Assembly: GCA_026387665.1 (NCBI GenBank)
Contig: JAPLLG010000006.1
Location: 1 to 60,611, forward strand
Origin: Nitrospirota bacterium
GTDB taxonomy: Bacteria > Nitrospirota > Nitrospiria > Nitrospirales > Nitrospiraceae
Reading direction: 5' to 3'
DNA: 60,611 nucleotides
In this document: positions 1-60,611 of the stretch, piece by piece
Numbering within the stretch: position 1 is the stretch's first letter
Layout of the letters: every line of letters starts with the position of its first letter
The notes under the pieces: generated by a model
The model's database searches: none
Seen by the model: only the letters and a program-made list of their open reading frames with translations
Told to the model about the DNA's origin: nothing
Program-made: the position numbers and the translations under genes

Positions 1-1
1 C

Positions 2-241
2 ATGACCGATGTGCCGCCAGGCACCTATAAACTCGTCATCTGGCATCCCTATATCCGTACCACGACCGAGCAAATCGTCACCATCGGCCCGAAGGGGGCC
101 GTGCAGGCCAATATCGCAGTCCCGGCCCCAACCGGACGGCTTTACGCCAACGAGGTGATGGATCATGCGTATACCCGCTATAACGTGACCGAGGAAACGA
201 AAAAAGAAATCGATCCGCTGGTCCACAAGCAGGACCACTGA
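2..241 (+). CDS. C-terminal end of a carboxypeptidase-regulatory-like (Ig-fold) protein, partial
   Basis: This open frame runs in from the left edge and ends with TGA, so only about the last 79 residues are present. The segment DVPPGTYKLVIWHP is the typical beta-hairpin of carboxypeptidase regulatory-like domains, often found at the end of exported plastocyanin-like or cell-surface proteins. The first ATG lies one base from the edge and is probably internal. No catalytic residues are visible. The function of the whole protein cannot be judged from this piece. Confidence 0.5.
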   Translation: MTDVPPGTYKLVIWHPYIRTTTEQIVTIGPKGAVQANIAVPAPTGRLYANEVMDHAYTRYNVTEETKKEIDPLVHKQDH

Positions 242-521
242 ACAGGGAATGACAAAGGTGCGACGCACCCATCACCATCTGGCTGAGACTGAGATACACA
301 AGTATGGCGACGCTGAAACGAGATGGTGGACAGCCCTATAGCCGGTATGCCATTAACAATGATGTGCAGAACCACATCGTGCTCACCTTGATCCACCGGA
401 CGCCCTCATGCACTGTTATTATTGTTGGCGCACCTTCCTGTTCGGCTTGAACGGTGGTAAAACAGGACTCCTGAGCGGCACTGAATATGTGGTGCTGGGC
501 GAGGATCTTTAGGGAGAGAAC

Positions 522-1157
522 ATGACAAAGTCAGAAACGGTCAGTCGCCGGATCGATGTGCTAGCTATCGGTTTATTTGGTCTCGCCGTTGGAGCCTTAA
601 CCGTTGGCATGGCACAAATCGGACAAATTCCAGCGGTGGATAAAGTGGGGGTGCTGGTCATTGCGCTGATATTTGGCGGTCTAGTGCAGGTGCTCGCCGG
701 GGTTGCCGACATTCGATACAACGAACAGCTTGGAGGGACAGCCCTCACCATGTACGGTTTCTTCTGGTTCACCGTGTCGTTAGCCCAGTTGGTCAGTATG
801 AGCACGACCTTCCATTTTGATAGCGCCCTATTTGTCCCGATCAACCTTGTGTACGTTTTCTTCTCCGCAGTCATGGTTTATTTAACCGCATACCGGTCTG
901 TTGCCTTAAGCCTCCTCCATGCCATCATCACCCTGACATTTGTCTCCACCGTCTGCATGAGGCTGAATCTGATATCGGAGACGCTTCCGGGGTTGGCTCA
1001 TCTAGCAGTCGGAATCCTCGCCTTTTATCACGCAATTGGCAGTCTCTCGCAGGCCTATACCGGCAAAGCGATTGTGCCACTTGGCCCCCCGATGCTCCAC
1101 CATCGGACACTAAGAAATGCGCAGGTGGAGTTGACAGGGTCGCTAGAAGTCAATTGA
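522..1157 (+). CDS. SatP/YaaH (GPR1/FUN34) family acetate/succinate-type membrane transporter
   Basis: The 211-residue protein has about six hydrophobic segments and the family-type stretch FGGLVQVLAGVADIRY, followed by a small-residue and aromatic-rich helix (GGTALTMYGFFWF). This matches the GPR1/FUN34/YaaH family, whose bacterial members take up acetate or succinate with protons. The start follows an AGGGAGA ribosome binding site. It stands alone just upstream of the hydrogenase-like complex, on the same strand, about 100 bp away. The substrate cannot be read from sequence. The asparagine-rich NPxPLGL signature of classical members is not obvious near the N-terminus, so a divergent family role is possible. 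Confidence 0.7.
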   Translation: MTKSETVSRRIDVLAIGLFGLAVGALTVGMAQIGQIPAVDKVGVLVIALIFGGLVQVLAGVADIRYNEQLGGTALTMYGFFWFTVSLAQLVSMSTTFHFDSALFVPINLVYVFFSAVMVYLTAYRSVALSLLHAIITLTFVSTVCMRLNLISETLPGLAHLAVGILAFYHAIGSLSQAYTGKAIVPLGPPMLHHRTLRNAQVELTGSLEVN

Positions 1158-1263
1158 ACAGGGACGTGACACGTGTCCCAACAACAATTTAGTTACTTGA
1201 ACTGTAACGCAAAGCAATCGCTGCTGGGCACAGATTTATGGGAATAGGATACATGTCAACCTT

Positions 1264-3291
1264 ATGCTTGTTCTGCTAATTGGTCTGATTTTTTGCTATG
1301 GGTCCGGCATCCTGCTTCCGTTCTGTGTCCCCCGAAAGCCACAGATCCAAGGAATGCTGGGCAGTGCCTGCTCCTCTGTGGCCAGCCTCATCGGTATCGC
1401 ATTGGGGCTCGGCGGGCTGGTCGCGGCTGAACCGCTGACGGCCTCCGTTGCATCGCTCATTCCCCTTCTCTCTTTTGCGGTCCGGCTCGATCCACTCTCC
1501 TCCTTCTTCGTCCTGACCATCTCCCTCGCGGGCCTCGCCACCTCCATCTATGCCATGAGTTATCTCAAAGAGTTCCACGGCCGGGTCTCCGTGGCCATGC
1601 TGGCAGCCTTGACGAACGGGTTCCTCCTCTCGATGATACTCGTCGTCATCGCCGACAACGGATTCTTCTTCCTCATGGCCTGGGAGCTGATGTCGCTCGT
1701 CTCCTACTTCCTCGTCGTCACAGAACATGAGAAAGCGGAGGTCCGCGACGCCGGCTTCTTCTACCTGGTCATGACCCACGTCGGCACCGCCTTTGTGGTC
1801 CTGACCTATTTGGTCCTCTTTCAATCGGCCGGATCCTTCTCCTTTGAATCCTTTCGTCATCCGGAGCAGGCCTTGCCAGACGGCATGAAGACCCTGGTTT
1901 TTCTCGCGGCCTTGATCGGCTTCGGAACCAAAGCCGGGATTGTGCCCTTGCATGGCTGGTTACCCCTTGCCCATCCGGCCGCACCCTCGCATATCTCCGC
2001 CCTCATGTCCGGCGTCATGATCAAGACCGCGATCTATGCCCTCATCCGGGTCTATTTCGATTTTCTCGGCGGACAGTTCCCCTGGTGGTGGGGCTTCACA
2101 GTCCTGCTCGTCGGAACCCTCTCCGCCCTGCTCGGTGTGATGTATGCGCTCATGGAGCACGACCTCAAGCGGCTCCTGGCATTTCACAGCGTGGAAAACA
2201 TCGGCATCATTTTGATGGGGATCGGCGCAGGGATGATCTTTCAAACCTACGGACTCACAGAGTTCGCGGCGTTGGGATTACTGGCCGCGCTCTACCACAC
2301 CATCAACCATGCCCTGTTCAAAACATTACTCTTTATGGGAGCGGGGTCACTGCTCTACGCCACCCATACGCGCAACATGGAAGAATATGGCGGACTGCTG
2401 CGGCGTATGCCCTGGACCGGTCTCTTTTTCCTCATCGGCGCCCTGTCGATCTCAGCCCTCCCTCCGACCAATGGATTCATCAGCGAATGGCTGCTGTTCC
2501 AAACGCTCTTTCTCAGCTTTCAGCTTCCGGCTCTCTTCCTCAAGCTGATGCTGCCGATTGCCGCGGCCATCTTGGCTTTGACCGGCGTCTTGGCCCTGGC
2601 CTGCTTTGCGAAAGCTTTCGGGATTTCATTTCTCGCCCTCGCAAGAAGTACCCATGCGCGCCAGGCCGAAGAAGTCCCGATCGCCATGCGGATCGCGATG
2701 GGCAGCCTCGCTCTGCTATGCGTCGGGCTAGGCTTGGCTCCCATGATTGTGGTGCCGCTCCTCGACCGGATTACCGGTCCTCTGACCGGTCTGTCAATCA
2801 GCGACAAGGTGCTGGCGCTCGATGGCTGGGCCCTGGCGCCGGTCAACATGGAATTTTCCAGTGTCTCGACGCCTATGCTGGCAGTCATGCTGCTCCTGTG
2901 CGGGCTCCTCGGCCTGGTCCTGGCCTTCCTCTTCGGTGGACAATTGGTGACTCGCTCCTACAAAACCTGGGGCTGCGGAATCACCCTCTCCCCGCGGATG
3001 GCCTACACCGCTACGGGATTTACCCAACCGATCAAGCGAGTCTTCAGCACCATCTATCAACCGACGATCAAACTTGAAACTGAATTCCTGGAAGAATCCC
3101 GCTACTTCGCCAAGCAACGAAAGTTTGAGTTTCATATCGAGCCGATTTTTGAACAGTATCTCTACGGTCCGGTGGTCCGTGTCTTTCTGGGAATCGCCGA
3201 CCGGCTGCGCATTCTTCAGGGAGGCAGTCTGCACCTCTACCTGGCCTATATTTTCGTGACGCTCGTCGTTTTGTTATTGTTCGCGGTCTAG
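1264..3291 (+). CDS. hyfB: Hydrogenase-4 component B / NuoL-type antiporter-like subunit of an Ehr-like complex
   Basis: The 675-residue polytopic membrane protein is close in length to E. coli HyfB and HycC. It carries the proton-conducting membrane-transporter domain of the NuoL/M/N family: the MAWELMSLVSYFLV helix, the HGWLPLAHPAAPSHISALMSG segment with its conserved lysine and histidine region, and HDLKRLLAFHSVENIG. It would form one ion-translocating arm of the membrane complex made with the next five genes, which are separated by only 4-71 bases. An overlapping 8-codon frame starts at 1253 behind an AGGA site and may couple translation. The ATG at 1264 keeps the first membrane helix. 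Confidence 0.9.
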   Translation: MLVLLIGLIFCYGSGILLPFCVPRKPQIQGMLGSACSSVASLIGIALGLGGLVAAEPLTASVASLIPLLSFAVRLDPLSSFFVLTISLAGLATSIYAMSYLKEFHGRVSVAMLAALTNGFLLSMILVVIADNGFFFLMAWELMSLVSYFLVVTEHEKAEVRDAGFFYLVMTHVGTAFVVLTYLVLFQSAGSFSFESFRHPEQALPDGMKTLVFLAALIGFGTKAGIVPLHGWLPLAHPAAPSHISALMSGVMIKTAIYALIRVYFDFLGGQFPWWWGFTVLLVGTLSALLGVMYALMEHDLKRLLAFHSVENIGIILMGIGAGMIFQTYGLTEFAALGLLAALYHTINHALFKTLLFMGAGSLLYATHTRNMEEYGGLLRRMPWTGLFFLIGALSISALPPTNGFISEWLLFQTLFLSFQLPALFLKLMLPIAAAILALTGVLALACFAKAFGISFLALARSTHARQAEEVPIAMRIAMGSLALLCVGLGLAPMIVVPLLDRITGPLTGLSISDKVLALDGWALAPVNMEFSSVSTPMLAVMLLLCGLLGLVLAFLFGGQLVTRSYKTWGCGITLSPRMAYTATGFTQPIKRVFSTIYQPTIKLETEFLEESRYFAKQRKFEFHIEPIFEQYLYGPVVRVFLGIADRLRILQGGSLHLYLAYIFVTLVVLLLFAV

Positions 3292-3305
3292 GAGAAGCGA
3301 GAAGG

Positions 3306-4265
3306 ATGCCGTCTCTTATTCAGTCCCTGCTGCTCGTGATCGCACAGGCCATCGTCCTGCTCTCGGTCTCGCCTTTCCTCGTGGGACTCATCCGCAAGGT
3401 GAAGGCGCGGTTCCAATGCCGACAGGGCGCCAGCGTCTTTCAACCCTATGCTGATCTGGCCAAACTCTTCAGAAAGCAGCCGGTAATCTCGTCCACCGCC
3501 TCCTGGATCTTCCCTGCCACACCCTATATTCTGTTTGCCTCCACACTTTCCGCTGGCCTGCTGGTCCCCACGTTCCTCTCACAGACCCCCCTGAACTTTG
3601 CGGGGAACATCATCGCGCTCGTCTACCTTCTGGCGCTGGGAACGTTTTTCCTAATTCTCGCAGGGCTCGATACCGGATCGGCCTTCGGCGGGATGGGCAG
3701 CAGCCGGGAAGCGCTCGTCGCATCGCTGACAGAGCCGGCCATGATCCTCTCCATCTTTGCCATTGCTTTGACCGCCGGCTCCACCAATCTCAGCACCATC
3801 GTTCATAAAACGGCGCTGCTGGAAGGAATCGTGACGGACCCCTCGCCGCATCTGATGGCGCTGGCCGCGCTCTTCATTGTAGCGCTCGCGGAAACCGGAC
3901 GGGTACCGGTCGACAATCCCGCGACCCATCTCGAACTCACCATGATCCATGAAGCGATGGTCCTGGAATATTCCGGCCGCTATCTGGCCCTCATCGAATG
4001 GGCGGCCGGCCTGAAATTAGCCGTGTTTCTCTCTCTGGTCGCCAACGTCTTTGCGCCCTGGGGCATTGCGACGACGCTCACGCCAAGCGCCATGGGAATC
4101 GGACTCGTGGTCTACCTCGTGAAGATCGCAGGGCTGGCGGTGCTGATCGGAACCATCGAGTGCATGTTTGCAAAACTACGGTTATTCCGTGTGACAGACC
4201 TCCTGGGCGTCGCCTTTATCCTGGCGCTGCTCGGACTGCTGTTCTTTTACATTCTTCGGAGCTGA
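3306..4265 (+). CDS. hyfC: Hydrogenase-4 component C / NuoH-like membrane anchor subunit
   Basis: The 319-residue membrane protein belongs to the NuoH/HycD/HyfC family, which anchors the hydrophilic module and links redox chemistry to the antiporter subunits. Visible family signatures are RQGASVFQPYADLAKLFRK near residue 40 and the acidic loop ETGRVPVDNPATHLELTMIHE followed by LEYSG near residue 200. The gene begins 14 bases after hyfB and ends 4 bases before hyfE, which supports one transcript. Length agrees with the family. In complex I the corresponding loop forms the quinone-site floor. Whether this complex uses a quinone is not shown by the sequence. Confidence 0.9.
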   Translation: MPSLIQSLLLVIAQAIVLLSVSPFLVGLIRKVKARFQCRQGASVFQPYADLAKLFRKQPVISSTASWIFPATPYILFASTLSAGLLVPTFLSQTPLNFAGNIIALVYLLALGTFFLILAGLDTGSAFGGMGSSREALVASLTEPAMILSIFAIALTAGSTNLSTIVHKTALLEGIVTDPSPHLMALAALFIVALAETGRVPVDNPATHLELTMIHEAMVLEYSGRYLALIEWAAGLKLAVFLSLVANVFAPWGIATTLTPSAMGIGLVVYLVKIAGLAVLIGTIECMFAKLRLFRVTDLLGVAFILALLGLLFFYILRS

Positions 4266-4269
4266 GCCC

Positions 4270-4935
4270 ATGCAGATCTCTCCTCACATCGGATCGCAGC
4301 TCGTGGACTTGTGTTCGGCCTTACTCCTGCTCACCTGTTTCGCCATCGTGGCGCAACGGCGGCTCTCCGCCTGCGTCGACTTGTTCGCCCTGCAGTCGGC
4401 CTTTCTCGTCCTGACGGCAGCGCTGGTGGCTTTTCTGACCGGGAACCACCATATCTACATCGCGGCAGCGCTGACCGGCGTGATCAAAGTGGTCATCATC
4501 CCGCGGGTACTCAAAAAAGTCATCGAACGGCTCAATGTCAAACGGGAACTGGTGATGAACGTCAACGTGCCGGCGGGCCTGCTGATCTGCGGCGCCCTGG
4601 TCATGCTGGCCTTCTTCATCACGCAGCCCATCATTCCGCTGGGCTTCCTGCTCACCCGCGATTCCCTGGCCATCGCCCTTGCGATCGTACTCATCGGTTT
4701 TTTCACGATGATTGCGAGGCAGAAGGCCGTGTCGCAGCTGATCGGCTTTCTCGTCATGGAAAACGGCTTGTTTCTGGGGGCGACGGCCGCTACCTACGGG
4801 ATGCCCTTGATCGTCGAACTGGGAGTCTTCTTCGACGTACTCATCGCGGCCTTGATCGCGGGGATCTATACGAATCGTTTGCAAGATGCCTTCGACAGCG
4901 TGGATACCAGCCACCTCACAGTCCTGAAAGAGTAG
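4270..4935 (+). CDS. hyfE: Hydrogenase-4 component E / NuoK-containing membrane subunit
   Basis: The 221-residue protein has about seven hydrophobic helices and resembles HyfE, whose C-terminal half is related to NuoK. The central block AALTGVIKVVIIPRVLKKVIERL is typical of the family, and buried glutamates occur in the later helices (MENGLFLGA, VELGVFFDVL). It sits 4 bases behind hyfC and 15 bases before hyfF. Its expected role is to carry part of the ion path between the anchor subunit and the two antiporter-like subunits. Confidence 0.85.
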   Translation: MQISPHIGSQLVDLCSALLLLTCFAIVAQRRLSACVDLFALQSAFLVLTAALVAFLTGNHHIYIAAALTGVIKVVIIPRVLKKVIERLNVKRELVMNVNVPAGLLICGALVMLAFFITQPIIPLGFLLTRDSLAIALAIVLIGFFTMIARQKAVSQLIGFLVMENGLFLGATAATYGMPLIVELGVFFDVLIAALIAGIYTNRLQDAFDSVDTSHLTVLKE

Positions 4936-4950
4936 TGAAGGGTTCCTGCC

Positions 4951-6486
4951 ATGATTGAAGTGCTTGTCCTCTTAATCGCCCCGCTCCTCGCGGGAGGGCT
5001 GAGCTTGATCGTGCACCGGTCCGCGCTGCTCCACGCGATCAACCTCACGAGTATGAGTCTGCTCGTGGCGGCGGAAATCCTGATCACCAGGACCGTGTTG
5101 CGAGATGGCCCCTACACAGAACTGGGACAGTTGGTCTATCTCGACGCCCTGTCGGCCTTCATTCTCTTTATCATCGGGGCAGTCGGGCTGGCCTGCTCGC
5201 TCTACATGCGCTCCTACATGGACGATCAAGTGTCGCGAGGCGTAATTGCGCCCAAACGGCTCAACCTCTTCTTTTTCCTCTTTCACATGTTCTTGCTGGC
5301 GATGGTGATTGCGACAATCGCCAACAGCGTCGGGGTCCAATGGGTGGCCATCGAGGCGACGACACTGGCCACGACCTTTCTGATCGCCTTCTGGCGGAGG
5401 CGTGAATCCTTGGAAGCCGGATGGAAATACCTCATCCTTTGTTCGGTCGGCATCTCCCTCGCGCTCTTCGGCGTGGTACTCACCTATTATTCATCCTTAC
5501 AAGTGCTGGGCGATGTCAGCGAAGCCTTGAACGTGACCCAGTTGCTGCCCGTGGCCGACCGGCTAAATCCGCATGTCCTGAAGTTGGCCTTCATCTTCAT
5601 CCTGGTCGGCTATGGCACCAAGGTGGGTCTCGTGCCCATGCATAGCTGGCTACCGGACGCCTATACCGAAGCGCCGGCTCCGGTCGTGGCGATGCTGGCG
5701 GGTGTCCTTGAAATTGTGGCGGTCTACGCGATCCTTCGTATGAGGATGATTGTCGACCACGCGGTCTCCCCGACCTTTACCGGCGGACTACTGGCCCTGC
5801 TCGGGTTTGCCTCATTTGTGACGGCCGCGTTTTTCATCCTCATCCAACACAACTACAAACGGCTATTCGCCTACTCCAGCATCGAACATATGGGGATCGC
5901 CATGATCGGATTCGGTGTCGGGGGACCGATCGGCACATTCGGCGGACTATTTCATCTGCTGAACCATGCCTTCGCCAAGTCGATGGCATTTTTTGCCGCA
6001 GGCAACATTCATCGCCGCTTTCACACGGTGGAAATCGCGCAGGTGCAGGGATTGGCCATCGCGCAGCCCTGGACGGCCATGGCCCTGATCGTCGCAGGCC
6101 TGGCCTTGTCGGCGCTGCCTCCCTTTGCCTCATTTGTCAGTGAAGTCCAAATCGTGACGGCCCTGGCCGCGCAAGGAATTCCTGGTCAGTGGCTGACCAA
6201 TAGCACCGGCATGGTGACGGTGGCCTTCTCGAATCAATTCAGCAGCCTGAGCCTCACGGGACTCTTTCTGCTCTGCTCGGTCCTTGCGTTCAGCGGCCTG
6301 CTCTACCGCATCACTGGAATGGTCTGGGGCGCCCCGCCTGAGGAAATCGTCAAGGGAGAAACCTGGACGCTCGGCCATCTGCCGATCATTGTGCTCGCTG
6401 CCGCGTTAGTGGGATTTGGGTTTTTTCTCCCTCAGCCGCTACGACAGCTCTTAGAACAGGCGACGCAGATTCTCTTGCTTCACTAG
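4951..6486 (+). CDS. hyfF: Hydrogenase-4 component F / NuoN-M-type antiporter-like subunit
   Basis: The 511-residue polytopic protein is the second antiporter-like subunit of the complex. It has the expected IEATTLATTFLIAFW helix, the functional loop GYGTKVGLVPMHSWLPDAY, the motif EAPAPVVAMLAGVLE, and HNYKRLFAYSSIEHMGIAM in mid-protein. These match HyfF and related Mrp/Nuo subunits. A conserved lysine (in GYGTKVG) and glutamate (in WVAIEATT) expected of proton channels are present, so ion translocation looks intact. It is followed after 12 bases by the large subunit gene. Confidence 0.9.
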   Translation: MIEVLVLLIAPLLAGGLSLIVHRSALLHAINLTSMSLLVAAEILITRTVLRDGPYTELGQLVYLDALSAFILFIIGAVGLACSLYMRSYMDDQVSRGVIAPKRLNLFFFLFHMFLLAMVIATIANSVGVQWVAIEATTLATTFLIAFWRRRESLEAGWKYLILCSVGISLALFGVVLTYYSSLQVLGDVSEALNVTQLLPVADRLNPHVLKLAFIFILVGYGTKVGLVPMHSWLPDAYTEAPAPVVAMLAGVLEIVAVYAILRMRMIVDHAVSPTFTGGLLALLGFASFVTAAFFILIQHNYKRLFAYSSIEHMGIAMIGFGVGGPIGTFGGLFHLLNHAFAKSMAFFAAGNIHRRFHTVEIAQVQGLAIAQPWTAMALIVAGLALSALPPFASFVSEVQIVTALAAQGIPGQWLTNSTGMVTVAFSNQFSSLSLTGLFLLCSVLAFSGLLYRITGMVWGAPPEEIVKGETWTLGHLPIIVLAAALVGFGFFLPQPLRQLLEQATQILLLH

Positions 6487-6498
6487 GGAACGACAGCC

Positions 6499-8091
6499 AT
6501 GGCAGACACGCAGTCCTATGAAAACGAACTGAAAGCGGCGTTCCCCGCCATCGTGCACACTGACACGTCGCAGGAAAACTGCTCTCAGTTTCTCGTCCCC
6601 AAGGCTCTCCTCCCTGCCATCACCCATTATCTCCATACTCAACCGGGCCTGCGCGGCAGGCTGACCGCCCTATGGGCGGTCGATCATCGCCCCCTTCGCG
6701 ACTGCTATAGCTTGCACTACCTCTTCACGCTGGAGCCGTCCCATCGCTGGGCGCTGCTGTCCACAGAACTCGCAGGGGCTGATCGATCATTCCCCTCCAT
6801 CACGCCGCACATCCATGCAGCCAAATGGTACGAGCGAGAAATTCGCGACCTGTTCGGACTGATTCCGCTGGGGCATCCGGACTTGCGACGCCTGGTCCGC
6901 CATGAGCACTGGCCTAAAGGGACACACCCGCTGAACAAAGACTTTGCCTGGGACCAGGTGATGGGACGGCAGCAAGGAGAACATCACTTCCGCCGCATTG
7001 AAGGGGAAGGGGTCTTTGAAGTGCCGGTAGGGCCGATCCATGCCGGGATTATCGAGTCAGGCCATTTTCGATTTTCCGTGGCCGGCGAGCCCATCATGCA
7101 ACTCGAACTGCATCATTTCTGGAAACATCGCGGAATCGAGAAACTGTTCGAACAGCAGGCCTTGACTGCCGCAGTTCCGTTAGCCGAACGGGTATCCGGC
7201 GATACGACAGTCGGCCATAGCCTCGCCTACTGCCAGGCGGTCGAATCCCTGCTGCAGCTGGAAGTGCCGCGCCGCGGACGCTATCTCCGGAGCCTGTTTC
7301 TTGAACTGGAACGGCTCCACAACCATCTCGGCGACATCGGCGCGATCTGCAACGATACGGCCTACGCCCTACCCCATGCCCATTGCAGCCGTATGAAAGA
7401 ACAGATCATGCAGCTCAACGACCGCTTGACCGGCTCGCGATTTCTCCGCGGCGTGAACCGGGTGGGTGGAGTTGCCATCGATCTCACGGCGGTGCAACTG
7501 ACCGAGATTGTCGCCAAACTGGACCGGGTTGAACAGGACTTTTCGGAGCTGGAATCGATCATTGCTCACAACGCCTCCCTGATCGACCGACTGGAGACCA
7601 CCGGAATCCTAACCGAGCGCACGGCGCGTGATCATGGGGTGGTGGGAGTCGTCGGGCGAGCCTCTGGTCTCGCTCAAGACCTCCGGCGCGATCGACCCTT
7701 TGCCGCCTACGACGAACTTCCCGTTAACGTCGTGACCTACCGCTACGGCGATGTCCGAGCGCGAATGCGGGTCCGGATGGATGAGATTCATGAGTCGATA
7801 CGATTAGTCAGAGAGATTCGCCTGAAGATACCGCAGGGGCCAATCTCGAAAGAAGCCAGCCGCAGCCCCCAAACAGGTGACTGGGCCCTGTCGGCCGTCG
7901 AAGGCTGGCGTGGTGAAATTCTTTACATGGTGATGGCGGGAGCAAACGGGACCATTCATCGCTGTAAGGTCCGGGACCCCTCATTCGCAAACTGGCCTGC
8001 AATCCAATGGACCGTGCTGGGAAATATCATTCCGGACTTCCCGCTCATCAATAAGAGCTTTAGCCTGTCATATGCGGGAAATGATCTGTAA
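6499..8091 (+). CDS. hyfG: HyfG/HycE-like large subunit (NuoC-NuoD fusion) lacking the NiFe-binding cysteines
   Basis: The 530-residue protein has an N-terminal 30-kDa (NuoC-like) domain containing YEREIRDLFGL near residues 111-121 and HPLNKDF near 143-149. A 49-kDa/NiFe large-subunit domain follows from about residue 170. The family frame is clear, but the N-terminal nickel motif (RxCGxC in hydrogenases) reads RVSGDTTVGH at 231-240. The C-terminal motif (DPCxxC) reads DPSFAN at 493-498. All four metal-ligand cysteines are therefore replaced, and NiFe hydrogenase activity is not expected. This is the hallmark of energy-converting hydrogenase-related (Ehr) complexes of unknown substrate. No maturation genes are seen nearby. 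Confidence 0.88.
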   Translation: MADTQSYENELKAAFPAIVHTDTSQENCSQFLVPKALLPAITHYLHTQPGLRGRLTALWAVDHRPLRDCYSLHYLFTLEPSHRWALLSTELAGADRSFPSITPHIHAAKWYEREIRDLFGLIPLGHPDLRRLVRHEHWPKGTHPLNKDFAWDQVMGRQQGEHHFRRIEGEGVFEVPVGPIHAGIIESGHFRFSVAGEPIMQLELHHFWKHRGIEKLFEQQALTAAVPLAERVSGDTTVGHSLAYCQAVESLLQLEVPRRGRYLRSLFLELERLHNHLGDIGAICNDTAYALPHAHCSRMKEQIMQLNDRLTGSRFLRGVNRVGGVAIDLTAVQLTEIVAKLDRVEQDFSELESIIAHNASLIDRLETTGILTERTARDHGVVGVVGRASGLAQDLRRDRPFAAYDELPVNVVTYRYGDVRARMRVRMDEIHESIRLVREIRLKIPQGPISKEASRSPQTGDWALSAVEGWRGEILYMVMAGANGTIHRCKVRDPSFANWPAIQWTVLGNIIPDFPLINKSFSLSYAGNDL

Positions 8092-8162
8092 ATACAGGAC
8101 GCCATCAGCGGTCAACTTTCAGCTGAAGGCAACGGCTGAAGACTGAAGGCCGAGGAGGAACC

Positions 8163-8684
8163 ATGTTTCGCATTTTAAAGAAAAGCCTGAAAACGGGAGT
8201 GGTAACAGGTCAGCATCCCGCAGCCGCGCCGTTGGCGGAAACTCCGACATCGGAGGCAAAAGACAAAGCCACACCGTTCCGATCCTCTCTGGCCTTTCGC
8301 GCGGTGGATACCGGCTCATGCAATGCCTGCGAAATGGAAATGAATGCGCTCGCGAACCCGGTCTACGACATCGAACGGTTCGGCGTTCACATCGCCGCAT
8401 CGCCGCGCCATGCAGATGCCTTGGTCGTGACGGGGCCCGTCACCATCAACATGGAACAGGCATTGAAAGACGTCTACCAACAAACACCTGACCCGAAAAT
8501 TGTCATTGCGCTCGGCGACTGCGCCATCAACTGTGGGGTCTTCAAGGGGAGCTATGCCATCACTGGTCCCGTGGACCGCCACATTCCGGTTGATGTTCGT
8601 ATTCCAGGCTGCCCGCCACGACCGGCTGAAATTCTCAATGCGCTCCAAGAATTGCGGGGAGGCACAGTCTCAAACAAGAATTGA
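8163..8684 (+). CDS. hyfI: HyfI/NuoB-like small subunit with one iron-sulfur cluster site
   Basis: The 173-residue protein is homologous to NuoB and hydrogenase small subunits. Candidate [4Fe-4S] ligands are C53 and C56 (GSCNACEME), C120 (GDCAINCG) and C150 (PGCPPRP), with an extra C124. The site of the proximal cluster next to the former active site is therefore kept although the large subunit lost its metal. The gene begins 71 bases after hyfG behind an AGGAGGAACC site. No ferredoxin-like NuoI or HyfH gene follows, so this may be the only iron-sulfur protein of the complex. The first 40 residues are poorly conserved. Confidence 0.88.
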   Translation: MFRILKKSLKTGVVTGQHPAAAPLAETPTSEAKDKATPFRSSLAFRAVDTGSCNACEMEMNALANPVYDIERFGVHIAASPRHADALVVTGPVTINMEQALKDVYQQTPDPKIVIALGDCAINCGVFKGSYAITGPVDRHIPVDVRIPGCPPRPAEILNALQELRGGTVSNKN

Positions 8685-9001
8685 TCCGCCCAAACCTCAT
8701 TTCCTTCCTCACGACTCACTCCACACCTGACTGCGCCCCTTCACCTCCGTCAGTAGAGCGACTTCGCACCCTGCCCCCTGTGCGGTATCGCTCATCCCAT
8801 GCTTACTCCTTTCTTCTCATCTCCCTGGCAATCCGTCAGCCTCAAAAACCGCACGGATTATCGAGGGATTTTCGCAATTCCCACTCTGAAGGACTCGCGA
8901 CAACGAGATGCTCCAGGGGGCATCAGTTGTGCACAGAACTATCAGTACCGTGGCGAAGCCACACAAAATGAGCGGACAATCCTGAACGACAGAATACGGA
9001 G
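8685..9001. other. Intergenic region between hyfI and the SulP locus
   Basis: This stretch of about 317 bases shows no convincing gene. Short open frames cross it but have no family resemblance. A hairpin (GATGCTCC paired with GGGGCATC) lies at 8907-8924 without a T-run. The last bases before 9002 provide an ACGGAG ribosome binding site. A promoter for the transporter pair is expected here, but no clear -35/-10 pair was recognised. Confidence 0.4.
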
Positions 9002-9175
9002 ATGACCATGCCGCCGTTACTGCGGACAGTCCTGGCAGAGACGACCGATTTGCTAGGCAGGACAATCAAGATGGCGATCATCGTGTCCCTCCTTACGTTC
9101 GCGCTGATACTCATCGGCTGGTTCTTCTCATCCAGCCTGCCCTACCAAGCATTATTCATACTCAATGGCCGATAG
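9002..9175 (+). CDS. 57-residue single-pass membrane microprotein coupled to the SulP transporter
   Basis: An ATG behind ACGGAG opens a 57-codon frame with a basic/amphipathic N-terminus and one strong membrane helix (about residues 24-42: MAIIVSLLTFALILIGWFF). Its stop lies inside the SulP gene, whose ATG at 9165 overlaps it by 11 bases. That arrangement is typical of translational coupling. Without this frame the SulP start would have no good ribosome binding site of its own. No family is recognised. A role as a small transporter partner is an inference from the overlap alone. Confidence 0.5.
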   Translation: MTMPPLLRTVLAETTDLLGRTIKMAIIVSLLTFALILIGWFFSSSLPYQALFILNGR

Positions 9176-10982
9176 AAACCGGCCGCCTTGGAGAAACCGC
9201 ATGCCGCCACAGCCCCCCCTGCCCCTCGCAATAGATAAACCCCAGAACGGAATACGAGGCCTGAAACATTGGCGCTACGACCTACTGGCCGGGCTGCAGG
9301 TAGCACTCATTGGGCTTCCCCTCTCGCTGGGTATCGCCGTGGCCTCCGGCGCACCTCCCATCACCGGTGTAATCTCGGCGATCATCGCCGGGTTGATCTT
9401 CCCCTTCCTCGGTGGCGCCTATGTGACGATCAGCGGGCCGGCCGCCGGCCTGGCTCCTGCGCTGCTGGCCGGCATGATTGCGCTCGGCCATGGAGACTTA
9501 GCTGTAGGGTATCCTCTCTTGCTGGTGGCGATTTGTCTGACCGGCGTCATCCAGGTACTGTTGAGTCTCTTTCGCGCCGGGAGATTCGCCCTCTATTTCC
9601 CCATCTCGGTGGTTGAAGGAATGTTGAGCGCCATCGGCATGCTCATCATCATCAAGCAAATTCCCCAACTTCTGGGTGACCAACTTCCACCCATTAAATC
9701 TATTCCGGCAGCCCTCATGGCGATCCCCCACGATATCGCCGAGATGAATCCGGAGATTTTTCTCGTCGGAAGTCTTTCGCTGGCCCTCCTCTTTTTTCTC
9801 TCCAGCAGAACCGAACGATGGGCCACGCTCATCCCTGCCCCCCTCCTGGTCGTCAGCCTGGGCGGCCTAGCCAGCTGGCTCCTGCAACTCCCGCAAGAAT
9901 ACCTGGTCCATGTGCCCCTCGATATTTTTCAACATGGCATTCACTTCCCTCACTTTGCTGAAGCCTGGCAGAGTCACGACTTGTGGATGGCGTTCCTCGT
10001 TACGATCGTCACCCTCACCCTCATCGATGGCACCGAGTCGTTGGCCACGATCGCCGCGGTCGATAAGATCGATCCCTTCCATCGAAAATCTGACCCCAAC
10101 GTGACCTTGCGGGCCATGGGCATCTCCAACATCCTCTCCAGTCTGGCCGGCGGCTTGACGATTATCCCAGGCGGCGTGAAAAGCACGACCAATATCATGG
10201 CCGGGGGACGAACCCTCTGGGCCAACTTTTACTATGCCTGCTGCCTCGCACTCATCTTGTGGTTCGGCACAAAGCTCATCAATCTGATTCCCCTCACAGT
10301 CCTGGCGGCGTTGCTCATCTGGGTCGGATGGCAACTCTGCGCGCCCAGGATCTTCTGGAAGATCCTCGAAATCGGCAAGGAACAGCTGTTGATCGCGGTG
10401 GTCACCGTCGTGGTCACCTTGTACACCTCGGACCTGCTGGAAGGCATGGCGCTTGGCACGCTCACAAAGATCATTGTGCTCTGCGTTGACCTGATCCAGG
10501 CTTCAGCCCAGGAAGCCCCAACCGAAACGTCGTTCTTCACACGATTCACCAGGCGACTGTCGGCTGCGCTCGTCGAGTTATTCAGCAATCCCGTCATCCG
10601 AATCGGAGACGGCCGCGGCTCTCGCGTGCGGTACAGTGTGATGACCGTGCCGACCAGCGCGATACGGGGTACGGTCGGAGAGATGAAGAACCCCTATAAA
10701 ATCTACCTCTCATCGGTCACCTGCATGAATCTGATGAAACTCGATAAGGCCCTCAACGAAACGCTCGTCGTTCCTGCACACTCCAAAGCCAACTTCTTGA
10801 TCATCTTGGCGGGACAGGTGATCGACCACACGTCGATGGAGTATTTGCACCATTTCCAGGATCAATGCATCGCGGCCGGCCATACCTGCGCCATCGTGGG
10901 CATGGATCATTTTCGCTCGTTCTCTGACCATGTGTTGGCCTACCGCGTGAATCCTCCACACAGCCTTATGGCCTTTACCTAA
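9165..10982 (+). CDS. SulP family inorganic anion (possibly bicarbonate or sulfate) transporter
   Basis: The 605-residue protein has the SulP/SLC26 transmembrane domain: LAGLQVALIGLPLSLGIAVASG at the start, the signature TISGPAAGLAP, and TESLATIAAVDKIDPFHRKSDPN with GISNILSSLAGGLTIIPGG later. The last 110 residues form a soluble region with STAS-like features (SMEYLHHFQDQC, CAIVGMDHFRSF). Bacterial relatives carry bicarbonate, sulfate or dicarboxylates. Its position beside an ion-translocating complex makes bicarbonate attractive, but this is not provable from sequence. The first 20 residues are Pro/Arg-rich, and a later start at the MPPQPP methionine is possible. Confidence 0.87.
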   Translation: MADRNRPPWRNRMPPQPPLPLAIDKPQNGIRGLKHWRYDLLAGLQVALIGLPLSLGIAVASGAPPITGVISAIIAGLIFPFLGGAYVTISGPAAGLAPALLAGMIALGHGDLAVGYPLLLVAICLTGVIQVLLSLFRAGRFALYFPISVVEGMLSAIGMLIIIKQIPQLLGDQLPPIKSIPAALMAIPHDIAEMNPEIFLVGSLSLALLFFLSSRTERWATLIPAPLLVVSLGGLASWLLQLPQEYLVHVPLDIFQHGIHFPHFAEAWQSHDLWMAFLVTIVTLTLIDGTESLATIAAVDKIDPFHRKSDPNVTLRAMGISNILSSLAGGLTIIPGGVKSTTNIMAGGRTLWANFYYACCLALILWFGTKLINLIPLTVLAALLIWVGWQLCAPRIFWKILEIGKEQLLIAVVTVVVTLYTSDLLEGMALGTLTKIIVLCVDLIQASAQEAPTETSFFTRFTRRLSAALVELFSNPVIRIGDGRGSRVRYSVMTVPTSAIRGTVGEMKNPYKIYLSSVTCMNLMKLDKALNETLVVPAHSKANFLIILAGQVIDHTSMEYLHHFQDQCIAAGHTCAIVGMDHFRSFSDHVLAYRVNPPHSLMAFT

Positions 10983-11158
10983 CGGCGCACAGCGTTTACG
11001 CCAGGGACAAGTAAACATACCTGGCACAGACGCTCACAAAATCTTCGATGCGGTTGCGGCTGATTCACGGAGACCCACGGGCGAAAAATAAAACGAGGTA
11101 ACTGTATCCAGATGGACCGCAATTCAATAGATCCAGGTCATTAACAGGAGAACTCTCT

Positions 11159-12358
11159 ATGCAAGCCAGTATCTTTGTCACAGATGATGAGCCCTCACTG
11201 CGCAACGCGCTGGTAAAGCGACTGTCCAAGCGCCAGCATCGAGTCAGATCCTTCCAATCCGGAGATGAATTATTGGCTGCCGTCGAGCAGGACATTCCCG
11301 ACCTCATCCTCCTCGACCTCAAGATGCCGGGCATGACAGGAATCGAAACTCTGGAAGCGCTTCGCACGAAAGCGCGGGATGCGGTGGTGATCATCCTGAC
11401 CGCCTATGGAACCGTCGAAGAAGCGGTCGAGTCCATGAAGCTGGGGGCCTATGATTTCCTCATCAAGACCGTGGACCTCGAAGGAGTGGAGCCAGTCGTG
11501 AACCGGGCATTAGAGGGCTTGATGCTGCGCCGCCGCGTGGCCTATGCCGTCGAGCATGAGGCGGATCAATACAAGTTAGACGGGCTCGTCGCGAACAGCG
11601 TGTCGAGGAAACAGCTCCTCACGCAGATACGAGAAGCGGCGCAAAACCCCAAGGCGACCGTCTTCCTCATGGGGGAAATTGGGGCAGGCAAAGAATTTCT
11701 GGCTCACGTCATTCACCATAATAGTGCGCGGGCAACTGGCCCATTCGTGAAGATTAATTGCACGGCCCTTGCGCCAGACCTGTTTGAGCGCGAGCTGTTC
11801 GGATATGAACGTGGGGCCTTCGAGGGAGCAGAACAACGGAAACTCGGCTTGCTCGAACAGGCAGAAACCGGCACGTTATTTATCGACGAGGTTGGCGATC
11901 TCGATATGGCCATGCAGGCGAAGCTCCTGCGGGTGCTGCAGGATCGATTCTTCCGTCGTGTCGGAGGCGCTGAAGACCTAAGCGGGGATTTCCGTATCCT
12001 TGTCGCGTCACACCGGGACCTCAAGCAGGAGGTGACGGCAGGACGCTTTCGGGATGATCTCTACTTCCGTCTCAATACCATGGCCTGTCTCGTCCCCTCG
12101 CTCCGGAACGGCGTTGAAGACATCGTGCCTCTCAGTAAACGGTTCATGGCAAAGTCCGGCCTTGAGCTCGACAAGGAACTAATTGAGATCGATCAAGCCG
12201 CCATCGCCATTCTGGAGCGCTACACCTTTCCTGGCAATGTACGAGAACTGCAGAACGTCATTGAACGGGCGATGATGTTGTGCAAAGGCAAAATTCTGAC
12301 GGCTGGGGACCTACCATGGGAATTACGGGACACAACGGCCCCGGCGCCGGTCGCATAG
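11159..12358 (+). CDS. Degenerate NtrC-type response regulator (REC-AAA+, no HTH)
   Basis: The 399-residue protein has a receiver domain with phosphoacceptor D53, T81 and K103. An AAA+ sigma-54 activator domain follows, with Walker A GEIGAGKE (172-179) and Walker B GTLFIDEVGD. The sigma-54 contact loop, normally GAFTGA, reads GAFEGA at 219-224. The protein stops soon after the AAA+ domain (…LRDTTAPAPVA), so the usual Fis-type DNA-binding domain is absent. It is clearly a paralogue of the intact regulator at 14385, sharing the run GAYDFLIKTVDL. A good AGGAG site precedes the start. It may act as a phosphate sink or partner rather than a transcription activator. Confidence 0.85.
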   Translation: MQASIFVTDDEPSLRNALVKRLSKRQHRVRSFQSGDELLAAVEQDIPDLILLDLKMPGMTGIETLEALRTKARDAVVIILTAYGTVEEAVESMKLGAYDFLIKTVDLEGVEPVVNRALEGLMLRRRVAYAVEHEADQYKLDGLVANSVSRKQLLTQIREAAQNPKATVFLMGEIGAGKEFLAHVIHHNSARATGPFVKINCTALAPDLFERELFGYERGAFEGAEQRKLGLLEQAETGTLFIDEVGDLDMAMQAKLLRVLQDRFFRRVGGAEDLSGDFRILVASHRDLKQEVTAGRFRDDLYFRLNTMACLVPSLRNGVEDIVPLSKRFMAKSGLELDKELIEIDQAAIAILERYTFPGNVRELQNVIERAMMLCKGKILTAGDLPWELRDTTAPAPVA

Positions 12359-12449
12359 GACCGCAATCCTCATGACGGTTTGCCCTGAGTTCCTCTTTTG
12401 ACAATCCCACGTCTCGATCTTAGGATACGCTGACCACCCTGGAGCGATT

Positions 12450-14381
12450 ATGCGGGAGTACCTGATCCGCCTCTTCAACAATCTCCCGATCGAGCGAAAA
12501 CTGCTGCTGGTCTCCGTCATCCCACTAGCTGCCCTCATTCTGCTCAGCGCCGTCACATACAAGAGCGTCCAAACGGTCGAGCAAGATGAGGAGCAACTCA
12601 GCCGTTTATACCTGACGCAGAAGTCAGCCGCCCAGTACATGCGGCTGATCGTCGACCTTGAAACGAGTTTTCGCGGCTATGTCCTAACGCTTCAGAGCCC
12701 CTACCTGCGCCCATTCCGCACGGCACAAGAAGGCATTTTCTCTGTGGGAGAGGAACTCACTAGGCTCGTCTCCGATGACGCCCCCCACCGGCCCATTCTC
12801 ATGGAAGTCCAGTCGCTGGTGAAACAGCTCATCATTGAGAAAGTCGATCTCATCGAAGCGGCAAAGACAGGGCACCGTGAAAAAGCGCTCCACTATATCG
12901 AAGATGGCCGCGGTCGGACGATCATGGTCCGAATTCGCACATTAATGGTGACGTTCGACCAGTCCGAACAGCAACGGGTGGTGACGAGGCTGGGGCAACT
13001 GAGTCAAGACCGAACCACCACACTCATGGTGATATTAGTCGGGGGGATTCTCACCCTGGGGCTCGTGGCCTCCATGCTCTACCTCATTGCCCGCTCGATC
13101 GCCGACCCGTTAGTCAGTTTGGCCAAAGCAGTCGGATCCTCGCCGACATGGGCTCTCTCCAGCATCCCCGCCCTTGAGCGAAAAGACGAGATCGGCTACC
13201 TAACGAGGGTGATGCACCAGATGGGGGTGCAAATTCAGAGTCATCTCGAACAGGTCGAGCGTTCGGAAGCGGCGCTCCGCGTACTCAATGATAATCTCTC
13301 CGCATCGGAATCGAAGTACCGTGGACTGGTGGACAACGCCCCCTTCGGCATTTTCACGACCAGCGGCACAAAAATCACCTTCAGCAACCGCTATAACCAA
13401 ACCCTCGCGGGACTTGACCCGGATCACGTCACCGACCCGGATACGTTTCGCCAATGGATTCATCCGGAAGATCGCGAACGGGTCCTGTCCGAGTTTGCTC
13501 AAGCGGTGGAGACCGTCCTCCCCTACGAGACGGTCTTTCGCTTTCTTCATGAGAACGGCTCGGTGCGGAAGGTATTGAGTCGCCGGATTCCCATCGAGCG
13601 AGGGACGACCCACACGCCCGTTTATATCGGATTCAATATCGACATCACGGCGCTGGATCAGATGCAGACCCGCCTCAGTCGCGCCGAGCGACTAGCCACA
13701 CTGGGCCAGGTGGCGGCCGGCATTGCCCATGAAATCAGGAACCCGCTGGTGGGGATCGGGGCCAACGCGTTTCTCCTCCTGGATGAATTTGACGTATCGG
13801 ACCCGCGGCATGCCGATCTGGAAATGATTTTAAAAGAAACCAAACGGCTGGATCGCATCGTCAATCAAATCGTCGATTATGCCCGTCCGCGGGAACTCGC
13901 GCCGGAGCTCTGCCCGTTGAGTGATCTGCTCGACGAAGTCATCAAGTTACTCGATTCGACCCTCATCGCCAAACACCTGACAGTCGCGCGCGTGCTCCCG
14001 CCCACCCTGGCCAGGCTCCAGGCCGATCGCGACCAAATCAAACAAGTGCTCTTGAACGTCTTTCAGAATGCGATTGACGCCTCCCAGGATGGAACCGCCA
14101 TTGACGTGACCGCCTTCGACCTCCCACGCGACCAGCAAGCAGGCATCGTGGTTCGGATAACGGATCATGGGGTTGGGATTCCCGGTGAAGCGCTCACGCA
14201 CGTGTTTGAGCCATTTTTCACCAGAGGGAAGAGGCACGGCACGGGATTGGGACTCGCGATCTGCCGGAACATCATCGAGAGCCATGGGGGAGACATCCAG
14301 ATCACCAGCGAAGTCGGGAAAGGGACGAGCGTCAGCATCTGGCTCCCGCTCCGCCAAGAATTTCAATTCGTCGAGGGATAA
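12450..14381 (+). CDS. CHASE3-PAS sensor histidine kinase
   Basis: The 643-residue membrane kinase begins with a transmembrane helix (residues 17-36). A periplasmic CHASE3-like sensor (ETSFRGYVLTLQSPYLRPFR, 71-90) and a second membrane helix near 191-214 follow. Then come a HAMP-like linker, a PAS domain (about 287-405), HisKA with phosphorylated H427 in GIAHEIRNPL, and a HATPase with DHGVGIPG and GTGLGLAI. It lies between two NtrC-like regulators and ends 3 bases before the second, so the second is its likely partner. The first is probably a co-target. The signal it senses is unknown. Confidence 0.9.
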   Translation: MREYLIRLFNNLPIERKLLLVSVIPLAALILLSAVTYKSVQTVEQDEEQLSRLYLTQKSAAQYMRLIVDLETSFRGYVLTLQSPYLRPFRTAQEGIFSVGEELTRLVSDDAPHRPILMEVQSLVKQLIIEKVDLIEAAKTGHREKALHYIEDGRGRTIMVRIRTLMVTFDQSEQQRVVTRLGQLSQDRTTTLMVILVGGILTLGLVASMLYLIARSIADPLVSLAKAVGSSPTWALSSIPALERKDEIGYLTRVMHQMGVQIQSHLEQVERSEAALRVLNDNLSASESKYRGLVDNAPFGIFTTSGTKITFSNRYNQTLAGLDPDHVTDPDTFRQWIHPEDRERVLSEFAQAVETVLPYETVFRFLHENGSVRKVLSRRIPIERGTTHTPVYIGFNIDITALDQMQTRLSRAERLATLGQVAAGIAHEIRNPLVGIGANAFLLLDEFDVSDPRHADLEMILKETKRLDRIVNQIVDYARPRELAPELCPLSDLLDEVIKLLDSTLIAKHLTVARVLPPTLARLQADRDQIKQVLLNVFQNAIDASQDGTAIDVTAFDLPRDQQAGIVVRITDHGVGIPGEALTHVFEPFFTRGKRHGTGLGLAICRNIIESHGGDIQITSEVGKGTSVSIWLPLRQEFQFVEG

Positions 14382-14384
14382 CGT

Positions 14385-15773
14385 ATGCAACTGACCATCT
14401 TTGTGACCGATGATGAACCAGCTATTCGCAATGCCATCATCAAACGACTGACGAGAAAGCAGCATCGGGTTGTCGGATTCGAGTCGGGCGACGCGCTGCT
14501 GGCCGCGCTGCCCCAAGAGATTCCCGATCTGATCCTTCTCGACCTCAAGATGCCGGGGCTCAGTGGCCTGGATACCCTCAGAAAGCTGCGTCCGCTGGCC
14601 CCCCACACTCTGGTCATCCTGCTCACGGCCTATGGCACGGTGCAAGACGCGGTCGATACCATGAAACTCGGCGCCTATGATTTCCTCATCAAAACCGTCG
14701 ATCTGGGCGCTATCGAACCAGTACTCGATCGGGCGATCGATCTCTTAAGCCTCCGCCGCCGTCTTGCCGTAGAGACGGAACACCATGGCAGTCAATATGC
14801 GCTATCCAGCCTGGAAGCCCATAGTCCAGCCATGCAACAGATTCTGTCCCAAGTCCGAGATGTCGCCGCGAATCCGAAGTCCTCGGTGCTACTCCTGGGC
14901 GAGACAGGCACGGGAAAAGAATATCTTGCTCGTGTCCTGCATCACAATGGGGCGAGGGCGGCAGGCCCCTTTATCGGCGTGAACTGCACCGCCCTCCCGC
15001 GAGAGCTGTTCGAAAGCGAACTATTCGGCTTTGAACGAGGGGCGTTCACCGGGGCCGTCCAGCGAAAGATCGGGCTGCTCGAAAAGGCGGAAAGCGGGAC
15101 TTTATTCCTCGACGAAATCGGCGACTTAGATCTGACCCTGCAAGCCAAGCTACTGCGGGTGATTCAGGAACGCACCATTCGACGGCTAGGGGGAACGAAT
15201 GATATCGGCGTCGATTTTCGCCTTATCGCCGCCACCAACCGTGATCTCAAAAAATCGGTGGCTAACGGACACTTTCGGGAAGATCTCTATTTCCGTTTAA
15301 ATGTCGTCTCCTTCGAACTGCCTCCGTTGCGGAAGCGCGTCGAGGATATTGCCCCCTTATGCCGAAGGGCGGTCATCCGATATGGCAGGGAGTTTGGAAA
15401 AGATGTCATCGATATCGAACCGGAGGCCATGGCGCTGTTGCGGACGTATGTCTATCCAGGAAACATTCGTGAGCTGCACAATATCATCGAACGGGCCATG
15501 ATCTTCTGCCATGGCACAATGCTGACCGTAGATAACCTGCCGGCCGAACTGAGGCAGAGACAGCAGCCAGTGGTCGTGAGCGTCGTGGAAGGCGAAGAAC
15601 GCTTGCTCCGGCTCGAATCGAAATTAGGGAAACAATCCCTGGCCGATATCGAGCAGGCGATCATTCAGGAGGTCCTTCGACTGTCGGACTACAACAAAAC
15701 GACTGCCGCCAGGTATCTCGGCCTCACGAGATTCGCCCTGGATCGGCGCCTCAAAAAGATCATAGAAGACTAA
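14385..15773 (+). CDS. NtrC-type sigma-54 response regulator, complete
   Basis: The 462-residue regulator has a receiver domain (D53 in LLDLKMPG), an AAA+ domain with GETGTGKE, an intact GAFTGA loop and GTLFLDEIGDLD. A C-terminal Fis-type helix-turn-helix follows at about 420-460 (LRLSDYNKTTAARYLGLTRF). It should activate sigma-54 promoters after phosphorylation by the adjacent kinase, 3 bases upstream. It is the working counterpart of the degenerate regulator at 11159. Target promoters were not identified in this window. Confidence 0.92.
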   Translation: MQLTIFVTDDEPAIRNAIIKRLTRKQHRVVGFESGDALLAALPQEIPDLILLDLKMPGLSGLDTLRKLRPLAPHTLVILLTAYGTVQDAVDTMKLGAYDFLIKTVDLGAIEPVLDRAIDLLSLRRRLAVETEHHGSQYALSSLEAHSPAMQQILSQVRDVAANPKSSVLLLGETGTGKEYLARVLHHNGARAAGPFIGVNCTALPRELFESELFGFERGAFTGAVQRKIGLLEKAESGTLFLDEIGDLDLTLQAKLLRVIQERTIRRLGGTNDIGVDFRLIAATNRDLKKSVANGHFREDLYFRLNVVSFELPPLRKRVEDIAPLCRRAVIRYGREFGKDVIDIEPEAMALLRTYVYPGNIRELHNIIERAMIFCHGTMLTVDNLPAELRQRQQPVVVSVVEGEERLLRLESKLGKQSLADIEQAIIQEVLRLSDYNKTTAARYLGLTRFALDRRLKKIIED

Positions 15774-15780
15774 CCGTCGC

Positions 15781-16101
15781 TCACGAAGGATTCGGTGACA
15801 CGAACACTAAGACTTTCAGCCGTTGGTCCGTATGGTTCTTCACTCCATGTTCCTCCCCGGCCAGCGCCATCGTCCCCTGCCCTGCACCCAGCACCCGCTT
15901 CTCTGCCCCGACCTGAAATGTCCCCTGCCCCTCAAGCACGAGATAGACTTTATCCTGCTCTCCGTGGATATGCCCCTTCTGCTCCTGCCCCGGCTCAAAA
16001 CAATAGATGTCGCAGAAGAAGCGCGGCGTCTCAAACATATTGTTCTTCTTCATCTTCTCACTACTAAACTGCTGATAGTCCGACAGATTTACGACGTTCA
16101 T
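15781..16101 (-). CDS. Small single-domain cupin protein
   Basis: The 106-residue protein has one cupin barrel. The first motif contains EPGQEQKGHIHGEQDKVYLVLEG shortened to its metal-type residues H and E, and the second motif ends in GEEHGVKNHT. Such small cupins bind a divalent metal or a small ligand, and the specific role is unknown. The start is preceded by GGAG. It is convergent with the regulator gene (7-base gap) and lies 21 bases behind the HdrB-like gene, so it may be transcribed with that gene. Confidence 0.75.
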   Translation of the reverse strand: MNVVNLSDYQQFSSEKMKKNNMFETPRFFCDIYCFEPGQEQKGHIHGEQDKVYLVLEGQGTFQVGAEKRVLGAGQGTMALAGEEHGVKNHTDQRLKVLVFVSPNPS

Positions 16102-16122
16102 GCGCCAACTCCTTCAGGCAGG

Positions 16123-17013
16123 TTACGGATGTGTATGGCGACGCTCCAGCGTCGCGACAATGGAATCGACCGAGATCAGATGATGCGCCAGCCCCAAGTC
16201 CTTGGCTGAAATCCCCATTGCCAAACCGAGCAACTGCGGCAGATGCAGGATCGGCAAATGAAGCTCCCGGCCAACCGCACGGCCAGCCCGCTCCTGATAA
16301 ATATCCAGGCTCATGTGACAGAGAGGACAGGGCGTCACCATAAAGTCGGCCCCCTGATCCTTTGCCTCGCTCATGTGCGCCCCCGCCATCGCCACGGCAA
16401 TGGCCTCCTTTTCAAGGATGATGGGAAAGCCACAGCATTTGGTTCTCCCCTCATAAGGCACCGGCTCGCCACCGACCGCCGCAATGACGCGTTCAAGGGA
16501 TTGCGGATTCTCCGGATCGTCGAACCCCAGATCCCACGAAGGGCGCAGGATATAGCAGCCGTAAAATGGAGCGATGCGGAAGTCCCGCATCGGCTGGGAG
16601 ACGAGGGTTCCCAGACGAGCCATCCCGATGTCCCGCACCACAATCCACAAGAGATGTTTGACCTGGATGCGCCCCTGATAGGCCAAGCCTTCCGGAGCCA
16701 GCAGCGCGTTGATACGGTCCAACGTCCCTGGCTCGGTCTTCAATCGTCGATTGGCCGAACTCATCACCCCCTGGCAGGTGCCGCAGATCGTCATGACATC
16801 CAGCCCCAGCTGTTCGGCTTGCGCAAAGGTCCTGGCGTTGATCGCCAACGCCATATCGGGATGCGCCTCCGTCACGACTCCGGCGCCACAACAGGCAGCA
16901 GCCGAAAGTTCGACCACCTCAATCCCTAATCGTCCGATGATCGCCCTGGTCGATTGATAGAGCTCAGGCGTCGCCCCTTGTGCCGCGCAACCAGGATAGA
17001 GGGCATATTTCAT
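16123..17013 (-). CDS. HdrB/SdhE-like iron-sulfur protein with two CCG domains
   Basis: The 296-residue protein has two cysteine-rich CCG domains, seen as AAACCGAG near residue 42 and TKCCGFPI near residue 190, plus other cysteines (YPGCA, CGTCQG, CPLC). This is the architecture of HdrB of heterodisulfide reductase and of the quinone-reacting subunit of E-type succinate dehydrogenase/fumarate reductase. Because an SdhB with E-type features lies at 24357, the succinate dehydrogenase role is plausible. No SdhA is in the window and the two genes are 7 kb apart, so this is inference. Confidence 0.8.
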   Translation of the reverse strand: MKYALYPGCAAQGATPELYQSTRAIIGRLGIEVVELSAAACCGAGVVTEAHPDMALAINARTFAQAEQLGLDVMTICGTCQGVMSSANRRLKTEPGTLDRINALLAPEGLAYQGRIQVKHLLWIVVRDIGMARLGTLVSQPMRDFRIAPFYGCYILRPSWDLGFDDPENPQSLERVIAAVGGEPVPYEGRTKCCGFPIILEKEAIAVAMAGAHMSEAKDQGADFMVTPCPLCHMSLDIYQERAGRAVGRELHLPILHLPQLLGLAMGISAKDLGLAHHLISVDSIVATLERRHTHP

Positions 17014-17017
17014 GGGT

Positions 17018-17467
17018 CTACCGTGACGGGAAATGAGAGAGGGCCCGATTGAGAGACCCTCGAAGATCGTCCATCGCCGCCGCCGCTCTAGACTTCACCT
17101 GCTCCAAAGAAGAAGCCGTGGCAGACTGAAGGGCTTCGAGTTTCTTACTCGCCAGATCTTTCTTCTTCTCTAACTCCCAGATCGACTTCTGGAGATCCAC
17201 CCTGGCCTCCGCCGAAGCCAGCTCGACCTGTCCTCGCAGCCGCGTGATGTGCTGCTGCACATCATCCAGTTCCGCTTGCGCCTTTCGCTGAAACGCATCC
17301 TTGTGCTGAATCGTATAGTCCTGAGTCGCCGTCACTGCCTCCTGCGCTTCCCGCATCACACTGTCACCAGTTACCGGCCCGTTTGAGGCGCCAACCGCAA
17401 CGGCAGCGGGCATAATGAGCAATCCTAGCCCCAGTATCCCCCACAACGCGCCCATATCATTCTTCAT
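17018..17467 (-). CDS. Exported coiled-coil protein resembling sll1863-type stress proteins
   Basis: From the ATG at 17467, which has a GGAGG site upstream, the protein is 149 residues. It opens with a hydrophobic leader (ALWGILGLGLLIMPAAVAVG) and continues as a long charged helix with heptad character (QRKAQAELDDVQQHITRLRG and KKLEALQS). The pattern resembles the sll1863-type stress-response proteins, although that match is from memory. An upstream in-frame start would add 31 unlikely residues. It is 4 bases in front of the HdrB-like gene and may be co-transcribed with it. No enzymatic motif is present. Confidence 0.6.
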   Translation of the reverse strand: MKNDMGALWGILGLGLLIMPAAVAVGASNGPVTGDSVMREAQEAVTATQDYTIQHKDAFQRKAQAELDDVQQHITRLRGQVELASAEARVDLQKSIWELEKKKDLASKKLEALQSATASSLEQVKSRAAAAMDDLRGSLNRALSHFPSR

Positions 17468-17591
17468 GAAAACCGCCTCCGTCCCACCGATACGCAGGTC
17501 CTTTCGAAGTATAACTTCCACCTTGCGGAAAGTCACCGTACCGGACCGCCCTTTGACCATCGCTCCAATTATCGTATACCCTCATCGCATC

Positions 17592-19289
17592 ATGAAACCG
17601 ATCAAAGGTCGTCCTCCCAGTACCCCTCAAGCCCCTATCAGCCGAACGCCGGATACAGCAGCCGTCCGCGCCTTGCTGAGCGAAGGCACCGCCCTTTTGC
17701 AAGGAGGACGACTTCAGGAAGCAGAAGGGGCCTATCGGAAGGCCCTCGACTTGGCCCCGAACCATCCGGACGCGTTGCACCATCTCGGCCTCCTACTCTA
17801 TCGGTTCAACCGATTCGACGAGGCCATCGCCACGATCTCCCGCGCCATCGAACAGGCCCCTGCGTCACCGCTCTATTGGTTCAACCTCGGCGTCGTGAGC
17901 CAGAAGGCCACTCGACCAGAGGAAGCGATCCGCGCCTATCGCCAGGCCGTGGCCTTGAATCCACGGCATCTGGAAGCCTGGATCAACCTGGGCAATGGGC
18001 TCAAAGACCGCGGCGCAATCCCCGAATCCATTGAGGCCTACCAGAAAGCCCTGGCACTCAATCCATCGCATGCCGACACCCACAACAACCTGGGCGTCGC
18101 CTTGAAGGAACAGGGACAGATGGAGAGAGCCATCGCCTCCTATCGCCAAGCCCTTCAACTCAAACCAACGCATGTCGAAGCCCTCAACAACCTGGGCCTG
18201 GCCTTGATGGAAATGGAATCGCTGGATGAGGCCATTGCGTTATTCACACAGGCCCTCACGATCATGCCTGGCTATCTGAAGGCTCTCTACAATCTCGGCA
18301 TTGCCTGGTCCTGGGCCGGGGAAGACGAGAAATCCGTCGACTGCCTCCAGCGCGCCGCCACAGCCAAACATGACCATGGCAAGCCAGTCACCGATGCCTT
18401 CGTCTATCGCTCGCGCATCAAACATGATCTCGAACAAATCCAATATCTCTTCGACCGGCAACTCCTGAACGAGGACCAGCGCTCCTATCTCCACTCGCTC
18501 CAACGGCTCCGCGACGAATTGGATCGCCGCCCCGATCCTGGCAATCGAATTTCCATTGCCCCCCAGGAACTCGCGCCGGTCGCTGCCTCGTTCAATCGGC
18601 TCCTCTATCGCGCCCAGGCCCCGCACCTTCCGGATGGCGCACTCCATCCTGCCTTGAATGTCGAGGCGGTGGAATCCCGCTATCTGGCCAAGCAGCCGGA
18701 AGCCACCTTTATCGACGGGCTCCTGAAAGACGAAGCGCTGGAGGGGTTGCGACGATTCTGCTGGGAATCCACGATCTGGAAGAAGGACTACGAAAATGGC
18801 TATAGCGGGGCCTTTCTCGGAGACGGATTCGCCTCGCCCCTGCTCCTCCAGATTGCCGAGGAGTTGCGACTCAAATTCCCCCGCATCTTCAAACAACACC
18901 GGCTTACCCAAGCCTGGGCCTTCAAACACGACAGTGCGCGTCGCGGCCTCAACATCCATGCCGACGCCGCGGCGGTCAATGTGAATTTCTGGATTACGCC
19001 TGACGAGGCCAACCTGAACCGGGAAACGGGCGGGCTGGTCGTCTACGACAAGGAAGCGCCACGAGCATGGAACTTTCAGGACTATAACAGCGACCAGAAC
19101 AAACCGAAGATTCTGGCCTGGCTCAAGGAGGTGGGCGCGCAGACGATGAAGATCCCCTATCGAACCAATCGCGCCATCGTCTTCAACTCCGATCTCTTCC
19201 ACGAAACCGACGAGATCACCTTCAAAGACGACTACCTCAGCCGCCGCATCAATATCACCCTGCTCTATGGCCACCGCCTCCGGCCATAG
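17592..19289 (+). CDS. TPR-repeat protein with a C-terminal 2-oxoglutarate/Fe(II) oxygenase-like domain
   Basis: From ATG 17592 the protein has 565 residues. The first half holds about seven tetratricopeptide repeats (for example AEGAYRKALDLAPNHPDALHHLG cut to its PNHPDAL signature, then AIRAYRQAVALNPRHLEAW). The C-terminal 170 residues form a double-stranded beta-helix candidate with the iron triad H456-x-D458 and H537, and an Arg near 551 for 2-oxoglutarate. This suggests a hydroxylase whose TPR part recruits a protein or peptide substrate. The substrate is unknown. The ribosome site is weak, and a longer in-frame start at 17415 would overlap the divergent neighbour. Confidence 0.75.
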   Translation: MKPIKGRPPSTPQAPISRTPDTAAVRALLSEGTALLQGGRLQEAEGAYRKALDLAPNHPDALHHLGLLLYRFNRFDEAIATISRAIEQAPASPLYWFNLGVVSQKATRPEEAIRAYRQAVALNPRHLEAWINLGNGLKDRGAIPESIEAYQKALALNPSHADTHNNLGVALKEQGQMERAIASYRQALQLKPTHVEALNNLGLALMEMESLDEAIALFTQALTIMPGYLKALYNLGIAWSWAGEDEKSVDCLQRAATAKHDHGKPVTDAFVYRSRIKHDLEQIQYLFDRQLLNEDQRSYLHSLQRLRDELDRRPDPGNRISIAPQELAPVAASFNRLLYRAQAPHLPDGALHPALNVEAVESRYLAKQPEATFIDGLLKDEALEGLRRFCWESTIWKKDYENGYSGAFLGDGFASPLLLQIAEELRLKFPRIFKQHRLTQAWAFKHDSARRGLNIHADAAAVNVNFWITPDEANLNRETGGLVVYDKEAPRAWNFQDYNSDQNKPKILAWLKEVGAQTMKIPYRTNRAIVFNSDLFHETDEITFKDDYLSRRINITLLYGHRLRP

Positions 19290-19325
19290 ATCCTGCTACT
19301 TCTCTCAGCCCTGAATAGATGCGAA

Positions 19326-21461
19326 TTAACCGGTCTTGCGCAGACGGACTGGCGGGAGTAACGAGGCGAAGGCCTCAGCCTGCATCGGCGATCCAAATAG
19401 ATAGCCTTGCGCTTGATCGCAACCATGGGTAAGCAATAGCTTTCGCTGGGTCTCCTGCTCAACCCCTTCGGCCAGCACGTAGAGATTGAGGCTGTGCGCC
19501 ATGGCGATGATCCCCCGCACAATAGGAGCGGGACTCGGCAGCGTGAGAATCTCCTGAATAAAGGACTGATCGATCTTCACCAGATTGATCGGGAGACGCT
19601 GCAGATAGCTAAGCGACGAATACCCGGTGCCAAAGTCGTCAATGGACAATTGCACCCCCATCGCCTTCAAGCCGGATAATATCGCAATCGACGCCTCTAT
19701 GTTGCGCATCGCGACCGATTCCGTCAATTCCAAATCCAGGCAGGCCGGCGTCAATCCCGTCTGGCGAAGCGCCTCTTCCACCACGGACAACAAGGAACTG
19801 CCATGGAACAGTGAGTGGGAGACATTGACGGCCATCCGCACCGGCATCAAGCCACGCTCCTGCCAGGCCTGATTTTGACGGCAGGCGGTCCGCAGGACCC
19901 ACTCATCGATCATCCTCATCAGCCCCGCGTCCATCGCAGCCGGCAGAAATTCAGCGGGAAGCAAGAGCCCTCGCTGGGGGTGCTGCCACCGCACCAACGC
20001 CTCCGCCCCGATGATCGCGCCCGTCCGCAGATCGATCTGCGGCTGGTAATGCACCACGAACTCTTCCTGCTCAATGGCATGGCGGAGCGCGCCCTCCAAG
20101 ATCACCCGTTCATTGGCGGCGACATTCAGGCTGTTGGAATAGAACTGAAAATTATTCCGGCCTTTTCCCTTGGCGTGATACATCGCGCTGTCCGCACTCT
20201 TCAGCAAGGCATCGACCGTATCTCCATCGACCGGAAAGATCGCGATCCCCACACTGGCGGTGACGAAGATTTCATGCTCTTCGATCACAAACGGTTGCTC
20301 CAGCCCTGCCATTATACGGTGGGCGACTTTCTCGGCATCGTGCACATTGCACAGATTCGTGAGGAGCACGGTAAATTCATCGCCGCCCAATCGCGCAAGC
20401 GAATGGCCCTCTTCCCTGTCCACCACCCGGCTGACGGAGTCGCTGTGCCGTACACATTCAGCCAGACGGTCGGCCGCGCTTTTCAAGAGCAAGTCGCCGA
20501 CATTGTGACCCAACGTATCGTTAATCGCCTTAAAGCGATCCAAGTCCAAGAAAAACAACGCCATCGTGGTGTGATACCGGCGGGCATGCGAAAGAGCCTG
20601 CGCAATGCGATCTTTGAACAAGACACGATTCGGCAGTCCCGTCAAACTGTCAAAGTAGGCCAATCGATGGATCTCCTCCTCGGACTGTTTCCGATCGGTG
20701 ATGTCTTGCGCCGTCCCGACGATCGAGAAGGTCTTCTTCTGGTCATCGAACACCGCCTCGGCCTGGAGGTTCACCGTCAGATCCATGCCACTCGGCAAGA
20801 CCAGACGATGGTCGATCTTGCACGGGGCTCGCCTGGTTACAATACCCTTCAGTGCCTCCTCGACACGCTCTCGGTCTTCCTCATGGACGAGATGGAGAAA
20901 CGCGTCGAACGTGCCGGCAAAATCCTGAAGCCGAATGCCCATCAAGCGGCAAAGCTCAGCGGACGCCGTAAACTGATTCGTGTCCGGACGCCATTCCCAG
21001 TTGCCGATCTTGGCAATCCGCTGCGCGAGCCCCAGCCTCGCGTCGCTTCTGAGCAGCGCATCCACGGTCTGGCTCCCCCGCAACATATACCGCACACGGT
21101 GACTCAGGACCATCGGATTGAGCGGTTTGGCGATGAAATCCGTCGCGCCCTGTTCATAGGCACGGGAGATCGACTCCACATCGTCGAGCCCCGTCATGAT
21201 CAAAATGGGCACGCGGCTGCCCCCCGCAGATCCGCGCAACTTCGCACAGGTGGCAAACCCGTCAAGACCAGGCATCATGACGTCTAACACCACAATATCC
21301 GGACTGGAGGCGGCAAACAGCTCCAGCGCCTGCTCCCCGCTTACCGCCTCGCAGACCTCAAGCCCGGTCAGTTCGAGCGCCTCGCGCACAACCATCCGGA
21401 CGAAGCCGTCGTCATCGACAACGAGGGCCAACGGTATTGTCCGTTCTCCTTGCGGCTCCAT
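19326..21461 (-). CDS. Response regulator with PAS, GGDEF and EAL domains (cyclic-di-GMP metabolism)
   Basis: The 711-residue protein combines a receiver domain (D60 in VVLDVMMPG) and a PAS/PAC region (about 140-258). An intact GGDEF diguanylate cyclase motif (359-363) and an EAL phosphodiesterase domain with EALVRW at 487-492 follow. EAL catalytic-site features (E in the EAL triad, DDFGTGYSS, LKAMGVQLSIDDFG region) are visible, so both activities could exist. The PilZ protein encoded on the same strand at 22080 is a possible effector of its product. It faces the TPR-oxygenase gene tail to tail. Confidence 0.92.
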   Translation of the reverse strand: MEPQGERTIPLALVVDDDGFVRMVVREALELTGLEVCEAVSGEQALELFAASSPDIVVLDVMMPGLDGFATCAKLRGSAGGSRVPILIMTGLDDVESISRAYEQGATDFIAKPLNPMVLSHRVRYMLRGSQTVDALLRSDARLGLAQRIAKIGNWEWRPDTNQFTASAELCRLMGIRLQDFAGTFDAFLHLVHEEDRERVEEALKGIVTRRAPCKIDHRLVLPSGMDLTVNLQAEAVFDDQKKTFSIVGTAQDITDRKQSEEEIHRLAYFDSLTGLPNRVLFKDRIAQALSHARRYHTTMALFFLDLDRFKAINDTLGHNVGDLLLKSAADRLAECVRHSDSVSRVVDREEGHSLARLGGDEFTVLLTNLCNVHDAEKVAHRIMAGLEQPFVIEEHEIFVTASVGIAIFPVDGDTVDALLKSADSAMYHAKGKGRNNFQFYSNSLNVAANERVILEGALRHAIEQEEFVVHYQPQIDLRTGAIIGAEALVRWQHPQRGLLLPAEFLPAAMDAGLMRMIDEWVLRTACRQNQAWQERGLMPVRMAVNVSHSLFHGSSLLSVVEEALRQTGLTPACLDLELTESVAMRNIEASIAILSGLKAMGVQLSIDDFGTGYSSLSYLQRLPINLVKIDQSFIQEILTLPSPAPIVRGIIAMAHSLNLYVLAEGVEQETQRKLLLTHGCDQAQGYLFGSPMQAEAFASLLPPVRLRKTG

Positions 21462-22079
21462 TCAGTATCCTGTACCCATTTCTACTTCAAGGGCTCTACG
21501 GGCGATCGGCAGACAGGAACGCGCATGTGCCAGGCGACGACACCTGAAATGATTGCCGTCCAGGCGCCATACTGCACCAGCTGAAACAGGAGCAACGCTT
21601 GCAATGGGGGCTACAATCAGTCGGCGACGTTCTTCTTCGCGGCATCGAGCGGGTGCATAGCGCGTACGCCCCCTTGACAAAGAAGCAAGCCCCGCCTGCC
21701 GGATCAGGACCGCTCCGGCACAAAGCAGGACCAAGAAACAGTTCACAAGATTCTGCTGATCACTTACCGCCATGCAGACTTCGTCCAGATGTAATGCATG
21801 GACTGCTCCTCTCCGGCCACGAGGAACCGTCCTCTCCTTGCCTTACACAGCTGCCCCTCGCACCGCATCCAGCCACAGATTCGATCGTTTATTCGGCATT
21901 CCGCCCTATTTCTCTATACTCAAGGGTCAGCATACCTTGTACCAGGCCTGCCGCGATGGCAAGTAATAGTACATATGCTGCAGGGCCGGGGACCTGATGG
22001 CGCAGGGGGTAGGGGGGGACATGACTGGCCTGACGGAACGACAATGTGGAGGGAGGGCGAAGCAGAATTGCTCCACCGA
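21462..22079. other. Gene-poor region of about 620 bases between the GGDEF-EAL and PilZ genes
   Basis: No intact gene was recognised. On the - strand, a frame at 21488-21600 encodes a membrane-like stretch (LLLFQLVQYGAWTAIISG) preceded by stops. Another frame starting near 21773 has the hydrophobic run NCFLVLLCAGAVLI. Together they could be the remains of a small membrane protein gene broken by frameshifts, but this is weak. The promoter of the GGDEF-EAL gene should also lie here. Confidence 0.25.
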
Positions 22080-22442
22080 TTACGAACCGGCTTGCGCTTT
22101 CTGTGCGTCTTGCGCCTCTCGCTGGTAGGGCTCCATTTCGATCCGCTTGACGACTTCCTGGAGGCGAACCCATTCCTCCGGCGCCAGCGTCACAAATTCC
22201 AGTCCAAACTGAGGGGGCCGACTCCAGCGGACAACCGCCTGCCGAGCCTGGATCGGAAGCTCGTCACCATCCACCTGAATGCGAACGTCCAGCGTCGTGC
22301 CGGGCGCTACCTCCATGCCGCTCTCGATGCGGCAGCCACGAATCGACAGGTCAAGAACCGCCCCCTCACCGCTCACCAGATTGGCCGAAGAAAATGTGCT
22401 CTTAAATCGAACGGGGAAACGGGGACATTGTCGTTGATCCAT
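22080..22442 (-). CDS. PilZ domain protein
   Basis: The 120-residue protein is a single PilZ domain. It has the N-terminal arginine region (QRQCPRFPVRF, residues 3-13) and the D-x-S-x-x-G motif as DLSIRG near residue 31, the two parts that bind cyclic-di-GMP. The start has an AAGGAG site. It lies 27 bases behind rtcB in the same direction and is probably the last gene of that operon. The C-terminal tail is a short charged helix. It is a candidate receptor for the cyclic-di-GMP made or degraded by the protein at 19326. Confidence 0.8.
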   Translation of the reverse strand: MDQRQCPRFPVRFKSTFSSANLVSGEGAVLDLSIRGCRIESGMEVAPGTTLDVRIQVDGDELPIQARQAVVRWSRPPQFGLEFVTLAPEEWVRLQEVVKRIEMEPYQREAQDAQKAQAGS

Positions 22443-22469
22443 CGAGGCTCCTTGAAACAGCGGTGAGTG

Positions 22470-23921
22470 CTAGCCCTTAATATTGCCAATCGGTCGTAAC
22501 TGCGCCACCTTTTTTGTAATTCCCGCACGATCGACCGACTGCACCACTTCAGATATGTCTTTGTAGGCTACGCCTGCCTCCTCCGCGAGGCCCGACATCG
22601 ACACGGCCTTGACCAGAATGCCGCGCTGCTTCATCTGTTGCTGCAGCTGCGCGCCGCGCACCGTTCGCTTCGCTTGCGCGCGGGACATCGTGCGCCCGGC
22701 CCCGTGCATCGTCGATCCGAATGTGTCGCGCACCGCTTGATCCGTCCCCACCAGCAAGTAGGAGCCGGTCTCCATCGAGCCGCCGCAGATGACCGGCTGG
22801 CCGGTCGTGCGAAACACTTCCGGCAGTTCAGGGCTCCCCGGCCCAAAAGCTCTGGTGGCTCCCTTGCGATGCACCACCAATTCCCCTTCCGGATACCGTT
22901 CGACCTTGGCGATGTTATGCGCCACGTCATACACCAATTCCATCCCCAAGGATTCGGCAGACCGGCCGAAGACCGTCGCAAAGACTTCGCGAATCTGATG
23001 GGTGATGACTTGGCGATTGGCAAAGGCCGTGTTCGCGGCGCAGTTCATGGCGGAAAAATACTCCTGTCCCTCGGGAGAGCGAAACGGCGCGCAGGCCAGC
23101 TGCTGGTCCTTCACCGTGATGCCGTAACGGCCCATGCACTTTTCAAAGACCTTGAGATAGTCGCTCGCCACCTGATGGCCGAACCCCCGCGAGCCGCAAT
23201 GCACCATCACGACGATCTGCTCATGGCCGGTGATGCCAAGCGCCGCCGCCGTGACCGGATCGAAGATCCCCTCGTTCGACACCACCTGAACTTCGAGATA
23301 ATGGTTGCCGGACCCCAGGGTCCCCAGCTGATTGATCCCTCGCTTGATCGCATGGTCGGTCACAAGCGACGGATCCGCCCCCTCAATACAGCCGCCTTCT
23401 TCCATGCGCACGAGATCCCGATGCCACCCGTATCCCCGCTCCACGCACCACTTGGCCCCATGGGTCATCACGCGACTGAATTCCTCCCCCGAGAGCCTGA
23501 CGAACCCGCTCGCTCCGACGCCGGCCGGCACCGCCCGGAAAAGTTCCGTCATAAGCCGTTCCAGGTGAGGCTGCACATCCGCCAGCGTCAAATCCGTCCG
23601 AATCAGTCTCATGCCGCAATTGATATCGTAGCCCACGCCGCCTGGGGAAATGATGCCGTCCCGCGCATCGAAAGCCGCGACCCCTCCGATCGGAAATCCA
23701 TAGCCCCAATGCCCGTCCGGCATACAGAGCGCATAGCGGCGGATACCGGGCAGGCAAGCGACATTGGTCACCTGCTCGAAGACCCCGGAATCCATCGATT
23801 GCAAAATCCCCCTGGTCGCATAGATCCTGGCCGGCACCAACATGCCGGGCTTTTCAGACGCGGGAATTTCCCAGATCTCGTCCGTAATCCGATTGACTGT
23901 CATCTTTGTATTTAGCTTCAT
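22470..23921 (-). CDS. rtcB: RtcB-type RNA-splicing ligase
   Basis: RtcB joins RNA 2',3'-cyclic phosphate or 3'-phosphate ends to 5'-OH ends using GTP and manganese. The protein shows the metal and guanylation motifs GVGYDINCGMRL, VHCGSRGFGHQ, AHNIAKVE, KGATRAFGPG and STMHGAGRTMSR, where the histidine of HGAGR is the GMP attachment site in known members. The ATG at 23921 overlaps the archease stop (ATGA), so translation is coupled to that gene and this start is chosen over an upstream one nine codons earlier. Archease is the known RtcB activator, which supports the assignment. Confidence 0.95.
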   Translation of the reverse strand: MKLNTKMTVNRITDEIWEIPASEKPGMLVPARIYATRGILQSMDSGVFEQVTNVACLPGIRRYALCMPDGHWGYGFPIGGVAAFDARDGIISPGGVGYDINCGMRLIRTDLTLADVQPHLERLMTELFRAVPAGVGASGFVRLSGEEFSRVMTHGAKWCVERGYGWHRDLVRMEEGGCIEGADPSLVTDHAIKRGINQLGTLGSGNHYLEVQVVSNEGIFDPVTAAALGITGHEQIVVMVHCGSRGFGHQVASDYLKVFEKCMGRYGITVKDQQLACAPFRSPEGQEYFSAMNCAANTAFANRQVITHQIREVFATVFGRSAESLGMELVYDVAHNIAKVERYPEGELVVHRKGATRAFGPGSPELPEVFRTTGQPVICGGSMETGSYLLVGTDQAVRDTFGSTMHGAGRTMSRAQAKRTVRGAQLQQQMKQRGILVKAVSMSGLAEEAGVAYKDISEVVQSVDRAGITKKVAQLRPIGNIKG

Positions 23922-24352
23922 ACGTCTAGCACCACCAGCGCCTTCCAACGACCGCCCTCTAGGCCCACGCGATACAAATGCTTCGTGATCCCTTTCACAT
24001 CGGCATGGAGCTCTTGCGTCTGCTGATCCACCGGCGCGCCGATCAGTTTCGCTCGCAACAACCAGAGATCTCCCTCATGCGTCAGCGTCAACGGCGCCTC
24101 CCGGAACACCACCCCCGCCGCATCTTTCCAATAAACAATCTCCGACAACCAGTCGAACAAAAGTTCCGACGGGTCCTCATCGCACCGCTCGATGGCGCGC
24201 TCCCATCCTTCACCCACCGTCGCAGGGTTCGCCATGCTCTCGATGAGAGCCTGGGTTGCGGCGCGAAAGACTTCCTCGACCGACTCCCCTTCCGCTTCGA
24301 AGGCGACATCGGCCATGGCAATCTCTTCAAGAAAACGAAAGGTCCAAGCCAT
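23918..24352 (-). CDS. Archease (RtcB cofactor)
   Basis: The protein of about 144 residues has the archease pattern: an N-terminal strand-helix with ADVAFEAEGESVEEVF, the central helix ELLFDWLSEIVYWKD, and the C-terminal ADVKGITKHLYRV and W-ALVVLDV. Archease promotes multiple turnover of RtcB, and the gene overlaps rtcB by four bases. The usual HTAD motif near the N-terminus is changed here (FLEEIAMAD), with the histidine lost and the aspartate kept. It starts 4 bases after sdhB. The in-frame start eight codons upstream lies inside sdhB and is less likely. Confidence 0.85.
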   Translation of the reverse strand: MAWTFRFLEEIAMADVAFEAEGESVEEVFRAATQALIESMANPATVGEGWERAIERCDEDPSELLFDWLSEIVYWKDAAGVVFREAPLTLTHEGDLWLLRAKLIGAPVDQQTQELHADVKGITKHLYRVGLEGGRWKALVVLDV

Positions 24353-24356
24353 AGAG

Positions 24357-25310
24357 TCAGACCGGCGGCAGCGCACGTTTCGCTCGTCGAATCAGGTCCT
24401 TGAGGTGGCCGAGGCCAGGGAATGCATGACCGAGAGGATTCGGCATTTTCCCCTTGAGGAACATCTTGATGCCCAGAGGCAGGATATGGAGCAAGCCCCT
24501 CGGCGCGAGCCCCACCACTTTCAGCGGCATGAGCGCTTCGTTCAAACGCCCCTGCTGCTCGACCAATGAGGCAAAGCCGAGGATATGGCGCGCGCCGCCG
24601 GTCGTGGTCATCCCTCGTTCGAGCGAGGCCCGCCGCAAACGAATGATCGCCTCCATCGGCTGCACGTCTTTCGGACAGACTTCGACGCAAAAATTACAGC
24701 GCGTGCAGTCCCAGATCCCATGCTCGCCTTGGAGCGCCGACAACCGGGCCTTCGTCGAAGCGCGAGCCTCTCGTGGATCGGAAAGAAACCGATCGGCCTT
24801 CGCCAAGGCGGCAGGACCGGCAAACCCCTTCGAGACTTCATGCACGGTGCAAGCGGCCACACAGGCGCCGCACATAATGCAAGCATCCACATTGTGAAAC
24901 TGCGGATGGGAATGGACCCCGCCCTCCCTGCGTAAGGAACTGCCTGGCGAGAGCCAGGGCTGCACATCGCGGATCTTCCGCCAGAAGGGCGCCATATCCA
25001 CGACTAGATCCTTGATCACGGGAAAGTTACGCAAGGGCGCGACCGTGATCTGCCCATGCCGTTCAAGTTCTTTGCGGAGGGAGGTGCGGCAGGCCAGTTT
25101 CTCGCTGCCATTGATCGTCATCGCACAGGAACCGCAAATCGCGGATCGGCAGGAATAGCGGAGGGCCAGGCTCCCATCGCACTCCTGTTTGATACGGATG
25201 AGGGCATCGAGGACGGTCATCCCGCGCCCAACGTCGAGACGGATCTCTTGGGGATGGGACGTGGGATCGACTTCGGGGTTGAATCGTTGGATGGTGAAGG
25301 TCAGGCGCAT
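24357..25310 (-). CDS. sdhB: Succinate dehydrogenase/fumarate reductase iron-sulfur subunit
   Basis: The 317-residue protein has a plant-type [2Fe-2S] domain (CRSAICGSCAM and a later C in KLACR) and two further cysteine clusters, CIMCGACVAAC near residue 142 and CTRCNFCVEVCP near residue 203. The last cluster has four regular cysteines, as in E-type enzymes where a [4Fe-4S] replaces the [3Fe-4S]. That would fit an HdrB-like partner, and one is encoded at 16123. No flavoprotein SdhA gene is in the window. It is the first gene of an apparent sdhB-archease-rtcB-pilZ operon. Confidence 0.88.
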   Translation of the reverse strand: MRLTFTIQRFNPEVDPTSHPQEIRLDVGRGMTVLDALIRIKQECDGSLALRYSCRSAICGSCAMTINGSEKLACRTSLRKELERHGQITVAPLRNFPVIKDLVVDMAPFWRKIRDVQPWLSPGSSLRREGGVHSHPQFHNVDACIMCGACVAACTVHEVSKGFAGPAALAKADRFLSDPREARASTKARLSALQGEHGIWDCTRCNFCVEVCPKDVQPMEAIIRLRRASLERGMTTTGGARHILGFASLVEQQGRLNEALMPLKVVGLAPRGLLHILPLGIKMFLKGKMPNPLGHAFPGLGHLKDLIRRAKRALPPV

Positions 25311-25315
25311 AGGCT

Positions 25316-25393
25316 AGTGCTGGGTCATAAGTGCTGAGGACTGAGTCTCACTGAACGGATTGCTAAGAACTCAGCACTCAGATCTCAGCACTT
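25316..25393. repeat. Heptamer-repeat hairpin (AGTGCTG type) after the M24 peptidase stop
   Basis: Two arms built of 7-base units face each other: AGTGCTG-like units at 25316-25350 and their complements (CAGCACT-like) at 25368-25393. On the - strand the element begins 3 bases after the stop codon of the M24 peptidase gene and ends just before the sdhB start. The same unit occurs at 31446 and 39700. It could fold into a long imperfect hairpin in RNA. Confidence 0.7.
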
Positions 25394-25396
25394 CGG

Positions 25397-26542
25397 TCAG
25401 CCCAGTTCGAAGACCTTGGGGAAGTTCGTCAGATTGCGGCAGCCGTCTTTCGTCACGAGCACCATGTCCTCGATGCGGACGGCCCCTAGACCTGGATAGT
25501 AGAGGCCAGGCTCGACGGTCACGACATGACCTTCTTGAAGGAGTGATCCGGTGCGGCTGATACGAGGCGCTTCGTGAATATCGAGGCCGACCCCGTGGCC
25601 GGTGCCGTGGAAATAGCCCTGCATCCGTCCATCGACAAGGCCGGTCTTGTACCCGGCTTTTTCAAACCTGGTGCAAATCCCTTGATGAATGCGTTTCCCG
25701 TCAGCCCCGTCTTTGATTTTCGTAATGGCCTCTTCCTGCGCATCCAGGACCGTCTGATAGAGCCGCTTCAGTTCGGGACTCGGAGTCCCTCGCACCACGG
25801 TTCTGGACATGTCGGCGAAATACCGGTTAGAAGCCGAACGGGGGAACACATCGAAAATCACGCTACGGTGAGCAGGTAAGGGCCCGCTCCCTTCGTTGTG
25901 CGGATCGCAGGCCTGCTCTCCACCGGCGACGATGGTATGCTGGGCCACACAGTCGCTCTCCATCAAAGCCACATTAATGAACTTCTTCACTCGCTCCGCT
26001 GTCAGCGGCGCCCCCTCGAACCAGAGCTGCTCCTTGTTGATCGAAGCCTGGCGCAGCAGATCGTGCGCCGCCGCGACCGCTTGCTCGGTCGCGCGCTGGG
26101 CCGCTTCGATATGGCGCACTTCTTCGGCGGTCTTCACCACCCGCTGCTCATAGAAGGGATCTCGCTTGGGATGGAGCTGATACCCCAAGGACTGAAACTT
26201 GACGGCATGCCCGAAGGGAAAGTTGGCCGGGACCAGAATCTGCGTGATGCCGGCTTCCCGCAAGAGAATATGGACCACCTCCACCGTGCCAGGCTCGGCG
26301 ATGCCCTGCGTCTTCGCGCGGCTTTCGACCTCCGAGTAGGACAGCACCCGATCGACGGACGATTGGCTCTTCGCCCGGTCCATTTCGAGATCGCTCATCA
26401 CCAGAATCCGCTCCCCTTTGATCTCCAGATAGATAAAGGGGTCTGGCGCGATAAACTTCGTCGCGTAATAGAGATTGGCGTCGCTCTCGCTGGCAGCGAT
26501 AAAGACCGTGGCGCGTTGGGACTGAGAATTAGATGAGGTCAT
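25397..26542 (-). CDS. M24 family metallopeptidase (Xaa-Pro aminopeptidase-like)
   Basis: The 381-residue protein has an N-terminal creatinase-like domain and a C-terminal pita-bread fold with the five metal ligands in order: D in VIFDVF, D in FADMSRT, H in GTGHGVGLDIHE, E in VTVEPGLYY and E in VRIEDM. It should cleave N-terminal residues before proline using two metal ions. No signal peptide is visible, so it is cytoplasmic. It stands between the AsmA-like gene and sdhB, with a heptamer-repeat hairpin at its 3' end. Confidence 0.9.
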   Translation of the reverse strand: MTSSNSQSQRATVFIAASESDANLYYATKFIAPDPFIYLEIKGERILVMSDLEMDRAKSQSSVDRVLSYSEVESRAKTQGIAEPGTVEVVHILLREAGITQILVPANFPFGHAVKFQSLGYQLHPKRDPFYEQRVVKTAEEVRHIEAAQRATEQAVAAAHDLLRQASINKEQLWFEGAPLTAERVKKFINVALMESDCVAQHTIVAGGEQACDPHNEGSGPLPAHRSVIFDVFPRSASNRYFADMSRTVVRGTPSPELKRLYQTVLDAQEEAITKIKDGADGKRIHQGICTRFEKAGYKTGLVDGRMQGYFHGTGHGVGLDIHEAPRISRTGSLLQEGHVVTVEPGLYYPGLGAVRIEDMVLVTKDGCRNLTNFPKVFELG

Positions 26543-26582
26543 AATAGGTGTGCTCGGAATCTAGCACGGGGGTGGAGGTCGG

Positions 26583-29500
26583 TCAAGGCGCGGCTGGCGC
26601 CGGTTCCGGCGCAGGAATCACGTCTTTACTGGCGCCCTTGCCCTCGCCCGGCGTAATGAGATCGATCGGCAACATCACGGTGTTCTTCAAGACGTCAAAC
26701 GCGAGTTGCGCCAGCCCCGTCACGCCGCTCGCAAACGACTGCATCGGCAGGTACGTCACCTCCGGGTCCTCGATGGACCCTTTGACGGAGAACAGGGCCG
26801 TGGCCAGGCCCTTGCGCTCGCCGGCAAAAATCCGTCCGAAGAGCGGAATCGTGTTGATGAACTCCGAATAGGACCCGAACGGACTGACGGCCCAGACCAT
26901 GTCGATTTGATCCGTCGACACATCGTAACTGCCTGCGGCGGTCATCTTGACGATCGGACTATCGATGATCAGGTTCTCCGTCTCGAACAGGCCATTCCTC
27001 GCCACCATCGTCGCCGTGATCTTGTTGTAGGGCAGCCCGTCTTTCTCCAAATCCACCTTCCCCTGCAACACCGCAGGCAGATTCAAAATGCTGATAATTT
27101 TCCAGAGCGCCCGCTTCTGCGATTTCAACATGCGCCCGTTCTCCAGCAGGGCTTCCACTTTACCGTTCAGCGTGGGAGCGAGCCCGTGCGGATTCCGTCC
27201 ATGCCCGCTGATCGTCCCCGTCACTCGCACGTCCCCTGTCGCCAGACTCCCCTCTTTCTCGCCCAACAACTTCAGCAGATCTTCCACCCGCAAGCCCGTC
27301 GCCTGCACCGAGACCTCGGCGTCCGCCGGCTGCTTGCGCGGCAAGTGCACCACAAAGTGGCCGGCTACTTCCCCGCTGGTTGACCGGCCGGACAGACGAT
27401 CCACATCCAGCACACCGTTTTGAATCGTGACCCGGGCGGAGAGATTCCCGAACTTGAGATGATGGTAATGGCCGCGCGCCATCGACACCGTGGCCTGGAC
27501 CGTGCTGGTGGCTGCAAGGGTTTCGAGAAAATCTCGAATCGGCGACCGGTCGCCTTTGGGAATGAGGAGATCGATGTCCATCTGATTGGATTCGATCTTG
27601 GCCGTAATCGCCGGTTTCGCCGCCCAATTCCGGACCGTCCCTTCCATCGTAAGGTCGCTGCCAAGCAGGCGGAAGGACAACCGCTTGATCTCCGCGCCGT
27701 TCCGCACGAAGTGGACCCGCAGATACAGATCCTGGATCGGACCCTCGGCCCCCGCAGCATTCATCAAGCCATTGGTCATGGCGAGCCACCCGGTGGTCCG
27801 CCACCCATTCCAATTGAGCCCCTTCCCCTTCAAGTCCAACGACAACTCGATATTGCCCGCCTCAAAGCCGCCCTTCGCAATCCATTCCGGCACACGGGAC
27901 AAAGACAGAGTCCCGGTCGACAACGAAGCATCGATGGCAAACCGTTTACCCAATTGAATCTTGCCTTTGACCGGCAGCCGGAGCGGCGGCACGACCAGCT
28001 CGATCCTGTCGAGTAAAACTCCGGCCTGCGGAACCATCCCCTCGAATTCTACGGTTGCCTGGGCGCCGACAGGCTTTTCGACCAGCCCGGCCAGCGTCAC
28101 TTTCGACTCGGTCAGGACGACCTCGCCCCGCACATGCGGCGACAGGGTCGGGCCGGTCAAGACCACGGCGCCGCTCACCAACCCGTCGATCGTTTTCGCC
28201 GGAATGCTGTTCGCGGGCAGCAACCGGATCAGATGACCCGCATCACCTTTGATCCGGATCAGAAAATCCTGAAACAGGCTGGCGCTGCCACCCGTGATAC
28301 CCCCGCTGACCTGCAAGGCCAGATCGCCAAAATGTCCCGTTACCTGATCGAACTTGGTCCCGCCATCCGACAGCACAAACCGCCCCTGCAAGCCGGTTAA
28401 CCGCTCCGGCAACAACGCATTCGTCAGGCTGACGCCCTGCACGGCAATCTCTCCCCCGGCGAAAGTGATGCCGCCAGGCTGATTAAGCGGGCCGACCAAA
28501 CGAAACGTGGGGCTGGCCATGCCTTCGACGTTGCGCGAGGAGGCTAGCGCGCGCGACAGCTGTTCCGACGTAACGGTCTTCGCGAGAAACTGCATCAAGT
28601 CTGCGGCGGCCATCGTCCCGACAATATCCATTTCCAGCCAGGGCCCCGCCTCCAGAAAGGACACAAGCGCCTTGCTCTCATTCATATGGATCGCGCCATA
28701 GAGTCCGCTCAAACTCGACACTCTGATACGGCCTGCTTCGACCGACACGACTGCGGACAAATCTTTGGCAGGGACACGACTGTCCCCGATCAACGCCTGC
28801 GCCAGACTCACACGAAACTCCCCCGTCAACGAGAGCGGAGGCCCTGCCGCCGATGACCCGGTGACCGTCGCCGACACGATCTCCACCGTCCCATCGATCT
28901 CCCGCTCCTGAATGATCGCTGGCAACTGTGGATGGACCCACTGAGCCGGCAACTGCGTAAGCAACTGGCGCAACTGGATCGGGGATGCCGCAAAGGTTAC
29001 GGCAAACGTGGGCTGTGGCGTCAACAGACCGGAGAGACTCGCTTGGCCTGTGAGGGCCAGCTGTTCGAGATTCACGGAGAGATCGGACAAGAGGACATCA
29101 TAGCCGGCCACGCCTGGCACGGCGCGCACGAGACTGCGCACATTCACGGCACCCTGCAACTGCTCAGGAACCGGACGAGGCCCGAAGAAGTCCGCCGCAT
29201 CCCGAAGATTCACATTTGCGACGTCCAGGTTGCCGTCGAACTGGAACCGGACCTGCGAGGCGGCAGGATCGTCGGGCGCCAGGAGCTGACGCGGCGCCGT
29301 GGTAACCGTCCCGGCCAGAGATATGGCAGACGGACCCTTGTCGCTGGCATGAGCGGCAGAGATATGCAGATCCGCCTGGCCTCGCTCCGCCCTGACGACC
29401 AGTGACGCCTCCACCGACTCCAAGGCGATCGATCGAGTCCCGTCCGGACGGGCGTCATCAATAATGATCAGCTTCCCCTTGACCAGGGTGGCTTCGCGAA

Positions 29501-29966
29501 TGCGGAAGACCCGGCTGATCGTCTGCACGGCGCCCTCATCGGCCGCGCCTCCCTGCGCCACCCCATCCAGGAAATTCCAGTGACCACTCTGATCGCGCCG
29601 GAGCGTCAAGATCGGCTCCTCGATCAGCAGCCGCTTTCCCACCACCTGTTTGCGCAGCAGAGGGAGCAAACGCAGAACCAAATCCAGCTTTTTGGCGGAC
29701 AACAAGATGTCATCGGAGTTCCGATCGTGAATCGCGACCTGTGTGAGTTCCAAGCGAAGGCGGGGGAAGAGCACCAGCTTGGCGCGATGGACGTCGATCT
29801 TCCGTCCGATCCCCTCCTCCAGCTGCTGCAGAAAGAAATCTTTGAGATACTCGCCGCCGGTAAGAGAGGGCAAGACCATCAGCACGAGGATGCCGACCAG
29901 CACAATGGCACTGAGAATGATGATACGGCGAGTTCGAACCAACTCCTGCTCCCTAAGATCGGCCAT
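26583..29966 (-). CDS. Large AsmA-like (DUF748-type) inner-membrane-anchored protein
   Basis: The 1127-residue protein has one N-terminal membrane helix (IIILSAIVLVGILVLMVLPSL, residues 15-34) followed by a very long beta-rich periplasmic region. The AsmA signature is seen just after the helix (IGRKIDVHRAKLVLFPRLRL) and again in the C-terminal third. Such proteins form bridge-like lipid conduits between inner and outer membrane or influence outer-membrane assembly. The C-terminus is Pro/Ala-rich. It is divergent from the MFS gene at 30089 and faces the M24 gene with a 40-base gap. Confidence 0.85.
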   Translation of the reverse strand: MADLREQELVRTRRIIILSAIVLVGILVLMVLPSLTGGEYLKDFFLQQLEEGIGRKIDVHRAKLVLFPRLRLELTQVAIHDRNSDDILLSAKKLDLVLRLLPLLRKQVVGKRLLIEEPILTLRRDQSGHWNFLDGVAQGGAADEGAVQTISRVFRIREATLVKGKLIIIDDARPDGTRSIALESVEASLVVRAERGQADLHISAAHASDKGPSAISLAGTVTTAPRQLLAPDDPAASQVRFQFDGNLDVANVNLRDAADFFGPRPVPEQLQGAVNVRSLVRAVPGVAGYDVLLSDLSVNLEQLALTGQASLSGLLTPQPTFAVTFAASPIQLRQLLTQLPAQWVHPQLPAIIQEREIDGTVEIVSATVTGSSAAGPPLSLTGEFRVSLAQALIGDSRVPAKDLSAVVSVEAGRIRVSSLSGLYGAIHMNESKALVSFLEAGPWLEMDIVGTMAAADLMQFLAKTVTSEQLSRALASSRNVEGMASPTFRLVGPLNQPGGITFAGGEIAVQGVSLTNALLPERLTGLQGRFVLSDGGTKFDQVTGHFGDLALQVSGGITGGSASLFQDFLIRIKGDAGHLIRLLPANSIPAKTIDGLVSGAVVLTGPTLSPHVRGEVVLTESKVTLAGLVEKPVGAQATVEFEGMVPQAGVLLDRIELVVPPLRLPVKGKIQLGKRFAIDASLSTGTLSLSRVPEWIAKGGFEAGNIELSLDLKGKGLNWNGWRTTGWLAMTNGLMNAAGAEGPIQDLYLRVHFVRNGAEIKRLSFRLLGSDLTMEGTVRNWAAKPAITAKIESNQMDIDLLIPKGDRSPIRDFLETLAATSTVQATVSMARGHYHHLKFGNLSARVTIQNGVLDVDRLSGRSTSGEVAGHFVVHLPRKQPADAEVSVQATGLRVEDLLKLLGEKEGSLATGDVRVTGTISGHGRNPHGLAPTLNGKVEALLENGRMLKSQKRALWKIISILNLPAVLQGKVDLEKDGLPYNKITATMVARNGLFETENLIIDSPIVKMTAAGSYDVSTDQIDMVWAVSPFGSYSEFINTIPLFGRIFAGERKGLATALFSVKGSIEDPEVTYLPMQSFASGVTGLAQLAFDVLKNTVMLPIDLITPGEGKGASKDVIPAPEPAPAAP

Positions 29967-30088
29967 GCGGGGGGAATAAACCGCATCGAGTCTGCGGGTA
30001 AGGCATCTTACCGAATCACCTGTATGAAATCTACTAAGCCTGCGTCATGACAGGGAAATCCCCGCGTCGCCCCTTTCACTTTCAATAG

Positions 30089-31453
30089 ATGAGGAAACCG
30101 CCTGAACCAGCTATAATCCGGCACCGACATGCCCATGCTCCTACACAGACCGCACAACCCAATTCTGTGAACCACCCGACAACTCGCCCATCCCGAATAC
30201 GCTGGCTCATCCTCTCGCTGCTCTTTTTCGTCAGCGTCGTCACCTATATCGACCGAGTCAACATTTCCGTCACCGCGCGGCAGATGATGCCGGCCTACGG
30301 AATTACCGACCAGCAGATGGGTTGGATCTTCTCGGCCTTCGTCATCGGCTATGCCCTCTTCCAGATTCCCGGTGGCTGGCTGGCGGATCGCTGGGGCGCG
30401 AGAGTCGTGCTCACCGGCGCGCTCCTCTGGTGGTCGATCTGTACCGCCTTCACCGCCATGGTCGCCGCCTCCTGGCTCACGGGCCTCGTCGGAACGGTCG
30501 GCGCCCTGATGCTCGTGCGGTTCTGCCTGGGGCTTGGAGAAGCCGTGGCCCTGCCGACCTTCAATCGCGCCGTCACCAATTGGTTCCCGGCTCACGCGCG
30601 CGGCTTCGGCATCGGCGTCGCAATCGGCGGCATCGGATTAGGCTCTGCCATGACCCCGCCTATTGCCGCCTGGGTCATGGTGAACTGGGGCTGGCAAACC
30701 GTCTTCTATCTGGCCAGTCTGCTCGGACTCGGGATGGGGCTCCTCTGGTGGCTCCTCTCGCGCAACCATCCCCACGAACATCCCTGGGTGAATGAAGGAG
30801 AACAGGCTCTTCTTCAACGTGAGCCATCCACCATCATCGCTGTGCCCTGGCGGACATTCAGACAGACCCCCACCGTCTGGTGGCTGGTGCTCAGCTACAG
30901 TTGCCTCGGCTATGTCGCCTACGTCTATCTGTCCTGGTTCTACTTGTATCTGGTGAATGTTCGAGGATTCGATGTGCTCCGTGGCGGAATCTATGCCTCC
31001 GCCCCCTTTCTGGCCATGTTGGTCATGTGTCCCCTGGGGGGCTGGGTGACCGATCGACTCGCAGCCAACTATGGACTCACCACAGGACGAGCCGTGGCCG
31101 GCATGACCGGCATGGTCCTGGCTGGGGTCTCGATTGCCCTGGGGGCCCTCATCGAATCTCCCTTCCTGGCGATCACCTGTCTGTCATTCGGCGCAGGCTG
31201 GCTCTACTTTGCCATCGGCGCCTACTGGGCCTCGACGACCGATCTGTCCAAGGCCCATGCCGGCACCCTGTCAGGGCTCATGAACACCGGCGCCAATATC
31301 GGCGGGACGATTTCCCCGACCCTGACTCCCTGGCTGGCCCATCACTGGGGTTGGCCTGTTTCGTTAGGGGTTGCTGCAGCCATCGCCATCCTGGGCGGCC
31401 TTCTCTGGCTCAAGATCGATCCTGGCAAAGGGCTGGCACAAGAAAAGTGCTGA
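30089..31453 (+). CDS. Major facilitator superfamily transporter (anion:cation symporter-like)
   Basis: The protein has about twelve hydrophobic helices and the MFS loop motif GGWLADRWGAR between helices 2 and 3. YIDRVNISVTARQMMPAYGI in helix 1 and the following loop recalls the ACS family that carries organic acids such as glucarate or phthalate. A GTG at 30167 would remove 26 poorly hydrophobic residues and may be the true start, and neither start has a strong ribosome site. The stop codon TGA lies inside the first unit of a heptamer-repeat hairpin. Confidence 0.85.
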   Translation: MRKPPEPAIIRHRHAHAPTQTAQPNSVNHPTTRPSRIRWLILSLLFFVSVVTYIDRVNISVTARQMMPAYGITDQQMGWIFSAFVIGYALFQIPGGWLADRWGARVVLTGALLWWSICTAFTAMVAASWLTGLVGTVGALMLVRFCLGLGEAVALPTFNRAVTNWFPAHARGFGIGVAIGGIGLGSAMTPPIAAWVMVNWGWQTVFYLASLLGLGMGLLWWLLSRNHPHEHPWVNEGEQALLQREPSTIIAVPWRTFRQTPTVWWLVLSYSCLGYVAYVYLSWFYLYLVNVRGFDVLRGGIYASAPFLAMLVMCPLGGWVTDRLAANYGLTTGRAVAGMTGMVLAGVSIALGALIESPFLAITCLSFGAGWLYFAIGAYWASTTDLSKAHAGTLSGLMNTGANIGGTISPTLTPWLAHHWGWPVSLGVAAAIAILGGLLWLKIDPGKGLAQEKC

Positions 31454-31537
31454 GTTCTGAGTACTGAGCGCGGATTGATGGGAATCAACGGAAAACATGT
31501 TACTCACTCAGCACTCATTTCTCAGCACTCAGCACTT
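31446..31537. repeat. Heptamer-repeat hairpin (AGTGCTG type) overlapping the MFS stop codon
   Basis: The left arm has three 7-base units (AGTGCTG, AGTTCTG, AGTACTG; 31446-31466). The right arm has AGCACTC, ATTTCTC, AGCACTC, AGCACTT (31510-31537). The MFS stop TGA is part of the first unit. A separate perfect stem, TCGGAGGC/GCCTCCGA, follows at 31540-31558 just before the cyclophilin gene. Confidence 0.75.
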
Positions 31538-31586
31538 CCTCGGAGGCCTTGCCTCCGAAGGAAAGCCCCTGCTACATTCATCTCCC

Positions 31587-32108
31587 ATGACTATGCAATT
31601 CCAGAAAATCGATCCTCGCGTCACCATTACGACGCCTTTCGGTGAGATCAAGATTCGCTTCTATCCGGATGACGCGCCGCGCCATGTCGAGAACTTCATC
31701 AAGCTCGTCAAAATGGGGTTCTATAATGGCACCACCTTCCATCGCGTCGTCCCAGGATTCATCATTCAGGGCGGCGATCCGCTGAGCAAGAGCCCGGACC
31801 GCTCCCTGCACGGATCCGGCAGTCCCGGCTACTGGCTGAATCCGGAGACCAGCGATCGGCCTCATAAGCGGGGCGCCCTCGCGATGGCCAAGGTGCCACG
31901 GGAGAGCAACAGTACGAGGGATTTCAACGACAGCGGATCCCAATTTTATATCAGTGTTGCGGATAATAGCGGGCTGGACCGCACTTACACGGTGTTCGGC
32001 GAGGTCTTTCGGGGCATGGATGTCGTGGACAAGATCGTCGCCGCAGTCCGGGACGACTGCGACAATCCCCTGGAGCCGATTCCTATGACCATGACGGTTA
32101 AAGAGTAG
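31587..32108 (+). CDS. Cyclophilin-type peptidyl-prolyl cis-trans isomerase
   Basis: From ATG 31587 the protein has 173 residues and is a single cyclophilin domain. Family motifs are FYNGTTFHRVVPGFIIQGGD with the catalytic arginine, SGSQFYIS and TVFGEVFRGMDVVDKI. It accelerates proline isomerisation during folding. No signal peptide follows this start, so it appears cytoplasmic. A longer in-frame start at 31497 would translate the repeat DNA upstream and is unlikely. A ~90-bp palindromic element begins 4 bases after the stop. Confidence 0.93.
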   Translation: MTMQFQKIDPRVTITTPFGEIKIRFYPDDAPRHVENFIKLVKMGFYNGTTFHRVVPGFIIQGGDPLSKSPDRSLHGSGSPGYWLNPETSDRPHKRGALAMAKVPRESNSTRDFNDSGSQFYISVADNSGLDRTYTVFGEVFRGMDVVDKIVAAVRDDCDNPLEPIPMTMTVKE

Positions 32109-32112
32109 CGAC

Positions 32113-32202
32113 GGGCAGCCTGGTCGTCCTCCTGCTCGCGGAACGCGCACACTCGGAAGGTGCTCGTTCGACGCGCGCAATCGAGGATCGACCAGGCTGC
32201 CC
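32113..32202. repeat. Palindromic element, family 2, copy 1 (after the cyclophilin stop)
   Basis: A perfect 14-bp stem (GGGCAGCCTGGTCG with CGACCAGGCTGCCC) encloses a loop region with TGCTCGCG, AACGCGC and CTCGTTCGACGCGCGCA. The loop is shared with a second copy at 59535, whose stem sequence is entirely different but equally well paired. It begins 4 bases after the stop codon. Confidence 0.75.
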
Positions 32203-32331
32203 TTAAAAATGAAGTGGGAAATTGAGATGCGGCGTGCAGTGGGGACTACTCAGCCACTCTGCCCCGAGGAAGCGAAGCGTACACCATTTAGAAGGGTACT
32301 GTCGGCGCACTGCCTGCAGCAAAGGTGCGTG

Positions 32332-32354
32332 AGCGCTAGCAAGCGCTATTTTTT
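32332..32354 (+). terminator. Possible intrinsic terminator
   Basis: AGCGCT-AGCA-AGCGCT forms a short hairpin followed by ATTTTTTG on the + strand. It could end transcription from the cyclophilin side. Its right part overlaps the last codons of the opposite-strand gene at 32346. Confidence 0.45.
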
Positions 32355-33182
32355 GATAACTTCCACGAAGCTTTCTTCCTTGTTAAGATATTTGTCGACC
32401 AACGCGACAAAGTTGCTGAATCTGTCCTGACTTGGAGCATCGAATATGAGGGCAATCACATTCCGTTGATGTTGAAGATGCCTAGCAAGCTGACCAAACA
32501 GCCGATCATATTCACTTAATTGTGGATCTTTTTTCGTTTCGATCGAGTGTTTCCCATTCACAAGCAAATCAACATTACTCTCCCCGAACTCTTCATCTAC
32601 CCGATACCCGAGAGACTTTAAATGCGCCCTTAGTTCTATCTTGTATTCCCCTTCGCTATTTCTCCGCCGTCCTGGGGACCACAAACGAATATCGCGCAAG
32701 ACTCTCTCAAACTCAGCATCTTTTCTTTCAGTTTTCGTCTTCGCCTTCAACTCAGCAGACGATTCGTTGATGTACCGCAATACCTCGTCATAACTAGTAA
32801 CATTGTCTTCCTTGACCCATTCCTGAAATTTCGATGGGAGATCAGACCATTTCATGTAGTGAGGCTGTTTGTTCAGCCCTGTTATTGAAGGTGTCAGCCT
32901 TCGATGTATCCAGTCTGAGGAGTTAGGCAGCTCTTTCAGATCCAATGCTAAGTCGCCATATTGCCGCATTATCTTTTCTCTTGGAGTTCTTTCGCGACTC
33001 CATTTATTGGCTTGATCTCCACAGTCTTTTTGCAATTCAGTATATGCATCCCTGCCATACAAAATACCTAGTTGGCCTTTCGGAATCTTGGCAAATCTCA
33101 AGAAATCGTCTCTTAATGGGATACCTTGGTGGCTATCCTTGTACTCCATATATTTCTGCTTGCAATATTCCTTGGTTATCAT
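32346..33182 (-). CDS. AT-rich orphan gene with a PD-(D/E)XK nuclease-like C-terminal domain
   Basis: From ATG 33182 the protein has 278 residues. Its base composition is much more AT-rich than the neighbours, suggesting transfer. The C-terminal third has a restriction-endonuclease-like pattern: SNVDLLVNGKHSIETKK supplies D...ExK, followed by the helix RLFGQLARHLQHQRN. The N-terminal two thirds seem to hold two related helical units (FAKIPKGQLGILYGRDAYTE and the WIHRRLTPSITGLNK region), somewhat like homing-endonuclease-associated repeats. No methylase is nearby. A promoter and a 14-base palindrome lie upstream. The function, possibly defence, is unproven. Confidence 0.6.
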   Translation of the reverse strand: MITKEYCKQKYMEYKDSHQGIPLRDDFLRFAKIPKGQLGILYGRDAYTELQKDCGDQANKWSRERTPREKIMRQYGDLALDLKELPNSSDWIHRRLTPSITGLNKQPHYMKWSDLPSKFQEWVKEDNVTSYDEVLRYINESSAELKAKTKTERKDAEFERVLRDIRLWSPGRRRNSEGEYKIELRAHLKSLGYRVDEEFGESNVDLLVNGKHSIETKKDPQLSEYDRLFGQLARHLQHQRNVIALIFDAPSQDRFSNFVALVDKYLNKEESFVEVIKK

Positions 33183-33231
33183 CTTAGCCACCAATTCGAG
33201 ATTCGAACGACATACCCAGCATGTATTTCAC

Positions 33232-33245
33232 ACAGAACGTTCTGT
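33232..33245. promoter_or_regulatory. Candidate operator palindrome upstream of the AT-rich nuclease-like gene
   Basis: ACAGAACGTTCTGT is a perfect 14-base palindrome located 50 bases before the start codon of the gene at 32346 and just downstream of its predicted -10 box. The position fits a repressor site. It does not match the GAAC-N4-GTTC LexA box of Gram-positives or the E. coli LexA box. Confidence 0.45.
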
Positions 33246-33261
33246 TCTGCTTTCGATTGCG

Positions 33262-33290
33262 ATTGTCCTCGCAGGCTGCCGACTTGTCAA
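33262..33290 (-). promoter_or_regulatory. Candidate sigma-70 promoter for the AT-rich nuclease-like gene
   Basis: On the - strand TTGACA (33290-33285) is a perfect -35 box. After a 17-base spacer GACAAT (33267-33262) matches four of six -10 positions. Transcription would begin near 33255 and run through the palindrome at 33232-33245 into the gene. Confidence 0.5.
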
Positions 33291-33333
33291 CCTGCCTCCC
33301 TGCACATAATCGATTTACATATGACTCAATGCA

Positions 33334-33455
33334 GGCTGCTCAAACAGACTATCCAGCAAGGCCGCAGCCGAAGAACAGGCCGCAGGCGTACCCTCTGGGG
33401 TACGTTGAGGACCTGTTCGAGGCGAGAACGCAGCTGGGAGTCTGTTTCAGCAGCC
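33334..33455. repeat. Palindromic element, family 1, copy A (after the Memo-family gene)
   Basis: The outer stem GGCTGCT/AGCAGCC and AAACAGACT/AGTCTGTTT encloses conserved blocks CCAGCAAGGCCGCAG, GGCGTACCCT and GGGTACGTTGAGG. It starts 4 bases after the stop codon of the - strand gene at 33460. An inner stem GAACAGG/CCTGTTC is specific to this copy. Confidence 0.8.
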
Positions 33456-33459
33456 GAAG

Positions 33460-34704
33460 CTAGAAGAACGCCATGCTGGCGTACGTGACAGTCGAGTTAT
33501 ATTGGTCGGTGATCCCGCGGTCATAGCGTAGGACTTGCCCGCTCTCCGCATCGATCAACCGCAACAGGGAATAGATGGGTGAGAAGCCGGAGATCCGGCG
33601 CTGGTCCTGCTCTTTTCTGATGTAGTTGGCGAACTCTTCCGGCTGTCGCTCCTCCACCGGCTTCAGCATCTCCAGGTCGAACTGCATGCAGCGGTGAAAG
33701 GAGAAGTCCGTCGGGGGCGCCTTGTCTCCGTATCTCATACCTAAATGGGCCAGCTCTCCCGCTGCGATCACGCAATAGGCCCTGCCGGATTGCGCAAGCA
33801 CCTCTCGCAGACCGGTCAAGAACTGGTCGACCGATTGGCGCACGGTCGGATCCCCCAGGCTCGCAGCGGAGAAGGCACTCAAGATCGGCACGATGGTAAA
33901 GGGCTTCTTGCGCCCCACGATGTCCTGAAGAAACGGAAGTTGAAACTCCACCGCCTGCTCCGCCTGGTGGCAGAGATCCTCTTCGAAGAAGACCGGGAGC
34001 TTGGCCTTGAGCTGACTCAGGATCGGCTGGTCGGCGGACACAACCCCGAACGGCGTCTCGAAATCTTTATCCGTCACGGCAAAGACATGGTCCAGTCCGG
34101 CAGACGCAGTCCCGATGATGACGAAGAGATCCGGCTGCTCCGCTTCTTGGAGTTCTTTATAGGCCCAGGCATAGATCGGCCCTGCTTGCTTCAAATCATA
34201 GGTCGGGGCAACGAGACCCTTGATCTTTTTTCCCGCATTCTCCGACGGTTTGAAGTCCGGCCCTTCTTCTGACGTAAAGAATCCGTCGATCTGCTTCTTC
34301 AGCTTGGCACTGTCTGCTTCATAGCCCCGCCCTGCATGGGCCGCGCGACGCAGCGGGCTCTGCCGATAGGCCTCCCGAGCCAGCCGCCCTGCCTCCTCGG
34401 CACGCTGACCCTCCAGGAATAGTTTCTCATTCAAATCGACGACCAGCTGATCCATCTTGCTGGGCACGAGAAATTCACCGAATCGTTTGAGGTAGAGCGC
34501 CCCGATCTCCGCCAGCGAATGTTCGCCGTCGAAATGCTGAATGATGAAAAAGTAGTTGAGCGGCAGCACGAGCTTTTCTTTGCTCAAACCCGTCGGGTCC
34601 CACAGGACCATGAACTGCTCCTCGCCTTCTCTGATTGGCGAGAATTGCAGATTGCGAAGAGCGGGATACTGTTTGGGGTCTTTTGCGGTGCTGGTAGTAG
34701 TCAT
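33460..34704 (-). CDS. Memo-family (AmmeMemoRadiSam system protein B-like) protein
   Basis: From ATG 34704, which follows AAGGAG, the protein has 414 residues. The C-terminal 270 residues match the MEMO1/AmmeMemoRadiSam B fold: GLVAPTYDLKQAG, a TASAGLDHVFAVT loop, HQAEQAVEFQLPFLQ and AAGELAHLG. The N-terminal part (HFDGEHSLAEIGALYLKRFG) looks like a small PqqD- or winged-helix-like domain. Human Memo binds metal, and bacterial roles are unclear. It lies at the 3' end of the membrane-protein/MutL cluster in the same direction and may belong to it, although a nonamer-repeat hairpin separates it from the preceding gene. Confidence 0.75.
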   Translation of the reverse strand: MTTTSTAKDPKQYPALRNLQFSPIREGEEQFMVLWDPTGLSKEKLVLPLNYFFIIQHFDGEHSLAEIGALYLKRFGEFLVPSKMDQLVVDLNEKLFLEGQRAEEAGRLAREAYRQSPLRRAAHAGRGYEADSAKLKKQIDGFFTSEEGPDFKPSENAGKKIKGLVAPTYDLKQAGPIYAWAYKELQEAEQPDLFVIIGTASAGLDHVFAVTDKDFETPFGVVSADQPILSQLKAKLPVFFEEDLCHQAEQAVEFQLPFLQDIVGRKKPFTIVPILSAFSAASLGDPTVRQSVDQFLTGLREVLAQSGRAYCVIAAGELAHLGMRYGDKAPPTDFSFHRCMQFDLEMLKPVEERQPEEFANYIRKEQDQRRISGFSPIYSLLRLIDAESGQVLRYDRGITDQYNSTVTYASMAFF

Positions 34705-34763
34705 AGGGCTCCTTGATTGGAGCGCCATTGTATCGAAGGGATTACGCTCGCTGCAACCGGTGA

Positions 34764-34829
34764 TCCGGTCTATCTGGTTGGTCTCGTTAGACCAGAAAGA
34801 CCAAACAGACCGGATAGACCAAAGAGACC
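34764..34829. repeat. Nonamer-repeat hairpin (GGTCTNTNT type)
   Basis: On the - strand five 9-base units run from 34829 to 34785: GGTCTCTTT, GGTCTATCC, GGTCTGTTT, GGTCTTTCT, GGTCTAACG. A complementary arm occupies 34784-34764. The first G is the last base of the TAG stop of the gene at 34829, so the hairpin starts exactly at the stop codon. Confidence 0.75.
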
Positions 34830-35581
34830 TACTCTTCTTCCGGCTTGTGGATACCGGAACGGCGAGCCATCACCACCAGGGTGAGGATGGTCAAACCCAG
34901 GAGCCAGAGGCTCGGCCTGCCATAGGAAGAATCGGTGAACTCGATGAGGTCGGTTAATCGCCCGATCAGGAGCGACATACGGGCCATCACGGTATAGCCA
35001 AAGGCCGCGCCGAACGCGATCATCAGAAAGAGGATGCCAGTCCTGGCCACGACCTTGCCTGGCCCCGTATGTTCGACGGAGAAGAAAAAGTAAAACAGCA
35101 CGGAGCTGACCCCGATCAGGATGATGATGGCATTGAGACTGCTGGCAGGGTTGAGGAGGTTCCAGGTAAACGAGAGCCCCTCGCCCGGCACCATTATCAG
35201 GAGGGGACGCACCGTATCTTCGATCTGCTTCAGGATGTAGGAGGAAATTACCCGAGGGATGGCCAGGCCGGACCCGACGCCCACAATAAAAGCGAACGCA
35301 TAGCGCGAGAGCCAGGCGGCTTTCGGCACATAGCGCGTGAGCATGAGCATCCCGATGGCGACGGGGATCAAGAGGGCCCATTCCCCGTTCTTGACGATCG
35401 GATTCCAGATGAGATGCACGATCACCGTGTCGTAGGTCTTGACGATCGTATAGCCGACCGACACGCCGACATAGAGATTCTCCGCCAGCTTGAACAGCGG
35501 ATTATCCTTATAGAGGAACGAAAAGATAAAGAGGGTCAACCCCGTCGCTACCCAGGCCCCGATGATGATTTCAATCGGCAT
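34829..35581 (-). CDS. Uncharacterised polytopic membrane protein of the MutL-linked cluster
   Basis: The 250-residue protein has about seven hydrophobic segments (for example IIIGAWVATGLTLFIFSFLY and ALLIPVAIGMLMLTRYV) and a short charged C-terminus (HKPEEE). No known transporter motif was recognised. It starts 6 bases after the stop of the gene at 35588, so the two are surely co-transcribed. Its constant company with other membrane proteins and an ATPase suggests a subunit of a membrane complex. The function is unknown. Confidence 0.7.
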   Translation of the reverse strand: MPIEIIIGAWVATGLTLFIFSFLYKDNPLFKLAENLYVGVSVGYTIVKTYDTVIVHLIWNPIVKNGEWALLIPVAIGMLMLTRYVPKAAWLSRYAFAFIVGVGSGLAIPRVISSYILKQIEDTVRPLLIMVPGEGLSFTWNLLNPASSLNAIIILIGVSSVLFYFFFSVEHTGPGKVVARTGILFLMIAFGAAFGYTVMARMSLLIGRLTDLIEFTDSSYGRPSLWLLGLTILTLVVMARRSGIHKPEEE

Positions 35582-35587
35582 AGATCC

Positions 35588-36433
35588 TCACAGTCCCGAG
35601 TGGCCCTGTTGCTTAGACTGCCTACGCAGCGAAAAGTAAAACAGATTGCAAAGGATCACCAACACGATGATGGCGAGATGGGTAGCAGATTGGGCATCCA
35701 TGCCGGCAATGGCCTTCCCCTTCTGGCCGATCAGGGTTTCGTATTCCGCTGCGCCGCGCAGACCGCCAATGAGTCCGTTGATCTGACCGCTCCGTAGCAG
35801 AGGATACAGGCCTGGTGCCATCACGCCGGTGCAGCCTCCGCCGAGCTCGAACTTGTACTTGTCCTTGCCGAACACATACCAGGCCTCCACGCCGGGATTG
35901 CCTGCGCCCAGACTGACGGCATAGTTCACATCGCGCAGGTTGGCGACACCCTGGAGCACTGGCAAACCCTTCGTCGGTTTGCCGTTGTAGTCTGCCGGAA
36001 AGGCCCCATAGAGGTCCTGCCCCATGTTCATGATGACGGCGGTTCCGCCTGGACTCCAGCCGAGGAACACATAATCCTTCCCATTCTCTTTGCCCATCTC
36101 GCGGGCGACCTGCGTCACGACCTGGTCCGCCATCCCGGTGCCGGAGACCCAGAGAGTCATCGCGATCACGCGGAGGTTTTTTCGAAAAGCATGACGCAGC
36201 AGGGAGATCGATTGGGGATGGAGTTCCGGCTTCGAGGCAGGATCGAAATCCAGCGAGAGCAGAAACACCGACCCCTCTGGGAGCGACTCGATATAGTCGT
36301 AGACCCCGCGCACTTCCGGCGAAATCTTGATCGGCAGCCCGACCGGATAGAGCAAGGGCAAGAGCGTGCAGAGGCCGATCACCAGAAAGATGATCCGCCG
36401 GTCGATCTTCAACATGCGCTCTGCGAAGGTCAC
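35588..36433 (-). CDS. Uncharacterised membrane-anchored protein of the MutL-linked cluster
   Basis: With the GTG at 36433, which has GAGG seven bases upstream, the protein has 281 residues. An N-terminal helix (IIFLVIGLCTLLPLLYPVGL) precedes a soluble, probably extracytoplasmic domain of about 200 residues containing EGSVFLLSLDFDPASKPEL and DYVFLGWSPGG. A C-terminal helix (LAIIVLVILCNLFYFSL) closes it. A further in-frame TTG at 36460 lies inside the heptamer repeat and is less likely. The domain between the helices is not recognised and might be a solute- or nucleotide-binding alpha/beta fold. Confidence 0.65.
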   Translation of the reverse strand: MTFAERMLKIDRRIIFLVIGLCTLLPLLYPVGLPIKISPEVRGVYDYIESLPEGSVFLLSLDFDPASKPELHPQSISLLRHAFRKNLRVIAMTLWVSGTGMADQVVTQVAREMGKENGKDYVFLGWSPGGTAVIMNMGQDLYGAFPADYNGKPTKGLPVLQGVANLRDVNYAVSLGAGNPGVEAWYVFGKDKYKFELGGGCTGVMAPGLYPLLRSGQINGLIGGLRGAAEYETLIGQKGKAIAGMDAQSATHLAIIVLVILCNLFYFSLRRQSKQQGHSGL

Positions 36434-36446
36434 GGGGCGACCTCGC

Positions 36447-36524
36447 AATGAGAAATGCAAAATGTAAAATGCAAAATAGGGTGAAACATACTGGATTCGA
36501 TCAATTTTTCATTTTGCATTTTTA
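36447..36524. repeat. Heptamer-repeat hairpin (AAATGCA type)
   Basis: Units AAATGCA, AAATGTA, AAATGCA, AAAT occupy 36453-36477. The complementary arm TTTTTCATTTTGCATTTTTAA covers 36505-36524 in part. On the - strand the element begins about 8 bases after the stop of the gene at 36533. The unit differs completely from the AGTGCTG type but has the same 7-base period. Confidence 0.7.
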
Positions 36525-36532
36525 ACTTTGCC

Positions 36533-37183
36533 TTACTCTTTCCCACCACCCAGATACGACCGCTCCATGCCGAAGATAATCTTGATGGAAAGGGCGACCG
36601 TGCCGAGGCTCACACCGATCAGGATCGCGCGCCGCACCGACGCATTCAGCACGTTCAAAATCCATTGGGACAGGTCGCCGCTGAGCGGGATGAGATATTC
36701 TCCAAGCGGCACGCGGCCCATCATCACGATCACCGCCGCAATGAGCAGCACCGCTGCCTCGCGGCTCCGCGCGCGGAACGACCGGTAGGCGGCCGAGGCG
36801 ATGAAGAAGGCGAGGATGGCAAACATCGTCCCCTGCAAGGGAACCATCATGAAGTTATAGATCCAGCCAAAGGAGGTCATGGCACCATCGACAGCTTCCT
36901 TACCGTTCGACCAGAGGCCCACCGCAATGGTGCCCAACATGCTCACATACAGCACGAAACTGTAGCCCCAGCCTGCTTCCTTGCGCCGGATCTTGATCGC
37001 ATGGACATGGAACAGGCTGCTGACGCCCAACACCAACGCGAATCCGCCGATGATCTGGAGCCACTTGGTGACGGAAGTCAGCATCTGCTCCGAAGCCGGA
37101 TGCGGTACATAATACTGTGCCGCAAACACCAGGCCTGTGATGAGCGTGATCAGGAGCGGAACCTGTCGGCGAAGAAAAATCAT
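36533..37183 (-). CDS. Uncharacterised polytopic membrane protein of the MutL-linked cluster
   Basis: The 216-residue protein has about six hydrophobic segments, including LLITLITGLVFAAQYYV at the start and TMFAILAFFIASAAY later. A basic loop (FHVHAIKIRRKEAGWGY) could be an ion- or lipid-binding element. Its ATG overlaps the stop of the gene at 37180 by four bases, which implies coupled translation. No family name can be given with confidence. Confidence 0.7.
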   Translation of the reverse strand: MIFLRRQVPLLITLITGLVFAAQYYVPHPASEQMLTSVTKWLQIIGGFALVLGVSSLFHVHAIKIRRKEAGWGYSFVLYVSMLGTIAVGLWSNGKEAVDGAMTSFGWIYNFMMVPLQGTMFAILAFFIASAAYRSFRARSREAAVLLIAAVIVMMGRVPLGEYLIPLSGDLSQWILNVLNASVRRAILIGVSLGTVALSIKIIFGMERSYLGGGKE

Positions 37184-38421
37184 TTCACGTCCTTAAACAC
37201 ATCCAGAAACAATTGCGGCCACTGCGTATCGAGCAGCACGCCCAAAGTGGCCAGAACCGTCCCAGCTACGAGGATGCAGAGGATGAGCCCCTTGCCGATA
37301 TCCTGCCCGAGCAACGTCCCGACCTGCACCGGTTCCCTGGAGAGATAGGCGCTGGCCGCGTAGAGCTCCTCCCCGATCAAGGTATAGTCGCAGGTGGTGA
37401 CGAAGAACGGGAGCTGGTGATCCGAGTCCGTCCCGGCGATTTGAATCGCGCCGGTGCTTGCGCCGGTTTCCGTCAACAAGAGCGCTTCGGCAAAGTAGGC
37501 TCCCATGAAGAAATTCGCCGCAGGCTTTTTACGCAGCATGATCCCGTCCACTGCCGCGGTATAGCTGAATTGATCCGACGTAATGAAGAAATTCGAATCG
37601 TCCTTATAGAGATCAGGCTTGCCCGCTTCCAGATAGGCCTGTTTCGTAATCTCCTGGCAGACGGCCATGGTCATCGGGTCGCGATGCGGCACGAGCAGCT
37701 CCGTCTCATAGGCTGCCGTGCGTTTGGCCACCCGCCCAAGAATAACTGCCGCTGCGATCGTCGAGGGATCGCTCATGTCGTGGGCTCCGGTGAGGTACAG
37801 GATCGGCTTACCTAACTCGGTCGCACGACCAATGGCCTCATCCACGGCATCCAAGCCGGGAATACGGCGCAAAAAGATCTCTCTCGTTCTGGCCCTGCTG
37901 ATCGCGTAGAACACGATGCCGCCGAACAGAAGCGCCAGCACAAGATTATTGATCTGATTCCAGTTCATCCAGTTCGGTTGCGGCGTCACCAGCACAGGCT
38001 GACCGATACCACGATCATCGCTCAAGACCGCAGCCACAGCGATACTATAGGTCGTCCCGTTCTTGAGTTCGACTCCCCGCCCGTTCCTCAGCGTGAACTG
38101 GTGCTGATCTCCCGTCGCAGGCCTCGTCCACCAGGGCCACTTGGATTCACGAACATAATGTTGATTGGCAGGAAATTCCGCCACGACCTTCATCGCAGCA
38201 GGATCAGCCGCCGTGCCCTCGCTCAGGAGGATCTGATACTTGGTCGCAGCGCTATCGTAGGGAGCGGGTGCCCAAATCACGGTCACACTGCCGCCACCAT
38301 CGCTGGGAGTATCGAAGGCGCGGACATCTTGCGGAGGAGAAAGGGTCTTCTTCGTCTGGTCCTCGTACTGCGCAAACACCGGCATCCATGGCTGACTCAG
38401 CATGGCCACGAGCAGGAGCAC
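37180..38421 (-). CDS. Uncharacterised membrane protein with a fibronectin III-like domain, MutL-linked cluster
   Basis: The protein begins with a hydrophobic leader and continues with a fibronectin type III-like domain (about 90 residues, PPQDVRAFDTP to TYSIAVAAVLS). A membrane helix (NNLVLALLFGGIVFYAIS), a cytoplasmic domain of about 180 residues (GRATELGKPILYLTGAHDMS, AYETELLVPHRDPM) and a C-terminal helix follow. The GTG at 38421 has GGAAG six bases upstream. Any earlier in-frame start reads through a 125-bp palindromic repeat that abuts the 5' end. I believe this is a family of unknown function seen beside MutL-like ATPases elsewhere. Confidence 0.65.
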   Translation of the reverse strand: MLLLVAMLSQPWMPVFAQYEDQTKKTLSPPQDVRAFDTPSDGGGSVTVIWAPAPYDSAATKYQILLSEGTAADPAAMKVVAEFPANQHYVRESKWPWWTRPATGDQHQFTLRNGRGVELKNGTTYSIAVAAVLSDDRGIGQPVLVTPQPNWMNWNQINNLVLALLFGGIVFYAISRARTREIFLRRIPGLDAVDEAIGRATELGKPILYLTGAHDMSDPSTIAAAVILGRVAKRTAAYETELLVPHRDPMTMAVCQEITKQAYLEAGKPDLYKDDSNFFITSDQFSYTAAVDGIMLRKKPAANFFMGAYFAEALLLTETGASTGAIQIAGTDSDHQLPFFVTTCDYTLIGEELYAASAYLSREPVQVGTLLGQDIGKGLILCILVAGTVLATLGVLLDTQWPQLFLDVFKDVK

Positions 38422-38438
38422 CCAAATCTTCCATGAGA

Positions 38439-38563
38439 CAGGATGCTCAAAACGGCTGTCCAGCAAGGCCGCAGGCGAGTCAAAACCGGAGGCGTACCCT
38501 CCAGGGTACGTTGAGGATTTCGACGAGTCGAGAACGAAGCTGGCAGACGTTTTCAGCATCCTG
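38439..38563. repeat. Palindromic element, family 1, copy B
   Basis: Outer stem CAGGATGCT/AGCATCCTG and AAAACG/CGTTTT surround the conserved blocks CCAGCAAGGCCGCAG, GGCGTACCCT, GGGTACGTTGAGG and CGAGAACGAAGCTGG. It abuts the TAG stop of the gene at 38564 with no spacer. Its other end lies 17 bases before the chosen start of the next gene. It is open in the frame of that next gene, so annotation programs may extend the protein into it. Confidence 0.85.
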
Positions 38564-39691
38564 CTAGGCCCCTTCAATCAGCTCGATATTCGTCCGCGGA
38601 ATCATAACTCTACTGCCATCGGCAAAACGGACTTCCAGCACCCGCACTTCACTTTCGGTCGGAATCTTCTGGAGATCGGAGGGCAGACTGGCGACTTCGC
38701 CGATCTTGCCGAACAGAGGATCTCGGATGATCCGCACCTGGTCGCCGATCCGGATGCCTTCCCGCTGGGGCACGGCAGCAGTGCCGTGAGAGCCCGTGAT
38801 GTGTTTGGGGATGATGATCTCCGGACGAATGACCCCGGCGCGAATTTGCGTCGCGCCTGAAATGGAGGCCTGTTGGCCCGCATGGGCGGAGAGGAGCGTG
38901 AATGTTTTATCGGCCATGGGGATGGTGCCGAACCCTTCGGTGAGAATCAGGGTAAAGCCGACCTGTTCCGTGCCAGTGATGGCCACGCCAAGGTCATAGC
39001 CCAGGAGTGCGCGCAAATCCTTATCATGAATGCCGCCAATAACCAACCCCGCCACCCCCACCTCTTTCGCGCGGGCCAACCCGTCCGACGAGATGAAGGA
39101 ACCTCCCACAACCACCTTGCCCTTCATGGCGTCGGTGAAGTGACGAGGCGAGAGCACTTCGTCCGGCGAGGTCACCGCGATCACGATCTCGCCCCAGGTT
39201 TCCCCGCCGATACCGAAGATCCCTTGCACCAGGCTGCAATCGGTTTCGACGACGACCCCTTGCTGAGGGATCACCTCGACGATGAGCCCGTCTACATAGC
39301 CCAGCAACTCCAGCACCCGTGGCGGCTCCCGCAACAGGACCTGCCCTGTGATGGTCGAGACGGATTCCACGACGCCGGTGATAGGCGAGAGGACTTCCGT
39401 CTTGAACCATTTGATGAGGGGTTTATTCTCCGCCAGGATCTCGTCCTTCTGCACCGAATCGCCCGCCTTCTTGATCAAATACTCGTTGATCTCATCCGGC
39501 GCCACGCCCAACTGGTTGGCCAGGTTCAGGGGATAGACCTTCCCGGGCAATTCCGCACGAGCCACCGCCTGATTCGCGCGCACAGTTTCCCCGGTCGCAA
39601 CCAGCACGGTGCCTGGCAAAGACAACATCCGTCGACGACGGACCGTGGTCTGTTCTGTGACGGTTAAGCCTGGGGTGTAAGAATGGGCCAT
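38564..39691 (-). CDS. Uncharacterised barrel-sandwich/KOW protein of the MutL-linked cluster
   Basis: From ATG 39691 the protein has 375 residues and no membrane helix or signal. The N-terminal 120 residues resemble paired lipoyl/barrel-sandwich half-domains (LPGTVLVATGETVRANQAVA, then SPITGVVESVSTITGQVLL). The middle repeats GGSFISSDGLARAKEVGVAGLVIGG in short form. The C-terminal 60 residues look like a KOW/SH3 barrel (RIGDQVRIIRDPLFGKIGEV). It may be the soluble scaffold that joins the ATPase to the membrane proteins. The function is unknown. Confidence 0.7.
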   Translation of the reverse strand: MAHSYTPGLTVTEQTTVRRRRMLSLPGTVLVATGETVRANQAVARAELPGKVYPLNLANQLGVAPDEINEYLIKKAGDSVQKDEILAENKPLIKWFKTEVLSPITGVVESVSTITGQVLLREPPRVLELLGYVDGLIVEVIPQQGVVVETDCSLVQGIFGIGGETWGEIVIAVTSPDEVLSPRHFTDAMKGKVVVGGSFISSDGLARAKEVGVAGLVIGGIHDKDLRALLGYDLGVAITGTEQVGFTLILTEGFGTIPMADKTFTLLSAHAGQQASISGATQIRAGVIRPEIIIPKHITGSHGTAAVPQREGIRIGDQVRIIRDPLFGKIGEVASLPSDLQKIPTESEVRVLEVRFADGSRVMIPRTNIELIEGA

Positions 39692-39699
39692 GTTAACAA

Positions 39700-39786
39700 C
39701 AGTGCTGAGTGCTGGGTGCTGAGACATGAGAACAGAAAAAGATTCGGAGGCTTATCTCAGCACTCATTTCTCAGCACTCAGCACTG
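39700..39786. repeat. Heptamer-repeat hairpin (AGTGCTG type) reaching into the MutL-like gene
   Basis: Units AGTGCTG, AGTGCTG, GGTGCTG (39701-39721) face AGCACTC, ATTTCTC, AGCACTC, AGCACT (39758-39785). The right arm contains the stop and last codons of the MutL-like gene, giving its terminal VLSAEK. Confidence 0.75.
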
Positions 39787-41608
39787 GGTAAAGATCCACC
39801 GCATTGAACCATTTCATCAGCATGGCCACTCTGGCATTGTGCTCGGTCGGCAACTGCAAGGGACGCCCTCGTCCATCGAGCAAGATTCCCACCACGCCTC
39901 CCTGCACCTCTCGCGTGATCGACACGCCTGCCCCGGCCCCGAGATTGACCTGTTTCGCCGGCTGAATCGTAATTGAAGCCTTCTCATCGCTGCCTAATGG
40001 GATCAACCGAAGATCACCGAACGACAGTTGCCCCTTGTCCACTCGCCCATCCGGAAAGGTGATGGCATAGTCCGCGCACCGTTCCCCCTCCTTTCCCTGC
40101 CCGATCGGCGCAACACAGGTTCCCAAATAGACCATGCAATCACGGACGAAGACATCGGTGGCCGCCTGCTCATTGATCGTCGAGAGCACGCCCAGATGCG
40201 GCATCATGAAGATACTGTCCACCGAGAGCCTCGTCACCCCGAGCGGTTCATAGGCATCCACCATCAGCAGCATCGATTGCACGCGGCGCGGCGCATGGGA
40301 CAGGATACCGCCACTCCCCACGATCAAATCGAGCTTGAGCATGTTGATCAGGGTCTTGCCGGACTGCTGCTGCTCGAACACGTCCGAGATCGTACGTTCC
40401 TGCTGGATGCCTTTAAGCGCCGTCGCGAGGGACTTGTGATGGATCAAGGCGAGCCGAAGCGCCTCGCGGGCAATCGCATGTTCGATCTGCAACTCGTCCA
40501 GCGTCTGAGGAATCGTCGTCGGCCGGACCATCTTGTTCTTGATCCGATTGCGGAGCGTCTGTTCGTCGAGCGTAAAGGGCACCCACCGCATGATGTTGGC
40601 AAGTCCTGCTTCCGCCAGCACGTTGGAAATACTGTAGGACATCCCGAGGTTCGCGCTGACGGTCCGATTGAACAATCCTTCGAAGACCGAGAAGACGTCC
40701 GTGGTCGCGCCGCCGATATCCACCCCGATCAAATTCAGATGTTCCCGCTTGGCGATCGTTTCCATGATCACCCCGACCGCCGCCGGCGTCGGCATGATCG
40801 GCGCCCCCGCCATCTCGATCAGCTTCTTATAGCCAGGCGCCTGCTGCATGACATGTTCGAGAAAGAGGTCGTGAATCTTGTCTCGCGCCGGCGTGAGATT
40901 CTCCCGCTCCAGCACGGGACGAATGTTGTCAGTCAGCACGAGCGCGGTTTTCTCGCCCAGGATCTTCTTCACTTGCGGCTGCGCGTCTTTATTGCCCGCA
41001 TAAATCAACGGAAGCTTGTACGTGGCCCCGAACCGGGGTCGGGGCTCTGCGGCGGAAATGTATTCGGCCATTTCGACCACATGGGTGACCGCCCCGCCAT
41101 CCGTCCCACCGGACATCAAGATCATGTCCGGCCTCATGGTGCGGATCCTCTCGATCTTTTCATGGGGCAGGCGGCCATCGTTCGACGCCAAGACATCGAT
41201 GACAATTGCGCCGGCCCCCAGCGCGGCCCGTTGCGCGCTTTCACCCGTCATATTCTGCACCACGCCCGTCACCATCATCTGCAACCCGCCGCCCGCGCTG
41301 CTGGTGGAGATGTAAATATCGACACCGGTCTTCGCATCGCGGCAGGGCGTAATGATCTTGTCGCCGTCGAGGATTTTGCGGCCGGAGAGTTCTTCAATTT
41401 CCGCAATCGCGTTCAGCACCCCGCGCGTCACATCTTCAAAGGGCGCTTCCACCGTCGTGGGGGCTTCCCCACGATAGGTCTGCCGATACTCGTTGCCAAT
41501 CTTCTCAATCAGGATGGCTTTGGTCGTGGTGCTGCCGCAGTCGGTCGCCACGATGACGTTGAGGGGCTGGGTACTCACTGGCTTGGGTGTTGCGCTCGGC
41601 TCAGTCAT
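39764..41608 (-). CDS. MutL/GlmL-type ASKHA ATPase (glutamate mutase reactivator family) without a mutase
   Basis: The 614-residue protein belongs to the GlmL/MutL family described as reactivating factors of adenosylcobalamin-dependent glutamate mutase. Phosphate-binding motifs are clear: ATDCGSTTTKAIL near residue 20 and GVDIGGATTDVFSV near residue 290. Family blocks such as TSSAGGGLQMMVTG and LMSGGTDGGAVTHV are also clear. No cobalamin-binding mutase subunits are nearby. Instead the gene sits among membrane and scaffold proteins, so another client is likely. Its start overlaps the small gene upstream by four bases (ATGA). The last six residues are encoded by a heptamer repeat. Confidence 0.85.
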   Translation of the reverse strand: MTEPSATPKPVSTQPLNVIVATDCGSTTTKAILIEKIGNEYRQTYRGEAPTTVEAPFEDVTRGVLNAIAEIEELSGRKILDGDKIITPCRDAKTGVDIYISTSSAGGGLQMMVTGVVQNMTGESAQRAALGAGAIVIDVLASNDGRLPHEKIERIRTMRPDMILMSGGTDGGAVTHVVEMAEYISAAEPRPRFGATYKLPLIYAGNKDAQPQVKKILGEKTALVLTDNIRPVLERENLTPARDKIHDLFLEHVMQQAPGYKKLIEMAGAPIMPTPAAVGVIMETIAKREHLNLIGVDIGGATTDVFSVFEGLFNRTVSANLGMSYSISNVLAEAGLANIMRWVPFTLDEQTLRNRIKNKMVRPTTIPQTLDELQIEHAIAREALRLALIHHKSLATALKGIQQERTISDVFEQQQSGKTLINMLKLDLIVGSGGILSHAPRRVQSMLLMVDAYEPLGVTRLSVDSIFMMPHLGVLSTINEQAATDVFVRDCMVYLGTCVAPIGQGKEGERCADYAITFPDGRVDKGQLSFGDLRLIPLGSDEKASITIQPAKQVNLGAGAGVSITREVQGGVVGILLDGRGRPLQLPTEHNARVAMLMKWFNAVDLYPVLSAEK

Positions 41609-41985
41609 CTCGCGGAGGCTCCTTGGGGAGCCTGGGGGGCAGACTTCGTTTCAATGAGTGTAAGGAGGCGGGAGATCGTATCGCGCCGTTCGAGCAGGCA
41701 GGCCACCTGCTCGACTTCCTTCACGTTGAACGCCCATTCGATGATCGGAGTCAGAAAGTAGAGGGCCTGGCTGCCGAGAAAGTTCATGGGCCCGAGCGAT
41801 TCGAGAAAGACCGTGGCGGGAGCTGCCATCCCCCGCGTCACCACCGCATCAGCGACCCGTTCGAGCAACGCGAGATCTTCAATGGTGAACACCTCGGCCT
41901 TGGATCCGGTCGAAAAGGCATGGGAGAGCTCCGCACGGACCTTACCCCATGTTTCCGCCAGAGATGTCTTGGAGAAAGAAGTCAT
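41605..41985 (-). CDS. Small uncharacterised partner of the MutL-like ATPase
   Basis: The 126-residue protein is predicted to be mainly helical, with a hydrophobic patch in the middle (MNFLGSQALYFLTPIIEWAF) and a regular helix (VEQVACLLERRDTISRLLTLI). It is the first gene of the cluster and its stop overlaps the ATPase start by four bases. Such overlap suggests that the two proteins are made in fixed ratio and interact. No family is recognised. The upstream 150 bases, shared with the divergent gene at 42165, should hold the promoter. Confidence 0.7.
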   Translation of the reverse strand: MTSFSKTSLAETWGKVRAELSHAFSTGSKAEVFTIEDLALLERVADAVVTRGMAAPATVFLESLGPMNFLGSQALYFLTPIIEWAFNVKEVEQVACLLERRDTISRLLTLIETKSAPQAPQGASAR

Positions 41986-42164
41986 AACTGTCTGGAAATG
42001 CAGTCAAAATCGACTATCGAGCGGCATTATATGAAGGGGCCTGAGGAGAGTCAATGAATGGCGGGAATAGCCTCTTTCGAATATTACATTTTCTTAGGGC
42101 CATTGCTGTTAGGATAGTTTAAATATGTGATTCATCCGTGACCTCGATAGAAAGGGAGCTTGCC

Positions 42165-43184
42165 TTGAACCAAACGAAACTTATTGCCTCATTCATCGTG
42201 ATTGCCCTGATCGGAACTCCTGCCATCTCCTTCGCAAGGGCAAGGGGTGGATCTGGCGGAGGCTATTCCAGCGGCTCACGAAGCGGAAGCGCCTCTGGCA
42301 GCATCGGCAGCCGTGGATCCCGCACCTATGACCAGAGCAGCGCGAAGCCGATTCAACAGTCGGCCACACCAAAGCCTGCCACGACCGCGCCACAGCAAGC
42401 GCCCACGGCCCAGCCGGCTCCTGCCAGGCAACCTTCGTTCCTGCAGCGCAATCCCCTCTTGGCCGGAATCGCAGGAGGTCTCGCCGGATCATGGATCGGG
42501 CATATGCTCTTCGGGGCGACGGACAGCAGCGCAAAGACCACCGAAGCCGGTGAACAGGCCGGCGCAACCGAGCAGGCAGCAGGATCCTCCAGCTCCACCG
42601 GGATACTCCTCATCCTCATGCTCCTGGGAGCAGGAGCGCTGTTGTATTTCATGAAAGTCCGGCGGCCCATCCCTGACTTTTCCGGGATCACGAGGAGCAG
42701 CGCCGTCAGCGGCAGTCTCCTGGCAGAGCCGTCCGCCACAGCCATCCAGACCACGGTGGTGGTCAGCGACGTCACCCCCGCGGACAAGACGGCCTTCCAG
42801 CAACTGCTGACCGATATTCAAACAGCCTGGAGCAAGCAGGACCTGGCAGGGTTGCGACGGTTCGTCACGCCAGAGATGCTCACCTATTTCGGCACAGCCC
42901 TGGCAGAACAGACCAGCCTGGACGTCCAGAACCATGTGGAAGATGTGGCCCTCCTCCAGGCAGAAGTCAGAGAATCCTGGATCGAAGACGCCACGCATTA
43001 CGCGACGGTGGGACTCCGCTGGAGCGCCCGTGACTATACGGTGTCCCTGACAAAGCAACGAGGAGAAACAGGCTATCTCGTCGAAGGCAGCGACGTGACG
43101 CCGAGCGAGTCGAGCGAAGTCTGGACCTTCATGCGATTCCAAGACGGGAAGTGGCTGCTCTCGGCGATCCAACAAACCGCCTAG
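42165..43184 (+). CDS. Tim44-like domain membrane protein
   Basis: With the TTG start at 42165 (GGGAG seven bases upstream) the protein has 339 residues. It has a cleavable signal or first helix (LIASFIVIALIGTPAISFA), a low-complexity Gly/Ser then Gln/Pro/Ala linker, a glycine-zipper stretch (LLAGIAGGLAGSWIGHMLFG) and a second helix (GILLILMLLGAGALLYFM). A C-terminal Tim44-like domain of about 130 residues ends in WTFMRFQDGKWLLSAIQQ. Bacterial members are membrane proteins of uncertain role. An in-frame GTG nine codons earlier is possible. A strong terminator follows. Confidence 0.85.
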   Translation: MNQTKLIASFIVIALIGTPAISFARARGGSGGGYSSGSRSGSASGSIGSRGSRTYDQSSAKPIQQSATPKPATTAPQQAPTAQPAPARQPSFLQRNPLLAGIAGGLAGSWIGHMLFGATDSSAKTTEAGEQAGATEQAAGSSSSTGILLILMLLGAGALLYFMKVRRPIPDFSGITRSSAVSGSLLAEPSATAIQTTVVVSDVTPADKTAFQQLLTDIQTAWSKQDLAGLRRFVTPEMLTYFGTALAEQTSLDVQNHVEDVALLQAEVRESWIEDATHYATVGLRWSARDYTVSLTKQRGETGYLVEGSDVTPSESSEVWTFMRFQDGKWLLSAIQQTA

Positions 43185-43215
43185 ACTCGCTGCAATCCAG
43201 CAGACTGAAATGATT

Positions 43216-43267
43216 CGGGGCCAACGCCTATTGTGATCATCACAGCAGGAGTTGGCCCCGTTTCTTT
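43216..43267 (+). terminator. Strong intrinsic terminator after the Tim44-like gene
   Basis: CGGGGCCAAC (43216-43225) pairs with GTTGGCCCCG (43251-43260). An inner TTGTGAT/ATCACA stem continues the hairpin, and TTTCTTTG follows. It begins 32 bases after the stop codon. Confidence 0.85.
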
Positions 43268-43470
43268 GTGGTCGCTTAAGAAAAGTCTGGCACGGAAGGG
43301 AACGATCGACATGGCAGCGAGAAAAACTTCCGACTCTCTGTGATCTTCCTCAAGTCCTCCCTCACTTCTGCCGAAAAATCTTGAAGAGAAAATTTTACTC
43401 GCCGCTCAAACTCTGATATACATCACATACAGTGTTCAACATTCTCACACCGAAAGGGGGTGGAGTTCAC

Positions 43471-43533
43471 ATGGCAACGAAGAAAGCAGCAAAGAAGAAG
43501 ACCGCAAAAAAAGCGGCAAAGAAGAAGAAGTAG
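43471..43533 (+). CDS. 20-residue Lys/Ala microprotein
   Basis: ATG at 43471, 9 bases after an AAGGGGGTGG purine run, opens a 20-codon frame made almost only of Lys, Ala and Thr, reading like a histone H1 tail. A 10-bp perfect hairpin follows 5 bases after the stop. The presence of ribosome site, stop and terminator argues that it is expressed. It could bind nucleic acid or be the relic of a longer Lys-rich protein. A related micro-frame lies at 44005. Confidence 0.45.
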   Translation: MATKKAAKKKTAKKAAKKKK

Positions 43534-43538
43534 CACCA

Positions 43539-43568
43539 TGAGGGGGCGGCGGCCACGTCGCCCCCTCA
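43539..43568 (+). terminator. Hairpin after the Lys/Ala microprotein
   Basis: TGAGGGGGCG and CGCCCCCTCA form a perfect 10-bp stem with the loop GCGGCCACGT. It is followed by CTTCCCTTCTCC rather than a clean T-run. The GGCCAC loop core recurs in the hairpin at 43951. Confidence 0.6.
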
Positions 43569-43950
43569 CTTCCCTTCTCCTCGATCTCCCTCAAACCAAC
43601 ATCTCATCTCACAGTCAGCAGACCCAGCAGAAGAGTCCCCCGCAGCACTTCCTGTCCGTTCAACCATCAGAGATCTCAGACCCCACGAAATAGAAACTCG
43701 ATGCCACAACCAGACCCCCATCGGTTTGGTCAGGACGAATAGGTCGCAGACCTTCCCTCCGACCACGACCTCGTCGTGACCGTCGGTCGCATTTCGTCTG
43801 GTGCATTCTTGAACAAATGACGACGACGAACCAGGTAGTGCCATCGAAGCGACGGCCCTGAGTTCACGATCCGGATGAAGAGTCAGGTGCTGAGGAGAAG
43901 AGAGAGGCGGCTGAAGTCCCGAACCCAAGAAATCCAAGAGACAAAAAAAT
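43569..43950. other. Gene-poor spacer between two similar hairpins
   Basis: Nothing coding was recognised in this stretch of about 380 bases. It is rich in short C/T and G/A runs and separates two GGCCAC-loop hairpins. A local duplication with later decay could explain the layout. Confidence 0.3.
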
Positions 43951-43978
43951 GGGGAGGTGATGGCCACATCACCCCCCC
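43940..43978 (-). terminator. Intrinsic terminator hairpin (best on the - strand)
   Basis: GGGGAGGTGATG pairs with CATCACCCCCC around the loop GCCA. On the - strand the stem is followed by ATTTTTTTGTC, a good T-run, so it could stop transcripts coming from the right. On the + strand only CGTCTTTCTC follows. Confidence 0.6.
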
Positions 43979-44004
43979 GTCTTTCTCACGCCAGGGGAGA
44001 GCCC

Positions 44005-44079
44005 ATGACGACCAAGAAAGCAGCGCCCAAATCATATCATGAACTTCCACGCGAAATAAGAAATAATATTTCAATATAA
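44005..44079 (+). CDS. 24-residue micro-ORF related to the Lys/Ala microprotein
   Basis: ATG at 44005 behind AGGGGAGA opens 24 codons beginning MTTKKAAPK, which recalls the MATKKAAKK start of the frame at 43471. It then continues with unrelated, less basic residues up to TAA. It may be a decayed copy. The ribosome site is good but there is no other support. Confidence 0.25.
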   Translation: MTTKKAAPKSYHELPREIRNNISI

Positions 44080-44122
44080 TCAACGTCTTGGATGGCAAAC
44101 ACCAGAAAAGCCCGTTCAAATT

Positions 44123-44167
44123 GGCCTGGCTGGCCCCTCTGGTTTATTTGGTTTTTCTGGTCTGTTT
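44123..44167. repeat. Nonamer tandem repeat, five units
   Basis: Five 9-base units read GGCCTGGCT, GGCCCCTCT, GGTTTATTT, GGTTTTTCT, GGTCTGTTT. It lies about 37 bases beyond the stop of the SYLF pseudogene and has the same + strand orientation as the array at 44721. Confidence 0.7.
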
Positions 44168-44203
44168 AGTCGGTTCGGCAGGCTTCCAATCAGGCCAATG
44201 CTG

Positions 44204-44720
44204 CTATTGATGATCGCGCTTTGTGAATTTCGAACCTTCCAGCGTAACCCCGGCCATCAGTCCTCGCTGGCCGAAGATAAAGGCCAAGATAGATTCGCCC
44301 GCATTGGTAGTGTCCAACGAGGCATTGGCCCCAACCACAACGCCGGTGGCGTTGGCATCAATGCCCAATTCAAAGCCCTGACTCGCCTGGAATTTATCCA
44401 GGACCGGCTCTTTCATGAACATCAGGAGCAGCGACGTCTTCTGGACCCCGATCTGGGGGCCAAACGAAAGCCCCGCAAAATTGTCATAGCCCACCGTTTT
44501 CCCGGCGATTCGTAACACCCCGTCCCCATACTCAGCCCCGCCGATCAAGCCGGCCCGATACACAGCCGGGAAAACCAACATGCCCCTCGCTGAGGTCAAA
44601 ACGCCTTCGACCCCGCAACGTTCTCCGTGAGTTCTTTCTACACCCGATCCACATCGGCATCCATCGACTTCGCGTCCTGGTCTGAGTAGGTCCACGTATT
44701 TGATGAGGCGCAGCCGGGCC
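44204..44720 (-). pseudogene. SYLF-domain (YSC84-like) lipoprotein pseudogene
   Basis: The C-terminal part is a clear lipid-binding SYLF domain: TSARGMLVFPAVYRAGLIGG, then GYDNFAGLSFGPQIGVQKTS and AFIFGQRGLMAG. Upstream, the family continuation lies in another frame: GCASSNTWTYSDQDAKSMDADVDRV, a lipobox-like start, then a TAG at 44640-44638 where a tryptophan codon is expected, then KELTENVAGSKA. A one-base deletion near 44598-44602 shifts the frame into the remaining domain. A nonamer array abuts the 5' end and replaces the signal peptide region. Two independent lesions and the array make a functional protein unlikely. Confidence 0.75.
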
Positions 44721-44765
44721 CGTCTCTCTGGTCTGGCTGGTCTCTCTGGTTCATCTGGTAGAGTT
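44721..44765. repeat. Nonamer tandem repeat, five units, at the 5' end of the SYLF pseudogene
   Basis: Units read CGTCTCTCT, GGTCTGGCT, GGTCTCTCT, GGTTCATCT, GGTAGAGTT. With 44123-44167 it brackets the pseudogene in direct orientation. Confidence 0.7.
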
Positions 44766-44878
44766 TCCGGTCCGGCCAACAGGACAACCCACATAGGCCA
44801 ACCCGGACGTCTTCGCCCCGCCTCGCGTCAAAGAGACGAAGCCCTCGATGTAGGCAGCCTGGGCCACTCCCCTAACGA

Positions 44879-45064
44879 CTACCGATCCATAATGGCGTTC
44901 CGGCTTTCCTCGTTCATCTCCTTTTCCTCATCATGTTTAATGACTTTCTTGGTGGAGTCTTTCTTGCCCGTCTCCTGCTTTGTGGCCGGAGGAGGGGTGG
45001 AGGCAACGCAGCCGGTGAGGGTAAGCAAGAGTAGGGAGAGGGCTAACGCAGTCACCATGGACAT
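44879..45064 (-). CDS. Small predicted lipoprotein
   Basis: The 61-residue protein starts behind AAGGAGG and has a signal sequence ending in a lipobox (LTLTGC). The mature part after Cys19 is hydrophilic, with many Lys and Glu residues (KKDSTKKVIKHDEEKEMNE). It should be lipid-anchored in a membrane with a short charged tail. No family is recognised. It lies upstream of the SYLF pseudogene, in the same direction. Confidence 0.65.
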   Translation of the reverse strand: MSMVTALALSLLLLTLTGCVASTPPPATKQETGKKDSTKKVIKHDEEKEMNEESRNAIMDR

Positions 45065-45178
45065 AGGACCTCCTTGATTATAAGTGCGCGTGGCGTACCA
45101 AACTCGTCTCGCCCGAAAATTTCAGAACAGGTCGCGCATGGGGTACGCGTCTGCACCAATGAAGCCCTACTGACCTCC

Positions 45179-45205
45179 AACCAAATGAACCAGAGGAACC
45201 AACTC
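45179..45205. repeat. Short nonamer array (AACCANNNN)
   Basis: Three 9-base units read AACCAAATG, AACCAGAGG, AACCAACTC. This is the complement-orientation form of the GGTCT/GGTT nonamers seen at 44123 and 44721. Confidence 0.5.
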
Positions 45206-45288
45206 ACCCCACCGCGCCATTCGCGCTCTTCTCGCCCTCAGTCTCCAGCGCCGTCGCTCGTCGTTCGCAACCGGCGCTTCGCGTCTGC

Positions 45289-46089
45289 TCACACCTGCGA
45301 CAGCAGGCGGACTTCCTGTTGCGGGAACGGAATCTCAATCTGGGCTGCGCGGAACCGTTCGATGATGGCCTGGTTCAATTCCCCTTGCACCTTCACGAAA
45401 TTGCCGACCGAGGTCCAGGGGGCAATAGAGATCGTAATGGCCGAGTCGCCCAGTTGGGAGATCCCAACCACGGGGGCCGGGTCCGTGAAGACGGAGGGAT
45501 TCTGATCCAGGATCTCGCGCACCAGCGCCAGCGCCTCGGTCAGGTTCGTGCGATAGGCCACGCCGACTTGCAGATGGAGTTGGCGGATCGTGCCGAAGTT
45601 GTGCAGGATCTCCCCCACCACTTTGCGGTTGGGCAGCACGATGCGCGAGCGATCAGGATGCAGGAGCGTCGTCGAAAAAATCCCGATGGCCACGACATCA
45701 CCCTGCACACCCAGGATCGAGATATGCTCCCCCACCCGGTAGGGTTTGGTGAAAATAATCGAAAACCCCGCCACGAGGTTACTCAACACCCCTTGCAGCG
45801 CCAACCCGACGCCGAGTCCGGCCACCCCGATCCCAGCGAGCAGCGGCGCAATATGCACGCCCAACTGGCCCAATGCCGCCATCGTCGCAAAAAGCAGGAT
45901 CACGATCTGCACGGCCTTCGACAACAGCATCCGGACCGGCGGCTCCATATCCTGGCGATCCAACCACCGCTGCGTCAGCCTGCCGGCCCAGCGGGCCGCC
46001 AGCACACCGGCCACAAACACGATCGCCGCGCCCATCACCTGAAACCCGTAGTGGATGACGTATTGCTTCAGGGAATCCATTCCCGGCAT
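45289..46089 (-). CDS. MscS family mechanosensitive channel
   Basis: The 266-residue protein has three N-terminal helices. The third has the glycine/alanine-rich pore pattern GIGVAGLGVGLALQGVLSNLVAG, followed by the beta domain (FTKPYRVGEHISILGVQGDV, IVLPNRKV) and the C-terminal alpha/beta domain. Length is close to E. coli MscS. It should open on membrane tension to release solutes. It stands alone, with about 170 bases of non-coding DNA upstream. Confidence 0.92.
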   Translation of the reverse strand: MPGMDSLKQYVIHYGFQVMGAAIVFVAGVLAARWAGRLTQRWLDRQDMEPPVRMLLSKAVQIVILLFATMAALGQLGVHIAPLLAGIGVAGLGVGLALQGVLSNLVAGFSIIFTKPYRVGEHISILGVQGDVVAIGIFSTTLLHPDRSRIVLPNRKVVGEILHNFGTIRQLHLQVGVAYRTNLTEALALVREILDQNPSVFTDPAPVVGISQLGDSAITISIAPWTSVGNFVKVQGELNQAIIERFRAAQIEIPFPQQEVRLLSQV

Positions 46090-46261
46090 CGCGCACCTCC
46101 TCTAGCAGAACAGTGAAAAACTATTGATGACTTAGTGAATCGCAGAATGTACGTGATCGAAGACGGTCCCGGCAGAGCCAACAGGTTGTCACACTCGACA
46201 CAACGGCAGGAGTATAGCGGTCTTCAGCGAAAAAGGCTCCCGGTCCATGTTCTCCCTGCGC

Positions 46262-46822
46262 CTATTTCATCTTAGAGGGCAGCGTGATCGTCCTGCCGGC
46301 CACCATGAAAGTGCCCTTCCCGCGATGGTGGATCGTCCGGGGATTTTTCTTGGAGGGATCGATCCAGGCTTTGATAACCTCAAGAATGAAGATGTTGTAT
46401 TGGCCCGCCAGCCTCATATCCACGACCTGGCACTCGAGATTGGCATAGCACTCGTCGATGAGCGGCGCCTTCACGCGGGACGCAGGCACCGGCGTCAGGC
46501 CAAACTTCTTGAACTTGTCAGTCCTGCGCCCCGACGTGTTGCCGCAGCCCACCACCTGCGCCGCCAACTCCACCGTCGGGATGTTGATCACGCATTCCTT
46601 CGCCGCCGTCAGCAGGTTGAACGAATGGTTCCGGTTGCTGATCACGCAGCCCACCAGCGGCGGCTCGAACTCGATCATCATGTGCCACGACTGGGCCATG
46701 ATGTTGGCCTTCCCTTTGCCAGCGGTCGTGACCAGCACGACCGGCCCAGGCTCAAGCAAGCGATAGACCTTCGACAAGGGAAGGGACTTTTTCACCATTG
46801 CTGTCTTGCTGTCACGTTTCAT
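46262..46822 (-). CDS. Flavin reductase family protein (FMN-binding split barrel)
   Basis: The 186-residue protein has the DIM6/NTAB-type flavin reductase pattern. PGPVVLVTTAGKGKANIMAQSWHM binds flavin near the N-terminus, NHSFNLLTAAKECVINIP lies in the middle, and a GNTSGRRTDKF loop is seen near residue 94. Such enzymes reduce FMN with NAD(P)H or simply bind it. No partner monooxygenase is next to it. Codon use is like the neighbours. Confidence 0.85.
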   Translation of the reverse strand: MKRDSKTAMVKKSLPLSKVYRLLEPGPVVLVTTAGKGKANIMAQSWHMMIEFEPPLVGCVISNRNHSFNLLTAAKECVINIPTVELAAQVVGCGNTSGRRTDKFKKFGLTPVPASRVKAPLIDECYANLECQVVDMRLAGQYNIFILEVIKAWIDPSKKNPRTIHHRGKGTFMVAGRTITLPSKMK

Positions 46823-46861
46823 TGGCTAAACCCAGATGATCTTATCCCTCTGTCTCTCAGA

Positions 46862-48145
46862 TCAATGTCCTCTATCAAGGAGGATAGCGACAAGCATGTC
46901 GCTCATGACATTTACGCCGGAGCGGGCTCGCGCGATGATCCAATCCACGGTCATGATGAGGGGGATGGCGGCGACGATGACGGGGGCCGGCAGGCCCGCG
47001 GCGGAGAGGACGAGCGGCAGCACGATCAGCCCTGCTTCGGGGATGCCGGCCACGCCAGCCCCTGCGATGATCGAGGCTGCGACGATCAGTAGCTGATTCG
47101 CCATCGGCAGGTCGAAGCCCAGCGCCTGGGCGAGAAAGAGCGCAGCCATCGCTTCGTAGAGGGTGATGCCGTCGTTGTTGAGGTTCGTGCCGATGCAGGC
47201 GGCGAGGCGCGCCGATTGCGGCGAGACCTGCATGCGGTCGAGACACCGGAGTGTGACCGGCACGGTGGCAAGGCTGCTGTTGCAGGACATGGCGGTCATG
47301 ATCGCGTCGGCCCCCTGCCCCAGATAGACCTTGGGCGACTTCTTCCCCACCAGCCAGGCGACGAGCGGATAGTAGAGGAGCCCATGGACGGCAAGCCCCG
47401 CGAGCATGGCAGCGAGGAAGATCCAGAGAACGGAGAACACGCCGATGCCAGATTTGCCGACGACCTGCGCAACGACGCCGAAGACGGCGAGCGGCACGGC
47501 AAGGATGATCCACCCGAGGATCTGCACCAACCAGCCATAGACTCGCTCGATCGTCCGCGCGAGGGCCTGGACCACCCCGCTCTCGTGGGCTGCATGGCTC
47601 AGCAGACGGCGCAGCATGATGCCCAGGACCAGCGCAAGGAGGACGACGCCGATGATGTTGTTGCTGGAAAAGGGCGCCATGATGGTGCGGGGAATATAGA
47701 AGGCGAGGTATTCGAGCGGGCTCTGCGCGCCGGCCTGCACCGTCGCGAGCTGGCCCGCCGATGGCTTGGCACCCGGCACGTAATGCAGCAACTCGTCGAC
47801 GTGGCCGACCCAGGCCAGGCCCGGCTGCCAGGTGTTCATGATCACGAGGCCGATCGCCATGGCAACGGAGACGTTGACGAGACAGATGATAAGCAGCTTG
47901 CCCCCCTGGCGAAGCGGGAGGCTGGCGCGAATGAGCGCATCGAGGATCGCGAAGAAGATGAGCGGAATGGCGAGGGTCTTGAGCAGGGTGACGACGAACA
48001 GGCCGAGCTTGCCCAGCTGCTCGTTGCGCAGGCCGCCCCAATAGGGCTCCTGCCCGAAGATCGTTCCCAGCAGCGCGCCGCAGGCCACGGCGATGAGCAC
48101 TTGCGTATAGAGCGGCAGAAGAATCCAGCGTTGTGTTGTCTGCAT
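46862..48145 (-). CDS. Dicarboxylate/amino acid:cation symporter (DAACS family)
   Basis: From ATG 48145 the protein has 427 residues and eight membrane helices plus re-entrant loops. Hallmarks are AMSCNSSLATVPVTL (the serine-rich hairpin tip), CIGTNLNNDGITLYEAMAALF, the substrate/sodium motif, and VDWIIARARSGVNVMSD near the C-terminus with the arginine that often selects acidic substrates. It probably imports C4-dicarboxylates, glutamate or aspartate with H+ or Na+. An in-frame start 17 codons earlier (48196) has no better ribosome site. Confidence 0.9.
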   Translation of the reverse strand: MQTTQRWILLPLYTQVLIAVACGALLGTIFGQEPYWGGLRNEQLGKLGLFVVTLLKTLAIPLIFFAILDALIRASLPLRQGGKLLIICLVNVSVAMAIGLVIMNTWQPGLAWVGHVDELLHYVPGAKPSAGQLATVQAGAQSPLEYLAFYIPRTIMAPFSSNNIIGVVLLALVLGIMLRRLLSHAAHESGVVQALARTIERVYGWLVQILGWIILAVPLAVFGVVAQVVGKSGIGVFSVLWIFLAAMLAGLAVHGLLYYPLVAWLVGKKSPKVYLGQGADAIMTAMSCNSSLATVPVTLRCLDRMQVSPQSARLAACIGTNLNNDGITLYEAMAALFLAQALGFDLPMANQLLIVAASIIAGAGVAGIPEAGLIVLPLVLSAAGLPAPVIVAAIPLIMTVDWIIARARSGVNVMSDMLVAILLDRGH

Positions 48146-48203
48146 GGTGGTCTCGTGTGGCCGCGGCAGAATACCCCTTTCCTCAGGGGAAAGCATCTTG
48201 GGG

Positions 48204-48231
48204 GACGTGAAAGGTGAGACGTGAGAGGTGA
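48204..48231. repeat. Heptamer tandem array (GACGTGA/AAGGTGA)
   Basis: Four 7-base units read GACGTGA, AAGGTGA, GACGTGA, GAGGTGA. It lies between the DAACS and plsY genes, and no complementary arm was found. Confidence 0.55.
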
Positions 48232-48338
48232 ACCGTAGAGGAAATGTTACGACGGCCAGCGATGTTGGCTCTACTGCGCCCGTCGAGCAAGGGCCTTCTC
48301 AGGCCGCGCGCTCCGGGAGCAAAGGACCAATACCGCTG

Positions 48339-48950
48339 TCAGTTCTTCCGTTCCCCTATTTTGCTCTCCGTCCCCTTCCAGAGCCTCTCGATGTTCCCCC
48401 GGTGCTTCATCACGATGAGACTGCTGACGATGACGGAGAAGAACACGAACTCCACGGTTGGATGGACCAAAACCGCGATGAGGGGAAAGAGTGCGAAGGC
48501 TGTGAGTGCCCCGCCGGAGGAATAGCGCCAGAGGGCGACGGCGCCAAGCCAGGTACATAACAAGATGAAGCCGATGAGTGGGGCCACGCCGAGGACTGAG
48601 CCAAGGGCTGTCGCCACTCCCTTGCCGCCGGTGAATCCGAGAAAGGGCGAACAGAGGTGCCCGAGGATCGGCGCGAGCGCCACGAGCAGAATGGTCCATT
48701 CGTCTTGCAGCACCTGATTCGCCGCGCAACCCATCGCCCAGCCCTTGCCCATGTCCCCGATCAAGGTCAGGATGCCGGCCTTTTTTCCGGACACGCGCAG
48801 GACATTGGTGAAGCCGACGTTCTTACTCCCGACCGTGCGAGGATCCGGCAGGCCCATCGCCTTCGACACCACCACGCCGAATGGCACAGCCCCCAGCAGA
48901 TAGCCGACAATCACGAGCAATACGAAGAGTTCTTGATGGTCCATGTACAT
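48339..48950 (-). CDS. plsY: Glycerol-3-phosphate acyltransferase PlsY
   Basis: The 203-residue membrane protein has the PlsY motifs: AVPFGVVVSK in the first helix pair, GSKNVGFTNVLR (motif with the phosphate-binding Ser/Asn/Arg set), and GHLCSPFLGFTGGKGVATALG in mid-protein. It transfers acyl groups from acyl-phosphate to glycerol-3-phosphate, the first step of phospholipid synthesis. The next upstream gene in the same direction, pgsA, acts later in the same pathway. A family-1 palindrome separates them. Confidence 0.95.
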   Translation of the reverse strand: MYMDHQELFVLLVIVGYLLGAVPFGVVVSKAMGLPDPRTVGSKNVGFTNVLRVSGKKAGILTLIGDMGKGWAMGCAANQVLQDEWTILLVALAPILGHLCSPFLGFTGGKGVATALGSVLGVAPLIGFILLCTWLGAVALWRYSSGGALTAFALFPLIAVLVHPTVEFVFFSVIVSSLIVMKHRGNIERLWKGTESKIGERKN

Positions 48951-48981
48951 TGAGCGCGCTTACAGAATGTTCAAACTGGCA

Positions 48982-49101
48982 GGATGCTCAAAAAGTCCAT
49001 CCAGCAAGGCCGCAGCGAGTGAAGGGCCGAGGCGTACCCTTTAGGGTACGTTGAGGGTCTGAACGATGCGAGAACGAAGCTGGTGGGCTTTTTCAGCATC
49101 C
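48982..49101. repeat. Palindromic element, family 1, copy C (after pgsA)
   Basis: Outer stem GGATGCT/AGCATCC and AAAAAG/CTTTTT enclose CCAGCAAGGCCGCAG, GGCGTACCCT, GGGTACGTTGAGG and GAGAACGAAGCTGG. It starts 2 bases after the pgsA stop codon on the - strand. Confidence 0.85.
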
Positions 49102-49103
49102 GG

Positions 49104-49709
49104 TCAAAGTCCCTTGGCTACGACCTGCTTCCAGAAACTCCACACATACTGCCCACCGGAAATATAGCCCAGCACCAGCGACAGATAGAGCGTGGCGATG
49201 CCGGCCAGGTGCAGATTGCCGAAGTCGGACAAGAAGGTGCCTTCGAGGATCAAGAGCACGATCGCCACGACTTGCAGCGCCATCTTGTACTTGCCCGTCG
49301 TCTCAGCCGAAATCACCATCCCTTCGCTGGCGGCAATGGCGCGGATGCCTGTGACCGCCACCTCGCGCGCAATGATCAAAATCGCGGCCAAGGCGCTCAC
49401 GCGGTCGACATTGACCAGGAGAATCAGGGCGGAGAGGACCAACAGCTTATCGGCGATAGGATCGAGCAGCTTCCCGAGTATGGTGACTTGGCCGTTCCGG
49501 CGGGCCAGATACCCATCCAAGAGATCGGTGACCGCTGCGATGACGAAGATGAGGGCCGCACTGAGGGATCGGTCCGGAGTCGGCGTGGCAAAGAGCACCA
49601 CGAAGACAGGGATCAAGAGGATGCGGGTGAGCGTAATGAAGTTCGGGAGGTTGAACGACTCTTGTCCGACCAATTTCCATGCTGCCGGCATGCGACTCAT
49701 CTGCGACAC
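49104..49709 (-). CDS. pgsA: CDP-diacylglycerol-glycerol-3-phosphate 3-phosphatidyltransferase
   Basis: The 201-residue membrane protein carries the CDP-alcohol phosphotransferase signature DLLDGYLARRNGQVTILG-KLLDPIAD, with four aspartates binding the metals. It makes phosphatidylglycerol phosphate from CDP-diacylglycerol. FNLPNFITLTRILLIP at the N-terminus is typical of PgsA rather than of phosphatidylserine or cardiolipin synthases. Several start codons are possible within the first seven residues. Confidence 0.93.
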   Translation of the reverse strand: MSQMSRMPAAWKLVGQESFNLPNFITLTRILLIPVFVVLFATPTPDRSLSAALIFVIAAVTDLLDGYLARRNGQVTILGKLLDPIADKLLVLSALILLVNVDRVSALAAILIIAREVAVTGIRAIAASEGMVISAETTGKYKMALQVVAIVLLILEGTFLSDFGNLHLAGIATLYLSLVLGYISGGQYVWSFWKQVVAKGL

Positions 49710-49763
49710 GCTCCATTTGCTGACCCCAACAGACTATTGAGGCCCCAGAGAAGACCGCCCATC

Positions 49764-49885
49764 AGGGTGCTCAAACAGTTCGTCCAGCAAGGCCGCAGGC
49801 GAGTCGAAACCAGAGGCGTACCCTCTGGGTACGTTGAGGATTTCGATGAGCCAAGAACGAAGCTGGCGGACTGTTTCAGCACCCT
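49764..49885. repeat. Palindromic element, family 1, copy D (after kdsD)
   Basis: Outer stem AGGGTGCT/AGCACCCT and AAACAGT/ACTGTTT differ from other copies but pair fully. The loop blocks are conserved. It starts 1 base after the kdsD stop codon. A spurious open frame crosses it on the - strand. Confidence 0.85.
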
Positions 49886-49886
49886 A

Positions 49887-50915
49887 CTATACAATGCCGT
49901 GCTTGAGCAGATCATGTAGATGCACGACCCCGACGATGCGTTTGGCATTTTCTGCGACGACGAGCGTGGTAATGGAGTAGCGCTCCATCATTTCGACCGC
50001 CTTGGCTGCCAGTTCATCCGGCCCGATCAGTTTGGGATGGCGCGAGGCCAGCGACCCGGCTGTGCCCTTGGAAAAATTACCGCCCTGCTGGATGAACCGA
50101 CGCAGGTCTCCGTCTGTAATGATGCCCACCAGTGCGCCGGCTCGATTGACGACCGTCGTCATGCCGAGTTTCTTGGCCGACATTTCCAGCAAAGCTGCCG
50201 ACGTTGAGGCCGTCTCGTTCACTTGCGGCAACTCCCCCCCGACATGCATCACGTCCCGCACCTTCACCAGTAACCGGCGTCCCAACGTGCCGCCTGGATG
50301 GAACTGCGCAAAGTCATGCTCCTTGAAGCCGCGCTTTTCAAGCAAGGCCACGGCCAAGGCGTCGCCCATCGCCAGGGTCGCGGTCGTGCTCGCCGTTGGC
50401 GCCAACCCCATGGGGCAGGCCTCTTCGGCGACGGACACGTCCAGCGCCACATCGCTCGTCTTGGCCAGGGTCGACCCCATGCGGCCGACGATCGCCACGA
50501 CAGGGATGCTCATCCGCTCCATAAAGGGCAGGAGCTGCAGAATTTCCTGGGTCTCTCCGCTGTTCGAAATCGCAATGAGCACATCGCCTCGCGCCAACAT
50601 GCCCAGATCCCCGTGGAGTCCTTCAGCCGGATGGAGAAAGAAGGAGGGCGTCCCGGTGCTGGCCATCGTGGCAGCGATCTTCTGCCCGATCAAACCGGAC
50701 TTGCCCATGCCAGAGACCACGACCTTGCCCTTGCACTGATAGAGCAGGTCTACGGCAGTTGAGAACGCGCCATCGAGACGCGGCACCATAGCCTGAACCG
50801 CGCGAGCCTCGATCTCCAATACGCGCCGGCCAACCTCAAGGCTAGTCCTGCCTTTTACGGTCACAGACTTGACGCCATTCGGCTTGGTTATTTTCTGGGT
50901 TGTGACGCGTCGCAT
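49887..50915 (-). CDS. kdsD: Arabinose-5-phosphate isomerase (SIS + two CBS domains)
   Basis: The 342-residue protein has an N-terminal SIS domain ([31 protein letters not shown]) and two C-terminal CBS domains ([13 protein letters not shown] and the [21 protein letters not shown] elements). It interconverts ribulose-5-phosphate and arabinose-5-phosphate, the first step of KDO synthesis for LPS. Its start overlaps the end of kdsA by 28 bases, so the two genes are co-expressed. The KDO-8-phosphate phosphatase gene kdsC is not adjacent. Confidence 0.94.
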
Positions 50916-51715
50916 ATCCGTAGGACCCGTTCTAGCAAAGTTTTGAGTTGATGGAGCGGCACCATATTGGGTCCGTCCGAAAGGGCCTCGTCCGGATTGG
51001 GATGGACTTCCATGAAGAAGCCATCGACGCCCGCACCGGCTGCCGCGCAGGCCAGGGGCTCGACGAATTCGCGCTGGCCGCTTGATTTGGTACCCCCGCC
51101 GCCCGGCAACTGCACACTATGGGTCGCATCAAAAACCACCGGATAGCCGAAGCTCCGTAGAACCGGGAACGAGCGCATGTCCACGACGAGATTGTTGTAG
51201 CCGAACGACGAGCCTCGTTCGGTCAGGATGATCCGCGTGTTTCCCGACTCCTCCACTTTCTTCACCGCATTGCCCATCTCCAGAGGCGAGAGGAACTGGC
51301 CCTTCTTCACGTTCACAACCTTGCCGGTCTTGGCCGCCGCGATGAGCAAGTCAGTCTGCCGGCAGAGGAAGGCGGGAATCTGGAGCACGTCCACGATCTT
51401 CCCTGCCTCAGTCGCCTGCTCTTCCGTATGGACGTCCGTCAGGATCGGAAGGCCCAGCTGATCCTTGACCTTCTTCAGCACTGCCAGGCCCTTTTCAAGG
51501 CCGGGTCCGCGGTAGGAATTGATGGAGGTCCGGTTGGCTTTATCGAAGGAGGACTTGAAGATGTAAGGCATGTCCAGAGACTTGGCAATTTCCGCGATGC
51601 GCGCCGCCGTCTCCAGCACCAGCGATTCGCTCTCGATGACACAGGGCCCGGCAATCAAAAACGGCCGATGCCCAGCCCCGACTGTGAAGTTTCCTATCTC
51701 GACTTCGTGTGCCAT
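50888..51715 (-). CDS. kdsA: 3-deoxy-8-phosphooctulonate synthase
   Basis: The 275-residue protein is a full-length KDO-8-phosphate synthase: [11 protein letters not shown] near the start, [22 protein letters not shown], and [12 protein letters not shown] with the HSVQ element. It condenses phosphoenolpyruvate with arabinose-5-phosphate. It overlaps kdsD, which makes its substrate, and lies downstream of pyrG, with a family-1 palindrome between pyrG and kdsA. Confidence 0.96.
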
Positions 51716-51742
51716 AGTTTTTATGTTCTTCCAACTTCCCGT

Positions 51743-51865
51743 GAGATGCTCAAACCAGTCTTGTAGCGAGGCTGCAGGCGAGTCGAAACCGGAGGCGTAC
51801 CCTCACGGGTACGTTGAGGATTTCGACGACCCGAGAACGAAGCTGAAAGCTGGTTTCAGCATCTC
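51743..51865. repeat. Palindromic element, family 1, copy E (after pyrG)
   Basis: Outer stem GAGATGCT/AGCATCTC and AAACCAG/CTGGTTT, with an inner TCGAAA/TTTCGA stem. The central GGCGTACCCT and GGGTACGTTGAGG blocks are conserved, while the CCAGC...GCTGG pair of other copies is lost on both sides (TAGC and GCTGA). It starts 3 bases after the pyrG stop. Confidence 0.8.
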
Positions 51866-51868
51866 GCC

Positions 51869-53470
51869 TCAGTGGCCGCATTTGCGGCGAAGAGCCGCCC
51901 CCACAAACCCGCTAAACAACGGATGCGGACGGTGAGGCCGTGAATTGTATTCCGGATGGAACTGCGTCGCCAGGAACCAGGGATGATCTTTCAATTCAAC
52001 GATCTCGACCAGCCGGCCGTCCGGCGACAGCCCGCTCAACACGAGGCCCTTGGCGGTCAATTGCTCACGGTAGGCATTGTTGAATTCATACCGGTGCCGA
52101 TGGCGCTCGCGCACTTCGTTCACCCCGTACATCTTTTGAGCCAGAGTCCCCTCCCCAAGTTTGCAGAGATAGGAGCCGAGCCGCATCGTCCCGCCCTTGT
52201 CGCTAACGGACTGCTGATCCGACATCAAATGAATGACGGGATAGGGAGTGGCCTCATCGAATTCCGCGCTGTTGGCGCCGGCCAGGCCTGCCACGTTCCG
52301 CGCAAACTCGATCGTCGCGCACTGCATGCCCAGACAGAGGCCGAAAAATGGAATCTGATGTTCTCTGGCGTAGCGAATCGACGCGATTTTTCCTTCGATC
52401 CCGCGCGAACCGAACCCGCCAGGCACCAGAATGCCGTCAACCTCGCGCAGGATACGCTCGGTCCCCTGCCGTTCGATCTCTTCCGATTCGATCCACAGAA
52501 TATTGACCTTCGTTTCATGGTCGATGCCGCCATGCACGAGCGATTCCGCGAGGCTCTTGTAACATTCCTTCAAGCCCGCATACTTGCCGACCAGGGCGAC
52601 GGAGACTTCATGCTTGGGATGCTTGATCTTCTGGACCATTGCATCCCATTCGCGCAGGTTCGGCGGACCGGTCTCCAGATGGAGCAGGCGCACGATCAGA
52701 TCGTCCAGCCCTTCCTTCCGGAACACGATCGGCACTTCGTAAATCGAATCCACGTCCTTGGCCGTGATGACCGCGTCTTTTTCGACGTTGCAGAACATCG
52801 CGATCTTGTCCTTGAGTTCTGGCGGCAGATAGCGGTCGGTTCGGCAGAGGAGGATATGGGGCTGGATACCGATTTCCCGCAGCTTGTTAACGGAGTGCTG
52901 CGTCGGTTTGGTCTTCAGCTCGCCCGCTGCGCCGATATAGGGCACCAGCGTGAGGTGGACATAGAGCACGTTCTCGCGGCCCACATCGTAGGGCATCTGG
53001 CGAATCGCTTCGAGGAAGGGCAGGCTCTCGATATCACCGACGGTACCGCCGATCTCCACGATCGTGACGTCCATCCCCTTCGAGATGCGCATGATGCTCT
53101 GCTTGATCTCGTCGGTGACATGGGGCACCACCTGCACGGTCCCGCCCAGGTAGTCGCCGCGCCGCTCTTTGGTAATGACCGAATGATAAATCCGGCCGGT
53201 TGTGTAGTTGTTTTCTTTGGTGAGGGTCAGGGACGTGTACCGCTCATAGTGGCCGAGGTCCAGGTCCGTTTCCGCTCCGTCGTCCGTCACGTAGACTTCC
53301 CCATGCTGATAGGGATTCATCGTGCCGGGATCGACGTTGATGTAGGGGTCGAGCTTCAGGAAGGTGATCTTCAACCCGCGGCTCTCCAGCAAGTTGCCGA
53401 TCGAAGCTGACGCGAGCCCTTTCCCCAGGGAGGAGACGACGCCGCCGGTGACGAAAATGAATTTACTCAT
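51869..53470 (-). CDS. pyrG: CTP synthase
   Basis: From ATG 53470 the protein has 533 residues, the normal length. The synthetase domain opens with [15 protein letters not shown] and contains [19 protein letters not shown]. The glutaminase domain has the catalytic cysteine in [10 protein letters not shown] and the histidine/glutamate in ATQFHPEY. It makes CTP from UTP, ATP and glutamine, and CTP is then used by KdsB to activate KDO. The pyrG-kdsA order is common in bacteria. Confidence 0.97.
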
Positions 53471-53523
53471 GGCTGCCCCCATCTTGTCCGATCGTATAAT
53501 TCCGACACCCCTGCCACCGGGGC

Positions 53524-54324
53524 CTACTTCCCGTGGGTGGCTCTGATCGCAGCCAACTCCCGTTTCACGGCCTCAAAGTGGCGGAGCTTCTCCGTCACCG
53601 GCTCGACATCCTCCGGCGTATCCACTCGCAAGGAGGCACGTTTGGTTTCCCAGACTCTGATCGCAATCCCATGCTCCAGCGCGCGCAACTGCTCCAGCTT
53701 TTCCGCCTCCTCCAACCGTCCGGAGGGCAGCGCCTCGATCTTCAACAAGATATCGCGCCGGTAAATGTACAGACCGAGATGCATGTAATGCAGCCCTGCG
53801 ACGGCCGCATGGCTGGCGTCGTCCCGCACCACCGGAATTGGTGCGCGCGAAAAATACAGAGCATTGCCAAGATGGTCTGTCACCACTTTCACCACCGAGG
53901 GATTATGGAGATCCTCTAGCGAGTCCATCGCACGCTTCAGCGTCCCCATCTCTGCGCCGCTCGTGAGGAACGGCTCAATGAGGTCCGCCAGCAACTCAGG
54001 CTGCAGCGGGATCTCATCGCCTTGGAGGTTCACGAAGAGGTCCCCGCGGACCTTGCGCGCAATCTCGGCGACCCGATCAGTGCCGGTCCGATAGGCTCCG
54101 CCGGTCATTACGGCCTGCCCGCCGAATCCTTCCACGGTCTCCTTGATGCGTTTATGATCGGTGGCCACCAACACATCCGAAACCAGGCGGCAGGCCACCG
54201 CTTGCTCATAGACGTGCTGGATCATGGGCTTCGGCCCGAGCATGGCGAGGGGCTTCCCGGGAAAACGCGTCGACCCGTACCGGGCCGGAATGACGACGGT
54301 CACGAAGGGCGTGGTCTTAGTCAT
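53524..54324 (-). CDS. kdsB: CMP-KDO synthetase (3-deoxy-manno-octulosonate cytidylyltransferase)
   Basis: From ATG 54324 the protein has 266 residues. It has the cytidylyltransferase start [18 protein letters not shown], the [11 protein letters not shown] block and [14 protein letters not shown], all typical of KdsB. It joins CMP to KDO before transfer to lipid A. The start overlaps the end of the heptose kinase gene by 8 bases. An in-frame start 32 codons upstream would lie inside that gene and is rejected. Confidence 0.95.
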
Positions 54325-55384
54325 GGCCCAAAGCCTCCGAAAGCTGCTGTGCCGACAGGGTCGCGGTGCCCACCATGCCGACCACAACACCAGCCGCGTA
54401 ATTCGCCAGTACCGCCGCATCTCGCATCGAGGCGCCGGTCGACAGCGCCAGCGCCAAGGTCCCGATCACCGTATCGCCCGCGCCGGTGACGTCGTAGACC
54501 TGACGGGCCTGTGTCGGAATATGCCAGGAGACCCCGTCTCCCTCATACAGACTCATCCCTTTTTCGCCACGCGTAATAAGCACCGCCTGGCAGCCCAACC
54601 GTTGGCGGATGATCGCACCGGCATCATTGTTGGCCTGATCGTCGTCGCCATGCACCCCGGCGGCTTGCGTCGCCTCCAGATGGTTCGGCGTGATGACCGT
54701 CGCCCCTTTGTAGTAGCTGAAATGCTCGACTTTCGGATCGACGACAAGGGGGATGCCGCGCAACGAGGCGAGGCGCGTCAGGTCCGCCATCAAACTGGCG
54801 CTCACGACTCCCTTGGCATAGTCCGATACCACGAGACAGGACAATTCTCTTAGCCGTGATTCGACGTAGCGGAGGATCTTCCGTTGCATCGCAGGCTTGA
54901 GCTCTCCACGGCGCTCCACGTCGTACCGCACGATCTGCTGATTATGGGCGATCACACGGGACTTCCTGGTGGTCGGGCGGTCCGGATCGATCACGACCCC
55001 GCCACGCCCTGAACGGCTCGTACTCAATTCTTTCAGGAGCATCCGGCCCGACTCGTCCGACCCGATGACGCCGCAGAGGTCGGCTTTTCCTCCCAGGGCC
55101 AGCACATTATTGAAGACGTTGGCGGCGCCGCCGAGCCTGAAGGATTCAGAGTCGACATGGACCACCGGCACCGGGGCTTCCGGCGAGATACGACTCACAC
55201 GGCCCCAGATATAATGATCGAGAATGAGGTCGCCGATGACCAGCACGGAAGCTTGCGGAAACCGCGCGATATATTGCCGGAGGACTTTCGGCGACGCAGG
55301 CCCCCCGCGTCCCGGTCCGCCTGAGCCTGCCGCAGCCTGCCTCGTCGTTTTATTTACTGAATGGCTTTGCCGAATCGATCCCAT
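54317..55384 (-). CDS. rfaE1: D-glycero-beta-D-manno-heptose-7-phosphate kinase (HldE/RfaE domain I)
   Basis: The protein is a PfkB-family kinase matching the first domain of HldE. It has VLVIGDLILDHYIWGRVSRISPEAPVPV in short form near residue 40, LGGAANVFNNV, and the anion-hole/catalytic motif DVTGAGDTVIGTL. It lacks the cytidylyl/nucleotidyl domain II, so a separate HldC-type gene is expected elsewhere. From ATG 55384 it has about 355 residues and overlaps lepB by 31 bases. A longer start at 55477 is unlikely. It belongs to the LPS block with kdsB. Confidence 0.9.
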   Translation of the reverse strand: MGSIRQSHSVNKTTRQAAAGSGGPGRGGPASPKVLRQYIARFPQASVLVIGDLILDHYIWGRVSRISPEAPVPVVHVDSESFRLGGAANVFNNVLALGGKADLCGVIGSDESGRMLLKELSTSRSGRGGVVIDPDRPTTRKSRVIAHNQQIVRYDVERRGELKPAMQRKILRYVESRLRELSCLVVSDYAKGVVSASLMADLTRLASLRGIPLVVDPKVEHFSYYKGATVITPNHLEATQAAGVHGDDDQANNDAGAIIRQRLGCQAVLITRGEKGMSLYEGDGVSWHIPTQARQVYDVTGAGDTVIGTLALALSTGASMRDAAVLANYAAGVVVGMVGTATLSAQQLSEALGHD

Positions 55385-56130
55385 CTGACCCACTCCGTCC
55401 ATTGTCCCTGCCCGCTCCACGACCAGTAGATGCGGAACGCCTTCCCGCGGATCTTCTCCTCGCGCACATATCCCCAAAACCGGCTGTCCAGACTTTGATC
55501 GCGATTGTCGCCCATCACGAAATAGGCGCCCTCCGGCACGGTCACCGGCCCGAAATTGTCGCGCGGATTGATCGCGCCGTCAATGATCCCCGGATCGATC
55601 CGTTGCGTGAAGAGTTTATCGTCGAGCACCGCCCCGTTCACCAGGATGGCTTTGTTGAGCACCTGCACGGTATCGCCAGGCCCCCCCACGATCCGTTTGA
55701 TGAAATCCTTTTCCTCATCTTCGGGGAACCGGAACACGATGACGTCGCCCCGTTGCGGCTTGCCGAACTCGATAAGCGCCTGCGAGGCGTAGCAATTGAC
55801 GGGAGGCAAGGCCACTTGGAACTTGCACTGGCTGGGCCATTGAATGCCGTAAGACAGCTTGCTGACCAAAATATGATCCCCGATCAACAAGGTGGGGATC
55901 ATCGAGCCGGAAGGAATCTTAAAGGCCTGCACGATGAACACCCGGATCGCAAAGGCCAGGAGCATCGCCACGACAATGGCTTCCGCATATTCACGAAAGA
56001 TCGATTTCCTGCCAGGCTGCGAGGTCGACGGCTCATCGAGGACGACCGTCGCCCCCGCGGCATCCGTGCACCCCTCGCGGGTCGCAGACGCAAGACCGTC
56101 CGACGGGGGAAGATTTGTGTCCCCGCTCAC
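55354..56130 (-). CDS. lepB: Signal peptidase I
   Basis: The 258-residue protein has one N-terminal membrane helix ([20 protein letters not shown]), the catalytic serine in [16 protein letters not shown], the catalytic lysine in [15 protein letters not shown], and the [14 protein letters not shown] box. It removes signal peptides of exported proteins. The first 40 residues form a polar cytoplasmic extension. Its start overlaps the lepA stop by four bases, the usual lepA-lepB order. Confidence 0.95.
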
Positions 56131-57926
56131 TCGTCACCAACTTTCAAGATGGCAAGGAAAGCCTCTTGCGGCACTTCCACGTTCCCCACGGATTTCATGC
56201 GCTTCTTGCCTTCCTTCTGTTTATCGAGGAGCTTGCGCTTTCGCGAAATATCGCCGCCATAGCATTTCGCCAAGACGTTCTTCTTCATGGCGCCGATCGT
56301 CTCGCGCGCGATGACCTTGCTCCCGATCGCCGCCTGAATGGCGATCTCGTACATCTGCCGGGGAATGAGTTCCTTCATTTTCTCGGCCAGCTGACGTCCG
56401 CGCTGAATGGACCGATCTTTATGGGTAATGAAGGACAAGGCGTCGACCGATTCGCCATTCAAGAGGATGTCGAGCCGCACGAGATCGGACGGGCGATAGC
56501 CGAGCAATTCATAGTCCAGCGAGGCATAGCCCTGCGTGCGCGACTTAAGCTTGTCGTAAAAATCGAGAATGACTTCGTTGAGCGGCATTTCGTAACTGAT
56601 CGTCACCCGCGTCGGGTCGAGGAATTGAATGCCCCGCTGAATGCCACGGCGCTCCTGACAGAGCTGGATGATGGCCCCCATGTACCGTTCCGGCGTAATG
56701 ACCGAGGCCAGAATGAACGGCTCCTCGAACGATTCGATGCTGCTGGGGGGCGGGAGCTGCGAGGGATTATTGACCTCCATCACCTCGCCATTGGTCAGCA
56801 ACACGCGATAGACGACGGTCGGCGCGGTGGTGAGCAATGTCAGGTTGTATTCGCGTTCGAGGCGCTCCTGGATGATTTCCATGTGGAGGAGACCCAGGAA
56901 GCCGCAACGGAACCCGAACCCCAAAGCCAGCGACGTTTCCGGCTCATAGACGAACGAGGAGTCGTTCAACCGCAGCTTGACCAGCGCATCCCGCAAATCT
57001 TCGTACCGGGCCGTGTCGGTGGGATAGAGCCCGCAGAACACCAGCGGCTTCACTTCTTTATAGCCGGGGAACGGCGTACTCGTGGGCGTCACCGCATCCG
57101 TGAGGGTATCGCCGATCTTCACGTCCGCGACTTCCCGCATATTGGCGCAGAGATAGCCCGCTTCGCCGGTCAAGAGCTCGGTCTTCTTCGTTCGCTTCGG
57201 GCTGAATTGTCCGACTTCCATCACTTCGAACACCCGCTCGTTCGACATGACTTTGATCTTCATGCCGGGCCGCACGGAGCCATCGACGATCCGGGCCAAC
57301 ACGATCACGCCCTGATAATTGTCGAACCAGGAATCGAAGATGAGCGCCTTCAGCGGCGCAGTAGGATCTCCGGAAGGCGGCGGAATCCGCTCGATGACGG
57401 CCTCCAGCACCTCCGGCACGCCCTTGCCCTCTTTTGCGCTGATCAAGAGGGCATCGGTCGCATCCAGCATCAGCACGTCGGAAATCGATTGTTTGGTGCC
57501 CTCGACGTCGGCGCTGGCCAGATCGATCTTATTGATAACCGGAATGATCGTAAGATTGTTCGCCATGGCCAAATTCACATTGGCAATAGTTTGCGCCTGC
57601 ACACCCTGTGTAGCATCGACGAGCAAGAGCGCTCCTTCGCATGCAGCAAGACTGCGTGAGACCTCATAGGTGAAGTCCACGTGACCAGGCGTATCGATCA
57701 AATGCAAGGAGTAGGTCTTCCCGTCTTTGGCCCGATACTTGATCGCGACCGCATGAGCCTTGATCGTGATGCCCCGTTCCCGTTCCAGGTCCATCGCATC
57801 AAGGATCTGCTCCTTGGCCTCTCGGGCAGTCACCGCGCCAGTTGCGTCGAGGATCCGGTCAGCGAGGGTAGATTTGCCGTGATCGATATGGGCGATAATC
57901 GAAAAATTGCGTATAAGGCTTTGCAA
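56127..57926 (-). CDS. lepA: Elongation factor 4 (LepA)
   Basis: The 599-residue GTPase has G-box motifs [29 protein letters not shown] and [10 protein letters not shown], and the LepA C-terminal domain with [21 protein letters not shown]4 acts on stalled or mistranslocated ribosomes. Length and domain order are normal. The next gene, lepB, overlaps it by four bases. The gene is divergent from bioA, with 213 bases between that contain a heptamer-repeat hairpin. Confidence 0.97.
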
Positions 57927-58038
57927 ATGCTAACTCTTTTCCCAATAAAATCGGTTCATTATAGTTACTGCCCCCCAGGTTGTCAAAGCAATCGCCCCCT
58001 CGTATAATCCGCGCGGCTCCGCGCAACAACATCTAATA

Positions 58039-58122
58039 AGAGCCTATGGCTGATAGCGTATAGCAAATAGTAGGAGCCTGGGTTTTCCGATCTCTCGCTA
58101 TACGCCATACGCTATTAGCTCT
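58039..58122. repeat. Heptamer-repeat hairpin (GCTATA type) between lepA and bioA
   Basis: Left arm units GCCTATG, GCTGATA, GCGTATA, GCAAATA (58042-58069) face CGCTATA, CGCCATA, CGCTATT (58096-58116). Unlike the other hairpins it lies between divergent genes, immediately upstream of bioA. Confidence 0.65.
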
Positions 58123-58139
58123 TCTGCAATTCCTCCACC

Positions 58140-59528
58140 GTGGCACAAAAACCTTCGACGCGACAACTGATTGAGTGGGACCACCAGCACCTCTGGCATC
58201 CCTTTACCCAAATGCAGGAATGGGAGCAGGAGCAACCGCTCATTATCGAGCGCGGGAAGGGGTCCTACCTGATCGATACGGAAGGGAAGAAGTACCTCGA
58301 CGGGACCTCCTCCATCTGGGTGAACCTGCATGGGCACCGCCATCCAACGCTCGACCGGGCCATCAAAAGCCAACTCGACAAGATCGCGCATTCCAGCTTC
58401 CTCGGCCTCTCCAATCCACCGGCCATTCAACTCGCGCGCGAACTCATTCGCATCATGCCCAAGGGCCTGAAGCGGGTGTTTTATTCCGACAACGGATCGA
58501 CGGCGGTGGAAGTCGCACTCAAAATGGCGGTCCAATATTGGCAGCAACGGCATCCGGAGGCAGGCCCCAAGAATACCTTTCTCCATCTGAAGCTGGCCTA
58601 TCACGGCGATACCATCGGCGCAGTCAGCGTGGGCAATATCGAACTCTTCCATGAACGGTTCAAATCGCTCCTCTTCCCCACCCTGGAAGCAGATCCTCCC
58701 TATTGCTACCGCTGCCCGCTCAACCAGACCTATCCGTCGTGCCAGATGGCCTGCCTCGATCCGATCGAACAGATCCTCAAGAAGCGGCACCGGGACCTGG
58801 CTGGCTTCATCATTGAGCCGCTAGTGCAGGCAGCAGCCGGCATGATCACAGCCCCGCCCGGCTATCTGAAACGAATCCGTGAGCTCTGCACGAAATACCA
58901 GGTGCTCTTGATTGCCGATGAAGTGGCCACAGGCTTCGGCCGCACTGGGAAAATGTTCGCCTGCCAACATGAGGGAGTCACGCCGGACTTAATGGCAATC
59001 AGCAAAGGCCTAACCGGCGGCTACATGCCCCTGGCCGCGACCGTGACCACCGAGGAGATCTACAAGGGGTTTCTCGGCAAGTACGAAGAGTTCAAAACCT
59101 TCTTTCATGGCCACAGTTACACAGGCAATCCACTCGGCTGTGCCGTGGCCCTGGCCAATCTTGAGGTGTTCAAAAAAGAAAAGACGCTCGCGAAGCTGCA
59201 ACCCAAGATTAAGACGATGGCGCGACTGCTTCAGCCGTTCCGGCAGCTGCCCCATGTGGGGGATATCAGGCAGAAGGGCTTGATGGCTGCCATCGAGTTG
59301 GTGGAGGAGAAGAAAACAAAGAAGCCATACCCGCTCGAAGCCAGGATGGGGCATAAAGTCACGATGGAAGCCCGCAAACGAGGCCTCCTGCTCCGCCCGA
59401 TCGGCAACGTCCTCATCCTCATGCCGCCACTCAGCACGTCACTTCCCGAACTCACCAGCATGGCCGCAATCCTGCAAGCGTCCATCGAAACAACAACGCT
59501 AGCTCTGGCATCCGGCCCACGCCCGTAG
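58140..59528 (+). CDS. bioA: Adenosylmethionine-8-amino-7-oxononanoate aminotransferase
   Basis: The 462-residue class III aminotransferase has the BioA features HLWHPFTQM near the start, DGTSSIWVNLHGH, DNGSTAVEVALKM and the PLP lysine in MAISKGLTGGYMPLA. It makes 7,8-diaminopelargonate in biotin synthesis. The C-terminal part is slightly longer than usual. The GTG start at 58140 has only a weak CCTCC-like region upstream, so the exact start is uncertain. No other bio gene is in the window. A family-2 palindrome follows its stop. Confidence 0.92.
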   Translation: MAQKPSTRQLIEWDHQHLWHPFTQMQEWEQEQPLIIERGKGSYLIDTEGKKYLDGTSSIWVNLHGHRHPTLDRAIKSQLDKIAHSSFLGLSNPPAIQLARELIRIMPKGLKRVFYSDNGSTAVEVALKMAVQYWQQRHPEAGPKNTFLHLKLAYHGDTIGAVSVGNIELFHERFKSLLFPTLEADPPYCYRCPLNQTYPSCQMACLDPIEQILKKRHRDLAGFIIEPLVQAAAGMITAPPGYLKRIRELCTKYQVLLIADEVATGFGRTGKMFACQHEGVTPDLMAISKGLTGGYMPLAATVTTEEIYKGFLGKYEEFKTFFHGHSYTGNPLGCAVALANLEVFKKEKTLAKLQPKIKTMARLLQPFRQLPHVGDIRQKGLMAAIELVEEKKTKKPYPLEARMGHKVTMEARKRGLLLRPIGNVLILMPPLSTSLPELTSMAAILQASIETTTLALASGPRP

Positions 59529-59534
59529 AAGAGA

Positions 59535-59633
59535 AGGGATGGAGGCTGATGATCTTCTGTGCTCGCGCAACGCGCGGTCGCGGACTCCCCTCGTTGGACG
59601 CGCGCAGTGGAAGATCAATCAGCCCCCATCCCT
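59535..59633. repeat. Palindromic element, family 2, copy 2 (after bioA)
   Basis: AGGGATGG, GGCTGAT and GATCTTC in the left arm pair with GAAGATC, ATCAGCC and CCATCCCT in the right arm, almost without mismatch. The loop shares TGCTCGCG, AACGCGC, CTCGTT and GACGCGCGCA with copy 1 at 32113. It begins 6 bases after the bioA stop. Confidence 0.75.
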
Positions 59634-59730
59634 GAAAAGATAACGAGCGAGCTTGATTGACAGATAGTCCTGCGCCCCGTAGTCTTGGATTGGTTCTCAA
59701 CTAAAATCCCCCCCAACGAACCGGTCATAT

Positions 59731-60285
59731 ATGGTCGAAGAAGTAAAAGAAGCCATAGAGCTAACCTCTTGGATCAGGGATCGCTGGCAGAATCCGACAA
59801 CACTGGCACTAGTCCTCTTGGCAACCTTAATCTTGGGGCTCTCACTTAGCTTCCAATATGACTTGGCTGGAATCACTGAAAAGATAACCTGGCAAGAAGG
59901 CCTTACAGTTCTTGCGACAATGTCCCTGGTCGCTGCTGGCTGGTTTGCATCCACACGGCTTCCTGAAACACCCGCAGATAGGATTGGCATTCTAATCGCA
60001 ATTGATTGCGAAACTAAGAAAGAGAGGCAACGACTCAAAGCAGACTTTGTCAAAGCGCTACGCGATGAAATGATGCGGGGAAACCATCAACAATATGTTG
60101 TGCACGAGCTGTCTGAGTATCGTTCGCGAATGATTGGCTCTCACGAGGATGCCATGCCTCTTCTGAGGCGAACTGGCTCTAATTTGATGGTGTACGGACG
60201 CTGCAAAGTGCGCACCCACCAAAATCATCCAACGTATGTTCTTGAATTAAGCGCCAGCGTCAGACATGAACTAGCCCGGGTTTGA
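59731..60285 (+). CDS. AT-rich hypothetical membrane protein, probably cut at its 3' end by an IS element
   Basis: The 184-residue frame has two membrane helices (TTLALVLLATLILGLSLSF and LTVLATMSLVAAGWFA). A soluble region beginning DRIGILIAIDCETKKERQRL follows, with a predicted alpha/beta pattern including LLRRTGSNLMVYGRC. Base composition is more AT-rich than the neighbours. Its stop codon TGA is the first triplet of what looks like the terminal repeat of an IS3-family element, so the original C-terminus is probably lost. No family is recognised. The soluble part may have continued into a sensor or effector domain. Confidence 0.55.
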   Translation: MVEEVKEAIELTSWIRDRWQNPTTLALVLLATLILGLSLSFQYDLAGITEKITWQEGLTVLATMSLVAAGWFASTRLPETPADRIGILIAIDCETKKERQRLKADFVKALRDEMMRGNHQQYVVHELSEYRSRMIGSHEDAMPLLRRTGSNLMVYGRCKVRTHQNHPTYVLELSASVRHELARV

Positions 60286-60611
60286 CGGACACCTCAAAAG
60301 GGGGCACGATACGCCCCCACGGAGGTGTGATATGGCAGAACGACGACGATTCACGCCCGAGTTTAAACGACAGGCAGTCCAACTGCTCAACGCCGGCCAA
60401 CGCCCGGCCGCCGAGATCGCCCGCGAACTCGGCATTCCCCGCAATCGGCTCTACAAATGGCAGAAAGACATCGCCGCCCATGGTGGGGCCTTCCCAGGGT
60501 CCGGTCGACAAGCGGAACCGGCCGCAGAGCTGACCCGCCTCAAGCAAGAATTGGCGCGGGTCACGGAGGAGCGCGACATTTTAAAAAAAGCCGCCAGGTA
60601 CTTTGCGCGCG
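60283..60611 (+). mobile_element. Left end of an IS3-family insertion sequence, partial
   Basis: The probable terminal repeat starts TGACGGACACCTC at 60283. A GGGGGC/GCCCCC hairpin follows, then a GGAGGTG ribosome site and the first transposase frame. The right end and any target duplication are outside the window, so the exact boundary is inferred. Confidence 0.7.
60332..60611 (+). CDS. IS3-family transposase OrfA, partial
   Basis: The frame starts at ATG 60332 behind GGAGGTG and runs off the right edge after 93 codons. It has the OrfA helix-turn-helix (FTPEFKRQAVQLL, AAEIARELGIPRNRLYKW) and the beginning of the leucine-zipper region (LTRLKQELARVTEERDILKK). In IS3 elements OrfA joins OrfB by frameshifting to form the active transposase. 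OrfB should follow outside the window. Confidence 0.9.
   Translation, partial: MAERRRFTPEFKRQAVQLLNAGQRPAAEIARELGIPRNRLYKWQKDIAAHGGAFPGSGRQAEPAAELTRLKQELARVTEERDILKKAARYFAR

Follow-up and report, generated by a model that had tools for sequence, protein, structure and literature searches.

The window, the whole stretch of 60,611 nucleotides analysed here, contains six intact genes at positions 1264–8684, all on the + strand and separated by gaps of 4–71 bp, whose Pfam and NCBIfam assignments agree and which together encode subunits of the group 4 hydrogenase/complex I type. They comprise HyfB, a NuoL/antiporter-like subunit (1264–3291; NF005086, 739 bits, above the cut-off of 667), HyfC, a NuoH-like subunit (3306–4265; PF00146), HyfE, a NuoK-like membrane subunit (4270–4935; NF008556, 101.6 bits for a cut-off of 136), HyfF, a NuoM/N-like antiporter subunit (4951–6486; PF00361, 192 bits), EhrL, a NuoC-NuoD/HyfG-like large subunit without NiFe ligands (6499–8091; assigned from families, fold, tree and alignment), and EhrS, a NuoB/HyfI-like small subunit with four cluster cysteines and no ferredoxin domain (8163–8684). 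Judged from these sequences, the source, a Nitrospira-type autotroph, encodes an Ehr complex, related to hydrogenase-4 and to complex I.

The operon is flanked, as the preliminary description stated, by two putative transporter genes, also on the + strand. Upstream is a membrane protein of the SatP/GPR1-FUN34-YaaH family with weak resemblance to acetate transporters (522–1157; PF01184, 47 bits; 5ys3, E 2e-7), and downstream is a SulP anion transporter (9165–10982; PF00916, 185 bits; 6ki1, E 3e-27), followed on the same strand (11159–15773) by an NtrC-type regulator and a CHASE3/PAS histidine kinase, both recognised by Pfam, and a second NtrC-type regulator recognised by sequence. The first gene of the window (2–241, + strand) encodes the C-terminal end of an exported protein of ~310 residues with cupredoxin-like H/C/H/M motifs, here labelled EXP310, which is cut by the contig edge and often adjoins HyfB in relatives. 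Since the left edge of the window lies inside this conserved gene, the locus reaches beyond it. Ehr orthologues are present in 176 of 295 genomes of the phylum Nitrospirota and, more patchily, in 10 of the 32 genomes of the source genus (source genome counted); this breadth, together with the conservation of the replaced ligand positions described below, makes the observation more than chance.

All four [NiFe] cysteines are absent from EhrL, their counterparts in the alignment being S233, T236, S524 and G527, so that the absence of nickel ligands proposed in the preliminary description holds, although one of its two motifs was misread. RVSGDTTVGH (residues 231–240; 7189–7218, + strand) does correspond to RxCGxC and supplies S233 and T236. 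DPSFAN (residues 493–498; 7975–7992, + strand) had been taken as the equivalent of DPCxxC; it is conserved, yet HycE has RAATYANW opposite it, and the alignment rules it out as a nickel motif. Nickel-bearing close relatives carry NKSFELCYSCxD at the C-terminal end where EhrL ends NKSFSLSYAGND (residues 518–529; 8050–8085, + strand), and the true C-terminal ligand columns are therefore S524 and G527. At the former ligand positions, 82–97 of the 99 ligand-less rows have S, T/S, S and G, respectively, and the quinone-associated His and Tyr of complex I are replaced by I185 and G234 in all 99. EhrL thus lacks both the RxCGxC and the C-terminal CxxC ligands of group 4 [NiFe] hydrogenases, and the Ehr locus lacks the quinone His and Tyr of the 49-kDa subunit and the NADH module of complex I, with no NuoE, NuoF, NuoG or NuoI gene in the operon. 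On this alignment, a conserved S/T/S/G pocket stands in EhrL where hydrogenases have their [NiFe] site, and it is also unlike the quinone site of complex I. The nearest folds are HycE (7z0s) and then E. coli NuoCD; residues 137–161, 178–187 and 520–530 are modelled by AlphaFold with low confidence, and the C-terminal pocket is therefore judged from sequence only.

A quick tree places EhrL with known Ehr proteins, in a Nitrospirota set of 21 rows that includes N. moscoviensis (support 100), and groups the nickel-bearing rows with HycE/HyfG, apart from the Ehr set; its rooting was not used, as E. coli NuoCD was cut and sat on a long branch, and one row (L148_ownNuoD, branch 9.9) was left out of the reading. 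A hydrogenase with alternative ligands is supported neither by this tree nor by the residues. The PF00374 proteins of the source genome are all Nuo or Ehr large subunits. Two other NuoD-type proteins are encoded in this genome.

The Ehr family itself is already known. Roughly every second Nitrospirales genome has been reported to encode an Ehr complex, of unknown function, and that of N. moscoviensis is not induced by H2 (PMC12342949); the family also occurs in many other phyla. Described Nitrospirales complexes, including those of N. moscoviensis and thermophilic comammox bacteria (PMC12342949, PMC10284858), have the same genes in the same order and likewise lack NiFe ligands. The N. moscoviensis EhrL (locus L158) is 73% identical to that of the window, but the neighbours differ: a kinase/regulator pair lies directly 5' of the operon there, SatP 5' and SulP 3' of it here. 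The E. coli formate hydrogenlyase and hydrogenases-3 and -4 (HycE 7z0s, HyfBCEFGI) share the fold and subunit types, with counterparts of HyfB, HyfC, HyfE and HyfF, whereas the Ehr complex of the window has neither the NiFe cysteines (the HycE-type C-terminal LDPCYSC becoming FSLSYAG) nor HyfA, HyfD and HyfH. With respiratory complex I (NuoBCD-H-K-L-M) it shares ion-pathway residues and N2-type cluster ligands, but not NuoEFG/I or the quinone His/Tyr. Two antiporter subunits are present, compared with three in some relatives.

The membrane arm appears equipped as an ion pump of the complex I type, with the key Glu, Lys and His residues of the antiporter-like and NuoH-like subunits in place: HyfB E141, K223, H345, H349, K353 and E408, HyfC R134, E135, E143, D203, E210, E216 and E221, and HyfF E135, K224 and E398. 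The antiporter-like, NuoH-like and NuoK-like genes are intact, as previously noted. EhrS likewise keeps its four cysteines, C53, C56, C120 and C150, which are invariant across all Nitrospirota sampled and are predicted to ligate one N2-type cluster. The missing ferredoxin subunit is confirmed, as no CxxCxxCxxxC ferredoxin-type protein is encoded in positions 1–16000 of the window or on contig C1; it is not a peculiarity of this locus but usual across the ligand-less family, in which a small-subunit ferredoxin domain occurs in 4 of 157 complexes, compared with 7 of 9 nickel-bearing relatives. The tree, the lost ligands and the intact pump residues together support the earlier proposal of an Ehr-type machine that may couple an unknown reaction to ion transport.

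Genes of the 2-oxoacid:ferredoxin oxidoreductase (OFOR/POR) type lie near Ehr in 17 of 56 Nitrospiria and related genomes, from five family-level groups, and in none of the sampled neighbourhoods of 36 other Nitrospirota, these being raw genome counts that include shared ancestry and spans differing between genomes; chance linkage would be a few percent, by a rough hand estimate based on how many OFOR loci the source genome has. The OFOR/POR-type cassette is a better-conserved neighbour of Ehr than either SatP or SulP. In one genome (G172), a full OFOR (POR_N, POR, a TPP subunit and a CO_dh-type subunit) lies directly upstream of HyfB, and the E1 and E2 paralogues are common to the family of the window and the L160 locus. 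Both rTCA-type operons of the source genome encode a subunit to which the CO_dh-type (PF02552) proteins linked to Ehr are paralogous. In that genome, contig C1 ends with the cassette and the 5' part of the exported-protein gene whose 3' part starts the window; most simply, the end of C1 joins the left edge of the window, and the cassette would then precede SatP-Ehr. No OFOR is nearby in 31 of the 42 Nitrospiraceae Ehr loci sampled, and an OFOR-type cassette without Ehr occurs in three genomes of the same genus. Unlike the five-subunit POR/OGOR of Hydrogenobacter and Nitrospira (PMC8115632), the Nitrospiraceae cassette no longer has the TPP-binding domain or the beta subunit, and is therefore not itself a working OFOR.

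The reading we favour, with a probability of roughly 0.4, is that Ehr, coupled to the ion-motive force, exchanges electrons with the pool of ferredoxin and OFOR that serves the reductive TCA cycle. This partner is suggested by gene linkage only; partner, direction and substrate are hypotheses. Because a ferredoxin subunit is absent, electrons would pass between the EhrS cluster and a soluble low-potential partner, for which a ferredoxin or the OFOR-type assembly encoded beside Ehr is a candidate. The HyfC channel would link the reaction in the EhrL pocket to the movement of ions by HyfB and HyfF. An aerobic nitrite oxidiser would profit if the complex spent ion-motive force to make or balance the low-potential electrons that the reductive TCA cycle consumes. 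The ferredoxin source of this cycle is an open question, for which the 2M complex I of Nitrospira, similar in its proposed role but of a different subunit lineage, has already been put forward (PMC6606698). Many nitrifiers with the reductive TCA cycle are without Ehr, which therefore cannot be the sole source.

Counting against electron exchange with ferredoxin are cluster-less relatives, which indicate that members of the family can do without electron transfer through EhrS; nor was an electron-entry subunit recognised. Three or four of the EhrS cluster cysteines are replaced (by T/D/S, D/G or D/N) in loci from candidate phyla and from one Thermoleophilia and one Methanosarcina bin, while the EhrL pocket motifs (SGD-type and NKS(F/L)NLSYSG) persist, as do nearly all residues of the pump. 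Because the candidate-phyla complexes have lost the cysteines yet keep pocket and pump, the main rival is a non-redox coupling, possible though doubtful, in which electron transfer has been abandoned and ion flow via the complex I-like membrane arm is linked instead to a substrate that binds in the altered pocket (carboxylate or bicarbonate, for instance) or reacts there (as by hydration or hydrolysis). The joint absence of NiFe and quinone residues and the scarcity of ferredoxin domains in ligand-less complexes fit such a coupling; the four EhrS cysteines of all sampled Nitrospirota, window included, do not, nor is a recognisable hydratase or hydrolase site present, and several cluster-less members are metagenome bins from cells with reduced metabolism that may be a derived side branch. 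Somewhat more doubtful still is the version in which Ehr chemistry has moved off electron transfer, the conserved non-metal pocket either driving ion flow or being powered by it, and some lineages having shed every redox cofactor. The corrected map of the pocket, the neighbour of OFOR type and the distant relatives lacking a cluster lead to two opposed models, ferredoxin redox coupling for CO2 fixation and non-redox coupling; were the latter true, a pump of the complex I type could run without electrons, with direct bearing on the coupling of reaction and ion transport in complex I. It is improbable that EhrL/EhrS take electrons from a formate dehydrogenase, in a device resembling formate hydrogenlyase or the FDH-Ehr proposed in Margulisbacteria (PMC6349859): HycE of formate hydrogenlyase is the closest solved relative and Ehr subunits are up in formate-grown Geobacter (PMC7894505), but a HycB/HyfA-type linker is absent and no formate dehydrogenase gene was recognised beside the Nitrospirota Ehr loci examined, whose neighbours are annotated in part. 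Least credible is a vestigial hydrogenase drifting since cofactor loss, which would suit the patchy distribution in the genus but is contradicted by the conservation of replacement and pump residues across phyla, and the six genes are all intact in the source genome.

The transporter neighbours had prompted the suggestion that Ehr energises, or is fed by, acetate uptake through SatP and bicarbonate uptake through SulP, which we consider unlikely. In its favour, the SulP gene is the only one in the genome, its product is closest to 6ki1 among solved structures, a carbonic-anhydrase-like gene then follows SulP in one relative (G011), DabA lies near Ehr in two genomes (G305 and G283), and N. marina has SulP proteins annotated as BicA-like (PMC8115632). 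However, two DabA cases in 56 genomes are about what chance would give (rough estimate), and SulP scores 137 against a BicA model cut-off of 880. The SatP match is also weak (51.3 for a cut-off of 50 with the acetate transporter model NF038013, and 34 for 297 with NF007941). SulP begins 480 bp downstream of EhrS, is followed by its own regulators and is probably a separate transcription unit. Comparison across genomes rejects a conserved SatP-Ehr-SulP order: SulP adjoins Ehr in four genomes, which all belong to one genus, SatP does so in 8 of the 42 genomes of the family, from four genera, and the triple occurs only in the source genome and one congener. For the triple, the lack of conserved transporter neighbours that the preliminary description named as refuting its idea is therefore largely what is seen.

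Possible sigma-54 promoters are suggestive only. Within the window, no good site was found before HyfB; on contig C1, a fair match precedes the cassette at position 8382, scoring 14.7 of 16.5, and the corresponding match scores 15.9 in one relative (G033) and is weaker in others.

The window is the complete contig C6 of a 2.64 Mb genome (completeness 99.8%), and at 1264-8684 it carries the six co-directional genes of a hydrogenase-related membrane complex (Ehr), HyfB, HyfC, HyfE, HyfF, EhrL and EhrS, with intergenic gaps of 4-71 bp. EhrL is a fused NuoC-NuoD/HyfG-like large subunit and EhrS a NuoB/HyfI-like small subunit. In a midpoint-rooted tree built by a quick method (disregarding one mis-extracted row), EhrL falls among 21 Nitrospirota Ehr that form a set with full support, apart from the nickel-bearing enzymes and HycE/HyfG; among named sources it is closest to Nitrospira and to Nitrospirae MAGs, and it shares 73% identity with the N. 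moscoviensis EhrL. The complex itself belongs to a known kind, since Ehr has been described in Nitrospirales before, in about half of the genomes and with function unknown (PMC12342949; see also PMC10284858; PMC12542776). The N. moscoviensis Ehr is not induced by H2 (PMC12342949). Two loci of relatives (L116, L128) each hold two tandem Ehr operons of differing types.

The absence of a NiFe site from EhrL, proposed in the preliminary description, is upheld, the ligand columns being S233, T236, S524 and G527. The same description had taken DPSFAN as the counterpart of DPCxxC; this is not borne out, as phmmer alignment to HycE (7z0s) sets DPSFAN against RAATYANW, and LDPCYSC of HycE aligns with FSLSYAG at the extreme C-terminus of EhrL. 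HycE is also the nearest fold to the EhrL AlphaFold model (TM 0.88; model of low confidence at the C-terminal end), followed by E. coli NuoCD. Nickel-type relatives, which keep the ligands (Bacillota, a Planctomycetota bin and a Mycoplasmatota bin), carry RICGxC and NKSFELCY(S/A)C. In an alignment of 112 sequences, including 11 nickel-type and 99 ligand-less rows, Cys occupies all four columns in 11/11 of the former, and the latter carry S (96/99), T or S (82/99), S (97/99) and G (97/99). Conservation of the replacement residues speaks for a site that is being maintained and against decay. Ile185 and Gly234 stand where complex I has its quinone His and Tyr, and 99/99 ligand-less rows share them, so that, judged by these residues, the pocket does not qualify as a standard quinone reductase site either.

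Ion-path residues are present in HyfB (E141, K223, H345, H349, K353, E408), HyfF (E135, K224, E398) and HyfC (E143, D203, E210, E216, E221), and EhrS has cysteines C53, C56, C120 and C150, as in all sampled Nitrospirota. A second HyfF-like gene occurs in the relatives' loci L037, L038, L042, L045, L046, L048, L088, L089, L091 and L102-L105, the resulting three antiporter-type subunits recalling the extra pump of the 2M complex I. A ferredoxin domain is found in the small subunit of 7/9 nickel-type versus 4/157 ligand-less members (shared ancestry, uncorrected), and no ferredoxin-type gene was found near the Ehr operon. Elsewhere the window encodes a fumarate reductase-type iron-sulphur protein (24357-25310) and a CCG-domain-like protein rich in cysteine (16123-17013).

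Upstream of HyfB, a set shared more widely than the transporters comprises E1 and E2 (CO_dh/ACS-epsilon-type proteins, PF02552), a gamma/alpha protein derived from 2-oxoacid:ferredoxin oxidoreductase (OFOR) and EXP310, an exported cupredoxin-like protein of ~310 aa. E1 and E2 form distinct paralogous lineages, both common to the window's family and L160, and both reductive TCA-type OFOR operons of this genome have one PF02552 subunit each. The Nitrospiraceae cassette is without TPP-binding domain and beta subunit; immediately upstream of its HyfB, G172 encodes an OFOR that is complete, TPP-binding parts included. Within the sampled vicinity of Ehr, OFOR or POR genes occur in 11/42 genomes from the window's family, 1/1 of f5, 2/2 of f6, 1/2 of f9 and 2/3 of f21, or 17/56 including four remaining related families, against 0/36 other Nitrospirota, in genomes of shared ancestry and over differing spans. 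Against this linkage, the cassette occurs in the absence of Ehr in three genomes of the same genus.

The retained EhrS cysteines and the OFOR linkage favour, in this organism, a redox reading (probability roughly 0.4), whereby a ferredoxin or OFOR-type partner would trade electrons with the EhrS cluster, the reaction being coupled to ion flow. Such a device would serve the reductive TCA cycle, for which the source of ferredoxin in Nitrospira has yet to be settled (PMC6606698). In the other model, which is somewhat less likely here and is kept open by relatives in which the cluster is missing, no electrons would be involved and ion flow would be coupled to chemistry on a substrate in the EhrL pocket. 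EhrS lacks three or four cluster cysteines in L161, L169, L170, L172, L176, L178, L198, L200, L208 and L223, and L165 has a partial EhrS. These eleven loci (candidate-phyla bacteria, a Thermoleophilia bin, unclassified bins and a Methanosarcina bin) have Thr/Asp/Ser, (Cys/Glu/Thr), Asp/Gly and Asp/Asn at the four positions, and retain the EhrL pocket, without NiFe ligands, and nearly all key membrane-subunit residues. Sequencing error is an unlikely source, because several independent assemblies agree. Jaffe et al. (PMC7304191) reported metal-binding cysteines missing in candidate-phyla Ehr, with no mention of the small subunit in the portions consulted, and a non-exhaustive literature search found no published report of EhrS cysteine loss.

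Carbon uptake through SatP and SulP, also suggested in the preliminary description, is weakly indicated and improbable. SatP ends 106 bp before the operon and SulP starts 480 bp after it; SulP adjoins Ehr within a single genus (4 genomes) and SatP within four genera (8 genomes), both doing so only in this genome and G017. In L035 the gene immediately after SulP encodes a carbonic-anhydrase-like protein (15639-16886) that matches CsoSCA weakly and has CxDxR and RNxG motifs, and in the non-Nitrospiraceae L239 NuoL-like, DabA (PF10070, 892 bits) and P-II-like genes lie upstream of Ehr (6023-12116).

The rear of EXP310 occupies 2-241 of the window. The 13.4 kb contig C1 starts with the rear of another copy (2-238) and ends with a front (13120-13416) that immediately follows E1, the OFOR-derived gene and E2; C3 has a further front fragment (448457-448753). 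The simplest order would be C3-C1-C6, broken at the repeat, matching the arrangement in G006, G033, G150, G195, G255 and G283. EXP310 is a repeated gene that breaks assembly; in L042, L076 and L101 it also occurs close to a multicopper-oxidase-like gene (c44).
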